Origin: Hyaloscypha bicolor E
Taxonomy: Eukaryota > Ascomycota > Leotiomycetes > Helotiales > Hyaloscyphaceae
Assembly (NCBI RefSeq): GCF_002865645.1
Contig: NW_020194684.1
Location: 2,857,030 to 2,921,029 of the forward strand
Length of the DNA: 64,000 bases
Direction: 5' to 3'
The notes under the pieces were generated by a model. The model saw nothing but the letters and a program-made list of their open reading frames with translations. It did not search any database and was not told the DNA's origin. Every line of letters begins with the position of its first letter. Position 1 is the stretch's first letter. Shown piece by piece: positions 1 through 64,000 of the stretch. The translations under genes were made by a program, and so were the position numbers.

Positions 1-2777
1 TACTATTCTCGTTTTAGGAGCCTTATTCTCTATAATATAAATAAGTATAATTACTATAGAATATATCTATTTCCTGGCTTCTTTAGTTCTAGATACTTAT
101 ATAATTTATAGCCAGACTTATTATAGTTATAGTAAGTCGGTTTCTCCTAATTTAAGTAAGTAGTAATATAATAACTTTCTTTCTAGTAAATAAAGCAAAT
201 TATATCCGGTTTTATAGATTTTAATATAAATACTATATTAGACTCTATTACTATACTTTTATTATTCCGGTTTTATAAATCTTATAATAGAAATATATTT
301 CTCTTCTATTTCTTTTTATTATTTCCTTTTTCTTTTTTCTTATTTCTTTTCTTTTACTATTCTATTAGCTTATTATTATATATTTCTATTAAATAAATAG
401 ATTTAAATTATTCTTAACTTTTATAACTATAGAAATAAGCTTCTTTCTTTTTTATAAAGTATTTCCTTAATAATTAATCTTATCTCGAATCTTTTATCTT
501 AAATTACTAAATAAATTATCTTACTTTTATAATAAATTTATATATTTCAAGTTATTTAATAGGCTATCTAAATAAGATATAAAGCTTTAGATATTCTAAT
601 CTAGTTATTATTTAATATTCTTAAACTTAATAAGAGTATTATTATTATAGTTTTCCGGATTTAAGATAGAATTTTTTATAAACTTAATAAAGGTTTCCTA
701 ATCTATAATATTAATATTTACTAATTATTTCTTATATTTCCAGATATTTCTGGCTATATTTTTAAAATAGGAAATATAATATATAATTTTTATTATATTA
801 GTAGCCTAAATAATTCTATTATCTTTATATTATTTTAATTCTATTTAATAAAAAAAGTCCTAGGCTTTTTTAATACTTTTTTTCTAGTAAATAAATGGTT
901 TTTAGGTTTTTAAAGCCTTCTAAATTAAGGATATTACTAGAAGTATAATAGGTTTTATACTAGATATCTAAAGGTTTTTAAAATAATGGATTTAAGCTTC
1001 TAGCTTTTCTAGATTCTCTTTTTATTATATCTCTATTTCTAATTTAGTAATATAATAATAAGCCACTACTAATTTCTTTATTATTATTATTCTACTAGCT
1101 AGTTCTAAAAATATCTGAATTTTACTTCTTTTTTCTAATTAAGTAATATAAAAAATACTTAACTAGATATTTCTCTAGATATCTGACTAGGTTATTTTAA
1201 TAATAATAGAAGTACTTCTTCTAGTTAATATTCTAGCTATTAATAGTTTTATTTATTAATAGCTTAATTATTTCGTAATAAACTATTTCCTAAAGATTAG
1301 ATTAATTAAAATATAAGATATATAATAGTAGAATAATATATAAATAGTTAAGATAAGTAAATTATAAAATAATATTTATAAATATAACTAATTCTAAGAA
1401 TTAATTCTAATAAAAAACTAATTAATATCTCTTTCTAAAGCTAGAAGCATTTTTCTATATATTTCCTAGTATTTAACTAAGCCTATAAAGTATTTTACTT
1501 AACTAGGAAATATAATCTTATATAATTTATATAATTCTGATTATTTATATAATTCTAATTATAAGCTTTACCTAAAATAGGGAACTAGATTTATAATATC
1601 TAATACCTATTTATATACTATTATATATATCTATTATAAAAGCTTTACTAATAGAAATAAATAAAAGAAAAAAGTATTATTTAGATTTCTATTTTATTTC
1701 TATTAAAAGCTTTTTAGCTACTTTTACTATTTTTATTCTTATTATTTCTATAACTAATACTTTTATAAATAACCTTTCTTTTCTTTTTCTTATATACTAA
1801 ATAATAGATAAAAACTATATTTTAAAGTTTACTAAATAAATAAAAGATATCTAAATATTTATAATTAATAATATATTAAGATATAATATTTACTATTTTT
1901 ATAAAGTTATAATTAATACTAGAGCCTTTAGATTCTTAATTACTAGTTCTAACTAATTTTAAGCTTTATAATATACTAATAATAGTATCTAATTTAATAA
2001 AACTATTAAAGATTAAGTTAATATCTAGTTTAGTATTAGATCTATATTCTTTATTAGATCTATAATAATAAGAATATTAATTAGTTAAATATAATTCTAT
2101 ATTAAAATAAGAAATTCAGTATCTAATAGGGTTTATAGCTAATTAATTATAGCCGCTTTATTCTCTTATTACTTACCCTCGGCTCTCTTATAACTTCTTC
2201 CTTCTTCTTCTTATTCGCTTTTAACTAGGGATACTTACTTTTTGGTTAATTTTTACTAAAGCTATTTAGGAAGCCTATTCTAGGTATTACTATATATAAA
2301 GCCCAGGATCTAATTTTAGACCTTTCCTATAAACTAGCCCTAATAAAATATACTTCTTACTTATTTTTCTCTAGTAATTTATATATAAGCCTTATATTAT
2401 AGTATAGCAGGCTATATTTATTAAAAAATCGCATTATTTTAGTGGTTTTAAGGTTTAGGTTATATAATAAAGGCCGTAGTCTTTTATATATAACTTATAG
2501 AAATTATATAAGAAAGCTAGTTTTTCTATAAACTTAGATAATAATCCTTTATAAGTATTTAATTAATTAAGCTTTTATATACTATATACTATTTATACTT
2601 TACTATTTATACTTTTAATTTATTATTTTACTATTAAGTTATGTTTTATACTCTGGTATACTTTATATAAGTTTTTGTCTTATTATAGTTTTCCTCCTAT
2701 AATACTTTTCTAAAATCTTCTTTTTTCTTAATACTCGAGTTTTATTATCTCTTTTACTAGTATATTTTCTATTCTTT

Positions 2778-2950
2778 CTTATCTTATTTATTTTATTTAT
2801 CTTATTTATCTTATTTATCTTATTTATCTTATTTATCTTATTTATCTTATTTATTTTATTTATCTTATTTATCTTATTTATCTTATTTATATTATTTATC
2901 TTATTTATCTTATTTATCTTATTTATCTTATTTATCTTATTTATCTTACT
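2778..2950. repeat. 9-bp tandem repeat (CTTATTTAT)n
   Basis: About 19 head-to-tail copies of a 9-bp unit CTTATTTAT, with occasional C-to-T or A variants (for example TTTATTTAT near 2,790 and 2,850). The variants fit point mutation of a once uniform microsatellite. Confidence 0.9.
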
Positions 2951-5900
2951 ATTCTTCTTAATTCCCTGCTTCTTATATTATTTTTATAATAACTAAATAG
3001 AGAAAAAAAAGCAGAATATAGAGAAATTTTGGGATAATATAAAAATAAATAGTCTTAAACTAGTAGTAAAGTCTAGTATTAATAGTAATATTATCCGGAA
3101 AAAACTAGAATAAGATACTAGTAATAACTATAACTATATATTAGATTTCTAGAATAAGTAAGTTTCTATATAAAGTTACTATACTAATAAAAGGCAAAAT
3201 TCTTTACTAATTATATCTATACTAACTAAATAGATATAAAATAAGAAATAAAAATATAACTCTTATAACTAAAACCGGAAATACTATAGAAATTAAAAAA
3301 GCTATAATAGATATAAAATACTTTATAAAAGATATTAGACGAGCTATTTAAAATAAAAAAAATAAAAAATCTATATATTATATCCTTTAATTATAGGTAG
3401 ACCTTAGTACGGATTTGGTCCGGTAAAGTATACTGGTCTTATTTATAATATTAAAGTTTATATATTATATAAGTCTTAAATTATTATAAATTACTTATAC
3501 TTTCTATTTATATAAAGTCTAATTATCTATTTCTAGTATATATAAGAACTACTAAGAAAGTTATTAGGACTTTCTAAAAACTAATAGCCTTAATACTTTA
3601 TAATACTAGCCTATTTAATTATTCTAACTAAGTATCTTTAGTAGAAAGACTAGTATTAATATATATATTTATAAATTCTCGTTTATAATTATATAATATT
3701 CTTAAACTTTACTTATATATTATTAAGAATAAGGAAATATTTCGAGTCCGGAATATAATATAATAATAGCTGCGGATTACTATATAAGGTAAGTATCCCT
3801 AATATCTCTAGGGCTACTAGTTAGAAATATTATACTTATTTTAAATAGAATATTATATTTATAGTTTTTAAAAATAAGAAAGAAATAATAGAGCTTACTA
3901 TTTATATTATAAGAAATATAAAAGGTATAATATATATTTTATATAAAAAATAATTACTTTTTTTAACCTCTATATATTAATAGGGCTATTATATTAACTA
4001 TTTTATATAATTATAGGCTAAAGTATACCCTTTATAAAAATATAGAACTTTTATATATAAATCTAATTATATCTGTTTTAGTTATTATTATAGTAAATAA
4101 AGCTTTCTAGAATTATTAAACTATTAAAGATATCTTTAAAATCCTAGTATTTCTAGATAGAATTCTATTTAAACTCCGGATTAAAAAGAAGCTAGACTAG
4201 ATATTATTCTTCTAAGTTATATCTACTAAAGGCCCTATTAGGAAGATTTAAATAGCAGGCTTATATAGTAAATAGATAATAGATACGGGTTATTATACTA
4301 GAATAAGTATAAATATTATATTTTATATAAAATAATAAGAGGCTCTTATTAGTATAAATAATAAGGGCTCTTTAATAATATATTAATTAGAGAGATATTA
4401 ATAATAGTAAAGCTAATAGCTATTTAATAGTAAAGAAAATAAAGTTTAGTAGCTATACTAATTCTAATATCTTTTTTTACTTATATATAAATAATATAAG
4501 TATAGTTAATAATTAATTAAATATATTTAGCAGAAAATATTATATTATCTATATTAATACTTTCTATAGCCTTTTTCTCTAGTATAATTTATAGTAATTA
4601 TATTTCTTATTTATAAAAATAGAAAATAACCTCTTATACTACCTAGACTTTATCTAAATTAGTAAGGAACTTATAGCCCTAGAAGACCGGCTATAAGAGC
4701 TTGGGACTTTAGAAAATAATAAGGGGTAAGAGGTTTATAATTACTAATAGTAACTCTATTTAGTAAGATATAAACTTATATCTAATAAACTAAGCTAATA
4801 GTAGGCTATCTAATTACTTAAAATCACCCTTAAGAAAGCCAAGCCAGAGCCCTTAGTAAGTTCTCGTTTAAACTTCTTTAATTATATTTATTATCTAGAT
4901 CCTTTATATAATTACCTAGCCTCTTTACTTTTCTAATATATCTCTTTCTATTCTCTATAGGGCCAGATTATATTTTATAATATAATTATATTATACTAGA
5001 AGAATTCTTAAATAGTATACTATCCGAGCCTATATCTAATAAATAGCCGCTATTTTATATTATTATATATTCGGATAATAATTAAGTTTATATTTCCCTA
5101 TTTCCTAGTATTAACCTTATTTAAGAAGCCTAAGCTAATTATATCTTTTTTATCTCTCTAGTATTAATCTCTCTATTAGATAGTATTATATTTATATATA
5201 TTATAAGTTTTACCTTTTTAAGAAATATGGCTTTATAGAGCTTTATTTCTAATATAATTAATAGATTACTAGTAAGGCTTAATAATATAAGTACTATTAA
5301 TATTATCTTAATTATTATAAGTTACTTTCTATTTAATTAAATCTACTTGTTTTCTAAAAAATAATTACTACTACTAGGTAATATCTCTTTTACTTATTTA
5401 ATCCCGAGCTTTTATTCGAGAAAAGATTCTAGTAGCTCCTAATTAAATAGAGCTAGTAAGAGTATATAAGCTTATACTAGGAGGCCAAGCAAAAAAAATC
5501 AGATATATAAAAGCTATATAATAAACCGGTTCTATATCCCGACCTTTAATATATCCTATATTTTAATTTTATTAAGGATCTCTAGTATTATAGCCAGGAT
5601 ATCTATTATATTAATTAGGTAGAAATTAATCTTATAAAATATTATTATAGGCCAGAGCGAAATTTATATAAGGCTAAAAAGTAATATTACTCAAATAATA
5701 ATTCTTAGAATAAGTTTATTAATAAGATTATAGAGACTTTTATATCTAATATTACTAATCTAATTATTTAGATTTAATATAAAAAAAAAAAGCTAGATAT
5801 TAGAAAATTTATATATAAATAATAACTTTATAATAAATATATTTATAATAGCTTTACTTATTTCTGAAAACTTGTCTTTAATATTAGATTAGGAACTTAA

Positions 5901-5977
5901 TATAGTTATATCTATTACTAAGGAAAAGTTTTATGAATAATTAGACTATTCTAATTCAGGTTTTCTAAATAATAAAG

Positions 5978-6170
5978 AATTATATAAGATAAAGTAAATA
6001 GTAGACTATAAAATCTTCTATTTAGATAGAAATAAGAAATATAAATATAAGATATACTAGGCTAGCTATAGACTTGAAAATAATAAATGGATCTACCCTA
6101 AGTTATTTAATAGCCTAAAGATAATTAAAGAATATTATTAACTATTTTAGCTCTCGGAAACCTAAATTAG
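5978..6170 (+). pseudogene. Chromodomain relic of a Ty3/gypsy (chromovirus) integrase
   Basis: Reading TAA/TAG as Gln or Trp, the plus strand gives a chromodomain-like string. It starts around ELYKIKQIVDYKIF, continues with YKYKI, then a (W/Q)ASYRLEN segment, KWIYPKLFNSL, and ends in IIKEYY. This matches the chromodomain pattern E-x-Y-x-VE-x-I-x-DH ... Y-x-VKW-x-GY ... WEP ... L ... I-x-EY, known from the C-terminus of chromovirus integrases. Conserved Trp and Gly positions show RIP-type changes (Trp to stop, Gly to Ser). The upstream 3-4 kb should hold the rest of pol, but I could not confidently read reverse transcriptase there. The element is dead. Confidence 0.6.
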
Positions 6171-9100
6171 GGAAAGTTTTAATAATAAGAGAGATTATAT
6201 AATTAGTAGAATTATTTTATAGGAATTATTAGTCTATATTATTTTATTTTATCTTATTTCGGATTTTAATTAGCTATTTCTAAGTAATAAAAATCTTTCC
6301 TAGTTTAATTTATCTTATATTAGTTATTTAAATAAAAATATTCTAAGCTCTTTAATACCTTAGATACTAAAGAATAACTTTAAAATAGAGAAGTATTAAA
6401 TATAGCAGCTTATATAGGAAAGTACTTTAGCTAAAACTAGTATTTTTTTTAATCTAGTATTATAAATAGGTTATATTATATATATTTAAATTACTAGATT
6501 ATATATATTATAGCCTACTTATTACTATTAGTAGAATTTCATTTCCTAGCTTTTATATAGAAATAGAAGAATTTAGAACAAAATTCATTACTATTTAATA
6601 AAGAAGTATTAAATAGCTATAGCTTAATTAAATAACTTAAAGTATATAAAATAGAATAGAAAATACTAAAAGAAATTATTAGCTTATATTTATAAGATAT
6701 AATACTATATTTAGTTATTACTTTTACTAATTAAATCCAAGAAAGTAAACTAGAAATATTAATAGACCTTTCCTAAATATAATTTAAACTAAACCTTAAT
6801 AACTTATATATTTAGGAGAAAATAGAAAAGAAAGAATATCTTTTCTTAAAGAATATAAGTAATTACTTAAATAAAAGTCTTATAAAATTATATAAGGGAA
6901 TTAGTATATTATTTATAGTAGTCGGAAAGAATTTAATATATAAATTATAAATAGGGGCTATTTAAAACAAGGTATTTATTATTAATATTTTAATTATAAA
7001 TTTAAACTAACTAAAATATAGTATTTATATTCTTCTAAAATTAAAGTAAGCTTTATTATAAAAATTAATAAGTTATAAAAAAAAGAAACGAGACTTACTT
7101 ATAAGTTAAATAAATAAAGAAATTAAGTAATTATAAAATTAAATATAAGATACTAAACTAAAAGAAAAGTGAATTATATAGAGATTATTATTTAAAAGGC
7201 TTGGAATAATAATTAAAAGTTAGAGTAATATATATAGGAATAGAAATTAATAGTAAAATAATCTTAAAGTAATATATTTAAATACTATAATAAAATAAAT
7301 AAGTTATTTATATTATTAGTAAAGCTAAAATCCGAGCTATTCTTTAATTAAGAATTATTTAATAGAAATATCTCCTATTATTAAAATACTAGTATTAGCT
7401 CTTATACTATTTATAATTCTTATATTACTTATAATTCTTATACTAGTATATAAGCTTATACTAGTTTGTATTTTATTATAAATAAATAGCAGAAATTCTT
7501 TATACTAGAAGCTTTATTATTCAAGTTCTCTAAGAAAAGATATTTGCTTATTTCCCAAATATATAGTCTATTTCTTAGATTAGTTCGGTAATCTAGTTAC
7601 TAGAGAGGCTCTATTAGTTAGGATCTGTTTTAATTATAGCTATATATTAATAGCCTTAGAAAGTAGAAGAACTATATAAATAGAAATAGAAGCAAATTTG
7701 AATTACTACTAGCTCTTTACTAGATATACTTAAAAACTTATTATTAATAAACCTAGTATAATATTTCTTTATAGGTCTAAGTATATAGATTAATATAAAT
7801 AGAGACCTTAAAGTTAATAGGCTAGAAAATTCCTATAAATTATACTATATTTATTTCTGGCTTAATTTTAGCTAAGGCTCTAATTCTGGTTTAATTAAGG
7901 TCAGAATTTAATATAACTCTCTCTCTTAATATTATAATAATAGTATTAATTTTTAGTACTTATCTAATCCCGGTTTCTTATTTAATAGTATTTCTTCTTT
8001 TTAACTTTTAAGCTTTTTTTATATACTTAGATAGAAAGAATATACTATCTAAATTAATTATATAGTTATATAAGTATAATATACGGATTATAAAAGGTAA
8101 TAAACTATTAGAAAAGCCCAGAAATAAGAAAGTCCGAATTAATAGTATTTAATTATTATTATAATATAAATTATATACCTGGTAGTAAAATAATAAGTTT
8201 ATACTAGCTAGTTATTGCCCTATATCTAAATCTTTCTACTAGTCCCTAAAGAGCCTAGATTATATTTATAATAAAACTATAAATATTTATATTTACTTTC
8301 TTAATATAATTATTTTCGGAACTTTTCCGTTTTTTATATATAATAAAATCTATTATTAGTATATAAATACTTAACTAGATAATATTATTATATTTTTAGT
8401 ATTTTTTTAAAGTATTACTATTTATTTTCTTTTTTTAGCCTCTTTCTATATTACATTAAATTATAGTTTAGTAATAGTAGTATTAAATAATTACCTCGGC
8501 TATTTAGATATTATAATTTTAATATAGGAATTAATTATTTCTTTTATTTATTATAGATTTTATTATAAACTAAAGCTCTAGAAGCTATATTAGCTTATAG
8601 CCATAATTCTAGCTTTTACTTATATAATTATTACTCTTTATTATAAATTTCACTATCTAAATTTTCGGCTATATTAGGCTATAATATACTCTAGTCTCGG
8701 CCTTTCTATAATTTACTTTATTATATATAGCCTTATATTCTATAATTAGGTTTTCTAAAACTATAGAATAAGCTTGAGTTAAATGGAATTAATAGAGAGG
8801 CTAAATATAATTAGTATAATAATTTATATTACTAGAATTCCGGAGAAATAGTATTTATAAAAATATAATATTTATAGTAATAACTATTAGATACTTTATA
8901 TTATAGTTATATTTACTAGGCTAATATATTTGGCTAGCCTATTAAATATATTCTATTATCTATATATATATTCTTAGTTCTTTTAATAAAGAGTATTAAT
9001 ATTTATAAAGTATTACTTATATAAAATTAGTAATAAGTATAAAGTTATTATAACTTCTATTAGACTAAATATAAAGTAATTCTCTCGAAAGCCTTTTATA

Positions 9101-9479
9101 AAGTCCATATTTATAATTGGCTATAAAATTATTATATAAATCCAGATAGCTAGTTCTAAACTATTAACTTATATTATATACTTTAGTAATTTAGGTAATA
9201 TTATTATATTTAGTACTATTTTAAAGCAGTTCTTATTTCCGGAGCTCTTATTTAAATAGAAAGTTCGAAGAAGTTATAGTTTTCTAATAAGAATTATTAT
9301 ATTATTTATTTTATAATTATATATTATTTTAATTTTTTAAGAATTTCTCCTTTACTTTAAAGTATTAGATAATTAATTATAAATTCTAATTTATATAAAC
9401 CGAGATATTAAGTATAATAAAGTCCGAAATTAGCTTTAGTTCCAAATATTCTAACTTATTATTTTTATTTAGATATAAT

Positions 9480-9945
9480 AGTAAATATGGCTTTTTTAAA
9501 AGAAGTTATAAAAATATAAAATAAAAACTAGCTATTTAATAAAAGAGAATATAAAAGTATAGTATAAAAACTAGCTTTTTAGAAAAAGATATAATAATAA
9601 ATATAGCTTTCCGGAAAAGAATATAATAATATAGTATAAGAATTAGCTATTTAATAAAAGAGGTATAATAATAGAATTAGTAGCTTAGAAAAATATAAAA
9701 GATATAGTATAAGAAATAACTTCTTAGAAAAAAGATATAATAGTAAATATAGCTTTTTTAGAAGAGAATATAAAAGTATAATATAAGAACTAGTTACTTA
9801 ATAAAAGAGGTATAGTAATAGATATGGCTTTCCGGAAAAGGATTTAAAGATATAGTATAAGAAATAGCTTTTTGGAAGAAAGGCATAATAGCTAATATAG
9901 CCTTCTAGAAAAGAATATAAAAGTATAATATAAAAACTAATTATT
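9480..9945. repeat. Degenerate tandem array, about 43-45 bp period
   Basis: Roughly ten diverged units alternate an AGCT-containing core (AGCTATTTAATAAAAGAG or AGCTTTCCGGAAAAG-like) with a TATAAAAGTATAGTATAA-like spacer. It stands out from its surroundings as purine-rich and periodic. A similar array lies at 36,640-36,915. No stable reading frame survives. Confidence 0.65.
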
Positions 9946-12224
9946 TTAGTTCTAATTATTATTATTGGAATTTTACTAATAAATAATATAGTAGTAAGAT
10001 ATTATATTACTTTCTATAGTCCTCTTCTGGTATTTCTAAAATTATATTATAAGCTTGGAAATATTATATCTTCTATTTCTTTCTTACTTATACTATATAA
10101 ATAGTATATCTATCCCGTAAAAATATCTCGGATAATAACTTTTATTTCTAGCTATAATAATTATAAATTCTCTATATTAAATAAAGTAGTTATAGATAAG
10201 GTAATAATTTAAGATAAAGAGTAAGAAGATAATAAAGAAGAGAAATATATAGTAATAGAAAAGAAAAGAGAGGCTTTTTTATAAAGCCTATAAGATAATA
10301 GAGTTTTATAATTATTAGGTTATTATTACTTTTTATAATTCTAACTTAGGGAAATATTATATATTTAAATTAGTAAACTTACTAATATAGCTACTATTAT
10401 TTGAGTAGATTATAAATTACTAGATATTACTATATATATTAAGATATAGCTAATCCGGTAGTAAATAAAAAGTAATAAGATCTTATAGCTTAGGCTTCTT
10501 AACTATTATAAATAGTAGAATATCCGATATGAAATCTTATTAGAAAAAGATAATAAGGGCTTAATAACTAGCTTAGCTACCTATACTAATATATTTCTTC
10601 TATTAATATTACCTATACTTTATAAACCTTTATTAGTACCTAAGAATAAATTAGTAAATAATACTAGAGAAATAATATAAGAGTTATATCTTCTATTTAT
10701 TATACCTGTATTAAATAGCTTTTTTAGCCTATTTTATTAGTAGATTTAAATATAAAAGAAAAGAATAATATTATCTAGATAAAGTAATAACTATTATACC
10801 TGGTTCTAGTAAATAAGCTTAAAGCTAAATAAAGAAACTAAGTAGTATACTTGAATTAGTACTTTTTAAATAAAAGAAATATATAGTATATCTATTCTAA
10901 AATTAGGAAACTGGTTTATTAAAATTAAGAATTATTTTTCTTTATAGCTTTCTATAATATCTTAAATATATTTGAATTAGCTATAGACTTTAGTAATAAT
11001 TAATTAATAAATATTATAGGAAAATCTATTACTATTACTTATACTTATTAATTACTAGTAATATCTATAATAGAAAATATAAATAAGGAACTAATCTTGA
11101 ATTCCAGTTCTAGTTTCTAATTACTAATTCCCAGTTTTTAATATATACTTACCTTACTAAAAATAGATATTAGTATTAGTTCTAACTTATAAATTATAAT
11201 TTTAATAGCTGGCCTAATTAGTTTTCTCTTACGGTTTTTATAGCTAAGCCTACCGAGAATTTAAGTATTATTTAGGTTTCTCTTATATTATATAAATGAA
11301 TTTAATTCCCTGCCTAATACTTACTTTCCTCTTTCTCAAAAAAGAAAAATATTCTAAGTTAAGTTAGTAATCTAGATTTGAATTACCTTTATTTATTATT
11401 ATAAAACTAAAAATATATATAATATTATATAATATCTATTCCTATATAGTAAATAATTTAGTATACTAGAAAATTAGACAAATTTTAATATTTATAAGTT
11501 GCTATATAAATAGAACTTATATAATAAGCCTATTATTAACTTTAAATATAACTTAAATTTTTTTATTATAATTAGTTTAAAAAGGATATTATAGTAAAAA
11601 ATCCGTAATTCTTATAATCTTATTAGTTATTTCCGGTATACCGGATTTTCTGCTATATAGAAACAAATATTATTTATCTTTTTTTAAAGCCTCTAATTCT
11701 TAAACTAGTATATTTATAATTAATAAAAGATTTCTTGTTTTTAAGCTATAGATAAATATTTCAAACTCTTATTAATTAATAATATTACTAGAGTATTTCT
11801 ATTAATAGCTTAAATATAGCTAGTATTTACTATAATAATAGCTAGATATTTAATTTATATAAATAATATACTCGGATTATTAGCTTCTATAAACTAATTA
11901 AAGTACTAATAATAGCTTGCTTATAAGAATTTTAAGAAGTTATTATAATTAGATTAAAAAAAAATACTACTATATTAGGTATCTTAACCTAAGCTTAAAG
12001 CTCCCTATTTAATAGTATAGCTATTATTAAGCCCGATTTCTTTATCAGGAATCTGGTTTAATATTAAGAGATATTTTATAAATAAGAATAAGAGAAATAA
12101 AAGAAAATAAATATATACTAAGATTAAACTAGTTTTTGCCTAGATCTTTACTTATATTTATAGTTTAAATAACTATTTTCTTGCTATTAACTAGGCCGCT
12201 TATAAAGATTAACTTATAATAAGT

Positions 12225-12560
12225 ATAGTACTAACTTACTTTAGAACTTCCTTTTAAGTTTATTACTATATAGCTATATATGAGACTATTCGAGATTACC
12301 TAAGGAAATTAATTAAAGTATATATATATTATACCTCTATTATAACCAGAAGTAGTATTAAGGTCTTTAAGAGAATTATTAGAATTATTATAGGTAAGTA
12401 CGAGTCTAGAAATAAAGATAGCCTTATATAGCCAAATATAAGAAAGTTTATAATAATTTCTTAAGTAACGGGGAAGTTAGTAATTACTTTTTCGGAAATA
12501 TTTTAGAACTTTAAAATACTATAAAAGAAAAGAAATTCCTTTTCTAATACTTATAATAAT
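12225..12560 (+). other. Degraded open frame of unknown identity
   Basis: If TAA/TAG are read as Gln, the plus strand reads for about 110 codons without other breaks and is rich in Ile, Lys and Arg, including the string SIKVFKRIIRIIIGKYESRN. It looks like the remains of a basic, helical protein, plausibly from a transposable element. I do not recognise a family. It is noted so that the stretch is not treated as empty. Confidence 0.25.
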
Positions 12561-15500
12561 AAATAGTTTTCCTAATTCTAGGTATAAATAAATTTATATT
12601 TAATATAAAAGAGAAAAAAATAAGAAGAATAAAATAAGTATTAATATAAAATTATATAATACTTATAATAAGTTTTAATTAAATGAATTTAAAATAATAT
12701 TTTTGGAATTTAATAAGTATATATTAGTAATAGTAAATATAAATTAAAGCTATTAATAAAATATACTTATTATTAAGTAAATAAAAACTAAGAAACTAAT
12801 TCTAGAAGCGGTTTTCTAAAATATAGACTAAAAAGAATATACTATAAATGTTTTTCTAGAATAGAGCTTTAATTAGCTTTAAAATATAATATAATATATT
12901 ACTTTAATAATATTAGATATAATAGATTATTTTAGAAAATAAAATATAAGATTTTATACTATAATTATAGCTATTAGTAATATATATTTTAATAATTCTT
13001 ATTATTCTAATTACTATTTCTTTTAATATAATTTACTAATAATAGCTTAATTTATCTCTATTTATTTTAATAAATAATATATATTATAATTTTTATAATA
13101 TATTAAAGATTCCTATATAGGAAATAATTTAGAGTATCTTAAAGTAAATCTATTAAATTCCCTTAATATTTGACCTTATACTATCTATATATATAAGATT
13201 ATAACTATATATAATGTTTCTAATTACTAACCTTTATATTCTAGTTCTTAAGTCCTAACTTATCTAAATAGTATTAGAGTTCCTTTATCTTTAACTTATT
13301 ATATTATACCGCTCCCATTTTTTATTAATATAAGCCTTTTATATATATATTTATAATATTACTTTATCTTATTTCTTTTAGTTTAGGAAAGTTAAGAATT
13401 AAGGTAAAGAAATAATAAGAGCTATTATAAATATTTAAATGAATTATATAGAGCCTAGAAGTATTAGTAAAAGAAATAAGATTTATAGGCTTAACTTAGG
13501 AAGTCTTATAATTAGAATAGAGTTCGGAAATATAAATATTAAAAAAAAGTAAAGCTTTTAGTATATTATTAATAATATTACTTTATATTATTAGAATAGA
13601 ATTACTATATTATAAAGAGAAGTTTATTATTATTAATATTTATTTACCTGAATAACTTTTTTCTATTAGTATTAAAATATTACTAGTTATAACCTCCTTT
13701 ATAGCTCCCGGGTTACTAGCTACTAGACCCGCTTCTAAAGCTTTTAGATTACTAATTATAGAATAAAATATTAATATAATAGAATTATTATTCTAATAAC
13801 TAAGAATTATCTAGTTATTATTCTAGTAGGTATAAGCTATAGAATAAGTTATATTATTAAGAGAACAAGTTATACTTAGATATTTACTACTAGTACTTTT
13901 AAGAACTAGATCTCTAAATATTTTAAAAGGCTAATTTCTATTATATCTATTCTAATAGCTATTTATATTTAAAATATTATACTATAATCCCGGTATTATA
14001 TTTGAATTATATATATATTTAAATTATATAATTATATTTATATTAAAAGTATTAGACTTATTAATTGTATTTATAATAGCTTAATTAGATAAGAGTTTAA
14101 TAAATATACTATTAAAAGTACTATTAATAGTACTATTAGTATTTAAGATTTTATTAATAATTCTAAGCTAGTAAGTCTCCTTATAAATTCCTTTAATAAG
14201 AATAATACTCGAGAGTATTAAATAATTACTAATAGATTTATAATATATAGGAAAATTATACTTATTAATTATAATTATAATACTATTCTGGATAGCTAGA
14301 ACTAAACTAAATTAAGTAAAGGAAAATAATATTACTAGTAGTAAGAGTACTATAATTTTAAAGAATTATATCTTAATTTAATAGTAATTCTAAGATAGTT
14401 AATAAAAGAAAGTAAAAGAACTAAGAGTATAGGATATAAAAGAAGAAGGAAAAATAAGTATAGTAAAGTATAATATTCGAGATTATAGTAGAAGATATTA
14501 TATAAGTTATATTATATTAAAAAAAGATCTATTTTAAACTTAATATTTGGCTTAAGCCAGAAACTACTTCTTTAGATATAACTTGAAATAGCTATCTTAT
14601 AATAATAAGCAGAAATAGTTCCTATTTTATAATAATATAGTAATTCTATTTTATAGAGCTAGTAATCTTATATTTAATACTTCTTGGAAATATATTAATA
14701 TAATATCTTAAATATATTCTTATTATCTAGCCCAAGATTTATCTTACCTAATATTAGTCTATAATTATTTCTTAAAGCCTTCTAAAACCCGAAACTATAT
14801 ATTACTTTATTATAAGCTATTTTTATCTATATAGTTTCTTATACTAGAGTTCTATTAATATAAGTATTAACTTATTAAGTGGAATTTCTTTTCTTATAGA
14901 TTATAGATAATAAGGAGCTTGTTTTATTATATAGAACTATAGTTTACTTATCTTATAAAAGTAATTATAATTATTTTTTCCAAAGATATTTTTATTATAA
15001 GAAATAATAATTTCCTTACTAGCCCAAATCTTCCTTAAAGCTATAATCTTAACCTCCTTATATGATTTACTTAATATTAACTAGGTATTCGGGCTATAAG
15101 TATAATTTATGAAATATATTAGGCTAAGTATTCTAAATCGGATCTTATAGTAGTTTAACTTTATAAAACTAAAATTATCCTAGTTAGATATCTTCTTTTC
15201 TATAAAATAGGCTTGAGTTCCGTATAAATATATAGTCTTACCTCTTTTAATATTTTTCCGTATTTTGAATATAGCCTCGGGTATAGGTAAATATTAAGTT
15301 ATTTTTAAAACCTTAAATAAATAGTCTAATAAGTAAAGATTAATATATTTTCTTATATATTTCTAAAAGTCTTCTTTCTTATTAGCTAATATGAGATTAT
15401 CTGAGAAATTTTTTAGGTTAGAAACCTATAATAATTATAAAATAGCTTTTTTAGGATTTTTTTATTTAATAATAATATTTTTTATTATCTAAACTATATT

Positions 15501-18500
15501 CTTTTAATTTTTATAAACTACTAAATATATATAATAGTTCTTTTAAATTATTACTTCGGAATATATTTATATACTAAATTTAGCTATAATTATTTAAATA
15601 TATATTAAGCTATCTTATATTATTAATAAATAAATCCGTTATAATATTATTAAAGTTATAAAGCTAGTTAGATATAATATAATATATAAATAGGTAAAAA
15701 GAAATTCTACTTATATTTTAATAAGTAATAAGTAGAAATATAAATAAGACTATATTATATAAATAAGCTAGGGAGTTCTTACCTATAATAGCTAAGGAAT
15801 TTTATTTTAAAACTCTTGGCTTTTAAATATGTTTTTAAATATAAGTAGCTTTTTCTTTAGATTTTAATATTTTAGTTAGGAGAAATATAGAGAATTTAAT
15901 ATAGTATAAGGAGAAATATATTAAAGTATTAAGAAAAAAATATAGGTTCTTATAGATTTAGCCTACTAATATATATTTTAAGGATTTGCTTATACTTTAG
16001 CTAAATATATATATAAGGTTTTCTATATTATATTATATATAATACTAAGGCTTTTTATTTAATATAACTAACTTTAGATTATTAATATAGCTAAGAAAGC
16101 TATTAAGCTAACTTGGGCTCGGATTAGAAAAGAGAAGATAAGATATATATTTTAATAGGAATTACTATAGGTTATAAATCCAGTAAACGGGAAGTCTATA
16201 ACTAAGTTAAAAAAAAGAGGCAGTTATACTTTATTTAAATTATAAACTAGAATCTAGTAATAGATTTTTTTAGATTTCCCTAAGAATTAAGTTTTAACTA
16301 AGCTTAAGGCTATAATTACCCTATTTTCTTATATTACTATATTACTTCTTATATCTATAACTTTAGTAAATATAATACTATATATAATTTCTTAATACTA
16401 AAATAGATTATTTTCTTTAAACTCGTTTATTTCTACTATAGGACTTATAAATTAACTATATATTCTTAGTCTAAAGATAAATAATTCCTATTAAGCTCTT
16501 TAGTAATCCTCTTTTTTCTCGAGCTTTAATAGTATAAATAGTTAGAATCTAGCTATAATTAAGTTTTATATATACTTTAGCTAACTTAATATTATTAGAG
16601 ATAATAGTTTAGAACTATAGTTTTTTTAGTCTTTTAAAAATATAGAAAAAAGAGTTAGGCTTCTATCTTAAATAGTTATAGAGAATAATATTTAGGCTCC
16701 TAAGCTTTAAGTAATATTTAAGAATATATAAGTATTTCGGAAAAGTAAATAAATAAGGTATTTTAACTATAATATAGTAAATAAATAATTAAATCCGTTT
16801 TGACTTTAAATATTCAAGTATTTTATTCTTTTAGAAATTAAAAGTATTATTATAATAAAAGATATAGTAATTTATTTTAAATATCTAATTCGAGATTTGG
16901 AAAATTATAAGATTTCTAGTATTATATCTCCCTAAAATATTTAGGATAATAGGCTTTTTCTTAATAAGAAGATATTTGAAAATAGATTAGATAATCTTAA
17001 AAGAGAATTACTATAGCTTGGGTTTAATATCTTATTAATAGAAATAATTAGATAATAGGATATAATAAAAGAATATTAAGATATACTAGAATATTTCTTT
17101 TTTTATATTAATTATCTATTATATTAGAATATTTTTTATCTTTTCCTATAGCTTAATAATATAACTTATAGCCTTCTAACCTAACTTTATATTCGATTTA
17201 GTACTATCTTATAATATTATAACTTTATCTACTAGCGAATTATAATAGTAATATAATTATTATTACTATTCTTATTACTATTACTTTATATCCTATATAA
17301 TTAAGATAAGATTATTTATAAACCGGAACTCTTTATTAAGAAATTAAAGAACTTTCGCTTTTCTTATAGGTATATTAACTTTTAGAGAAAGATAGCTTAT
17401 ATTAGATTAGTAAATATAATAGAATTCTCTTAGATATATAAATAGGTAATTAGATAAACTATTTTCTAAAATATATTAAAGCTAATATTAAATCTCGAGA
17501 AAGTATTATTATAGTATATAATAATATCCTATACTTAAGGTATTTCTCTTATTAGTAGTAAAATATAAGATAAGAAGAAAAGCCTAGTTATTTATGGCTA
17601 TTTATAGTAAATGGCTTAGTATAAGCCTTGGCTAATTTAGTATTTAAGGATATTACTTTATTAGAGACAGGTTAGCTTAATTATAAGTAACTAATAGAAC
17701 TAATTAGGAGATATTCTATACTAGTATTAGTTAGGATACTATATTAATATAGCTAACTAGGGATTCTAATAACAGACTTAATATCTAAGCCCCTGACTAT
17801 AGTAAATAATTAGCGGCTTCTATTATATTATAGGTTTTACTCTCGGTATAAAAAGCCTATTTAATAGAATCTAATAATATATACTAAATAAGCTATATTC
17901 CCTAATTAATATAGCTAGAATAATAAAGCCAGACTTCCTACTAGTCTTATAATCTAATAAATCTATCTATAATATATATTTAGAAAAATAATACTTATTT
18001 TTTATAATATTATAATATTATTTAAACTATTTAGCTCTAATATAGGAATAATACTATTACGGGTTTACTGCCTTTATTAGGCTATAAGAAGAATAATTTC
18101 TATATAATTCGGGTATAAAATAGAATTATAGTAAATTTTAAGTAATTAGAATAAGTATAATATAGAAGTACTTAGGTAAATAGGTTATTTATCTAGATCT
18201 GGGCTATCTCTTTTTATTCTTTATATAAAATATTTAATTCTACTATTATAATATTCTAGAATAAGGCAGATCTAGTTTAATATAGCTTATATTTAATTAG
18301 AAATATAAGCTTTTATACAGGCGAGATAAGAGAAAGCTTTATTATAAGAAGATTTATATTCTTACTATATAGTTATACCTTTTAATAAATTATATAAGTA
18401 AAGAGATATAGGAATAAAGATTACTTATATTTGAAGTAGTAGAATATATAACTTCTAATATAAGTAAAGTCTGGATCTTATATACTATTTATATAAATTA

Positions 18501-19190
18501 GTATAGTTATATATAAGTAATAAAGAGAAAAGAATTTAAAAGCTCTTTCTATCTCTAGTAAATAAAGCTAATTATAATAATTCTTTTAAAAAAGTATTAT
18601 CTATATCCTATCCTATTATATTACTTGATTTAAAATACTAGTAATAAATAATATAGAAATACTTAATAAAATAAATAAAACAAAGTTAGGTAATAAATAC
18701 TTATTAGTTAGTAAGAGAATAGCCTATATATATTTTAATAGAAAGAAAATTCACTATAATTTATTAATTAAAAAGGCTATTAATAAAGCCTTATTTATAA
18801 GTAATATAATATTTAAGATTTTCTTTTTACTAATATAATTATTTATAGGAATCTATACTTATAACTAAGTCTTATCTAATAAGGTCTTTAATTTAAAACA
18901 GAAAAGAAGCTAGCTTAATACTAATATTTCTTAAATATAATAAGTAACTATATATATTACTAGTTATATTAAAACTTATTACTATAGGTATTTATAAATA
19001 ATACCTAAAATCTTTTATACCGTATATTAATAGCCTTAAAAATAATAATAAACTTCTTTAAAACTATATTATTATATAGATCTCGGACTTTAAATAAGTA
19101 ATAGTTAGTTATTAAATTAATATAGGGTAAGAAACTATTAATTTTCGAGATAAGATAGAATAGAAAATTAGAATTCTTAAGCTTAAGACA

Positions 19191-19400
19191 GAAAAGTTTA
19201 TAGAAATAATTAAAGAACTTTATAATAATACGAAAAAATTTATAGAGATAATAGAAGAACTTTATAATAACCTGAAAAAGTCTATAGTAATAACTAAGAA
19301 ACTCCTTAATAATATAAAAACGTCTATAAAGATAATAGAAGAACTCTATAATAATCTAAAAAAGTTTATAGATATAATTAAATATAATTATAATAATATC
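19191..19400 (+). pseudogene. Coding tandem repeat: 5 x 14 residues in a RIP-damaged ORF
   Basis: Five exact-length 42-bp units lie in one frame: 19,191-19,232, 19,233-19,274, 19,275-19,316, 19,317-19,358 and 19,359-19,400. Each encodes a variant of a 14-residue amphipathic unit, for example KKFIEIIEELYNNL. There is no stop inside the array. The frame extends downstream to about 19,630 if TAA/TAG are read as Gln (segments such as VPELRKY and KIIEIKYYNNTIESI). Upstream, the stop at 19,161 is likewise of the CAG-to-TAG type. The array is likely a heptad-like helical spacer in a lost protein. It could be a retrotransposon gag spacer or a repeat-containing host protein; I cannot tell which. Confidence 0.6.
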
Positions 19401-22400
19401 TTATAAAAGAGAATAATAAATAAAACTATAGACTATATTAAAGGAAACTCAGAAAAAGTACCGGAATTAAGAAAGTACTAATATATAGAGAACTAGGAGA
19501 AAAGAATTATAGTAAAGATATATCTTAATACTATTTAGGTAAATACTATTATAAACTAAGTCTTATTAAAAATAATCGAGATAAAGTATTATAATAATAC
19601 TATAGAATCTATTAGTATTTCATATATATAATTATATTTTGGAAAGTAAAAGAGCTTTTACTTATTAATTAGAATTATATTTCTATATTAAATTTCTTAT
19701 TCAAGTGCCTTTTATTATTACAAATATATAATTATAAATAAAATCTTAAGACTAAAATCCATAATTCTATATACTATCTAATTTAGCTAATATAATATAA
19801 TTATCTCTATTATAATAATTCGGAGAAGCCGTAATAGATTTTCTACTAATATTAGACTAACTAGTAGTAATAATCTCGTATACCTTATCTATATAGCTAA
19901 ATCCAAGAATATAAATAATTAATATAATATATCCCAGCTACTATTAATTAATAAGAGCTTATTACTAGTAGCTTTAGCTTAGTTATAGGTCCTGCTTTAT
20001 AGATAAGATTATACTTAGTAGGCTCTAAATAATTAACTCCGGACTATTAAGGCTAATAAAGCCAGACCTACTATTATATAATCCCGGAATATAATTATAA
20101 TAAAACTACCGGATATATATTATATATATTACCTATAAAAATTCCGCATCCCGCCTTTACTATTTATACCTATAGTCCTATATTACTATCCTGAATATAT
20201 TTCTTTAGTATATTAGCTCTAGCTACTTCCTTATTATAATCCCGATTTATAATTAGATTCCCGTTTATATCTCTAATAGGATTTATTCCTATATTATAGA
20301 CCTTATTATAGGTCCTTATATTCTGGTTATTAGTAGCTTTATAACCTTATATAACCTGCTTATAATAGCTCCTAATAGGTACCTTAGTTTACCTTTATAC
20401 TTTTAGATATTTACTAGGTTATAAACTTTTAATTTACTAGATTTATTATCTTTCTATAATCTATAATTAGATATTAGTACTAAGGGCCTCTTAAGTACTT
20501 TACTATAAGGATTTCTTAGAATTTAACTCTATTCTTTATTAATATAACTTAATATATTATTTGGGATAGTTATTTATAGTAATATAAGAGGCTTAATTAG
20601 ATTCGCCTTTAAAGTATTACTACTTATATTATCTCGTATTTCTTTTTGCTATATTCTATAGCTTTCCCTTTTATATTATAAAGCATTATTAAAATATGCC
20701 TTTAGCTAATTTAATCTACTAAGATTAACTAATAGAGAAAGCAATTAGCTTTATAATATATTAAAGAAAGGCTTAATATTACCTTGGGATTATACTTTTT
20801 AATTCAAAAACTTCTTTACTATAGCCTGGATCTAAAATAACCTATTATAAGAATATGAGACAATTAGAGCTTTATTAAAATTCGAGCTACTCTATTTATA
20901 ATACGAAAATAATTCGCCTTTATCTAAAAGAGTTAGAAATAATAGCAGTTCTAAAAATTCCTTATAGCCTTCGAAATAGAATTTGAGCTTACTAGTTCTT
21001 AGCTAGATTTTCGGCTCTAGGAATTACTTATTAACTAGGTTTAACCTATCTAGTAAAGAATACAGACTATTCTAATTAAAGAAAATATATATCTGAACTA
21101 TAAGATAATAGGCAAAGAATAAGTATTCTAGTAATATAATAATAAATATTATTAGTATAGCTAGTAATTAGGAAAGAATAGCTTACTAAGCGAAAATTGT
21201 ATTAAAATCAAGCTTAATAAGGAAGTTACTATCCGGAACTACTGACCTATACCTAGCTAGTTATATATTATATATTATATAATATATATATAAAGTAAAA
21301 ATATACGTTTTTAATAGTTATACTTAGTTTTAGTTAATTAGGCAGGAATAGAGAATTAGTCTAGGTCTTAACTAGCTCGAACCTATATTAGTAATTAGAA
21401 ACTTTTAATTATTTATAGGGCTATAATACTTATATTAGATAGGAATTCAAAAATAGCTCTGCTTTTATCTTATACTTTTATTAGTTAATAAGATTACTAT
21501 AATAAGGGGCTATAAATAATATTATTATAATTAGTAAGTCTAATATTAAAATAGTTCCTAATATCTTAAAAAGCGAAAACTATTAAGGTAATAAAGGCAG
21601 AGTCTAAAATAGGGCTACTAAGGATATAGGATTTATTAGTAAACTATATTTCTTAAATTAAGATACTAAAAACACTTTCTATTACCTCGGATTTTATTAT
21701 TATAATAATATATATAAATACTATTACTATTTTATATATATTAATTTAGTTATACTATAGCTAGGTAAATACTTTATTTTTTTACTTAGTAATCTACCAG
21801 AATTTATATTACTAGGCTAGAGAATTAATAGAGAAAGAAAGATAGAAAAGAATCTGGAAGTTAATATTCTTTTATTAATAAAAGAGGGCTATAATAAAAT
21901 AGCTAGAAGATATATATATACTTTACTTAAATAAAGAAAAGAAGTGGGTTTTTCCTGGTTACGGATAATTTACGGAAAAAGACAATAATACTAAATAGAA
22001 CAGAGCTCTCTAATAAGTAATAATTAATTCCTTACTAGAATATAATCGGAATTAGAAAGTATTACTTTACCTTTAAGTTTATAATATAGATGCCCGAATA
22101 GAATAAGTAGTTTTAAATAGAACTAGCTATATTCTATAGAATTATTCTGAGTAATATAGCCCTATTAGTTATCCCGACTTTATCTAAATAAAAGGTAATA
22201 ATAGGAAATTAGATTATTAGATATATAATTACGAAAGAGTTATTTAGTTATATTTATATAATTATATATATATATACTAGACAAGTAATAGTAACTAAAA
22301 AGCTATAGCAAATGCCCTAGAATAAAAGCAAGATTAATAAGAAGGCTTTTATTATAAACTTATTTATAAAAATTAATTATATATATACGGATCTTTATAT

Positions 22401-22720
22401 TTATTAAAGCTAATAATAGTTTTAGAAATACTTAGTAATACTATTCAAACTCTATTATAAGACTATTTATAATAGAGCTAAGAAAATACATTTCTAGAAG
22501 ATTAAAATATCTAATTATTTTATTAATATAAATAAAAGTATATTACTAGACTTTTAGATAATATCTGAAAACCTGAATTAAATAATATTATTAATAAGTA
22601 TATATTATACTTTCTATTCTTAACTAGTATATTTTATTTCTTAATTATATTAAAGGCATTTCTAGAAGTTTATATTATTCTTTTTATATAAGTTCTTAAA
22701 GAAATTATATTTCTTTATAA

Positions 22721-23260
22721 GAAAAATATTATATATTATAATATAAAGCCTACTAACCTTACTATAAAATCTTATAATTCTTCTTTAGTCCAAATTATTA
22801 ATTTCGGATTCGCTATAGTTAAAGATAGTATATTTTATAATTAACCGGAAATAATATCTTATCTAGTACCCGAATAGTAAAAAGAACAGGATTATAAATA
22901 TAGTATTAATTACTAGGCTTATATATTAGTTAGTCTAGATATTATTAGATATAAAAGGCCAGATAATAAAGTAAATAAGAAAGAGTTTAAAAATATTTAT
23001 AGGTAACTTAGTAAGAAATTCATTAAACCTATTATAATAAGCTATAAATTCATACTTTAATAAGTACTAGAAAACCAAATAATAGCTAACTAGGCCTTAT
23101 AATATTTCTTAGTTCTATATTAAGAGAAAGATATTACTAAGAAGTATAGTACTTCTAGCCTTAATTAAGGAGCTTAGTTAATAGCTAAAAATAGTTCCTT
23201 AGCCTATAGTAAGTCTTTAACTAATATTGGGCTATATTTCTAATTCTTTTTCTGGCTACT
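22721..23260 (+). pseudogene. RIP-degraded Ser/Thr protein kinase
   Basis: One plus-strand frame, broken only by TAA/TAG, carries the C-lobe of a protein kinase. The catalytic loop reads IIYYNIKPTNL (compare HRD-x-KP-x-N), followed by IINFGFA, where the DFG Asp codon GAT became AAT. The activation segment ends SYLVPEQ (compare APE) and is followed by a hydrophobic helix and YKRPDNK-like text. Loss of the HRD and DFG aspartates plus several stops makes it inactive. A weak N-lobe trace may exist upstream (22,300-22,700) but shifts frame. Since RIP acts on duplicated DNA, the kinase gene was probably duplicated or carried by a repeat. Family identity beyond eukaryotic protein kinase is not resolved. 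Confidence 0.6.
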
Positions 23261-26200
23261 TTTCGGATATATTAATAGAACGGGAACTATATAAAAATAG
23301 TATAGTAATTATAAATTAAATTATAAGCTTTATTATTTGCTATATCTTTAAATTTAGTTTATAATAAGTATAGAATAATTTTTAGGTAAATTGAATTATA
23401 AATACGGAATTAACTTTATAGAACTATAATAATATAAATTATTTCGCACCTAATAGTCTATAATAGTAACCTCGTATTAAACTAACTAGTCTTTCCAAAA
23501 TACTACTTCTTTTACTTATCTCTATAGGCTTTTAATTAGTTACTTTCTATCCTTCTATAAACCTTTTAGTTCTTATTATATATTTAATATCTAGTAAGAA
23601 AAGTAGGTTTTTAAAAGTCTAATTCTAGTATGCTTTCCTAATTACTCTTATTTTTAAATATTATTTTAATATATATTTATTCTTAAAAACAATTAGTATA
23701 CTAATTCCTAGTAATTTATATATAAGTATTTATAGTTCTAGTAATTATAGACCTAATATACTTCAAATATATTAAAAACTCACTCTTGAATTTTAAAGAA
23801 TTTACTTACTAGAGCTATAAAGTTATAATACGGATACTATATATTAGTATACCAAGTTCTATTAGTAGCTATTTAATTCTTGCCAAAAACGCAAGTACTA
23901 CTAGTTAATAGAGACCTGGATCTGAATTTAATAAATTTGTTACTAGATAAAAGTATTCGTTTTATATATACTTATATTACTATTACGAAGTACCTTATAT
24001 ATAAATAAAGGTACTATATATATACTCGAATATACTAGCTATAATACCTTTCTCTTATATTTGGAATTATTTATTAGTTATTTATATCTCTAATTCCTAT
24101 ATTTAATTAATAGTCTCTTAATATTCCAGTAACTAGTTAATACTTTATAAGAGCTTCTTATAGTAATAGAAGTAGTACTAAGTTATTAAAAGTAGCCTAA
24201 AACTCAATAATTAAGTTATTAGTTATTATATAAGATATTATTAAGTTTTTAGAAATAGATAATAAAAATATAATAATACTCTAATAAAATAATTTCTTAA
24301 TAGCTATAATAAGATATATTATTAAGTAAATTAGTAATTTCGAGCTAGAGCCATAGTATAAAGGCCCCGGTACTAATATAGCCCTAACTAAACTAGATAC
24401 TAAGAGTTTAAGCCTGCCTAAATAAAGGCCAAAAATATACTTAAAAAGCTAATAAGTTAAATCTAAATAAATAAAGAGACCTAGTTCTATTATTATAAAT
24501 ATAAGAGCTATATTAATATTCTTAATAGACTTATTTAACTTCGTAATTAATATCTTATCTAGAATAAAATTATTAGTTATTAGATTATAATAGTATATAA
24601 GTATTTAGAACTAAATAATTATAATTTACTAATAATTATTATTTCCTTATTTTACTACTATAATATAGAATATTATCTCGTAAAAGCAAAAGAATATATT
24701 AAAGAATCTATAAGCTATTAATAAATCAGGTCGGAATTTTGTATTTTTATAAAATAGATTTTATAATCTTATATTACCTTAATTATTTACTATTTATTTT
24801 TTAACTAGAGGTAATCTAGCTATAAAATAACTTCCCGGAATTAGCGAGAATAAGATTAAGTAAATTATTAATTTTGACTAATTATAGCTAAGTCTAGGCA
24901 GCCTTATTCTCTAGAAAATAATAATATATTATAGCTAAACTTATAGTATAGTCCCGAACCTACTACTTACTAAGTATAAGGTATTATTACTAATTATAAT
25001 AGCCCGACCTAGTACCTCTGCCCCTAGAGGCAATACAAACCTGCCCTATAAGATAGCTTAGTAATAGTAGGGGACTTCTATTCTATACCTATATTACCTG
25101 GAAAGTATAACTTCTAATTTTGGGCTTAGTTAGCTTCTTTCCAAAACCATTACTATTATTCCTAAAATCTCTACTAATAAATTTCATCTATAACTTCTAC
25201 CTAGAGAATAAATCATTCTTATCCAAATAGTATTTAAAGATATAGTTTATATAAAGGAATATGTTTTATCTAGCTTATTATCTCTTTTAAGATAATAGAA
25301 GTCTATTAGAATACTATTAGTATACTTATATACTAAATATAACTACTCTATTAATAGAAAAGAATAAAAGTTTATAAGACTTTAGTATTTAAAGATTATA
25401 TCTCCCGGGTTAATCTACTATATATCTGCGGATATATTAAAAAACATAGCTAATAATTCTTTAACTATTTCTTTCTTACCTTTTAATCCAAGTTAGTTAA
25501 ATCTCAAGAGAGAAAAAAAAAGAACTTACTAGATAATTATAATTTATTATACTTTCTTCTCTTATTTTTACATATAATATATCCTATATATAACCTAGTA
25601 TAAATTTTTTATCCGGGCTTTAAACTTATACTATACTTCTATAATTACTTCCTATTATATTAGTAATAAAATATACTTTCTAGTATATTTTTAAAATCGG
25701 AAAACCTGAGAAGTCTACGGAATTGTATTATTATAAGCTTTATTCTTTTCTTATCTAAAAGCTTAGAGAATTACTAAAAAGCTTTATAATAAAAATAAGG
25801 ATATCTTATTTCAGATTTAAAAATATCTAGTATCTAATTATATTAAATTATATCTAGATAGAAATTACAGAAATAGAACTTCTTATTATATATCTCGGCT
25901 ATAATAAATAAACCTGTTTTTAATTATAATTTACTAGTATTTCCGTAGTTTAAAGTAATACCTTTTCTTTTAAAATTAGCCTAATATACTTCCTAAATAG
26001 TCTCTGGGAAATATTAAGGCCGGAATATATCTAGGAAGAAATTAGTAGGAATCCCTAAGTTATAATACAAGAACTATAGAAAATCGAGGACCTTAACCAA
26101 AAATGGCCTAAGATACTCTAGTATAATTAAAGGCAATATTACCTATTATAGGTTTACCTCAATTTCCTATTTATAATAGTTCTTAACCTAGGGATATTTA

Positions 26201-29200
26201 CTAGTATAATGAGGTTCCATATTAACTAGCCGGAATTTCGTTTTATATATGATTTTCCTTTTTTTTAAACTTATACTTGCTTTTATTCTTATAAGATAAA
26301 TAGTTTTATTAGATAAGCTTTTATAAAAGAGTTCTTTAAACCGGGTCTATATTTACTAGAAGATCTTGCCAAGATTATAGATACTATACTAGGCAAAATT
26401 ACTTTACTCTTTATTAATAGCTTTAGTAATAAGGATTTGAGAAGCTAGTAAAGAAATTATAAACCTTTAGTATTCAGAAGTTATATATTCTATAGCTATA
26501 TAAGTAATTAAATTCGGATAAGCTAAAGAATAAACTTGAAAGTTTAATCCTTTATTAAAGTAGAAGCTAGATACTATATTACGAGATTAAGATCTCTTTA
26601 ATTAAGTTAACCCTGAGACCAAAGTATATAGCTATATAATCTTATAATTTCGCTTAATAATATTAATAGGAAAGTACTATTTATGAAACCAATTATAATA
26701 TATCTTATATCTATTTTAGTTAGCTAGAATTCTCTATCTTTAGATGAACTTAACCTATAACTAGCCAAGTTACTTTATTACGAACTCAATTTATAGGAAG
26801 TTTATTCTATTTATATATAGTTATATTAACTCCGGCTAAGAATTGAGCTCTCAGGATTTCTGGGCTCGTATACTATCCGGGTTAATAATATCTTGGATTT
26901 TTCTATATTAGTTATTTATTAAAGCCAAGCAAGAATACTTAAACGAAATAATTACAGACCCAAAAAAATTCTAATAATTCCTTTAGATAATAAGAGAATA
27001 GTTTAGTTACTTTTTTATTTAATATTTTTAAATATCTATTTTCCTTGAATTTTCTTTAATATCTAGTATCTAAATTAGCTAATTAATATACTTAGATAAA
27101 AGTATTATTATAAAATCGGTTTATATAAATATTATTACTAAATAAGAGATTTAGGAATATATTTCTAGGCTTAATAGTAATAAGAGGCAAGTATATTTAG
27201 GCTAGTCCCGAATTACTTTAACCTAGTTTCTTAGTAAGTTTATAAGATACTAGGAATCTTAACTTTTAGTAAGTAGTCTTATAATAAATAAATTAACTTA
27301 CTATATATTTATATTAAGTAGGAATATAATAGTACTTCTTTTTATTTCTTTAATAGAATAAGTATTATTAGTATAGGCTATATAATTTGAAACTTCTTAG
27401 ATTACGGGAAAATAACTTGCCTGCTTTTTTATTTATATCTAGAAATAGGTTTTAGAGTTTAATTCTTTATAAGATATAGAAAAGTTTTATTTTAGTAATA
27501 ATAAATATTTTAATAAAGTAAATCTCTTATAAGGCTCAGATCCTATTAAAAGAAAGTTATATAAAAGCTCTAACTATATTAACTCGAGAATTTGGGGAAC
27601 TATTATAGAATTAGAACTATTAGAAAATAGTCTAGTAATAGGTATTTCTTTAAGAAATATTAGTAGAAGTTTATTATAAGACTAAAAGTCTACTTTTATT
27701 ATAAATATATATCTTGGATATATAAGTCTAGTTTTCGGATATCTCGTACTTATTTAGTATTAGCTATAAGTAATAAATTAAAGAAAAGATAAGAAAAGAC
27801 TAATAAAAAGGCTTCTTTTTATTATATTTTATATATCTCTTTTTATATATAATATAATTATCTCTAGATAACTTATATTCCCGTTTCTTATAACTAGATA
27901 ATTATATACTATATAAAATAGATTTATTATTATTTCTTATTTAGGCTAGCTAATATTTAGTATATTAGGAAAAAACAAAATTATTTATTTTAATATTAGA
28001 AAATATTTTTCTAATAAGTACTAGTAAAAGATTCTTTCTCTAGGTAATTATTAATAAAAAGAATATTTATAAGTAAATATCTATATTATTTCCTAAAAAT
28101 AAGGTAGAATTATAGAATATTAAGTCTAGTATATTTCTATTATTTATAAAGATTAATTAAAATAAAATCAAAAAATCCTAAAAAGAACTTATATATCTAT
28201 TTTTAAACTATATTTTTCCTTTTAATATCTTCTAACTTATATTTTGCTATCTAATTATCTTAAAATATACTAACTTTATTATTTTCCTTAACTTTCTATA
28301 TTTTTTCTATAATTCCCTAGCTTATTTACTACTTCTCTAAATATATTAACTTTTCCTTAACTTCTATAATTCTCTGGTTTGTTTTTTACTACTTTCTTTT
28401 CTTGAAATATACTAACTTTATATTCTTCTTTTCCTATATTCTTTTTAAGATTAAAAGAATATAGTAAAATAATTAGTTATTTTCTATTTCTATTATAAGA
28501 AGCTCTTTCTTTATTATAAGAAGCCTATAAACTTTATTTATTTCAATTATAATTCAATTTAGGTATAAGATATAGTTTTCTAAAAATATAAGTTTTATAT
28601 AACTAGTAAAGTTATTATTAGAATTAATAATATCCTATAATATCTAAAGTTTATAAGCCTAAAATCCCTATTTCTTGAGGGCCGAGCCTATAGCTATTAT
28701 AATATATATATTTCATAAGCTAGAAAATAGTAATTTCTATATAAAATTAGAAATATATAATTAAAATAATTTTAATATATATTTATAAGATCCTTAATAT
28801 AATTTACTATTTCTGTATTTATATTTAAATATACTAGTATATTATTAGAGAAAGCTAACTAGTTTGTACTAATATCCTTTATATATTTATTATTTCAAGT
28901 AATATTTATAAATAGAACTCTATAGAATAATTTCTTTATAACTTTTATAATTAATTTTACTAGTATATATAATAATAGAGTATTAATATTTCTCTAGAGC
29001 CAAAAATTAATTAGGAAAAATATAGACCAAGTTATATTACTTGAGTTTATAATTTTTAATTAGAAACGTATTTCGAGAATTAAAAAATATTAAATTAGTA
29101 GTCAAAAATCAGATTATTACCCTATAAGTACTTATTTAATAGGGTTAATAATAAATTATAAATATATAGTTAGAAGAAATAAGTTATTATAAGATATTAT

Positions 29201-32200
29201 ATTTAATAGTATTTATTATAGTAAAAGTTATTAAGATAATAATACCTAAAGAAAAGATTTTAATCTTATAGTACTATGGCTTTAGGTATAGTAAATAAAT
29301 CTATTACGGATTATAATTATTATATTAAAGAAGTCTATAATATTATTTAAATACCTAAAATACTATATTACTTATTCTAGAATTATAGTCTTGAAAAACT
29401 CGTAATAAATCTCAAAATTAAGCTATTTGGTAATTATAGGAATTATTATTTTCTCTTATAATACTGGAATAATCTAGTCTCTATTTTATAATAGATATAA
29501 CTGCCTCTATATAATAATATCTATAATTATCCGAGTTATGAATTCTAGTAAGTTATAAGAAAATACTTTAATATTATGCCTTTTATAAGTAATTTCTAAA
29601 CAGGTATTTAGTTATTTCTCTTCTTACTTAAATAGTAAGATAATGGTATTACTAGGGACTAGAAGTAACCTAAAGATATTATAGATAGTACCGGAATTAG
29701 AGATTTAGTAAACTTTATAACTGCTTTTTCCTACTAATACTATAAGCTAGTATAAGAATACTAAAGAAGAAAAACGCTTCTATTTTAAGTAGAACTAAGT
29801 AAATTAACTATAGTTAATTCATATAAAGAGAGGATATCGGATATATTATATAATAGAAGTAGTTTATAATAATTATAGTTTTATTAAAGTACTATAAGAA
29901 ACGATTTTGCGGCTATTAAATAATAGCTTATATTAGTAAATAGTTATAGGGGAAAACGCCCTACTAATAAGAAAATCTATAGTTTATAAATTAAGAAAGA
30001 ATAGTAAATAGATTAAAAACTATCTTATTCTATATTTACTTTCCTTAATATATATAATTACTACTATATCTTTATTTATTAAATCCCGCATTAATTAAAG
30101 AGGTAATAAGGACTTCTAATAATTAGGCTTAAAACTAAGATTAAAAGAAAAGATCTAAGTTATTACTCGTATTAGATAAAGTACTTCAAATAGCCAAAAT
30201 ATAAAGAAATAGAACCTATTACTATAGATATTATAATATATACTATTAACTTAGGTAATTTAAGTCTCGCTTAAATTATTTAAATATACTAAAACTATTT
30301 AAGTAAGCCCCAAAATAGTTCTAGTAGGCCTAGAATAGTTCTCTAAGTAACGGATTATATCTAATTAGTACAAGTATCCTATAATATTAAATTAAGGGAA
30401 GTTAGAAACTAAAACTAAGGTATTAGATACTAGAAAAAGGTATTATAATAGCCCTTAGGAATATATAAAGCTATTTATTTAAAAGTAAAGAAATAGGATT
30501 TAAGAAGAGAATAATATAAATACTAACTAGGCAAAAAGTAAGAAAAAATAGTAAAATATCTCTTATAAAGTATTTATTCTATAATTCATATAATTAAATA
30601 ATCTTAGCCTTTCTAAGCCCAATAATCTTGGATAGTAGTCTTAAAGCTATAGGTTTATATGGCCTTTATAAACTCCTTTTACTTTCTATATATATCCCGT
30701 ATATTTATATCTTTATCTCTCTCTTAGCTTTCTAATAAATATCTTTTCTTAAAGCTGTTCTAGATTAGATATAGCTTAAATTATACTAACTAGGCTTATT
30801 ATCTCAGAATTTTTATTAATATAGTATCTGTATTATATAATATTAATATATATAAGGCTCTATAGTTCTTTTATATATAAGTTACCGAGAATAGGGCTAG
30901 TTATTAGAAGCTTTACTTTCTTAATCTTCTTCTTATCTTAATAACTATTCCTAATATAAGACCGAAATCTTTACTAATTAGGCTCGGGCCTATAAGGTAT
31001 AAGCAAGCTACTACTTTTAAACTCCGGAATATATTCTCGAATACCTTATTTCATTTATAACTTATTAAATTAATTAGAAAAATAGGAGAGTATTATATGC
31101 TTTATATCCTAGTCAAATAACTCGGACTTACTTGCTCTATACCTTAATTAAATAACTCGGGTCTTGGAAATCACGAGAAATTCGAGAAAATAAACTAGTA
31201 TCTAAATAAGAATTATACTAGTTATTATTAGTTTTGGAATATATATAAATAGGCAAATAGGGCCTATTATTATTATTTATATAAATGCCGTTATAATCTT
31301 TCTAATTAAGTAGAGCCGGCTTATATTAAGATTACTAGTTACTTTTTTTTTTATTATATACTATTATTAATTTCTGGAGCCTAAATGGTTTCCGGCCTTA
31401 TCTTATTAATAGAAGAGTTATAGGGCAGTATAGTTATAAAGCCATTATTATTAAAAAGGCTAAGGCGGCTTAGTAATAGCCTTAAAAAACAAAGAGTTTT
31501 AATAATTCTATTATAGCTACCTTTATACCCTTAGTAATTCTAGTTAATTACTAGTTATTTAATAATAAAATATATTAGCCTTATGAAATATTTATATTAT
31601 TATAATAATATTTCTCCTATATTCCAATTAGGTATTAAAGGAAAAACCGTATTTAGTTAAGCTTATAATACTCACCTATATATAATAGTATTCTATAAAT
31701 AGTATATAATAATAATATATTAATATTTTTCGTGTTTTGCGGCTCTATCTACTATTATAAGAACTATTATTAAACAAGTATAATTATCTGGTTCTATACT
31801 ATAGGGCCAAGTAATTAAATAGCCTATAGAAGTAATAAGAAAAAGCTTAGGAAAAGGCTTAATAAGGTAATAAAGTATAGTAAGAAGAATTATAACTAGT
31901 AGGTTTTATAAGAGGTATATTTCAAATATCTTATTATTATTATTTTGAATTTTGGGCTAATTTATAATAATATGGTTTAAATAATAAAATAACGGATATA
32001 GAGGCCATAATAGAGAACCTATTTATAGGAAAGAGAAATAAGAATTAGATTTGGAAAGAAGTACCTCAGATTTCGGGAATAGTACTATTATTAATATTTT
32101 TATATAAGGAATTATTTATATTTAAAAATAATTTCAAAAGCAAGAAAAGCCTCGAGGTTTATAATTATTTCCAAGAATACTCGAAAATCTGCCTTATAAA

Positions 32201-33098
32201 GAATTCTAGGATACTAGTTATATATATATAAATATATAAACTATTTAAAATCCTTTATAAATAAACTCGAATTAGTAATCTAATTCTAAGTCGCATTCAG
32301 GTCTATATTTATAATACTAAGAGCAGAGAATAGGAAGTCTTATAAAGGTTTTATTATAAATTTAATATGTTTTATATAAGCTTAATTTCCTTTCTTTTAC
32401 TAATAATATAGTAGCTTAGATAAAACCTTCTTTTTTTTATTATATATATAAAGTCGAGAAAGTATTCTTTTTTTAAGTTTATCTAGAAATATTAGTTATT
32501 AAAAGTTTATTAGGCAAGAAAAAAATACTATTAGATAACTTATTATAGATATATATCTATACTAAAAGAAAGTTAGAAGAGATCTTTTCTTCTCCGGACT
32601 TTTCTATAAGATTCTATTTTAACTTTAGTAATAATATATCTATTTTAGTAAAAAGGCTAGTCTAAAACCTAGTATCTAGGTAAAATACGAGAAGTCTATT
32701 AAAATCTTTATATTTGTAAAATATATATTTAATCTTACTATTTTTATATAGGTTATTATAATAGGCTTGAATTACTTTCTTAATAAGGCCTTTTGGGATC
32801 TATCTTTTAAAAATAGCTATCTCTTTATTCCGTTTTAAAGCTATTTAAAAGAAAATAATAAGTTTATATAATATAATAACCTATTAAAAGTCCTTAAACT
32901 TAATTTCTAAATATAAATATTATTTTACTAAAATACTAAGAAATCTCTAATAAAGTAAAGTTTTTATTCCTATAAGGTATTTATTTAAATTATTAAACTA
33001 AGCCTCTAATAATAGTAGTAGCTATTCTTCTATTATACTAGGTATTATAGTAAGGCTAAGAAAGAGCCATAATTATAATTAAAAGTAAATAGAATAGT

Positions 33099-33203
33099 TT
33101 AAATATAATTAAATAATTTTAGTATAATTAAATAGTTTTAGTATATTTAAATGGTTTTAGTATACTTAAATGGTTTTAGTATACCTGAATAGTTTTAGTA
33201 TAA
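33099..33203. repeat. 19-bp minisatellite
   Basis: About 5-6 copies of a 19-bp unit close to TTAAATGGTTTTAGTATAC. The variants differ mainly at C/T and G/A positions. It lies in the RIP-degraded block and no frame is conserved, since 19 is not a multiple of three. Confidence 0.75.
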
Positions 33204-36200
33204 TAAAAAAAACTCTAAGTATAATGAAATATTTAAAATATAATAATTATAAGGCAAAGAAGTATTTTAATTTATTAAATAACCCGGATATATTAATACT
33301 TCTTATAAATATACCTATATTACTTTAGTAATTATAAAATCAGATAACTAAAAGTAGTAATAATTGCTTTTTAGCTAGTCTCTACTAATTTAATCTATTT
33401 CCGGCTAACTATAGGCCAAGATTTCTATCTTGATCTTAAGTAGGATAATAGTCTAGTAGTATATATCTACTATTTATAAATAATTAAGAGACGAGATCTG
33501 GAATTATAGTATTTTTAGAATCTACTATAGGTAAACTAATTAATTAGATTAAGTTTGAGTCGAATCTTTATTATTAGGATAATATAATTATTATCTCTAG
33601 TATAATTATACTCAGGTACTAGACTCTAGTTATTGAGATAGAATACTTTATAAATCATTATTTTAAGATAGAAAACCTAGTACTTTATATTAAAATATAC
33701 TATAATAAGGGTATTAAATATAAGAGATTTCACTTATTAAATAAAATAGACAAATTACAATCTTATAAATAGCCTAACTAATATCTATTCGGAATATATT
33801 TAAGGCCTTTATACTAGGATCTTACTAATAAATACTATTTTCTTCTAATTATAAAGAAGATATAGGATATATAAGAGTATATTAGCTATACTTATATATA
33901 TCTATAGACTATAATATTCTCAAATAAGTATATTAGATTAGTAAAACAATTATTACTATTAATTAGTTAGGAGATTTATTTAGGCTAGTAAATGCCTTTA
34001 AAAAAAAGAAAATATAGTATTTTTAGCTTTTTATTATTCCGTATTATATTTAGTAATATCTTAAAAATCTTATAGCTTGCTTTACTATTTTGGACTATTT
34101 TAATATTACTAATTCTATTCTTTTTTTATATATTCGAAAGTGTTTTGCTTTATTTTTTATAACTTACTAATTACTAAACTAACTTATATTTCTAATATTC
34201 TAATTAATTTTAAAGGCTTTATATAAGCTATAGGCTAGTATCTATATTATATTAGATATAGTACCAGAAATATAAAAGTTATTACTAAACTAGATATAGT
34301 ATACTAGGCTAGCTACTATTAGCCTTTATACCTAAGACTTTATAAATGAAATTATACTCTAAATATTACAAGTATATATAGGGCTATTTTATTCTAACTA
34401 AAAGTATTACTTGCTTTAATCCGAAATACTAACCCGTATAATAATTTTATATAAATATATATATTATAATAGCTATAAGGCTACTAATAATTTCCTATAT
34501 AATAATAAGGTTTTAAAGCTCGAATAAAACTCTTTTATAAATATTAGGGATAATATAAACTCTATAATAAAGCTATAATAAAGGAAATCTATAGTATTAT
34601 ACTATAAAAGGAAACTCTTTATAAATTAGATATAAAAGCAATAATATAAACGTGATTTTCTAATAAAAAGAATTTAGGGTATTCGGAAATAGCTGCAAAT
34701 TATAATCTATAGGAAAATATAAGAAATATTAAGGTATATATAGATTTTAAGATATTTAAAATTAAAGTACCTATTATTTTTTCTCGGTATATAGGGTTTT
34801 CTACTATATAAGAATAGATATTAGGATATTAGTTAACTAGAAATTCCAAAGAAGTTATAGAAATAATATAAGAAAATAAATATTTATATAATAGTTCCTA
34901 AAAACAAATTATAAATAATTTCCTAAGTTCCTATAAGTTTCCTATTATTTTAATAGATTACTAGTTATTTTTATAGGTATAATAGTACCTAAAGTAATAG
35001 AGGAAAAAGTAAAGAAAACTACCGGAATAGAAAATAAGACATTTATAACTATAAGTAGAAGAAGTTAAATAAGAAGTGAGATTTTAAAAAATATAAATTA
35101 AAAGAATTACTTTTACTATTAATTAGTAATATTTATCTTAACTTATTCCAAAGCCTTAATAACTAATAGTAAAATGCCTTCTATAAACTCCTATAATAAG
35201 AACGAATTATCTGGTATCTATATAGCTCTAGTCTAATAAGTTCTATACTATTTCTATAATATATATAAATCCGAGTAAAATCCCTTTTTAATTAAGTTAG
35301 CCAGAATATATATTTGAATTAGTATATAGTTATTAATTATTATAATTATTACCCTATAGGCTAGAATAGTTCCGGATTTTTATAGTAGGGAAATATTAGA
35401 GTTAATAAGGGTTTCTATTTGAAAAAGTATTTATAGAAAGGTAAAGACTATAGAGAAAATATAGAGGTTGGAAATACCGGAATATAAGAAGTAAGGATAT
35501 ATAAAAAGGTCGAGATATTTAGTAGGGAATTAGTAGTAGTATTAATAATACTAGTATTAGTAGGAATACTATTATAGATAATACTAGTATAATAGTTTAT
35601 ATATTACTATTAACTAAATATATTATACTTGTAGTAATCTAGCTTAAAGGAAATCAGATTATTAAGAATAAGTGGAATTATTATTAGTAGCTTCTTTATT
35701 TTAATTAGTTTAAGGCTAGTTAGGATTTAAACTATAATATAGTAACTGCTATTAATATAATACTTAGTATAAACTAGTATATTTTTATATAAAACTAAAA
35801 ATCCAAGAAATACTATTATTTTTTTAGTAAAGCTTACTATTATTATAATAAGCTATAGTTAGGTAATTACTAGTAATTATACTTTCTAGCTAAAAAAGGC
35901 CAAAGTTCTGGAAAATATAAAGAGTAGGTAATATAAGAAAGTTTCTAATATTATAGGTAAAAGTAAAGATAATTGAGATTATATTTTAAATACTATATTT
36001 AGTAATAAAGTTACTAAATAGAAATAGAAGGTCTATAGAAATAGGGTTAGAAAGTTTATAATCTCCTAATAAATATAGAAATAGTAAAAGCTACTAAGCC
36101 AGAATTTCCAGAGTAGTTATAGAATTAGGTTAGCTATATCTAGATATGACTTTTCTAGTCTTTAGATCTATATATTTAGTAATAAAAGAATTTATTAAAG

Positions 36201-36639
36201 AAACGGATATTAGAGAAATATTAAACCAACTAAAATAATTAGTAATAACCGAGAAGTTATAGAAATCTTATATACTATAGTTAACCGAGAAGTTTATAAC
36301 GGGATTAATAAAGGTATTAGTATATCTATTAAGTATATTTGACTTCTTAATAACTATAATAGTCTTTCTCAAATCTTGGCTTAACCAAATAGCTAAATAG
36401 GTTTCCGTTAATTCTCTACTAATAATATAAACTATCTAGCAAGTTAGTATTTAAAATCAAGAAATTCTAGTAAAATAAGAAGTATTAGAGCCGTATCGGC
36501 TTCTGTAATATAGAGATAAAGGCTCGGTATAGCCGCTTAAATAATATTAATAGGGAGAGATAGAGCTTTAGTATAAGAGCAAGTCTTACTATTAATAGTA
36601 ATTATATTAGTAGCTAGAAAGTCGTAATATTTATTAATA

Positions 36640-36915
36640 ATTAGTAAGGCATTTATAATAGCAGAAATGGCTCTTTATTAAAATGGTATAGTAATAGAAC
36701 TAGCTATTTATAAGAAGTAGTATAGTAGTAGAAATAGCTACTAGTTTAAAAGATATAAAAGTATAATAGTAAAAATAGCTCTTTATTAAAATAGTATAGT
36801 AGTAGAACTAGCTACTTACTTAAGGGATATTAAGGTATAGTAGTAGAATTAGCTCTTTATTAGAAGAGGTATAAAGATATAATAGTAGAACTGGCTTCTA
36901 GACTTAAGATTAGTA
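36640..36915. repeat. Degenerate tandem array, about 41-45 bp period
   Basis: Six to seven units of the type TAGTAGTAGAACTAGCT plus CTTTATTAAAATAGTATAG. The units share the AGCT core and GTATAGTA spacer style with the array at 9,480-9,945, in the same orientation. The two may be matching parts of two copies of one element, or the two ends of one large element. Confidence 0.55.
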
Positions 36916-37670
36916 AGTAAATACCAAAAATGGCTTTGCCTTAACCTTATTTAATATAGGCCTAGTAGTAATTATTTTTGAAGTATCTTTATTACTATAC
37001 TTCTAATCTTAGTCAAGTATTAAATAAATAAATATAGCTATAAGAGTAGAACTATAACCTACTATTATAACTTTAACCTTAAGCTAAAATTATAATTTAA
37101 AGAGAAATATTTCTATACTAAATAATATAAGTTTAATTACCTACTTTCTAATTAATATTTATTTAATTCTTTTTAGGGTATTATTAAGCCTTTTTATAAA
37201 TAACCTAATAACTCTCTACTAAATAATTAATTAACTTAGCCTAGTTCAGGTATACCCATAACCCGAATTTCGTTAATCTATATCTCTTTCTAAAGAAATC
37301 TAAGGCTTTTAGTAGTCCTTAATAATAGCCTTATAAGAAATTAACAAATATTAACCGGTTAAAGCTAAATTCTATTAATTTTCAAGGCTTCCTTTAAAGC
37401 TTTACGAGACGATATAGTAATTCGCTTTACTAGCTTAATATCCTTTAGAATTTAATATCCGAATTAATAATAAGTATAAAAACAGCTATATCTGGGCCAT
37501 TGGCCCTTTTATAATACTTAAAGTCTACTAATAATCCCGCCGAATTATACTTTCCGTTTATAAACCTTAACTTGAACTCTATATATCCCGAGAGAATCCA
37601 GAACGGGTTCTCTAGTACTCGCCCAAATACTATCTCAAAGCCAGAGGAATATATCTTTATATATATAAGA

Positions 37671-37746
37671 AAGGGATATTCTCTTATTAATATTTAATTA
37701 GATTTAGAAGTCTATTTCGTTATTACTTGAGAGAATATCCTATTAG
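37671..37746. repeat. Small inverted repeat
   Basis: Arms near GGATATTCTCT and AGAGAATATCC are separated by about 50 bp of AT-rich sequence, giving a potential hairpin. It may be a terminal fragment of a DNA element. No target duplication is visible. Confidence 0.35.
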
Positions 37747-38275
37747 GTTTTATAAATATATAGGTAGTATTACCAGAATTCGTTAGTATTAAATATTTTC
37801 GGAATTAGTTACCTAAAGAGAATAAAGATCTTATAGTTATAATATTTCAGAAAAATTACTATAAGCGGTATAAGAACAGGCTTCTATTACTGAGATTATA
37901 GAATCTCAGCTTACTATTTTCTATATACAGGATATAAAGGTAATATAGATAGATACTACTAGGTCTGGATCCCAGAACTTGTATTATAAGAGTTATAAAG
38001 GCAATAAGTATAGAGGTTATTAGTAGAGATACTCTTAATTACTAAGTATTTTACCTATATCAAATTCAAAACAGATACTACAAATAGCAAGTCCTAAGCC
38101 TAAGTATTATTCCAGTTATAAATACCCAAGTATTCTATATTCTAAATCTCTTATTAACTATCTTAATTCCCCTATGCCTTAACTCAGAACTATCCCTATA
38201 TAAACGGCTCTTAGCAGCTATAGACTTGTTATTAAAAGAGTTTTTCTAATATTAAGTCTTTCTATGGTTTCTATA

Positions 38276-38374
38276 CTATAAGCTATCTATACCAAAGGAG
38301 GCAAATGTCTCTCTAATATGAGAAAGAACACGACCTGAAATAAGACTTCCCTCAGAAGCCATAAAATATATATA
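38276..38374 (-). pseudogene. GH128-type glucanase, C-terminal piece
   Basis: The minus strand reads, from the insertion point, YIYFMASEGSLISGRVLS and then a short tail ending at a TAG (38,276-38,278). This is the usual C-terminus of fungal Asl1/GH128 glycosyl hydrolases (RYAYFM, then an SLxSG tail). It starts at the TA (38,373-38,374) abutting the left inverted repeat of the gene island. Its frame continues exactly from the piece at 49,784-49,959 once the island and one TA are left out. This piece has no internal stop, so it is little affected by RIP. Confidence 0.8.
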
Positions 38375-38418
38375 ACGTCTATCCCTGTATACCGAAAAAC
38401 CCTGTATAACGAAAAAAA
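38375..38418 (+). repeat. Left terminal inverted repeat
   Basis: Begins ACGTCTATCCCTG next to TA. It pairs with the right terminal repeat at 49,740-49,783 with six mismatches. Five of these are transitions where the left copy has T or A, as expected if this copy suffered RIP leakage from the neighbouring repeat block. Confidence 0.85.
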
Positions 38419-39141
38419 CAATAGGTACTTTGACTTCAAGTATCTTAAAATCTGTGTATACCTTAATATCTCTTATAATTTTTTATAAATTATATTCTAT
38501 AGCCACTTCCAGATAACCTAAACCCCTTTTACTAGAAAATCGTATTTACATCGTCGCTCTCACGCCTAATTTGCAAAGGGTCTCTTTTTATAGTATAATA
38601 GTATTCCTCTACCACAACTTCACTGCGGAGCGTATACTATTCCTAATACTTCTAAAGGAGTCTTATCCGAGCTCTTAGACTTTACCACTATGCAGGAAGT
38701 CGTCATTAGCCTTGTGGCTACTATGGCGCGCAAATTCATACATGATCGCCACGCGGATCTGTAAGGTTACCTCGGATGAAAGCGAGTGACGATTTTGGTT
38801 AGTGCAAAACAACCCCGTAATATTTACGCCGTATTTCAATTATGAAGCCTTAGGCATAAAGGCCAACGGTGGCTAGAGGTGCTGCGGCCTGGTGCGCACA
38901 TCCAGCTTAGTAATGACTTAAATGCCTGGCGTAGATGGTCCAGGCACGAAAATCGCAAACAAAATCTTGAACATAACAGACCTTGTATCCAAAGTCGCAT
39001 TCAAGCCAGCATCGACCCTATCATCTTGCATTCGCCAAAATCTCGCATGCTAGAGATCCTTAAGCACACTGCTAAGTGGCGGCTAGGCCGGCTCATATCA
39101 TGCCTATTGCCCTCAAGCTAGATCACCGCCCTGTCTTCCTC
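38419..39141. other. Left subterminal region, no gene seen
   Basis: Mixed composition rising to normal GC. It includes a 39-bp motif (38,422-38,460) with a diverged direct copy at 40,548-40,586. No convincing coding sequence is seen: the one frame of about 80 codons (38,879-39,121) starts at GTG and lacks domain features. Confidence 0.5.
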
Positions 39142-39276
39142 ACTCGATACCCTCCTCACTCGATACCCTCCTCACTCGATACCCTCCTCACTCGATACCC
39201 TCCTCACTCGATACCCGATACCCTCCTCACTCGATACCCTCCTCACTCGATACCCTCCTCACTCGATACCCTCTTT
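39142..39276. repeat. 16-bp minisatellite (ACTCGATACCCTCCTC)n
   Basis: Eight near-perfect units start at 39,142, 39,158, 39,174, 39,190, 39,206, 39,229, 39,245 and 39,261. The spacing is 16 bp except for one 23-bp step, where a 7-bp partial unit was added. The near-identity of the units means recent expansion and no RIP. It lies in the subterminal part of the cargo element. Confidence 0.95.
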
Positions 39277-39740
39277 ATCGATACAGTACTTCACGGTGAA
39301 GCTCTTTTTCTTACGGTACAGTATCCGCGAACCCTCGAAATTATTCCAACAAAATTGTTAGTAGATGGGATATCTCCAGACTCGGTAGAGGACAGATTGC
39401 ACGATATGATCCGTGCGCCGAACCTCAGAGAGGGAGCGACTTGATCCCGACTATCTTTCAAACTTGATATTTCATACGTGGCTCTGATCATAATGGAACT
39501 GTTAGGACGGCAGTTAGAGTATAAAGGAGAGTGGAAATCTCAAGCCACTTGTTGTAATTATCTTCATCAATAAATATACTCCAATGACCACTTTCTCGTC
39601 ACAATATCGATTGTCATACGTAGTCCTGTGCCTCCTCGCCTCCACCCCTCCCGTGGAACAAGCCGTCTCGCACAAAGAATTGCTTCTCTTAATATATCCC
39701 CTCCGGACACAATCGAAGCAGAGGTCGCGCGCCACCTACC
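39277..39740. other. Non-coding stretch, no gene seen
   Basis: Normal base composition, downstream of the minus-strand helical-protein gene and therefore probably its 3' region. Short frames on both strands overlap one another and show no family features. Confidence 0.4.
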
Positions 39741-40458
39741 TTACTGTCGTCCTAATAATTGCCGAAGTGCATCCTCAGTACTAAGCAGCTCTAGTTCATA
39801 ATAACGTTGTGTGTTCCCAATTTCGTCAGCGTCTCGTAGAAGACCCGTTACTATCAAGAGAATATGTTGACATGCAATAACTTTGGCCGAAGCGGCAACT
39901 AACCACTCCCGATCTGCATTTTCAAGTATTTTCACCCGAAACTCCCAGCAAATGCGACAAAAATTCTGGAGTTGGCGTACTAGTGCATCTGGCTCCATAG
40001 TTGAGGACGTCATACTGGGAATCTGGCTAGCGAACTCTTCCATCTTCTCCACAAGACGCTCTTGGACGGGATTTCTTTCCAAGTTCTTGATCCTGTTGAG
40101 GAGAAGTCGATGAACGGTCCATGTTTTCAAAATCGGTTCCGCTAGGTCATCTCCTATCTCCTGTATTGAGTTTTTCTTGACACCGTTCAACTCTTGGGCA
40201 AAGCGCTAAGAGCTTAGAAGCCCCAGCGATATTGACACCCTCTTCAAGAACTTGTATCTGTAGAGGCGAGCCATAGGCGTGGACTTGTAGGATAGCCACT
40301 ACAGCATCGGCCACCTCTGATCCGGTCGAATTCTTCAGGAAAGTAAGGAGAAGGACTTGTAGACGAAGAGTAGCATCATTACTGCATCGCTTCGTTCTGT
40401 AGTTGGTAGTGTGCCTACTTGCCGATAGCTGGTCTGGTTGTAGAGACCCTAGAGTCAT
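39741..40458 (-). CDS. Unrecognised alpha-helical protein, frameshifted or with one intron
   Basis: Two minus-strand frames follow each other. The first starts at ATG 40,458 (MTLGSLQPDQLSAS...) and the second ends at 39,741 (...DALRQLLGRQ). They overlap near 40,195 and read as one protein only with a +1 shift after LLALC (AQELNGVKKNSIQEIGDD follows smoothly), or with a 46-nt intron (weak GTTCTT donor, TTAG acceptor before CGC at about 40,206). The product would be about 240 residues, rich in Leu, Glu and Lys and all helical in character, with no membrane segment or known motif that I recognise. The open frame extends upstream of the ATG for about 28 codons (ICDVLSEKLKSM), so an earlier exon is possible. 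The gene sits in the TIR-bounded island. By feel it resembles helical N-terminal regions of fungal NLR-type proteins, but that is a guess. Confidence 0.45.
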
Positions 40459-40547
40459 CGACTTAAGTTTTTCGGACAGTACATCGCATATATCGAGGCC
40501 AATCCGGGTACTCCGGGTCCCAATAGTCCCTCTTCGAGGTCTGCCTT

Positions 40548-40586
40548 AAGTTACTTTAACTTTAAGTATCTCAAACTCTGTGTACA
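40548..40586 (+). repeat. Diverged direct copy of the subterminal motif at 38,422-38,460
   Basis: TACTTTAACTTTAAGTATCT followed by CTGTGTAC matches the motif just inside the left terminal repeat at most positions; the differences are mainly C/T and G/A. It may mark a relic end of a related element inside the island. Confidence 0.45.
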
Positions 40587-40916
40587 GAAGCATCTCATAC
40601 ATACGACTGTGTAAAGGTTGACGAGGACGGAAAGGTGCTGGTTGAAAATAAATATGGCGGAAAGGACTTTTGGGACGATTGACATGGTTTTGGACTCTTG
40701 CAATTAAGCGACGTTTACTTTTTCACAAGTCCTAAACTCCTGTGTTAGAGGAATTCAACCTCCGTAGGATCTACAACTCGAGAAGCGACAGTATAGAAGA
40801 ATATAGAATAGCCTGTCGCGGTGAATCATACCCAGGAAATTGTTTTTTTCCCCCTCATCTTTTCCAGACCTCCAGACCAGCAAAAGCTCTTGTACTGAAG
40901 ACACCCGGGATTCCCG

Positions 40917-41135
40917 ATGAATTTTCTCCGTCGTTCCTCTTCTGTCCAAGCGGGGGGTACTGCAGACCTCTTCTCGAAACTGGTCAAGCTGGAATCCACA
41001 CTTTCCATGCTTACCAACGCGCTAACCAGCCTGCATGTGGCGCCCTCGATTGCAACTTCAGGAGGAGCCGGTTCTGTCAATAGCGCCAACAAGAAGTTTC
41101 AGGGCCTAGAAACCATTTATAAGCATGAGTTATAG
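40917..41135 (+). CDS. Small ORF, 72 residues, unknown
   Basis: ATG at 40,917, stop at 41,133-41,135. The product starts MNFLRRSSS and has an amphipathic segment LFSKLVKLESTLSMLTNAL, then a Gly/Ala/Ser-rich stretch and a charged tail. The composition is protein-like and Cys-free, without a signal peptide. It could be a small independent protein, or an exon of a gene whose other exons I cannot place. It runs toward the minus-strand vWA gene (convergent). Confidence 0.3.
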   Translation: MNFLRRSSSVQAGGTADLFSKLVKLESTLSMLTNALTSLHVAPSIATSGGAGSVNSANKKFQGLETIYKHEL

Positions 41136-41269
41136 ACTAGCATACGCCTTTGGTGACTTACTAGTGTACTCTCGAGCTCCTTGGGCTTTCCATGGGTCTC
41201 GCGGAAATGGTTCTCGAGTATAGAGTCTGACAACGGGTTAACACAAGCTGCTCGAAATAGAAGCAAAAG

Positions 41270-42209
41270 CTAGCAGAGAAATTGACGCAACGCACTCTGG
41301 TTAACCACATCGAGGTGATCTTGCAATTCTTGGATTTGCACAAGCTCATCCAGGAATTCCCGGGCACCTTCGTCTGTCCCCACCTGGACGATTCCAAAGG
41401 CGATTGCTGTGTCGTCTATGTCAGCAACTAAGATCTTCAGGCTCGGTTAGTCCCTGCAGTTAACTCACCCGCTGGACTGTAACTATTGGCGGCGAGATCA
41501 TTCTTGCACTTTAACACTGACTCCTTCAAGGCGCTTCTGGGCTCTGCCGTGGGCTGAGGGGTTCTGGTCAGTACATCTGATGTGCATGGCTAGGTTGAAG
41601 TAGAGCATTTCGTACCTCGCCATCAGTGATGACATAAACCAAGCAGGGTCTCGCAAATTTGGCTGGGTCTTCCACGATCTTCGACCAGATCTTGGCTCTC
41701 AAGACCGTGCCCAGCCGGGTGGACCCTCCATATTCGACAGCTTCCGACCACCTGTTGAAGTCGTCGACCGAGTTGATGACTTCTTTAGGGTCCTCGCCAT
41801 TGAGAAGATGGAGACGAATCCCTTTCTCGATGATGGCACAGTCAATATCGACGATGTTACGAATAGTCGATTGCGCGGTTCTGATGCGATCTTCCTCAAA
41901 CATGGATCCAGAGTCATCTACGGGTCCGTAGGTCAGAATATCACTGAATTAGATTTGAGATGGAGTTGCAAGCATACCAAGCAAGATGTGGATCTGGTAG
42001 AGAGACAAGAGCAGCATTGAGTAAGCATACTCACTCATCTCCTCCGCTGAGAAAAACTCCTCGACGCGGTCGCGCCAATCGCTCAGCTTTTGCTCTGCAT
42101 TCTGTGCAATATTCTCAACGACCTGGGGGTCCGTGAAGAATCGCTCAAGCCTGTGTCTCCTGATGCTTTGCTGCAGATATGCTAGGCAAGCCTCTCTGGA
42201 GTGCGGCAT
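41270..42209 (-). CDS. von Willebrand factor A (vWA) domain protein, 249 aa, 4 exons
   Basis: Model on the minus strand: exons 42,209-42,031, 41,943-41,616, 41,553-41,469 and 41,427-41,270. Introns are 87, 62 and 41 nt, all GT-AG (donors GTATGC, GTACGA, GTGAGT; branch-like CTAAT, TACTGAC, GACTAAC). The total is 750 nt in frame. ATG 42,209 has an in-frame stop upstream. Residues 1-59 form a charged helical N-terminus. The vWA fold follows with a complete metal-ion-dependent adhesion site: D69-D-S71-G-S73, T135 (GGSTRLGT) and D167 (VITDGE). The C-terminus carries AIAFGIVQVGTDEGAREFL, typical of fungal single-domain vWA proteins. Such domains bind partners through a divalent metal; the partner here is unknown. 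It is divergent from the 998-residue gene (347 bp between the start codons) and may share its promoter region. It is intact, with no RIP signs. Confidence 0.85.
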
Positions 42210-42555
42210 TGTGGCAACACCTTGATGAGACGGAGGAGCTGTTCAAGATCGACGTGGGAAGGATGAGATTCAGCACCGTTAGAAAATTGATGCAAGAAAC
42301 AAAAAGAATGATAAAAAAAAGTGGAAATGGGAGGGAGGGGTATTTGAGTCATAATACAGGCCTACGGCAATCCTTCATTCATGATTACAAACCAACGTTA
42401 GCGAGAAGAAACCCCACCACTCCTGGCTGATGTTAGGCTTCCGGGCTGCTTCGTGAGTTCTCCCTACATTCTCTCAACTCCTACTTCAACGATCCAGAAA
42501 TATCCAAAACTCCGCTTCAAGCCATCAACTCTGTGTGCCCTATCCAAAGGGCAAG
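42210..42555. promoter_or_regulatory. Divergent intergenic region (shared promoter candidate)
   Basis: 346 bp separate the ATG of the minus-strand vWA gene from the ATG of the plus-strand 998-residue gene. It contains an A-rich and purine-rich tract (about 42,297-42,345) and pyrimidine-rich sequence just before 42,556, a common ascomycete core-promoter style. No clear TATA box is seen. Confidence 0.4.
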
Positions 42556-45500
42556 ATGTCGTTCGCAGCCAAGAGTACTCGCCCCCGCGATGGTAAGAAG
42601 GAAACATCAGTGCGGAGTTCTGCTGACAACAGCTCTACCAATGCCCCAAGCCAGCCGAAACGAGGGGTTGCAGACCAACCCGCAACGGCACCCAACACTC
42701 TCAACCCATCCAAACCTTCATTGAGCAAATACTTCTACGACTTACCTGCTCGCCTCAACGATTTAGAGGGACGGGACGCTACACGGGCAGGATGGTCATC
42801 CACGATTGACAGCGTCATGAACGAGATTATACGAAGCCGAAAAGAGCAGAGCCTGGATATAAAGTCGTACAACCCAGCTCATGAAACCAGCTCAAACGCC
42901 GCCGTTGAGATCATAAAATGGCTCGCGTATCCCAACAACTGCAAACTCCGCAGAGAGGAAAACAAAAACAGATATGTGGAGGCGGACGTTAGGGCGAACC
43001 AGGATGAATACTGCGAGTGGGAGGTGGAGAGACAAAATGGGCACCTCAAGAGTGTCACTTTCACTACTGAAGTCCCTGAGGTATGTGTGATGGAACTGAC
43101 AACAGATTATTCGGGAAAGCTGATCGAGATTGATATAGTATTACACTTACCTTGCCAAGGCTGACCCAACTGGTGCCCTTCTCCTACGCCAGTACAAGCG
43201 CCTGAACCCAGATGTAGCAGATTCGATCAAGCTTGAAGACCTCGTCGATGCAAGAGGCGCCTACAATATCAAAAATCGTTGGAATACGAGAGGTACCGAC
43301 GAGAATTTAGGCTTGGAAGGTCGTATCGCACATCTGATTCGAGAGAACAACAACCTTCAGGAAGCGGCCGAATTGGTGGTTGACTCCACCGTCGTCCGCA
43401 GAGACGCAAAAGGAGAGTTCGTCGCTGGCGGCCGATCGCTACTCCTTGCTATGGTTCCCAAGGTCTCCGACAACAGCCCAAACCGGAACTCAGATCCAAA
43501 TGTAAGGTTCCAAGTACATGCTAGTGAAAGAACCATCTAACGTTTGCAATTTGTACCATAGATTGCAGCCTTCATTAATCAATTCTCAAGGGATGGTAAA
43601 TTGGTGACTGTGTCCAACCCAGTCGGCCTCTACATCGATTCCTTCGAGGACAGCGACTTCAAGACTGTGGACGGCGACAGCGTATCGAGCTTTTGGAATG
43701 TAGAGAGAAAGAGCCAAGACGGCCGATATGTGGTGCGGGCCAAGTTCACAGTGCCAACTGGCCTCCTTGGCAAAATCTTGCACGCTCATACGAAACAACG
43801 GTTGAAGCACGGCAGCCAGCTGGCAGAGAGTATCTGGATCGCCGCATATGTCACGATAGCTGACTCAACAATCCATTCGGAAACTCCTTGTCCAGCGGCC
43901 GCCTCTCACCCAATCTACTCCTTCATTGAGGGAAGACAGATCAAGCCTACAGAGGTCCCACGAGCTACCATTAACAATGAGCTCCGTCTTGAGCTTTTTG
44001 GAGCCTACTTGGCATCGACCGAGAAGCCTGCCATCATTCTGAGGGACCTAATTGCCACGTTTGAGGACTACACATGGGCGGCGTTTGCAGCGGACGAGGG
44101 AATCGGCTTCTACAGTGAGGTCGTACGAGTACGTATGGTGCTCATTTGGATCCCTGGCTCCTCCGCGAAGCCTCGCTCTGGCAACACATCTTCCAAGATG
44201 GGAGACGCCCAGCTCCTCAAGCGGGATGCCTTCGTTCGTCCCACGGTAATGGTCGTGGCGCTCCCTCCGTTTGATAACAAGACCAATATCCATTCGGAGA
44301 ACAGTATCTTGCAGGTGGCCAGCTATGACCCGCGCCTTGGTTGGTTCAACTTCTACGACGTAAGTTATCTCTCATTATCTGTCTGTCTACGAGTCACTTG
44401 TTTCTGACCATTACCACTAATAGCGGGAGAAAACTGGAGATCGTCGTTGGCTATACTTTGGGAACTCCAATGACGCCTTCGCCCCCGATACCCATGGCCT
44501 CGGCCCATTCTGCGGCCACCCGAACGGGGCCCTGGCGATGAAGGAGATTGTTGAGCCGTGGCCGCACTGGCACTCCACGCGAGCGCAGCTAGACCTAAAG
44601 CACGATCACCCGCTCAGCCGGGATCCGCTCTTCAGAGACCCAAACACTGGATCGTGGTACTTCAGATTCGTGGATCAGCTGGCTCATATGGTCACTGCGG
44701 GAACCAAGAAGTGGTGAGCCCCTCTCCAAATTTGCTTCCTTGGTCTTCTCTCTCTAACAGAACACTTGCTGACGATGGCCTTAATAGGTTTCAAAAACGA
44801 CGTTTTCTTGACTTTGGGCCACGGGCAGATCCTTCTCCGACAGCAAAGCGCATTCACCAGTGGATCTCACATGCTTGCATGAACACAACCATAGAGATCA
44901 CGTCCTCGTCTAGCAAAATCCCTTCCAATCCAAATACGCCGGGGACGTTCGATATTCCCCTTGGCTTCTTCTTCAACTCTCAAGCCCTGGGGCTCGTGCT
45001 TGATGGAGTAGGGGACTTGGTACGTGTTGCTTCATGAATTTGACCCCTCCACGGTAATAGTAGATCAGGTGGCTGACAAATACAGGCTGACAGCATCAAT
45101 TCCATCTCCTGGGCCAAGTATAAGGATGCGTCATCCAAGCTTGGCTTGAGCACTGTTTCGGGATTCGGTATCAAGACTGGTGAAAAGGATGCTCTTGCTG
45201 CAGATAATGAAGGTTTCGTAAGTGACAAGAACTTGGCTCCATCCCATCGTTAGGCACAGTCTTCTCACAGATTACTCTGGCAGGTGCCGTGGAAAATTGT
45301 CACGCCGAGCACGGAGGATACAGAGGGAGTCTCGATTGTCATCGAGACCGGCCTGCTGCCCAAGAACATCATAGCCGCCATATTGATGGTTGATTTCTGG
45401 TATATAACTGACTGGGCTTATCTACTAAGTGAGCATCGAGTCCTGCAACCTGCAAGCTAACTCCTGGAAGGAATCCTGTTTTCTCGTCTCGTCGAGCGCA

Positions 45501-46011
45501 GCTGATGCGATACGTGCCCTCAACAGCTACCTACAACACGAGCGCTCCTCCGCAAGACAAGTACACGTTAGGCGCAGATCTCGTTGCCGCAGTCGAACGA
45601 GGTATCGCGACGTACGGTTGCGACGACGCAAGCCCCGAGGCCGAGTTTGTCCGACTCGCTCGCAACCCGAACATTTTCAATGACGCGTACGCTAAGTTAG
45701 AAACCTACATCAAGGGTATTAACAACCATCTGAAGAATGAGAACGGCGTGCTCGACTACATGAGGGTTGCGGAGACCAGGCGGCGAACCTTCCGCCCGCC
45801 TCCGCGGTCGCGCAAGCCAGCCCATCCTCTAGCCGAGTTCGAGCTAACACTGCCATATGCGCAGAAGATGGATCCAAATTTTGAGGAAACGTGGGTGATG
45901 AAGTCAGATGGCACGGTGGAGATTGCAACCCCTGCTAAGAGCGTGTGGCATCCGAGAGATAACCAGGCTCATCTCATCGCCTCTGGCTGCCCACACTCAC
46001 AGGGCGTCTGA
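42556..46011 (+). CDS. Large conserved-type protein of unknown function, 998 aa, 8 exons
   Basis: Exons: 42,556-43,080; 43,139-43,501; 43,562-44,359; 44,424-44,713; 44,788-45,019; 45,086-45,217; 45,284-45,399; 45,471-46,011. All seven introns (58-74 nt) are GT-AG and the frame closes at 2,997 nt. ATG 42,556 sits in GGCAAGATGTCG. Residues 1-60 are Ser/Pro/Lys-rich and disordered. Next come a segment with EYCEWEV, VTFTTEVPEYYTYL and GAYNIKNRWNTRGTDENLG, then DPRLGWFNFYD, a GLGPFCGHPNGALAMKE motif (C592, H594) and a C-terminal part with VDFWNPVFSSRRAQLMRYVP. I have seen this layout in uncharacterised bacterial and fungal proteins; related proteins often have a C-x-x-C-H cytochrome-c-like site where this one has only F-C-G-H. 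Haem binding is therefore doubtful. No signal peptide or membrane span is seen. It is divergent from the vWA gene, intact and RIP-free. Confidence 0.8.
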
Positions 46012-46529
46012 ATAGAAGCATTTGCCGCTGTGTGATGCATTGGATGGCATAGCAATTCCCCAGCCTTTGTTTAGGATTAGGTACTCAAAAGTCACTCTTT
46101 TAAACAGGCCCAAGAAGATCCCTTCCCGAATGTCCTGTCACCACGCCATATGTCTCCCGGGCTCCCATGTGAGCCTAACTGATTCTGTTGCAATTACATG
46201 AAGCTTAGTAAGACAGTTGCAAAGTGATAGTAGGAAGTTGAAATTGAATCTGTTTTTAGGGCTGGCAAGTCCGTCGTGTGCGTGTTGGTGATCTCTCCGT
46301 TGATGCGTTCCTTGTGTTTGTATGGGAAATTCTGGAGAAGAAGACTATTGGGAATTTCGGGAAGGCCGAGGTACGTGTGTCCAATCAATCGCAAAAGAAA
46401 AATCTTCAGCCCCTCACAATCCGTATCTGGGCTTTCATTTTAGCGACAACATATTTAATCCGTCCTTTGACAAGCTGGTTTCCTATTTTGTGACCGTGGC
46501 GATCTCAAGAAAGTCTCTATACAGGCGAC
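46012..46529. other. Intergenic region, promoter of the ankyrin gene
   Basis: 518 bp between the stop of the 998-residue gene and the ATG at 46,530. Composition is moderate and I see no gene. The short frames here are mutually overlapping and lack family features. Confidence 0.4.
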
Positions 46530-47460
46530 ATGGCAAGTAAAAGTCCTTGCTGAGATTCGGTGTGGGAATGTAACGAACTGACAAAGCTTGCCCCGTGCCA
46601 GACAGGAGACACATCCTCGTACGTCTACTCCCAATCTCCTCTTCAACCCTGGAGGATAAAATGCTGACGGACGGCCTGGTACTCCAAGGGGATGGACTAA
46701 ACTGCACTACGCGGCGACGCGAGGCGATCAAAACCCAGAAGCACTGCGGAGTGCAATCGCAGCCGGATACAGCTTGGAGACAAAGACCTCGGACGGACAA
46801 ACGGCGCTCCACAAAGCGGTGAAGTTTGGACAAGAGCAATCCGTACGGATCCTCATACAAGCGGGCGGCAACATCGAAGCCACCGACTGCAACGACCAGA
46901 CGCCTCTGCACCTATCCGCCTGCTACAACACCACGACAACGACGAAGCCGCTGCTGGATTCGGGTGCGAACAAGGAGGCTCTGGACCGCTGGAGCTGGAC
47001 CCCCGTGTTCTGGGCCGTCTATCGCGACTACGACGGGGTATTCGTGCTGCTCCGCGATGCCGGTGCGCTCACCACCGACAACATCACCGACGACAAGCGC
47101 ATGACGCTGCTCCACTGGGCCGGCAGGGCCGGTAGTCCCAAGATCCTGCGGCTCATGCTCGACCGGTGCCGGACGCTGAGACTCGAGGAGAAGGACGCCT
47201 GGGGATGGACGCCGCTGCTGTGGGCGGCTTACCACGGCAATGTCGACGTGTTGGGGATGCTGATCGACTTTGACGCGAACAAGAACGTTCAGGACCCGGA
47301 CGGCAGAACTCCGTTGTCTTGGGCGGCGAATGAGGGCCATGCCGATGCTGTGATATGTCTTCTCGCCAAGTGTGCAAGAAGGGTCCTTGAAGATAAGGAC
47401 GGAAAGACGGCTAGAGACTGGGCGAAGACGGATGAAATAAGAGCGCTATTTGACTGTTAA
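46530..47460 (+). CDS. Ankyrin-repeat protein, 263 aa
   Basis: Model: exon 1 46,530-46,536 (ATG GCA A), exon 2 46,606-46,618, exon 3 46,689-47,460; introns 69 and 70 nt with GTAAAA/GTACGT donors, CTGAC branch sites and CAG/AAG acceptors. This yields MARDTSSGWTKLHYAATRGD and then an uninterrupted set of about seven ankyrin units: GQTALHKAV, DQTPLHLSA, SWTPVFWAV, RMTLLHWAG, GWTPLLWAA, GRTPLSWAA and GKTARDWAK. If the two micro-exons are wrong, the first ATG inside exon 3 (46,774) would cut off the first unit. Ankyrin stacks bind proteins; in fungi they often follow HET or NACHT domains, but none is fused here. It is intact, GC-rich (notably more so than its neighbours) and without RIP signs. The nearest neighbours are a transposase fragment and a HET pseudogene. 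Confidence 0.8.
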
Positions 47461-47544
47461 TACTAGGTCACCAGTTTCTGAATATTCTTAGTTCTAGGCC
47501 TATTAGTATCGCTATATTCAGTCTTATATTCGCTCCTATACGTC

Positions 47545-47940
47545 TTAAAGCAGTAGTGATACTAGCGCCGTAACAATAGTAAGGATTTTAGAGGTATGCT
47601 TGATTCTACGCAATGCCTTTGCAACCTGAGCATTGCTGACTACTACTTCAAACTTAGCGAAGAGATAATTAGTAATTTCATCTTGGTATAGCTCAGGTTC
47701 CCTTTCCAATAGCCCAGCTATAAAGACCTCCATCTGACGATTTATAACAGGTGCCGGCCCTTGAGCTCTTGGTAGAGCATTTGTACCACTCCTCTCCTTC
47801 TGTAACCTTCGATTACGCTCACAAATCGTCTTATAAGTGGTATTGAACTGCTTAGCAATAGTAGTAAAGTCAACGGAAGTGCCATTAAGGAGAATATTAT
47901 CGATTTGGGTTGCAATTCGACGTGGAAGGTTGGGAGCCAT
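47545..47940 (-). pseudogene. Tc1/mariner-like transposase, N-terminal half only
   Basis: Minus strand, ATG at 47,940, 131 residues starting MAPNLPRRIATQIDNILLNG. It has a first helix-turn-helix (FTTIAKQFNTTYKTICERNRR), a Pro/Gly linker and a second helix-turn-helix unit (PELYQDEITNYLFAKFEVVVS ... AKALRRIKHTSK). This layout precedes the DDE catalytic domain in fungal Tc1/mariner transposases (HTH plus the TSKxL junction). The protein then runs into a non-homologous tail and stops at 47,545, so the whole DDE domain is missing. It could still bind inverted repeats. It lies in a TA-flanked inverted-repeat element, so it may be the remains of that element's own transposase or of a later insertion. 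It is not visibly RIP-mutated. Confidence 0.65.
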
Positions 47941-48054
47941 ATCGACCCTATTTGCCTCTGTCAACACCAAGAATGCCTTTATTTTGAGCTACTTACTAAC
48001 GAGTTTGCAGTTGTTGATGTGGAGAAATCTACGAGCATCGATTTTCAGTGTGGT

Positions 48055-48870
48055 TTATAGCAAATTTTGATGTTCCGGCGTTAATAACTGAAAGATAACG
48101 CCGAACCGAGAGGTCACTGTAGTGGGTAGCTCATCGAGCCGATATTTCCATTCGCGGTTCAGCCTACGGAATACGTTCTCCTTCCCCTCGCCATAGATAA
48201 CTGGCATCGAGATGTCGAAGATGCCTAGCAGGGAATAAGCCTTGTCCTCTTCACGCTGGGTCTCCCGAAGCTGTGCCCACGATATTCGCTCGTCGAAGCT
48301 AAATTCAGAAAGAGGGCTACTTTGAAGAGCGGAAACTGGAATCCCCGTTATCTTGTGAAGCTGCCCCTCTAATGATTTCTTGTTACCGAGTCGATTGCCG
48401 TTCGAGCAGAAGAACTCAACCGATGGCGGCGCGATAAGCTTTTGAAGCGTCCAACCACGGGTAAACCATCGACTATTCCCAAAAGCTGCCTCCCACGCCT
48501 GTAGAGACAAGTCGATTTGATCATTTGTCGAAACATCTGTCAGATATACGTAGCATTTTGCCGCTTTGCGATACCAGCGAAACATAGAGTTAATAGCTTC
48601 CGAAAGCTCCCTGTCGCTCGATTTGTTAATACAGCAAGTATCTACCCAGAAGTTATGCAAGTCATCACGTCTGGCTTGCCCTCCGCAGAACCGAATCTTC
48701 TCATATCCAACCTTGCTCTTCCCAGTACTATCTATCAGGTCTCTATATATGACCTCTTCTGTATCCGCCCCCCATGTGTGTGAAAGGATAGCATATTCGG
48801 GAATCTCGCCGCTAACAAAGTCCTTAGTCAGGCTAAGCTCGCCATCGTTGTTGTATTATAGTAGGCACAT
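48055..48870 (-). pseudogene. HET-domain (heterokaryon incompatibility) protein, nonsense-mutated at codon 5
   Basis: The minus strand carries a full HET domain with its three hallmark blocks: EYAILSHTWG, FWVDTCCINKSS and SRWFTRGWTLQKLIAP. KAYSLLGIFDISMPVIYGEG follows, as in HET-D/HET-E type proteins. The natural start appears to be ATG 48,870, reading M-C-L-L-stop-YNNDGELSL, where the family normally has M-R-L-L-(Q/N/H). Codon 2 (TGC for CGC) and codon 5 (TAA for CAA, 48,856-48,858) are both C-to-T changes. The next in-frame Met is far inside the domain. The frame ends at 48,055, a TAA that could be another CAA-type change, leaving no NACHT, WD40 or ankyrin partner region. The family triggers cell death after fusion of incompatible hyphae. 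This copy is almost certainly silent. Confidence 0.85.
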
Positions 48871-49739
48871 TACTCAGACAGGATCTGACAGAATCTCTGA
48901 ACGAAAGAATGTCGGTGAATAGTTCTCGCAGGGTCGATATGCATGCATTTGTTGAGTTGGGAGTACAGGTTAGGTCGAGGTTGTGCTCTTACAGCTCAGC
49001 TGAACGACAGCCTCGCGGCATGGTGTCGTCGTGCATCATCACTTCCAGCGCGCCAGCCAGCCAATCGTGGCCAGCCACTGCAGAAGGTAATGGCGGGCTG
49101 TCCGAACCATTCGAGCCTCTTTGTTATCGGAAGATCGATCATAGTCATCAGAGTCGAAGGACAAGGCATGCGCTGGTGACAGGGGCATGCGCTCGTGACA
49201 CGTAAGCTCCCAAGAATTCCTGACGCGAGGAACATCCACATAATATCGAAGTCACAAAAAGCTGTCAATGGCGCTCGAAAGTGGGAGAACGCCACACTTT
49301 CACGTGACGTCTATAAAATGCGTAATAAAATACTGGCTGTGAATACAATATTAGGTAATGGTGATAAATCCTTTCTCGCTTATTAAGATGCTTGGCATTT
49401 TGTGTACGAAAGGTACCTCCCACTTTTGTCCGGATAAATCCGGCAGGCAGGTTTCCTTGTGCTCTGTATCTTCAAACCTTGGAGCTATATTTGAACTTAA
49501 TAGAAGCTCTATGCCACGGCCCCGAATTCCGGGGACAGGTCGATAGTCATGATAGAGCAGGGGGTAATAGCTATAGCAGCTTTTGACGCTCTCAACAGGA
49601 CGATCGACAGCATGGCCAAACTATAGTATTTTTCTGCCTGCAAGTCGAGCCCTTGTAGATAAATAGCTAAAGAATAATAGCAAACTGATTATAGCTTTAT
49701 ATATTTACGTGGTAGAGATTTAAGACCCCTAAACTATAA
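48871..49739. other. Right subterminal region, no gene seen
   Basis: 869 bp upstream of the HET pseudogene and inside the right terminal repeat. It contains a 17-bp direct duplication (49,165-49,181 and 49,184-49,200, GGCATGCGCTSGTGACA) and a CACGTGACGT-plus-TATAAAA arrangement at 49,298-49,319. No frame with recognisable features is present. Confidence 0.45.
49298..49319 (+). promoter_or_regulatory. CACGTG box next to a TATA-like sequence
   Basis: TTTCACGTGACGTC is followed at once by TATAAAA. CACGTG is a bHLH-factor site and TGACGT is CRE-like. This could be a core promoter reading toward the right end of the element, but no gene follows before the terminal repeat. Confidence 0.25.
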
Positions 49740-49783
49740 TTTTTTTCGGCACACAGGGTTTTTCGGTACGCAGGGATGGACGT
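49740..49783 (-). repeat. Right terminal inverted repeat
   Basis: Reverse complement begins ACGTCCATCCCTGCGTACCG and is flanked outside by TA (49,784-49,785). It pairs with 38,375-38,418. This copy keeps the C and G bases that are T or A in the left copy, so it is closer to the ancestral sequence. Confidence 0.85.
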
Positions 49784-49959
49784 TATCTGTGTATGTAATC
49801 TTGGCTGTCCAGCCAAGGCAAAACTTCTTCCAGAAACATTATTTCCTCCTCTTCTGAGCTAGGGCCTTGAAATTCCGTAATCCAAACTGGCCTATAACTA
49901 CTATCTTCATGTGCCTGCATAACGTAATCTTTGAAAGCGCCTGCGTTCCTACTATTGTC
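49784..49959 (-). pseudogene. GH128-type glucanase, middle piece with the nucleophile Glu
   Basis: The minus strand reads from D (49,957-49,959) NSRNAGAFKDYVMQAHEDS, then RPVWITEFQG (49,855-49,890) and EEVLPWLDSQDYIHR, ending at the TA next to the right inverted repeat. WITEF carries the conserved nucleophile Glu of GH128/Asl1-like beta-1,3-glucanases. The piece is open throughout, without RIP stops. Upstream the frame is lost abruptly at about 49,960, where the Helitron begins. It continues the N-terminal piece (ending ...IHWY equivalent at 62,745) and precedes the C-terminal piece at 38,374. Confidence 0.85.
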
Positions 49960-50702
49960 TTCACTTCTTTATATTATCGTACGTTTGGACCACCCTTAAG
50001 CGGTTGGCTCTCGGGGCTCCTGGAAAAAAACTGGTTACGTAAGGAATACCAGAATCGCCCCCTTCTAGAGAATCGCATATCGGAACGCAATTACGTCTAA
50101 ATCCTTAGAGCTTAGCTTAGGATTATAGAGAGAATACTCGAGTACCTTTCTCTATATTTTAGTAGTTCTGAGATATAAGGGGCTTTTATTATAATTTTTT
50201 AAAGCTCGGGGGAAAATCTAAAGCTAGCGGTTCCGTAGAAGGTACTAAGAAAAGAAATCCTGACCTTATATTACTCTTCTCTCTTTCTTCTCTTTATTAC
50301 TATGGATCCTCCCCGCTTTTATACTTCTTATAGGCAAAACCGGCCTGCTTTTGACTTTATTACAGAGCGGGCTAAGCTATATAAAACTTGCTCTTACTAT
50401 TGAGTTTATATCCTTCCCCTTTTCTGGCTTAATTAACTAGTTAATAGGCCCGAAATACTACTAATTATATCCAGTAGTACCCTGCCTTATAAGAACTCAA
50501 TCCGAATGCCCTCCCTACCTCCCGGTAATAATAATAGTCAATTACGGACATCTCTATAGACGAGCCAGCCCTATAGCGCCAGTAACGGATCCGTTAACCG
50601 TCTGTTGCAGCCCTAGTTTATATTATAAAGGACCCTCCTACTAACCCACCTATTATACGGCCTCCTGCCTTTCTCTCCCGCTTCCGGCCAGCTCCCGTAT
50701 AT
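49960..50702. other. Helitron 5' region
   Basis: The first about 140 bp are near-normal in composition; the rest is AT-rich. An ATG at 50,302 opens a 33-codon frame (MDPPRFYTSYRQNRPAFDF...) that ends in TGA, probably the start of the Rep/helicase protein or a separate leader ORF. The 50,440-50,700 stretch is Pro-rich in translation and frame-shifted relative to 50,703. Confidence 0.4.
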
Positions 50703-52671
50703 ATGACTGGTCTGTTTACAGATTACTATATAGCTTGCGGAGCCCTTTATTTTGGCTATATAGATAATTACTTTAAGGCCTATTATAAGAAGAGTAATAT
50801 AATACTTCTTCTAATCTATAAGCCTTTTCTATATCTCTCTTACCTCTCTACGGGCAATAACCCGCTTTACCGGGCCTTCCGGACAAATATCCGAATATAT
50901 AATTATACTTTTGCCTTTATATTAATTAGCTATAAGAAGAATATCCGGATTGACTTCTCCTATAGGATCTAGTACTTTCAGATCTATAATAAGCTCTTCT
51001 ATTTTCAAGGCCTGCTATAGCCCGCTTTATATACCGAACCCTTTTTTATATAGCTCTTCTTTTATAATCCGCTCTTTATAACTAATATATAGGCTACTAA
51101 CTTCCCTTATTTAGATTATATAGTTCTTTTATAGCTTACGAATATACTTATAGATTATAATTCGTTTATTATAGTCTATAAAACAGCCTGTAAATATCTT
51201 ATAAGTTAGTAAATCGATTTCCGGATCTTACTTAATCTATAAATATACTTAGTTCTTAAGTCGGGTACTAATTATTATTATAAGAACCTTCTAATAAGTA
51301 ATAAGGTTATAGCCCTTATTTCGGATAAGTATACGGATATAAGCCGCTATAATCTAGTATTTATAGTCCGTAAGATAGGCTATAAGTATCCGCAAATATA
51401 TATAATTAATATTATATATATAATATATATATTACTCTATTATATCTTACTTTTCTCATATAGTAACTCGGACTAGTATTATAGTTTATAGTTATAGAAC
51501 TATAATAGGACCCGTTAACGGATATAGCTAGAGTAATAGGTCTTTTACTAGTACTATTTCTATATTTGTCTGGCCTTCTCTTTACTCTTTTATACTAGTT
51601 GCCTCTTTTAGTAATATATTATTAATATATATATTACTTATAAAACTACCTTACTCGATTAGCTTTGCTTATACTAGTAGAATATCCGTATAGATATATA
51701 TATAGGACTTATAAATGCTCTAATTTATAAGAATATTTATATAAGTAATATTAGCTATTACTTTATTCTCTTATTAAGCTTTATAGGTAGTAATTGCTTT
51801 ATATAATAGCTTTTTTAAGACTTAATAGCTATTATATAATATTTTAGTAAGCTAAGCTTCTTTATTACTTTTATGGCTAACCTATACTAGCCTGAGATTA
51901 CAGATTATCTCTTAAACGAATAGTAAGCTATTAACTATCCGGATCTCTTTTACCGAATCTTTATATTAAAGGTAAGAGAGCTATTTATAGACCTAAAGAA
52001 TTATCTTTTCGGACTATATATAGGCTATATATATATAATTAAGTACTAGAAATATAGCCTTTTATATATATATTTGTTCTTATTTCTTAGAAAAGAAGCC
52101 GTTTTCTTAATTCCCGATTTAGTTAATAAAGTTATTTATACTAAGCTTTTAGATCTATTATAAGATCCTATAGGCAAACTTATAATTATAGTAACTAGTC
52201 AGATATCTTATAAACTATATAACTTTAAAGATAATCCGAAAGCCCTATATATAGTCTATAAGATGCCTATAGCCCTGCTTATATATTAGAAGAGGTTCCC
52301 TAAAGTATTTATAGCTATAATAATTATTTATAAGAATAGATATCCCGAATACTAGTACCAGAATAATAGCTATATATTTATAGTCTATAAATAAGGCTTT
52401 CTAGATCAGGAAGTTATCTATAATAATTACTAAATTATTTTATATAATTTGTATCTCTTCTAGAAATTCTGCTCCTATATTAATATTGAGGTTTATACTT
52501 CCGTATAAGTAATTAAGTATATTTATAAGTATATCTATAAAGAAATAGACTATATAATTATTATAGTTTTAGAAATAAATAATAAGATTACCTAATATTT
52601 TCAAGCTTAGTATATAGGCCCTATAAAGGCTTTCTGGTATTTATTTAAGTACCTAATATACTAGGAGTTTC
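50703..52671 (+). pseudogene. Helitron Rep (Helitron-like N) domain, 5' half of the Rep/helicase ORF
   Basis: The first 89 codons are open (MTGLFTDYYIACGALYFGYI...). Beyond 50,970 the frame goes on with stops of the CAA/CAG type. Recognisable blocks follow the order of fungal Helitron proteins: YFQIYNKLFYFQG, LFFYNPLFITNI, LTNILIDYNSFIIVYKTA, IIKYQKYSLLYIYLFLFL (HUH region, 52,056-52,090, where the two His codons of HLH read TAT), RYPEYQYQNNSYIFIV and VQVIKYIYKYIYKE, ending at YQEF. There the retrotransposon LTR interrupts EFPPV. Rep nicks and joins DNA during rolling-circle transposition; with both histidines lost this copy cannot. Confidence 0.8.
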
Positions 52672-52931
52672 TATTATAAGTATAAGATCTAGAGCCTAGA
52701 AGATATAGTTAGACTATCTCTATCTTAATAATTTAAAGCTAAAGAAAGAAGAGGATCTCAAAGAAGCCTCGGATCTAAATAATTGCGAGCTATATACGGG
52801 CTTATATACTAGCTTAAGCTCGGGGTCACGTGTAATAATCAGGTAATTATAGATGCCTCGCTTAGATACCAGATGCCTTTCTAGCTCTAGTCTAACCCCT
52901 ACTAGTATTATATATTATAATAACCGTAATA
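52672..52931 (-). repeat. LTR (3' LTR of the minus-strand element)
   Basis: 260 bp, nearly identical to 58,446-58,705. It contains GGGGTCACGTGTAA near 52,822 where the other LTR has GGGGTTATATGTAA; the difference is of C-to-T/G-to-A type. Confidence 0.9.
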
Positions 52932-53689
52932 TTACTTCTTCTCTCGAAATAAGCTTATTCTCGAGCTTTAAAAGTCCCTATTAAATTTCCAAGTTACAGG
53001 TCACATATTAAAGGCCAGGGCCTTTTATATATAACTTTAAAGAATTTCCGTCTATATTATGCGGTTCCGGTAGTATATTATTCTTGGTATAGTCTAACTA
53101 ATAGGAGAGATTCTAGGGCAGTTCTAGCTATTTAGGGTTCTTATTATAAAAGCTCTAAAAAGCTAGGGTACTATTACTTAATAAGAAAGTAGGATATTAC
53201 TCCGGATCTGGGTTTTATTCTTTTTACTAGACTTAGTACTTTAGCTTCTTATAAAGCAGTTTTACTACTTATATCTCTTGAACTTTATATTTTGTTTCTC
53301 TATCTTATAGTTCTAATAGCAGAGGCTCCGGATTTGCTTATCCGGGAAGAGGGTTATCTAGGTCTTTATATAGCTTCTCTATATAGAATACCGGATATAT
53401 TCTTATTAATTCCGGAAGCTTGAGCCTAAAGAAATATCTTACTTATTTCAGGATTTTATATAGTTCTTTTATTTAGTAAGCTAGCTTATAGCTCGAATAA
53501 TTATTTTTCTAGTACTTAGTAGTAATTTATATCTTATTTCCTACTCTAAAGTCTACTAGTTAATAGTACTTATTAGCTTAAATAGTATAATATTCTTATA
53601 CTTATATTATATTCTCTTATACTTTTTATTATAATTTATAAAGCTATATTACTAGAGCCTTTACCTTCTATCTATTTAGCTCTTTTTTT

Positions 53690-54700
53690 GAAGTATCTAA
53701 TTATATTTGGGTTTCCTAGTTAAATAATATCTGCGGTTTATAGCCCTTCTTTATAAGAAACGGGAATTAGCCTATAGTCTTATAGACTAGAGCTATCTAC
53801 TAGTAGTTAATTATTATTACTTATTTATTCTAATTATCCTAATAATAATTCATATAGGAATGCAGCTATTAGTTAAAGTACTAGTTAATAATTTCTATCT
53901 AGCTATTAGTTTGAGAATAATTAATAGTTAATAACTTGAGCTTTATATTAATATATTTATAAAACTTGCTCTAGAAATCCGATATGAATTAGGGGCCTTA
54001 ATTAGATACTATAGTCTCCGGGATACTAATTTAGTAAACTATATAAATAAGGAATAGAGATACTAACTCTTTAGCTATTACTATATCTCGGACAGGAATT
54101 ATAATAGAGCGCTTGCCTAGGCAATTAATAAAGATTATTACTATATTATACTTATTTCTATTTTCTAGGTATTTCTTAAAATTCACTAATATATATTACT
54201 AGGGATAATTAGGGACTAGTAATAGATATAAGAGCCCTAGCTTCTTGTTTCTAGAGATATGAGATTATTAATAGGTATAATAGTTATCTTTATACTAATT
54301 AATATTTATACCTTAGCCTAGCTAGTAATAGTAGGCCTAAAGAAGCTATTAAAGCTTGGCTTATTCTAGGTATCTTATTAGGGGCTATATATATGCCTCC
54401 TAAATAAGGGTAATATATAAGAGTATCTCGGGTATTATTATATTATTAGATATAAATAGTTTATTATATTATAAGAGAAGGCTATCTTATAATATTCAAG
54501 TATCTTTCTTCTTATTTCTTGCCTTATCCTATAGCTTTTCTAGCTCCGGTAACTCTCGGTTCTCGCTTAATAGCTTATCTATTAGCTAGATACTATTATA
54601 TTAGATTTCTTTCTAAGCCGGGCTTATAAAGGCCTTAATTAGGGCTAACTAGAGATCCCGTATAATATTATTATTAATCTTTTATTATAGGAAGAGAATT
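53690..54700 (-). pseudogene. Integrase region of the gypsy element
   Basis: The minus strand, reading TAA/TAG as Gln, gives the integrase core: IPETIVSNQGP (compare LPETIVSDRGPQF, about 54,000-54,030), then YQLFSNQQLDR (compare STAFHPQTDGQTER), ELLLGQLEQ and LQTADI. The Asp of SDRG is Asn here. Integrase inserts the cDNA copy; this one is inactive through at least ten stops. Confidence 0.7.
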
Positions 54701-55289
54701 TGGGTTTAGTAGGCTACTATTACCTTATTCTAGGTAGTTATATTCTTATATTTCTTACTTAGAGCATTTACTTATTTATTTAACTTACTTACCTAATATA
54801 TAAGCTTGAAATAATAGCAGGAAAGATACTTTATCTAGTAAGCTTATCTTACTAAAAGCTTCTTTATAGTTATAAAGTACTTAAAGACTCGATAGTCTAA
54901 GTAAATTATAAAGAATATCTTTTATAGGCCTTCTAGCTCCGCTTACTATTTAGTTAAAGAGAGAATAATAGCAAGTATTTCTTTATTATAAATATTATAG
55001 TTTAGCTCTACTAACTATATAGTCTTAGAGAAGAATACTACCGGGTACCAGAGTTCTATCTAGGGGTCTTATTATAAGAGAATACTAGCTATAACTTTAT
55101 TTAATATATTTGTCTTAATTATAATAAGAAGGTTCGGGTTATAATAATATAAAATTAGTACCGAGAGTATAGCTTACTTTAGCTTAATAAAACCTTCTTA
55201 ATACTAATCTATTTACTTAAACGGAACTCCCTTATATATTAGAGCTATTAGGGGCTTTGCTATATAGCTATATTCCGTAATAAAGTACT

Positions 55290-55740
55290 AATAAAAGTTA
55301 TAAAAACCCAGAAAGCTTTATATTTCTTTAATTATTTTTAGTAATTACTAGTTCTTAATAACTATTATCTTATCTGGGTTTACTTTAATGCCTCTAGTAA
55401 AGATAATAAAGCCTAGGTATTTTATATAAGTAATCTTAAACTCTGATTTCTTAATATTTACTTAGAGACCGGTATCCCGTAATTACTAAAAAACTTTTTA
55501 TATATAGTTTTTATATTCTAGGAAATTATTTAAGTAAATTAGGATATTATTTAAGTAAGCTATATAAAAGATATTAAGGTAATTAAAGAGAATATTATTT
55601 ATATATCTCTAATATATAGTAGGGCTATTAGTTAGGCCTTCCTAAAGAACTTTGCATTTATAGGCCCTATATTTTATACGGAATATTATAAGTTCTTCTA
55701 ATTCTAGGTCTATTTAGATCTAATAAAATACTTGCCAAAT
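55290..55740 (-). pseudogene. Reverse transcriptase of the gypsy element
   Basis: The minus strand shows GLTNSPTIYQRYINNILFNYL, IFYIAYLNNILIY (the YLDD active site, reading YLNN at 55,546-55,557), LRDTGLQVNIKKSEFKI and TYIKYLGFIIFTRGIKVNPDK, followed by KEIQSFL. The order and spacing are those of Ty3/gypsy RT palm and connection. Both catalytic Asp codons are GAT-to-AAT mutated. Confidence 0.85.
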
Positions 55741-56699
55741 ATCTAGCTTTATATAGATCTTAGCTTAAGCTAGCTATATAAGGGTCTTATAAATAAAGGA
55801 AAGAGGATAATAGTTCTTTCGTATTAAGTTATTTAGCTTGTAATAGTTAATATAGAATTAGAGAGCTCTATTAGCCTTTTTTATAAAGAGGATCGGGAAT
55901 ATAAAAAGGAACTAGCTTAGCTTAATAAAGCCCTATTAGAGGTTCTCTTTAAGGAAGCGCTTGACCTCCTATAGCTTATAGGTCGACTATTAATAGAGCG
56001 GGAAATACCCTAGGCTCTCTAGGCCTTTAGAATTATTAATCTAAATCTTATAGTTATATAGTTAATATAGGGGTAAGATATTTAATACTTCTTTTAAGAA
56101 AACGTCTGCGAAATCCTTAAACTCCTCTAGTAAGACTCTTACTAGCTACTATAGCTTCGTTTCTTCTAGCTATTACTTACCCGGAATGAACTTGTTCTCT
56201 TACTATAATTCTAGCTCTTTATTAATCTCGAAAAACGATATTATAAAGAAAAGATTCTCTTTCTTTTATAGGTTTATCTAGAAAGTAGCCGGCAAGATAC
56301 CTATAATATTAACTAAGGGCCTTAACTAGATCTTATAGCTTTTCTTTAGATAGTATAAGTTTAATATTCCTATCTCTAACTTAGAAGAAACTTCTATATT
56401 TCCTAAGGCTACTTATATTTCTCTATAGTATTAAGCTTAATTCTTTTGCTATATATAGCTTTCTAAGCCTGGCTTAGGAAAAGAATAAAGGGGTTTCCTC
56501 TTTATAAGCTAAGGTCTCTAGAACTTATCTATAGCTATAGCTTTATTTCTTCTATTTATATTTTCTTAGTACTAGTTACTTTTCCCAGATTCCAAGTTCT
56601 TATATATAGTAATTAGAACCTTATCCTAATTCTTCTTTCTAGGCTAATTATCTGGCCAGATTAATTTTCTGTTCTTATAATTAATTAGGATACTAGTAC

Positions 56700-58445
56700 T
56701 TATAAACTACTATTATCCTAAAATTATATTATATTTGCCTAGCCCTATAACTAGTATAGGTACTAGAACCTTCCATTCATTAATTAAGAGTATAAGCTTA
56801 ATATAGTAAGTAATAGGTATGGCCTGCTTACTATTAAATTCCCTTATATTATAGGGTAATACTAATTAAGTAGGCTTAATATCTAGAAATTATTTAATTA
56901 TTCTTATAAACTTGAAATTAATAAAAGTATATCTATTTACTCTAGTATTAATAAGAGAAAAAGTCTTAATATCTAATCTATTATTACTAACTATATAAGG
57001 AAGTATAAACGCTTTATCTTCTAGTAGCTAGCTTAAATTAACTTCTACTATATCTATATAATATAGCCCTAAAGAAGAAACTTCCTTTAGGGGTTCTCGT
57101 TTCCCTATTTTATACCCTTAGATAGCTTACTTATAGTAAGTGCCACTAGCTTGGCTACTAAAACTTGCTTTATATACTTTATCTTGGGCTCTAGATAATT
57201 TCTAGATATATAACTAAATCTATTATAGTTATAGTACTTGAGATCTAAGGATCCGGTTTTCGGGATAGTAGGCTTGTCTATTACTAGAGTCTTAGAAGCG
57301 GGCTTTATATAAGGGGCGCCTTCTGGACTTAGCTTATTCGTACCTTTATTAGCTTTCTTAAATACCTGTTCTTTCTTTTTATAGCGAGCTCGAATCTGCT
57401 AGTTATTTATAGTATAATATTATGCGAACTCTATAATATAAATGGCTGGGTTATTATAGTATATAGCTATAGCCTTTTGGAGCTTCTAGGTAAGCTTATT
57501 ATTTAGGTTATTCTTAAGGTTCTGCGGGTTAATATTTCTGTTTACTATATGCCTTAGAAATAGGATATAGAACTTCTAAAAGGTCTAGTCTTTTTTTATA
57601 AATAGCTCCTTAAATATTTGCCGAGTATTATACTCCTTATTCGGGTTTACTATATAGCTTCTCTAGATAGATATATAGTTCCCTAATAGTCTTATATATA
57701 TATTAACTATTCTGGTTTAGGCGGGAAGAGATTAGTATAAGGGTATAGCTACTTATATAGCCGGATATATAAATAATCTTGAAGTCCTCTATCTAATAGG
57801 TATTAGAGTTACTATAGAGCTTATTCTTAATCTGAACTAACTAATTATTAAAGGTAATACTATCCTTAGTTATATCTTTAAAAATGAGAGAGTTAGGGAG
57901 TTTAACTAAGTATCTACTTTCTAAAGTAAGAGAACCGGTTATTCTAGTAGGCTATATAATAAGCTTCTTAATAATAGCTTTATTCTTTTATAGGGCTTGC
58001 TTGGTTTCTCTTAGCTAATTATAATAATTTTCGCTATAGGTAAGAATATTACATATCTTTAGAATTAGTTTAATAATCTCTTTATATAAAGCTTCTGGGT
58101 TCTAAAGTAACTCTTGGAACTTCGCCTTTAATAAGGCAGGTTCCTCTTCTTCCTTTATTCTCTAGAAAAGAGTATTTCTTCTACTATAAATATTAATGAA
58201 ATACTCGGACTTCTTAGGAGATTTAATAAAAGGCTCTGGTTTACCTTCTAGTAATATACTAGTAGTATCTTGCGCTATAGCTTCTTCTAACTTACCTAGT
58301 TATTCTAGGGCTTTCTTTTATTCTAATATTAGTTAACTAGTTCGGGAGTAGCTATAGTATATTGCGTCTATACTTATTAAAAACTAATTAGATAGGTATT
58401 ATTTAGATCCTCTATAGAATTAAGAAATAGGTGAGCTTTGAATTA
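56700..58445 (-). pseudogene. Gag/protease region of the gypsy element, unresolved
   Basis: By position between the 5' LTR (58,446-58,705) and RT this must hold gag and protease. The minus strand is RIP-disrupted. Fragments are compatible with a helical gag, but I could not read a confident zinc knuckle or DTG protease motif. Confidence 0.4.
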
Positions 58446-58705
58446 TATTATAAGTATAAGATCTAGGGCCTGGAAAATATAGTTAGACTATTTCTATCTC
58501 GATAATTTAAAGCTAAAGAGAGAAGAGGATTCTGAAAAAGCCTCGGATCTAAATAATTACGAGCTATATACGGGCCCATATACTAGCTTAAGCTCGGGGT
58601 TATATGTAATAATTAGGTAATTATAGATACCTTGCTTAGATATCAGATGCCTCTCTAGCTCTAGTCTAATTCCTACTAGTACTATATATTATAATAACCG
58701 TAATA
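58446..58705 (-). repeat. LTR (5' LTR of the minus-strand element)
   Basis: 260 bp partner of 52,672-52,931, same length and near-identical. Most differences are transitions. Confidence 0.9.
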
Positions 58706-58710
58706 GTTCT

Positions 58711-60960
58711 CTCCGGTTTAGTATTTAGTAATCTACTTCCCTAAATAGTATATGATTTGCTTTATAGATAACCTCTTACCCGAGCAAATTATAAACCGGG
58801 CTATAAATACCTATTTAACCTTAATAGCTTTCTTTAAGTATAATATAATATACGAGAATAGCCGCTAGTATTTTTACTATAAGTTCCTATAGTACTTTAT
58901 ATAGGTTACTAAGACCCGGATATAGAAGCCTTATAAATAAGGGTATAGTATTAGCTATATTTACTACTATAGCCCGGTTTCGGGTAAGCGGTTCTATTTA
59001 TAGCTCTTACTAATAGTTATATATAGTCTATAGTTCTTTAATGAATTCTATTTAGTTAAGGGTATTCGTTATTCTATATATTATACTGCCTGTATTACTT
59101 ATAGCTTAGTAGAGAATAATTAGAAATAGTTCTAGTATTTTAATAAAGCTATTTTATTAATAACCGGCTATAGTTTATAGATATTCTTTCTTATAAATAT
59201 TTACTAGTAGCTAATTACGGATATATAAGTAATCTGGGACCGGTATAAGAAGTATTTCTATAATAACTTGGCCTATAAGCTAGCCTATAACCCGTTAATT
59301 AATTTCCTACTACCCTTAGTTAATTCTTACTATAATTATAGCCTCTTTTTACTTGATTTTGGCCTTATAAATCTCTAGTAAATATTTATAGATATTACCT
59401 TACCTGAGAATACCTTTAACTAGACTATAAGCTACTATATAGCTAATCTACAGGTCGATTATACCTATAAGATATTACTAGTAACCGTAATATAAGCCTA
59501 GCTAAATATAGATTAGTACTTCTGCTTTTAGACAATTATAGTAGTAATTATAGATAATTTATAAACTGCCTACTTCTATTTATAAGATCCTAGTAAGACT
59601 AGTAAGATATTTCTTTATAAGATCCTCTATTACTATTACTATAGCCAAAGTAAAATAGTCCTATATATAGTATTAATAGGTATTATAGCTCTCTTTTTCC
59701 CGGACAGATATATATCTCACTTCTAGTTCCGGATTCCGTTCGAGTTTAATAAGTTATCTATAAGTATAATTACTAAAACTAACTGGCTCGGGGCTCTTTT
59801 ATATTCTATAGATCTAATTATCTAGAATAAGATATCTATATAGTATAAGTATTACTTTAAGATAGTATACCGGCTAATAGTTAATTTATAGTCGGTTATA
59901 GATAATGTTTTCTTTAGAGAAGTACCCGTAATTCTCGGAAAGAACTTTACTCAGATCTTACTAGTAGTTTTATATAATTTATAGGCCAATATAATACGGG
60001 CCTGCTTATAGCAGATATAGATCTAGCTATAGCTCTATTAGTTATTATTACGGATTAATATACGGGTCCGTAATAACCTGTCCGAATAGGATTTTATAGA
60101 CTGAATTAGTAGTCTGCTATATAACCTGTTCTTAAATAGGCAGATTATACTCCTGCCTTTTATTCCGTATATCCAGTTAGTTACGGATCTAATTAATTAT
60201 ATCTATCCCTAAAAGCAACTCTTATAGGCCCTATATAATTACCGGGCCTTTAGTAGACGGGTAATCCTATTAATCCTGAATAATATAGTCTATAAGCTTA
60301 ACTAAATAATTCTGGATATATTTCCTGGCCAGAAACAGATATATTTTATAGTAGATTCGACTAATATAAATAAGACGGATCCTGAAATTACAGAATTACC
60401 TTTAGAGGTCTTATAAAGTATCTGTTTACCGGATCTACTCCTCTCCAAGCTATAACTCAAGATTAGTATACCTGTAATATTCTTGCGGAATCTCTATTTG
60501 CAGGAAGGGCTTTATAACGGGTTGCGGATATTAATATATAGCTTTGGGAGATTCTCGATTCGGATATAGCTACTAGGTAGTAACTTTAATGGCCAGTTAT
60601 AGACGATTTCACGGATTAAGCTCCAGTCTACGGATTAGTAACTGTCTTTTATACTCTCCTATAAATAGTTTCCACTTGCTTTATCCTTTATAATAACTAT
60701 TAATAAGTTATAAGGCCAGTTATTTGAGGCAGTAGGAGTGAATTTATAGTCGCCGGTCTTTTCTTATAGCCAGTTCTATATAGCAGCCTTACAGGTAACC
60801 TTATAGGCAGGGCTTTATATTCTTTTACTCCCTAATATAAACTATATAAGTAATATAGTATATCTAGAAATATTATAAGGTCTTACTTAGCTTTTGACTT
60901 ACTTATAGCTAACTTTATATATTTACAGGCTATTTTTCTTCCTATACCGTCTATAAAGGG
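58711..60960 (+). pseudogene. Helitron helicase domain, 3' half of the Rep/helicase ORF
   Basis: Resumes the Rep reading frame after the retrotransposon: PVQYLVIYFPKQYMICFIDN, INRAINTYLTLIAFFKYN and SPVSGKRFYLQLLL. A helicase of the Pif1/RecD-like type follows: Walker A as DPSKTSKIF (compare GPGGTGKTF, about 59,587-59,613), IVLYIVLIGIIALFFPG (compare ASTGIAALLLPGG), VPVILGKNFTQILL, and near the end ITINKLQGQLFEAVGVNL and SPVFSYSQFYIAAL (compare MTINKSQGQS ... GQFYVALSR). Numerous TAA/TAG stops and the Gly-to-Ser/Lys changes in Walker A mean it is non-functional. It ends about 50 bp before the first palindrome. Confidence 0.85.
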
Positions 60961-61008
60961 TCTATAAAGAGTCCGTACTAGCCTTTATTATATTTCAATC
61001 CCACTCGG

Positions 61009-61095
61009 GACGAGTTTAGGGCAAAATTATTACTAGCCCTGGAGCTTATATAGGGCCGCTAGTAATAATTTTAGCAAAGCGGCCCTAAACTCGTC
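61009..61095. repeat. 87-bp palindrome at the end of the helicase gene
   Basis: Outer arms GACGAGTTTAGGGC and GCCCTAAACTCGTC enclose inner arms AAAATTATTACTAGC and GCTAGTAATAATTTT, with a loop around CCTGGAGCTTATATAGGGCC and a one-sided AGCAAAGCG. It could form a long cruciform or RNA hairpin. A diverged copy ends the element at 62,661-62,745. Confidence 0.9.
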
Positions 61096-61212
61096 TATAT
61101 AACACTGTTATAAGATCCGTATAATCCGGACACTACTATATAACCAGTTTTTGTCCGTACGGGAATACCAAAACTCTTATACGCTTCACTTGCACGCTAC
61201 TTTCTTCTTATA

Positions 61213-62289
61213 ATGGCCCGCCTATGCTATTACTACGAGTGCCAGACCTGCCTAATCTCTTTAGCCTCTGAATCCTTATATATATACTATAAGAAGAGGT
61301 ACCGGATTCCGCAATCTGCCCGTAATTCGGACCACTGCTCAATATATAAGCATATCCGCCCGATAATCGACTTTCCTCTTAATTGAACTTCTTTACGGGT
61401 ATATATATGCTCCGTATACTACGTATAGAGGCGTAATTCTTACCGCAAGCAAAGGGGAAAGCCGGTTTCAAAGGAGGGGCAAGTACGGCAATTCGTATAA
61501 GTACGGCAAGTCGTTGAGAAGGCATTGCGGGCGCGATTACAAAAGGAGAGGATAAGAAGGCAGTGGCAAGAAAGGCGAGAGCAGTGGGCTAAGGGGGAGA
61601 GCTGGGGTATGGTACAGAGGGAAATAGAGAGCTTTATGCTTTGGGACGAGCATTGGCTAGGGCCTTTGAGTCGAGAGGACTTTACGGCCTTAAAGGAGAG
61701 CTGGAAAGGTGTTCCAAGGGAGGGGGAAGGTCCTACGGGTCTGCAAGAGTTCCGTACGGCCTTATATAAAAAGAGGGAATATACTATAACTGCAAAGTGG
61801 TACTGGGATAGCCCGTATCGGCATTGGGAGGGCTGGACAAATAAGGAGGGCCCGTAGGAGGAAATGGAGGGCTTTGCGAGTATGGGTAGCGGCTATATCG
61901 GTTTGCAGGAGAAAAGGGAGGGTTTGCGAATCGAGGAGAGCCTGGCAGAGGGCTTGCAAGGGGAGGAGAGCTGGGAAGGCTTGACGGACGAAGAAGAGAG
62001 CTCTACAGGCTTGCAGGACGGCTGGGGGGGTTTTCCGGGTGAGAATGAGGCTTGGGAAGGCTCGCAAGGGGAAAGGGGGAGCTTTGCGGGTGAGAGTGAG
62101 GCTTGGGAGGGCCCGCAAGAGATCCGGAAGAGCCCGCAAGAGCAATATTGCTCCTCTTGCAATCAAAAAAAGCCTCTTATAGACTTTGGCCAGTTCTTTA
62201 CGTATAATACGTGCCGGGAGCGGAACAAGAAAGCAAACCGGGCCCGGTACGCAAGGCACAAGGCTAATTATTTAAATAAAAGCTCTTAA
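61213..62289 (+). pseudogene. Helitron accessory ORF: Cys motif, Trp/Glu/Gly repeats, C-terminal zinc-ribbon-like end
   Basis: One frame of 359 codons from ATG 61,213 (MARLCYYYECQTC, a C-x5-C-x2-C start) to TAA 62,289. It is interrupted by TGA 61,384, TAG 61,426, TAA 61,498 and TAG 61,855. Open segments cover 61,525-61,857 and 61,864-62,289. The middle is basic (QKERIRRQWQERREQW). Then come imperfect units of about 15 residues such as SFAGESEAWEGPQE. The end reads YCSSCNQKKPLIDFGQF, TYNTC, and a basic tail RYARHKAN: a C-x2-C ... C-x2-C pattern in which one Cys appears as Tyr (TGT-to-TAT). The function is unknown; nucleic-acid binding is a fair inference from the Cys pairs and basic tail. It is less RIP-damaged than the Rep/helicase. 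Confidence 0.6.
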
Positions 62290-62660
62290 AAAAACTAATT
62301 TCCCGTACGCTTATACGTTACATTAGTGCGAGCCTGCAAGCGCAATGTGGCTATACTTAAGGAGGAGGTTTTATAAGTAAGAGAGAGAGCTTATAAGTAA
62401 AAGTAGGGCTTAAAAGGGCTTATAAAAGGGAAGAGAGAGCTTTGCGGATATAATTAAAGGCTCTGGCAATTTGCAAAGAGAAGTAGAGAGCTTTACGAGT
62501 AAGAGTAAGGCTTAAAATAGCCTGTAAAGAGAAATAAATAGCTTTTTAAGTAGAAGTAAGCCTTGGGAGGGCTTTATAAGTAAGTATAAGGCTTAGAAGG
62601 CCTATAAGTAATAAGAGAGCTTTATTATAAGGGAGTCACGTGACCCTCTTAATCTCGAAT
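62290..62660. repeat. Decayed extension of the 45-bp repeat
   Basis: After the accessory stop, units like GAGAGCTTTACGAGTAAGAG and AGTAAGGCTTAAAATAGCC repeat several times. These are recognisable as diverged copies of the in-ORF units (GGAGCTTTGCGGGTGAGAG, TGAGGCTTGGGAGGGC). The array thus runs beyond the present reading frame. It is followed by GTCACGTGAC (62,635-62,644). Confidence 0.5.
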
Positions 62661-62745
62661 CGAGATCAGGGCAAAATTAAAGACTGGCCCCGGAGCTTGC
62701 ATAGGGCCGCCAGGCTTGAATTTTAGCGAAGCGGCCCTGATCTCG
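62661..62745. repeat. 85-bp palindrome at the Helitron 3' end
   Basis: Outer arms CGAGATCAGGGC and GCCCTGATCTCG; inner arms AAAATTAAAGACTGGC and GCCAGGCTTGAATTTT; loop CCCGGAGCTTGCATAGGGCC. It has the same architecture as 61,009-61,095 and ends directly at the GH128 junction. In Helitrons a short hairpin precedes the 3' end; this one is much longer than usual. Confidence 0.85.
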
Positions 62746-63233
62746 TACTAGTATATGGCCACGAAATTAATCGTATAAGATAAGTATCTAGAGAGAAAGT
62801 CTTTGAGCCATCCCAGACCCATACATCCACTTCTATTAGTAATAGCTGGAGAACCGAGCTTGACTTTGCCAGCAAAAGGTTATAGGTAATTAAGATAGCC
62901 AGTTATTACCGCAGTAACGGTGAGATTTGCTTGAGAATCTATATCAGGCTCGTTAAATATAAGGAGGTAGGTTATACCCGATATAATCGCTTTCTCCGTA
63001 TTTGACTCCCAATTTTGAATAGGATCCCCAAGTCCCCAGAGTATAGGTATATATTCAATGCTTAATAGTATATCGAGTGTAATATTAGCCTAATTATAAG
63101 CCCATATTATTTCTGGATATTTTTGAAATACTGAGATAAGTAATATATTATTATAGGCAACTCTGCACTTGCCTAGTAAGGAAATAGAAGAGCTAAGAAT
63201 AGTAGTAGGTTTTACTAATAAAAAGTAGAATAT
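62745..63233 (-). pseudogene. GH128-type glucanase, N-terminal piece with the acid/base Glu
   Basis: The minus strand reads in one frame from about 63,233 (a start now ATA) through a hydrophobic leader, VAYNN, FQKYPEIIWAYN, LWGLGDPIQNWES, IFNEPDIDSQ (acid/base Glu in NEPD, 62,943-62,954), FAGKVKLGSPAITNRSG and GLGWLKDFL to FVAI(H)(W)Y, where His reads TAC and Trp reads TAG. This is the Asl1-like glycosyl hydrolase catalytic domain (GH128, beta-1,3-glucan-active, usually secreted or wall-bound). Stops are all Trp or Gln type, so this piece is RIP-mutated, unlike the other two. Joined with them the gene is about 253 codons, the normal size for the family. Confidence 0.85.
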
Positions 63234-64000
63234 TAGCAAAGTAATAGAAGCTTCTCTTTGTAGTAAGGAAGACTATATGGCAGGCTTAAGTAGGGCAGAG
63301 ACTCTAACCGTAAAGATAGGCGTAGTATGCTCTTTAAACTCCAGAAATACTACTCTAGCAGATAAGACTATAGTACTTAAAATATATACCTATATATCTA
63401 GTAGTACTATAAATATAGCTGGGCCTATATAAATTCTCTTAAAAATAAATATAATACCAGGGGCAATTATTATTATAACCGACTTTAATTTACTAGTTTC
63501 ATATAACTTATATGTATCTGCTTTAATACCTCTCTCTTTAACTATAGTAATATTGTTATTTATATAGGCTAATGCCTTTAGAAAAAATATAAAGAAGACT
63601 AGGATAAGACTCGAGATACTAATATATAATATATTTACTAATTACTCTAATTAGAACTATTTAGTATACTAGTTAGATAAAATTATAAGGACATAAAATA
63701 CTAGATAACCTAGTTATAGCAGATTATGGGTTAGGTACTTATACTTATTAGGTTAGTTTTGGCCGAAATAATAAAAGTCTCTCAAGCTTAGTATTACCTA
63801 CTATTTAGGAACTTAGTAATAGAATAACTTCCGGCTGGCTCCTGTCTAGCTAAAGTTTAATAGTATATTCTTAGTATATTAAATAAATATCTATTAATAA
63901 TTATTAATTTAATAGATTCAAGAAATAATATTATTATACCTTATACTATTACTCTTATTATACTTCTTATAAGTATTATATATTCTTAGTAAGTTAGTAA
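63234..64000. other. Degraded AT-rich flank upstream of GH128
   Basis: This would hold the promoter of the broken GH128 gene. It is AT-rich and RIP-like toward the right edge. I see no gene in it. Confidence 0.5.

Follow-up and report, generated by a model that had tools for sequence, protein, structure and literature searches.

The multi-gene island at positions 38375–49783 of the window, a stretch of 64,000 nt from contig NW_020194684.1 of Hyaloscypha bicolor E numbered from its first letter, is a real TIR/TA element of 11,409 bp. We assign it, with a probability of about 0.85, to a cut-and-paste pogo/Fot-type family whose copies have mostly differing interiors. The existence of empty sites, the occurrence of the same ends across the genome and the linkage of a transposase to the R end indicate that the element is a TIR/TA carrier of several genes, as originally predicted, and unlike the tyrosine-recombinase Starships.

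The island is flanked by inverted repeats and a duplicated TA

The 44-bp terminal inverted repeats (38375–38418, plus strand, and 49740–49783, minus strand) match at 38 of 44 positions, and both the sequence and two empty sites identify a TA target duplication immediately outside them (38373–38374 and 49784–49785), as had been claimed. With the outer bases included, the repeat extends to 53 nt and is 85% complementary. Joining the flanks minus one TA produced an unbroken minus-strand frame across the junction, which matched PF11790 (Glyco_hydro_cc) in Pfam at 5.7e-15. This frame, its domain and the paralogues described below delimit the left-hand part of a GH128 relic at 38288–38374 and its right-hand part at 49786–49956, both on the minus strand; past 49956 the homology to the paralogues is gone, and from 49965 onward the sequence matches another repeat. 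The insertion had been placed in a GH128 gene and the frame is indeed restored without the island and one TA, but the same frame has a stop codon further up, and the interrupted glucanase target, judged from its sequence, is a relic.

The genome also contains two paralogous copies of the target without the insert, and the joined flanks align with these over 1,172 bp across the junction. The first is 88.0% identical, with no gaps over the 1,172 bp, and the second 86.3% identical, with a single gap placed away from the junction; both natural empty sites thus have the junction that was predicted. Since two insert-free paralogues match the joined flanks over the junction, the island came as one TA-targeted insertion. 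About half of the ends listed in the genome are unpaired, which would suit an ancestral island flanked by chance by solo ends or by two short elements unrelated to each other, an alternative already raised with the original prediction. However, the exact junction at two paralogous sites without the whole island refutes it for the window, and we give it a negligible probability.

Family ends pair convergently across the genome

Genome searches with blastn delimited in the window element an L-type end region (38375–39126, plus strand), 80% identical to that of element E25 over 759 bp, and an R-type end region (49289–49783, minus strand), both common to other family members. The repeat search also found a 16-bp tandem repeat array (family D1; 39110–39305, plus strand). 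A 33-base end pattern, allowing up to three mismatches, occurred 19 times in the genome versus none for the reversed control. The two end types diverge past their first ~50 bp and pair convergently, defining 24 intervals of 3.6–18 kb. Neighbouring end pairs were convergent in 23 cases versus 7 in other orientations, and random trials (2000) yielded a mean of 0.45 convergent pairs and a maximum of 4. For the searches, we used 39 of 40 matches in the first with the L end (the window's own R end was dropped), 38 of 40 in the first with the R end (two were L ends) and 38 of 42 in the second with the L end (four were internal fragments); matches from the second R-end search were not added to the counts.

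TA adjoins 49 of the 50 ends read, the exception being an R end (L033) preceded by TC. The 50 derive from 53 ends after three matches with 11 mismatches were dropped as spurious; a fourth such match (L030) was retained, since blastn also places an L end there. Other end pairs enclosing different cargo, with TA on each side, were found, a check suggested with the original prediction. Interiors were fully read in 21 elements, a set from which the pairs at C21 and C57, some of C56 and the majority of single ends are absent, and are mostly unrelated to one another. The 16.9-kb stretch at C51 and the 18-kb stretch at C24 are composite, containing extra ends or a nested repeat. We rejected the C51 stretch as a single element because an inverted L end lies within it at 8.3 kb; an 8.3-kb L–L' copy plus a remnant is the better reading.

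A predicted pogo/Fot-type transposase is linked to the R end

A 631-aa open frame at C51 matched DDE_1 in Pfam at 3.1e-31, and a second transposase copy contained DDE_1 plus HTH_Tnp_Tc5; the spacing between the second and third catalytic residues (D2–D3) is 35 residues. From these domains and this spacing, the family transposase is predicted to be of the pogo/Fot-type DD35D class. Relatives of the transposase are named in Lachnellula and Pseudogymnoascus. Fot elements are DD35D, and Fot1-type pogo elements are short, with one transposase gene. The family resembles the latter in its TA duplication, terminal inverted repeats, DDE_1 with an HTH/CENP-B-type domain and D2–D3 spacing of 35, and departs from them in its 3.6–18 kb intervals, its long and differing interiors and a transposase often lost or reduced. 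TA duplication, TIRs and DDE_1 with an HTH/CENP-B-type DNA-binding domain are attributed to the IS630/Tc1/mariner group in the available part of one source (PMC7325037).

Among 28 hand-chosen transposase hits, out of 107, the gene started 324–1127 bp inside an R end and on the same strand in 11, with 9 of these 11 at 572–633 bp; the remaining 17, among them the 631-aa open frame of C51, had no R end nearby. Most copies read either lack the transposase gene or keep just a 5' part of it, and their interior consists of other genes. No transposase remnant was found in the window copy among 107 scored of 167 candidates, so its enzyme source is indirect. We propose that a DD35D transposase from other copies would recognise the L and R ends, excise all the DNA between them and reinsert it at a TA, which would be duplicated; the window copy would then have moved in trans by the family transposase. 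Cargo may have been acquired by faulty gap repair following excision.

The island could instead be a small or degenerate Starship. Starships share with this family the capacity to hold HET, NACHT and ankyrin genes, as named for a Pyrenophora Starship in the accessible part of the source (PMC9594970), so their cargo classes overlap. However, they are much larger and have a tyrosine-recombinase captain, whereas the window element has a TA duplication and 44-bp inverted repeats, the R end of its family shows linkage to a DDE_1 transposase, and the tyrosine-recombinase domain (DUF3435) was absent from the 10 window ORFs scanned with Pfam. We thus consider this origin highly improbable.

The window element carries several genes

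The ankyrin protein was confirmed as a 266-aa ORF (46660–47460, plus strand) matching PF12796 at 2e-38. The HET gene was partly upheld: an ORF at 48055–48855 (minus strand) contains PF06985 (1.4e-12) but has a stop at codon 5 of its likely start, its frame opening MCLL-stop-YNNDG, and because of this early stop the gene is probably a broken pseudogene. Two ORFs occupy 41568–42242 (minus strand), one with a DxSGSM motif that by eye we take to be vWA-like; the motif agrees with the vWA protein first proposed, but Pfam gave no match to that ORF. Similarly, the predicted helical protein, a 147-aa ORF (47545–47988, minus strand), resembles, by eye, a Tc1-type helix-turn-helix, but its Pfam matches were weak and below the cut-off (LysM, 0.024; HTH_32, 0.051). 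Two overlapping ORFs of 154 and 132 aa (39741–40545, minus strand) and a 192-aa ORF (45433–46011, plus strand) had no Pfam match.

Exon-like ORFs of a further cargo protein, identified from the ORF list and a homologue search, span 43139–44407 (plus strand). The part at 43562–44407 occurs once in the genome; homologues elsewhere number 14, of which the listing tags 13 as PF26676. The 281-aa cargo ORF had no match in the local Pfam copy, and its AlphaFold model, using 14 sequences, had a mean pLDDT of 55.7. A genome search with one cargo ORF found no source gene outside the elements. By eye, P0130 is also similar to 43139–43540.

HET genes recur at similar distances from the ends

HET domains occur in 7 of the 21 fully read elements, two of which also have NACHT-type and WD40 domains; at C51 and C5, the three domains lie in consecutive ORFs. 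Listed HET positions fell within the 24 intervals in 5 of 272 cases versus 0.79 expected (local shifting, P 0.001), with 2 of 150 versus 0.35 for the PF06985 list alone (150 scored of 785 candidates; P 0.046) and 3 of 122 versus 0.44 for the HNWD-type list (130 of 289; 138 hits entered as 122 loci, with overlap with the PF06985 list left in; P 0.0098), a modest enrichment. Within a limit of 10 kb, three of the 39 unpaired ends tested had a listed HET gene on their inner side and one on its outer side.

The HET-WD40 genes at C51 and C5 are equally distant, about 625 bp, from the L end, and the HET genes of the window and C53 lie 671 and 750 bp, in the order reported, from the R end. These equal offsets suggest that cargo moved along with the ends. 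Alternatively, a short, ordinary pogo-like element could have inserted at the TA and received its genes later, the cargo never having moved as a unit. Nesting does happen, with one copy inside the L end of another and a 7.3-kb repeat of a different kind in the L end at C24, and empty sites date the insertion event rather than the arrival of the interior. Yet cargo sits at matching end distances at unlinked sites, the search for nested terminal repeats of the L/R family inside the window element found none, and 21 mostly different interiors would require growth in situ many times over; we regard later addition as unlikely, and favour movement of cargo and ends together. From the gene family to which it belongs, the HET/NLR cargo may serve recognition.

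Shared cargo and RIP

One full-length duplicate pair was found, and RIP-like mutation has ruined it; most unique interiors are without such ruin. We considered the E42/window cargo twin as proof of movement and rejected it: the flanks match on both sides, so this pair, the only near-identical cargo pair found, reflects segmental duplication, not transposition. RIP might destroy copies that share cargo, thereby favouring unique cargo. It is conceivable, and we propose it only tentatively, that the family carries allorecognition/NLR genes genome-wide and that RIP sorts its copies. If so, copies with shared cargo would be mutated to death and those with unique interiors would persist, genome defence would drive HET/NLR genes to spread and diversify through small cut-and-paste elements, and pogo-type carriers would be convergent with Starships in cargo.

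Discussion of cargo-bearing mobile elements in fungi has so far centred mostly on Starships. A pogo family that targets TA and whose multi-gene interiors differ would show that small cut-and-paste transposons, too, move whole allorecognition/NLR genes, would offer a dispersal route for HET-NACHT-WD40 genes and would tie RIP, testably, to cargo turnover. Because this work defines the ends, natural empty sites and a candidate for the transposase, the idea is directly testable.

Relation to known systems

The element had been proposed as a different class. It is distinct from Starships, but gene capture by fungal DNA transposons is already known, and since transduplication and the 14.3-kb ToxhAT have been described in fungi, it is not a wholly separate class. 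No pogo-type carrier of HET/NLR genes stood among the titles listed by full-text literature searches, two of which listed 12 of 17 and 12 of 108 papers, in a body that leaves out bioRxiv and most subscription-journal papers. Transduplication, which in the accessible parts of the sources involves a hAT with histone H3 and an ORF in a Pyrenophora Tc1/mariner element (PMC3538342, PMC6710886), is similar in the RIP damage to multicopy cargo, but amplifies one captured gene to many similar copies, whereas here interiors are mostly different. ToxhAT, according to the available portion of its description (PMC6737239), is likewise a TIR-bounded multi-gene element of ascomycetes, with eight genes, but it is hAT-associated, has 74-bp TIRs and no target duplication found, and constitutes one lineage of cargo, not a family whose interiors are interchangeable. 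The window family falls outside hAT: its duplication is TA, not 8 bp, and its transposase is DDE_1.

The consecutive HET, NACHT-type and WD40 ORFs of C51 and C5 resemble the HNWD genes (het-d/het-e type) of Podospora, a dispersed family for which the part of the source available reports no TIR carrier (PMC1805685). The family differs from Pack-type elements in its several long ORFs and its sets of NLR-type domains, and in belonging to a genome where RIP-like mutation occurs. Pack-type plant elements are non-autonomous TIR elements that carry captured host sequence, mostly gene fragments, and are moved in trans.

Ends, interior and target site of the window element

Inverted repeats of 44 bp, agreeing at 38 of 44 bases, face each other at window positions 38375 and 49783, each with TA on its outer side, as the original prediction had described. 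The GC content between them is about 0.4–0.6, versus 0.2–0.3 leftward. Pfam scans identified a HET ORF (PF06985, 1.4e-12) and an ankyrin ORF of 266 aa (PF12796, 2e-38) in the interior; eight more interior ORFs had no Pfam match at 0.01. One of these eight, at 43562-44407, had no second match in the genome; a search of 5.8 billion proteins gave 14 homologues with E values no higher than 0.001. A 16-bp tandem repeat array lies at 39110-39305, immediately inward of the left-type (L) end of the element.

Joining the window flanks minus one TA produced a GH128 (PF11790) reading frame across the junction. The predicted restoration of this frame stood, but an intact gene as the target did not: the target is a relic, with paralogy ending at 49956, matches to another repeat from 49965 onward and a stop upstream in frame. 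This repeat (49965-62579) recurs piecewise, with about 80–90% identity, within an L end on contig C24 (stretch L046).

Two further loci of this genome, around C26:1181.8k and around C70:850.8k, hold island-free copies of the target segment. One empty site aligned with the joined flanks over 1,172 bp at 88.0% identity with 0 gaps, and the second over 1,172 bp at 86.3% with a single gap, away from the junction. Transitions made up 139/141 and 152/159 of the differences, the bulk being G/C in the window and A/T in the paralogue, a bias such as RIP would be expected to give.

A family of paired ends

We searched the 82 Mb genome (76 contigs), whose HET genes and AT-rich tracts with RIP-like mutation point to a filamentous ascomycete, with both ends of the element. 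The left 101 bp query gave 40 matches out of 45 first-look candidates and the right 129 bp query 40 out of 52, and longer queries gave 42 (L) and 41 (right-type, R) matches; the two types resemble each other only over the terminal 50 bp or so. Merging left 49 L and 38 R ends, after dropping the window's own R end, two L-end rows in the R list and four internal L fragments, and without adding rows from the longer R query. Of the adjacent ends at most 20 kb apart, 23 pairs converge and 7 have another orientation; when 87 ends were placed at random 2000 times, convergent pairs averaged 0.45 and never exceeded 4. By type, the convergent pairs comprised 18 L-R, 5 L-L' (two L ends facing) and 0 R-R; within the 20 kb limit, roughly half of the ends on the list stayed unpaired. 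An extra L-R pair, on C53, is interrupted by another family member at a TA within its L end. Altogether, the 24 intervals, those on C51 and C24 being composite, span 191 kb, or 0.23% of the genome. TA precedes 49 of the 50 ends read base by base, versus a background of 11% of dinucleotides in end loci. At the nested insertion (L031 8647; C53:144544), it is a HET-bearing copy that was left nested.

Transposase and proposed mechanism

The copy on C51 has an open frame of 631 aa (DDE_1, 3.1e-31), and that on C4 has DDE_1 and HTH_Tnp_Tc5 with one stop within the aligned stretch; the family transposase has 35 residues between D2 and D3. Among 28 transposase matches checked, 11 begin on the same strand as an R end and 324–1127 bp inward of it, in nine cases at 572–633 bp, and several of these R-linked matches span only about the first 80–180 codons. 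The remaining 17, including the open C51 frame, which is located in an L-L' copy, have no listed R end near. The best 120 of 927 matches to relatives, at 57–76% identity, include Lachnellula, Pseudogymnoascus, Bipolaris, Pyrenophora, Botrytis and Alternaria.

Of 167 transposase candidates, 107 were scored, and none of these lies in the window copy. Most likely, a pogo-type enzyme of other copies would act in trans on the L and R ends, as the anatomy supports. Interiors would be swapped when post-excision gap repair copies other sequence, and L-L' forms could stem from end duplication through the same faulty repair. By eye, and with weak Pfam scores, two short ORFs (window 47545-47988 and L053 422-886), each inside a different cargo element, resemble Tc1-type transposase helix-turn-helix parts.

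Cargo across the family

The interiors mostly show no mutual resemblance. HET domains occur in at least seven of the 21 intervals (of 24) readable end to end: the window, C51:2.17M, C22:2.26M, C33:2.02M, C33:0.61M, C53 and C5. Pfam predicts HET, NACHT-type (NPHP3_N/NACHT on C51, NPHP3_N on C5) and WD40 domains on consecutive ORFs in C51 and C5, and a patatin, NB-ARC-like and TPR set on C3, the NB-ARC score being under the Pfam cut-off. A partly read pair on C56 has ankyrins along with an OTT_1508-type deaminase and a MYND protein. These domain counts are lower bounds, since only 48 distinct, chosen ORFs, some from partly read stretches, were scanned. The deaminase ORF adjoins the MYND-finger ORF (L034 5235-8049). 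HET, NACHT-type and WD40 consecutive ORFs lie in L-L' copies at L054 175-5660 and L028 1003-9264, whose WD40 arrays self-align in many registers.

Five of 272 listed HET positions lie inside the 24 intervals, versus 0.79 by local shifts (P 0.001). This enrichment is moderate, and the genome as a whole is rich in HET genes. First-look PF06985 candidates numbered 785, and all 150 scored were above the cut-off.

On both C51 and C5, some 625 bp separate the end of the WD40 frame from an L end, and HET similarity starts 671 bp (window) and 750 bp (C53) from the R end, with 68–79% identity over the matched stretches. These offsets are compatible with cargo travelling with the ends, short of proof.

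Gene capture between fungal TIRs is itself already known, as reported for histone H3 in a hAT and for an ORF inside a Tc1/mariner element (PMC3538342, PMC6710886); ToxhAT is described as a 14.3 kb TIR element with eight genes and no detectable target duplication (PMC6737239), and a Pyrenophora Starship as bearing HET, NACHT and ankyrin genes (PMC9594970). Among the paper titles listed in our literature searches, none pointed to a single pogo family that carries many dissimilar multi-gene interiors with HET/NLR genes among them.

RIP

The composite RIP index of unique interior sequence was negative in 16 of 20 elements (window, −0.38) and positive in four (E25, E30, E38 and E41), and that of interior stretches common to another member was positive in 9 of 15 elements. 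This trend agrees with RIP on shared cargo, with exceptions and on a partial list of copies.

A second, AT-rich (RIP-like) member adjoins the window element, extending from its L end at 34821 to 25175, with the R-end part absent. It is the twin of a copy on C26 (L042-L043; 88.8% over 9.7 kb), transitions accounting for 1008 of 1023 substitutions, and the twin interiors have a GC content of 0.21–0.23 and composite RIP indices of 1.07–1.12. We considered transposition as the origin of this pair and rejected it in favor of segmental duplication, because both flanks match as well.
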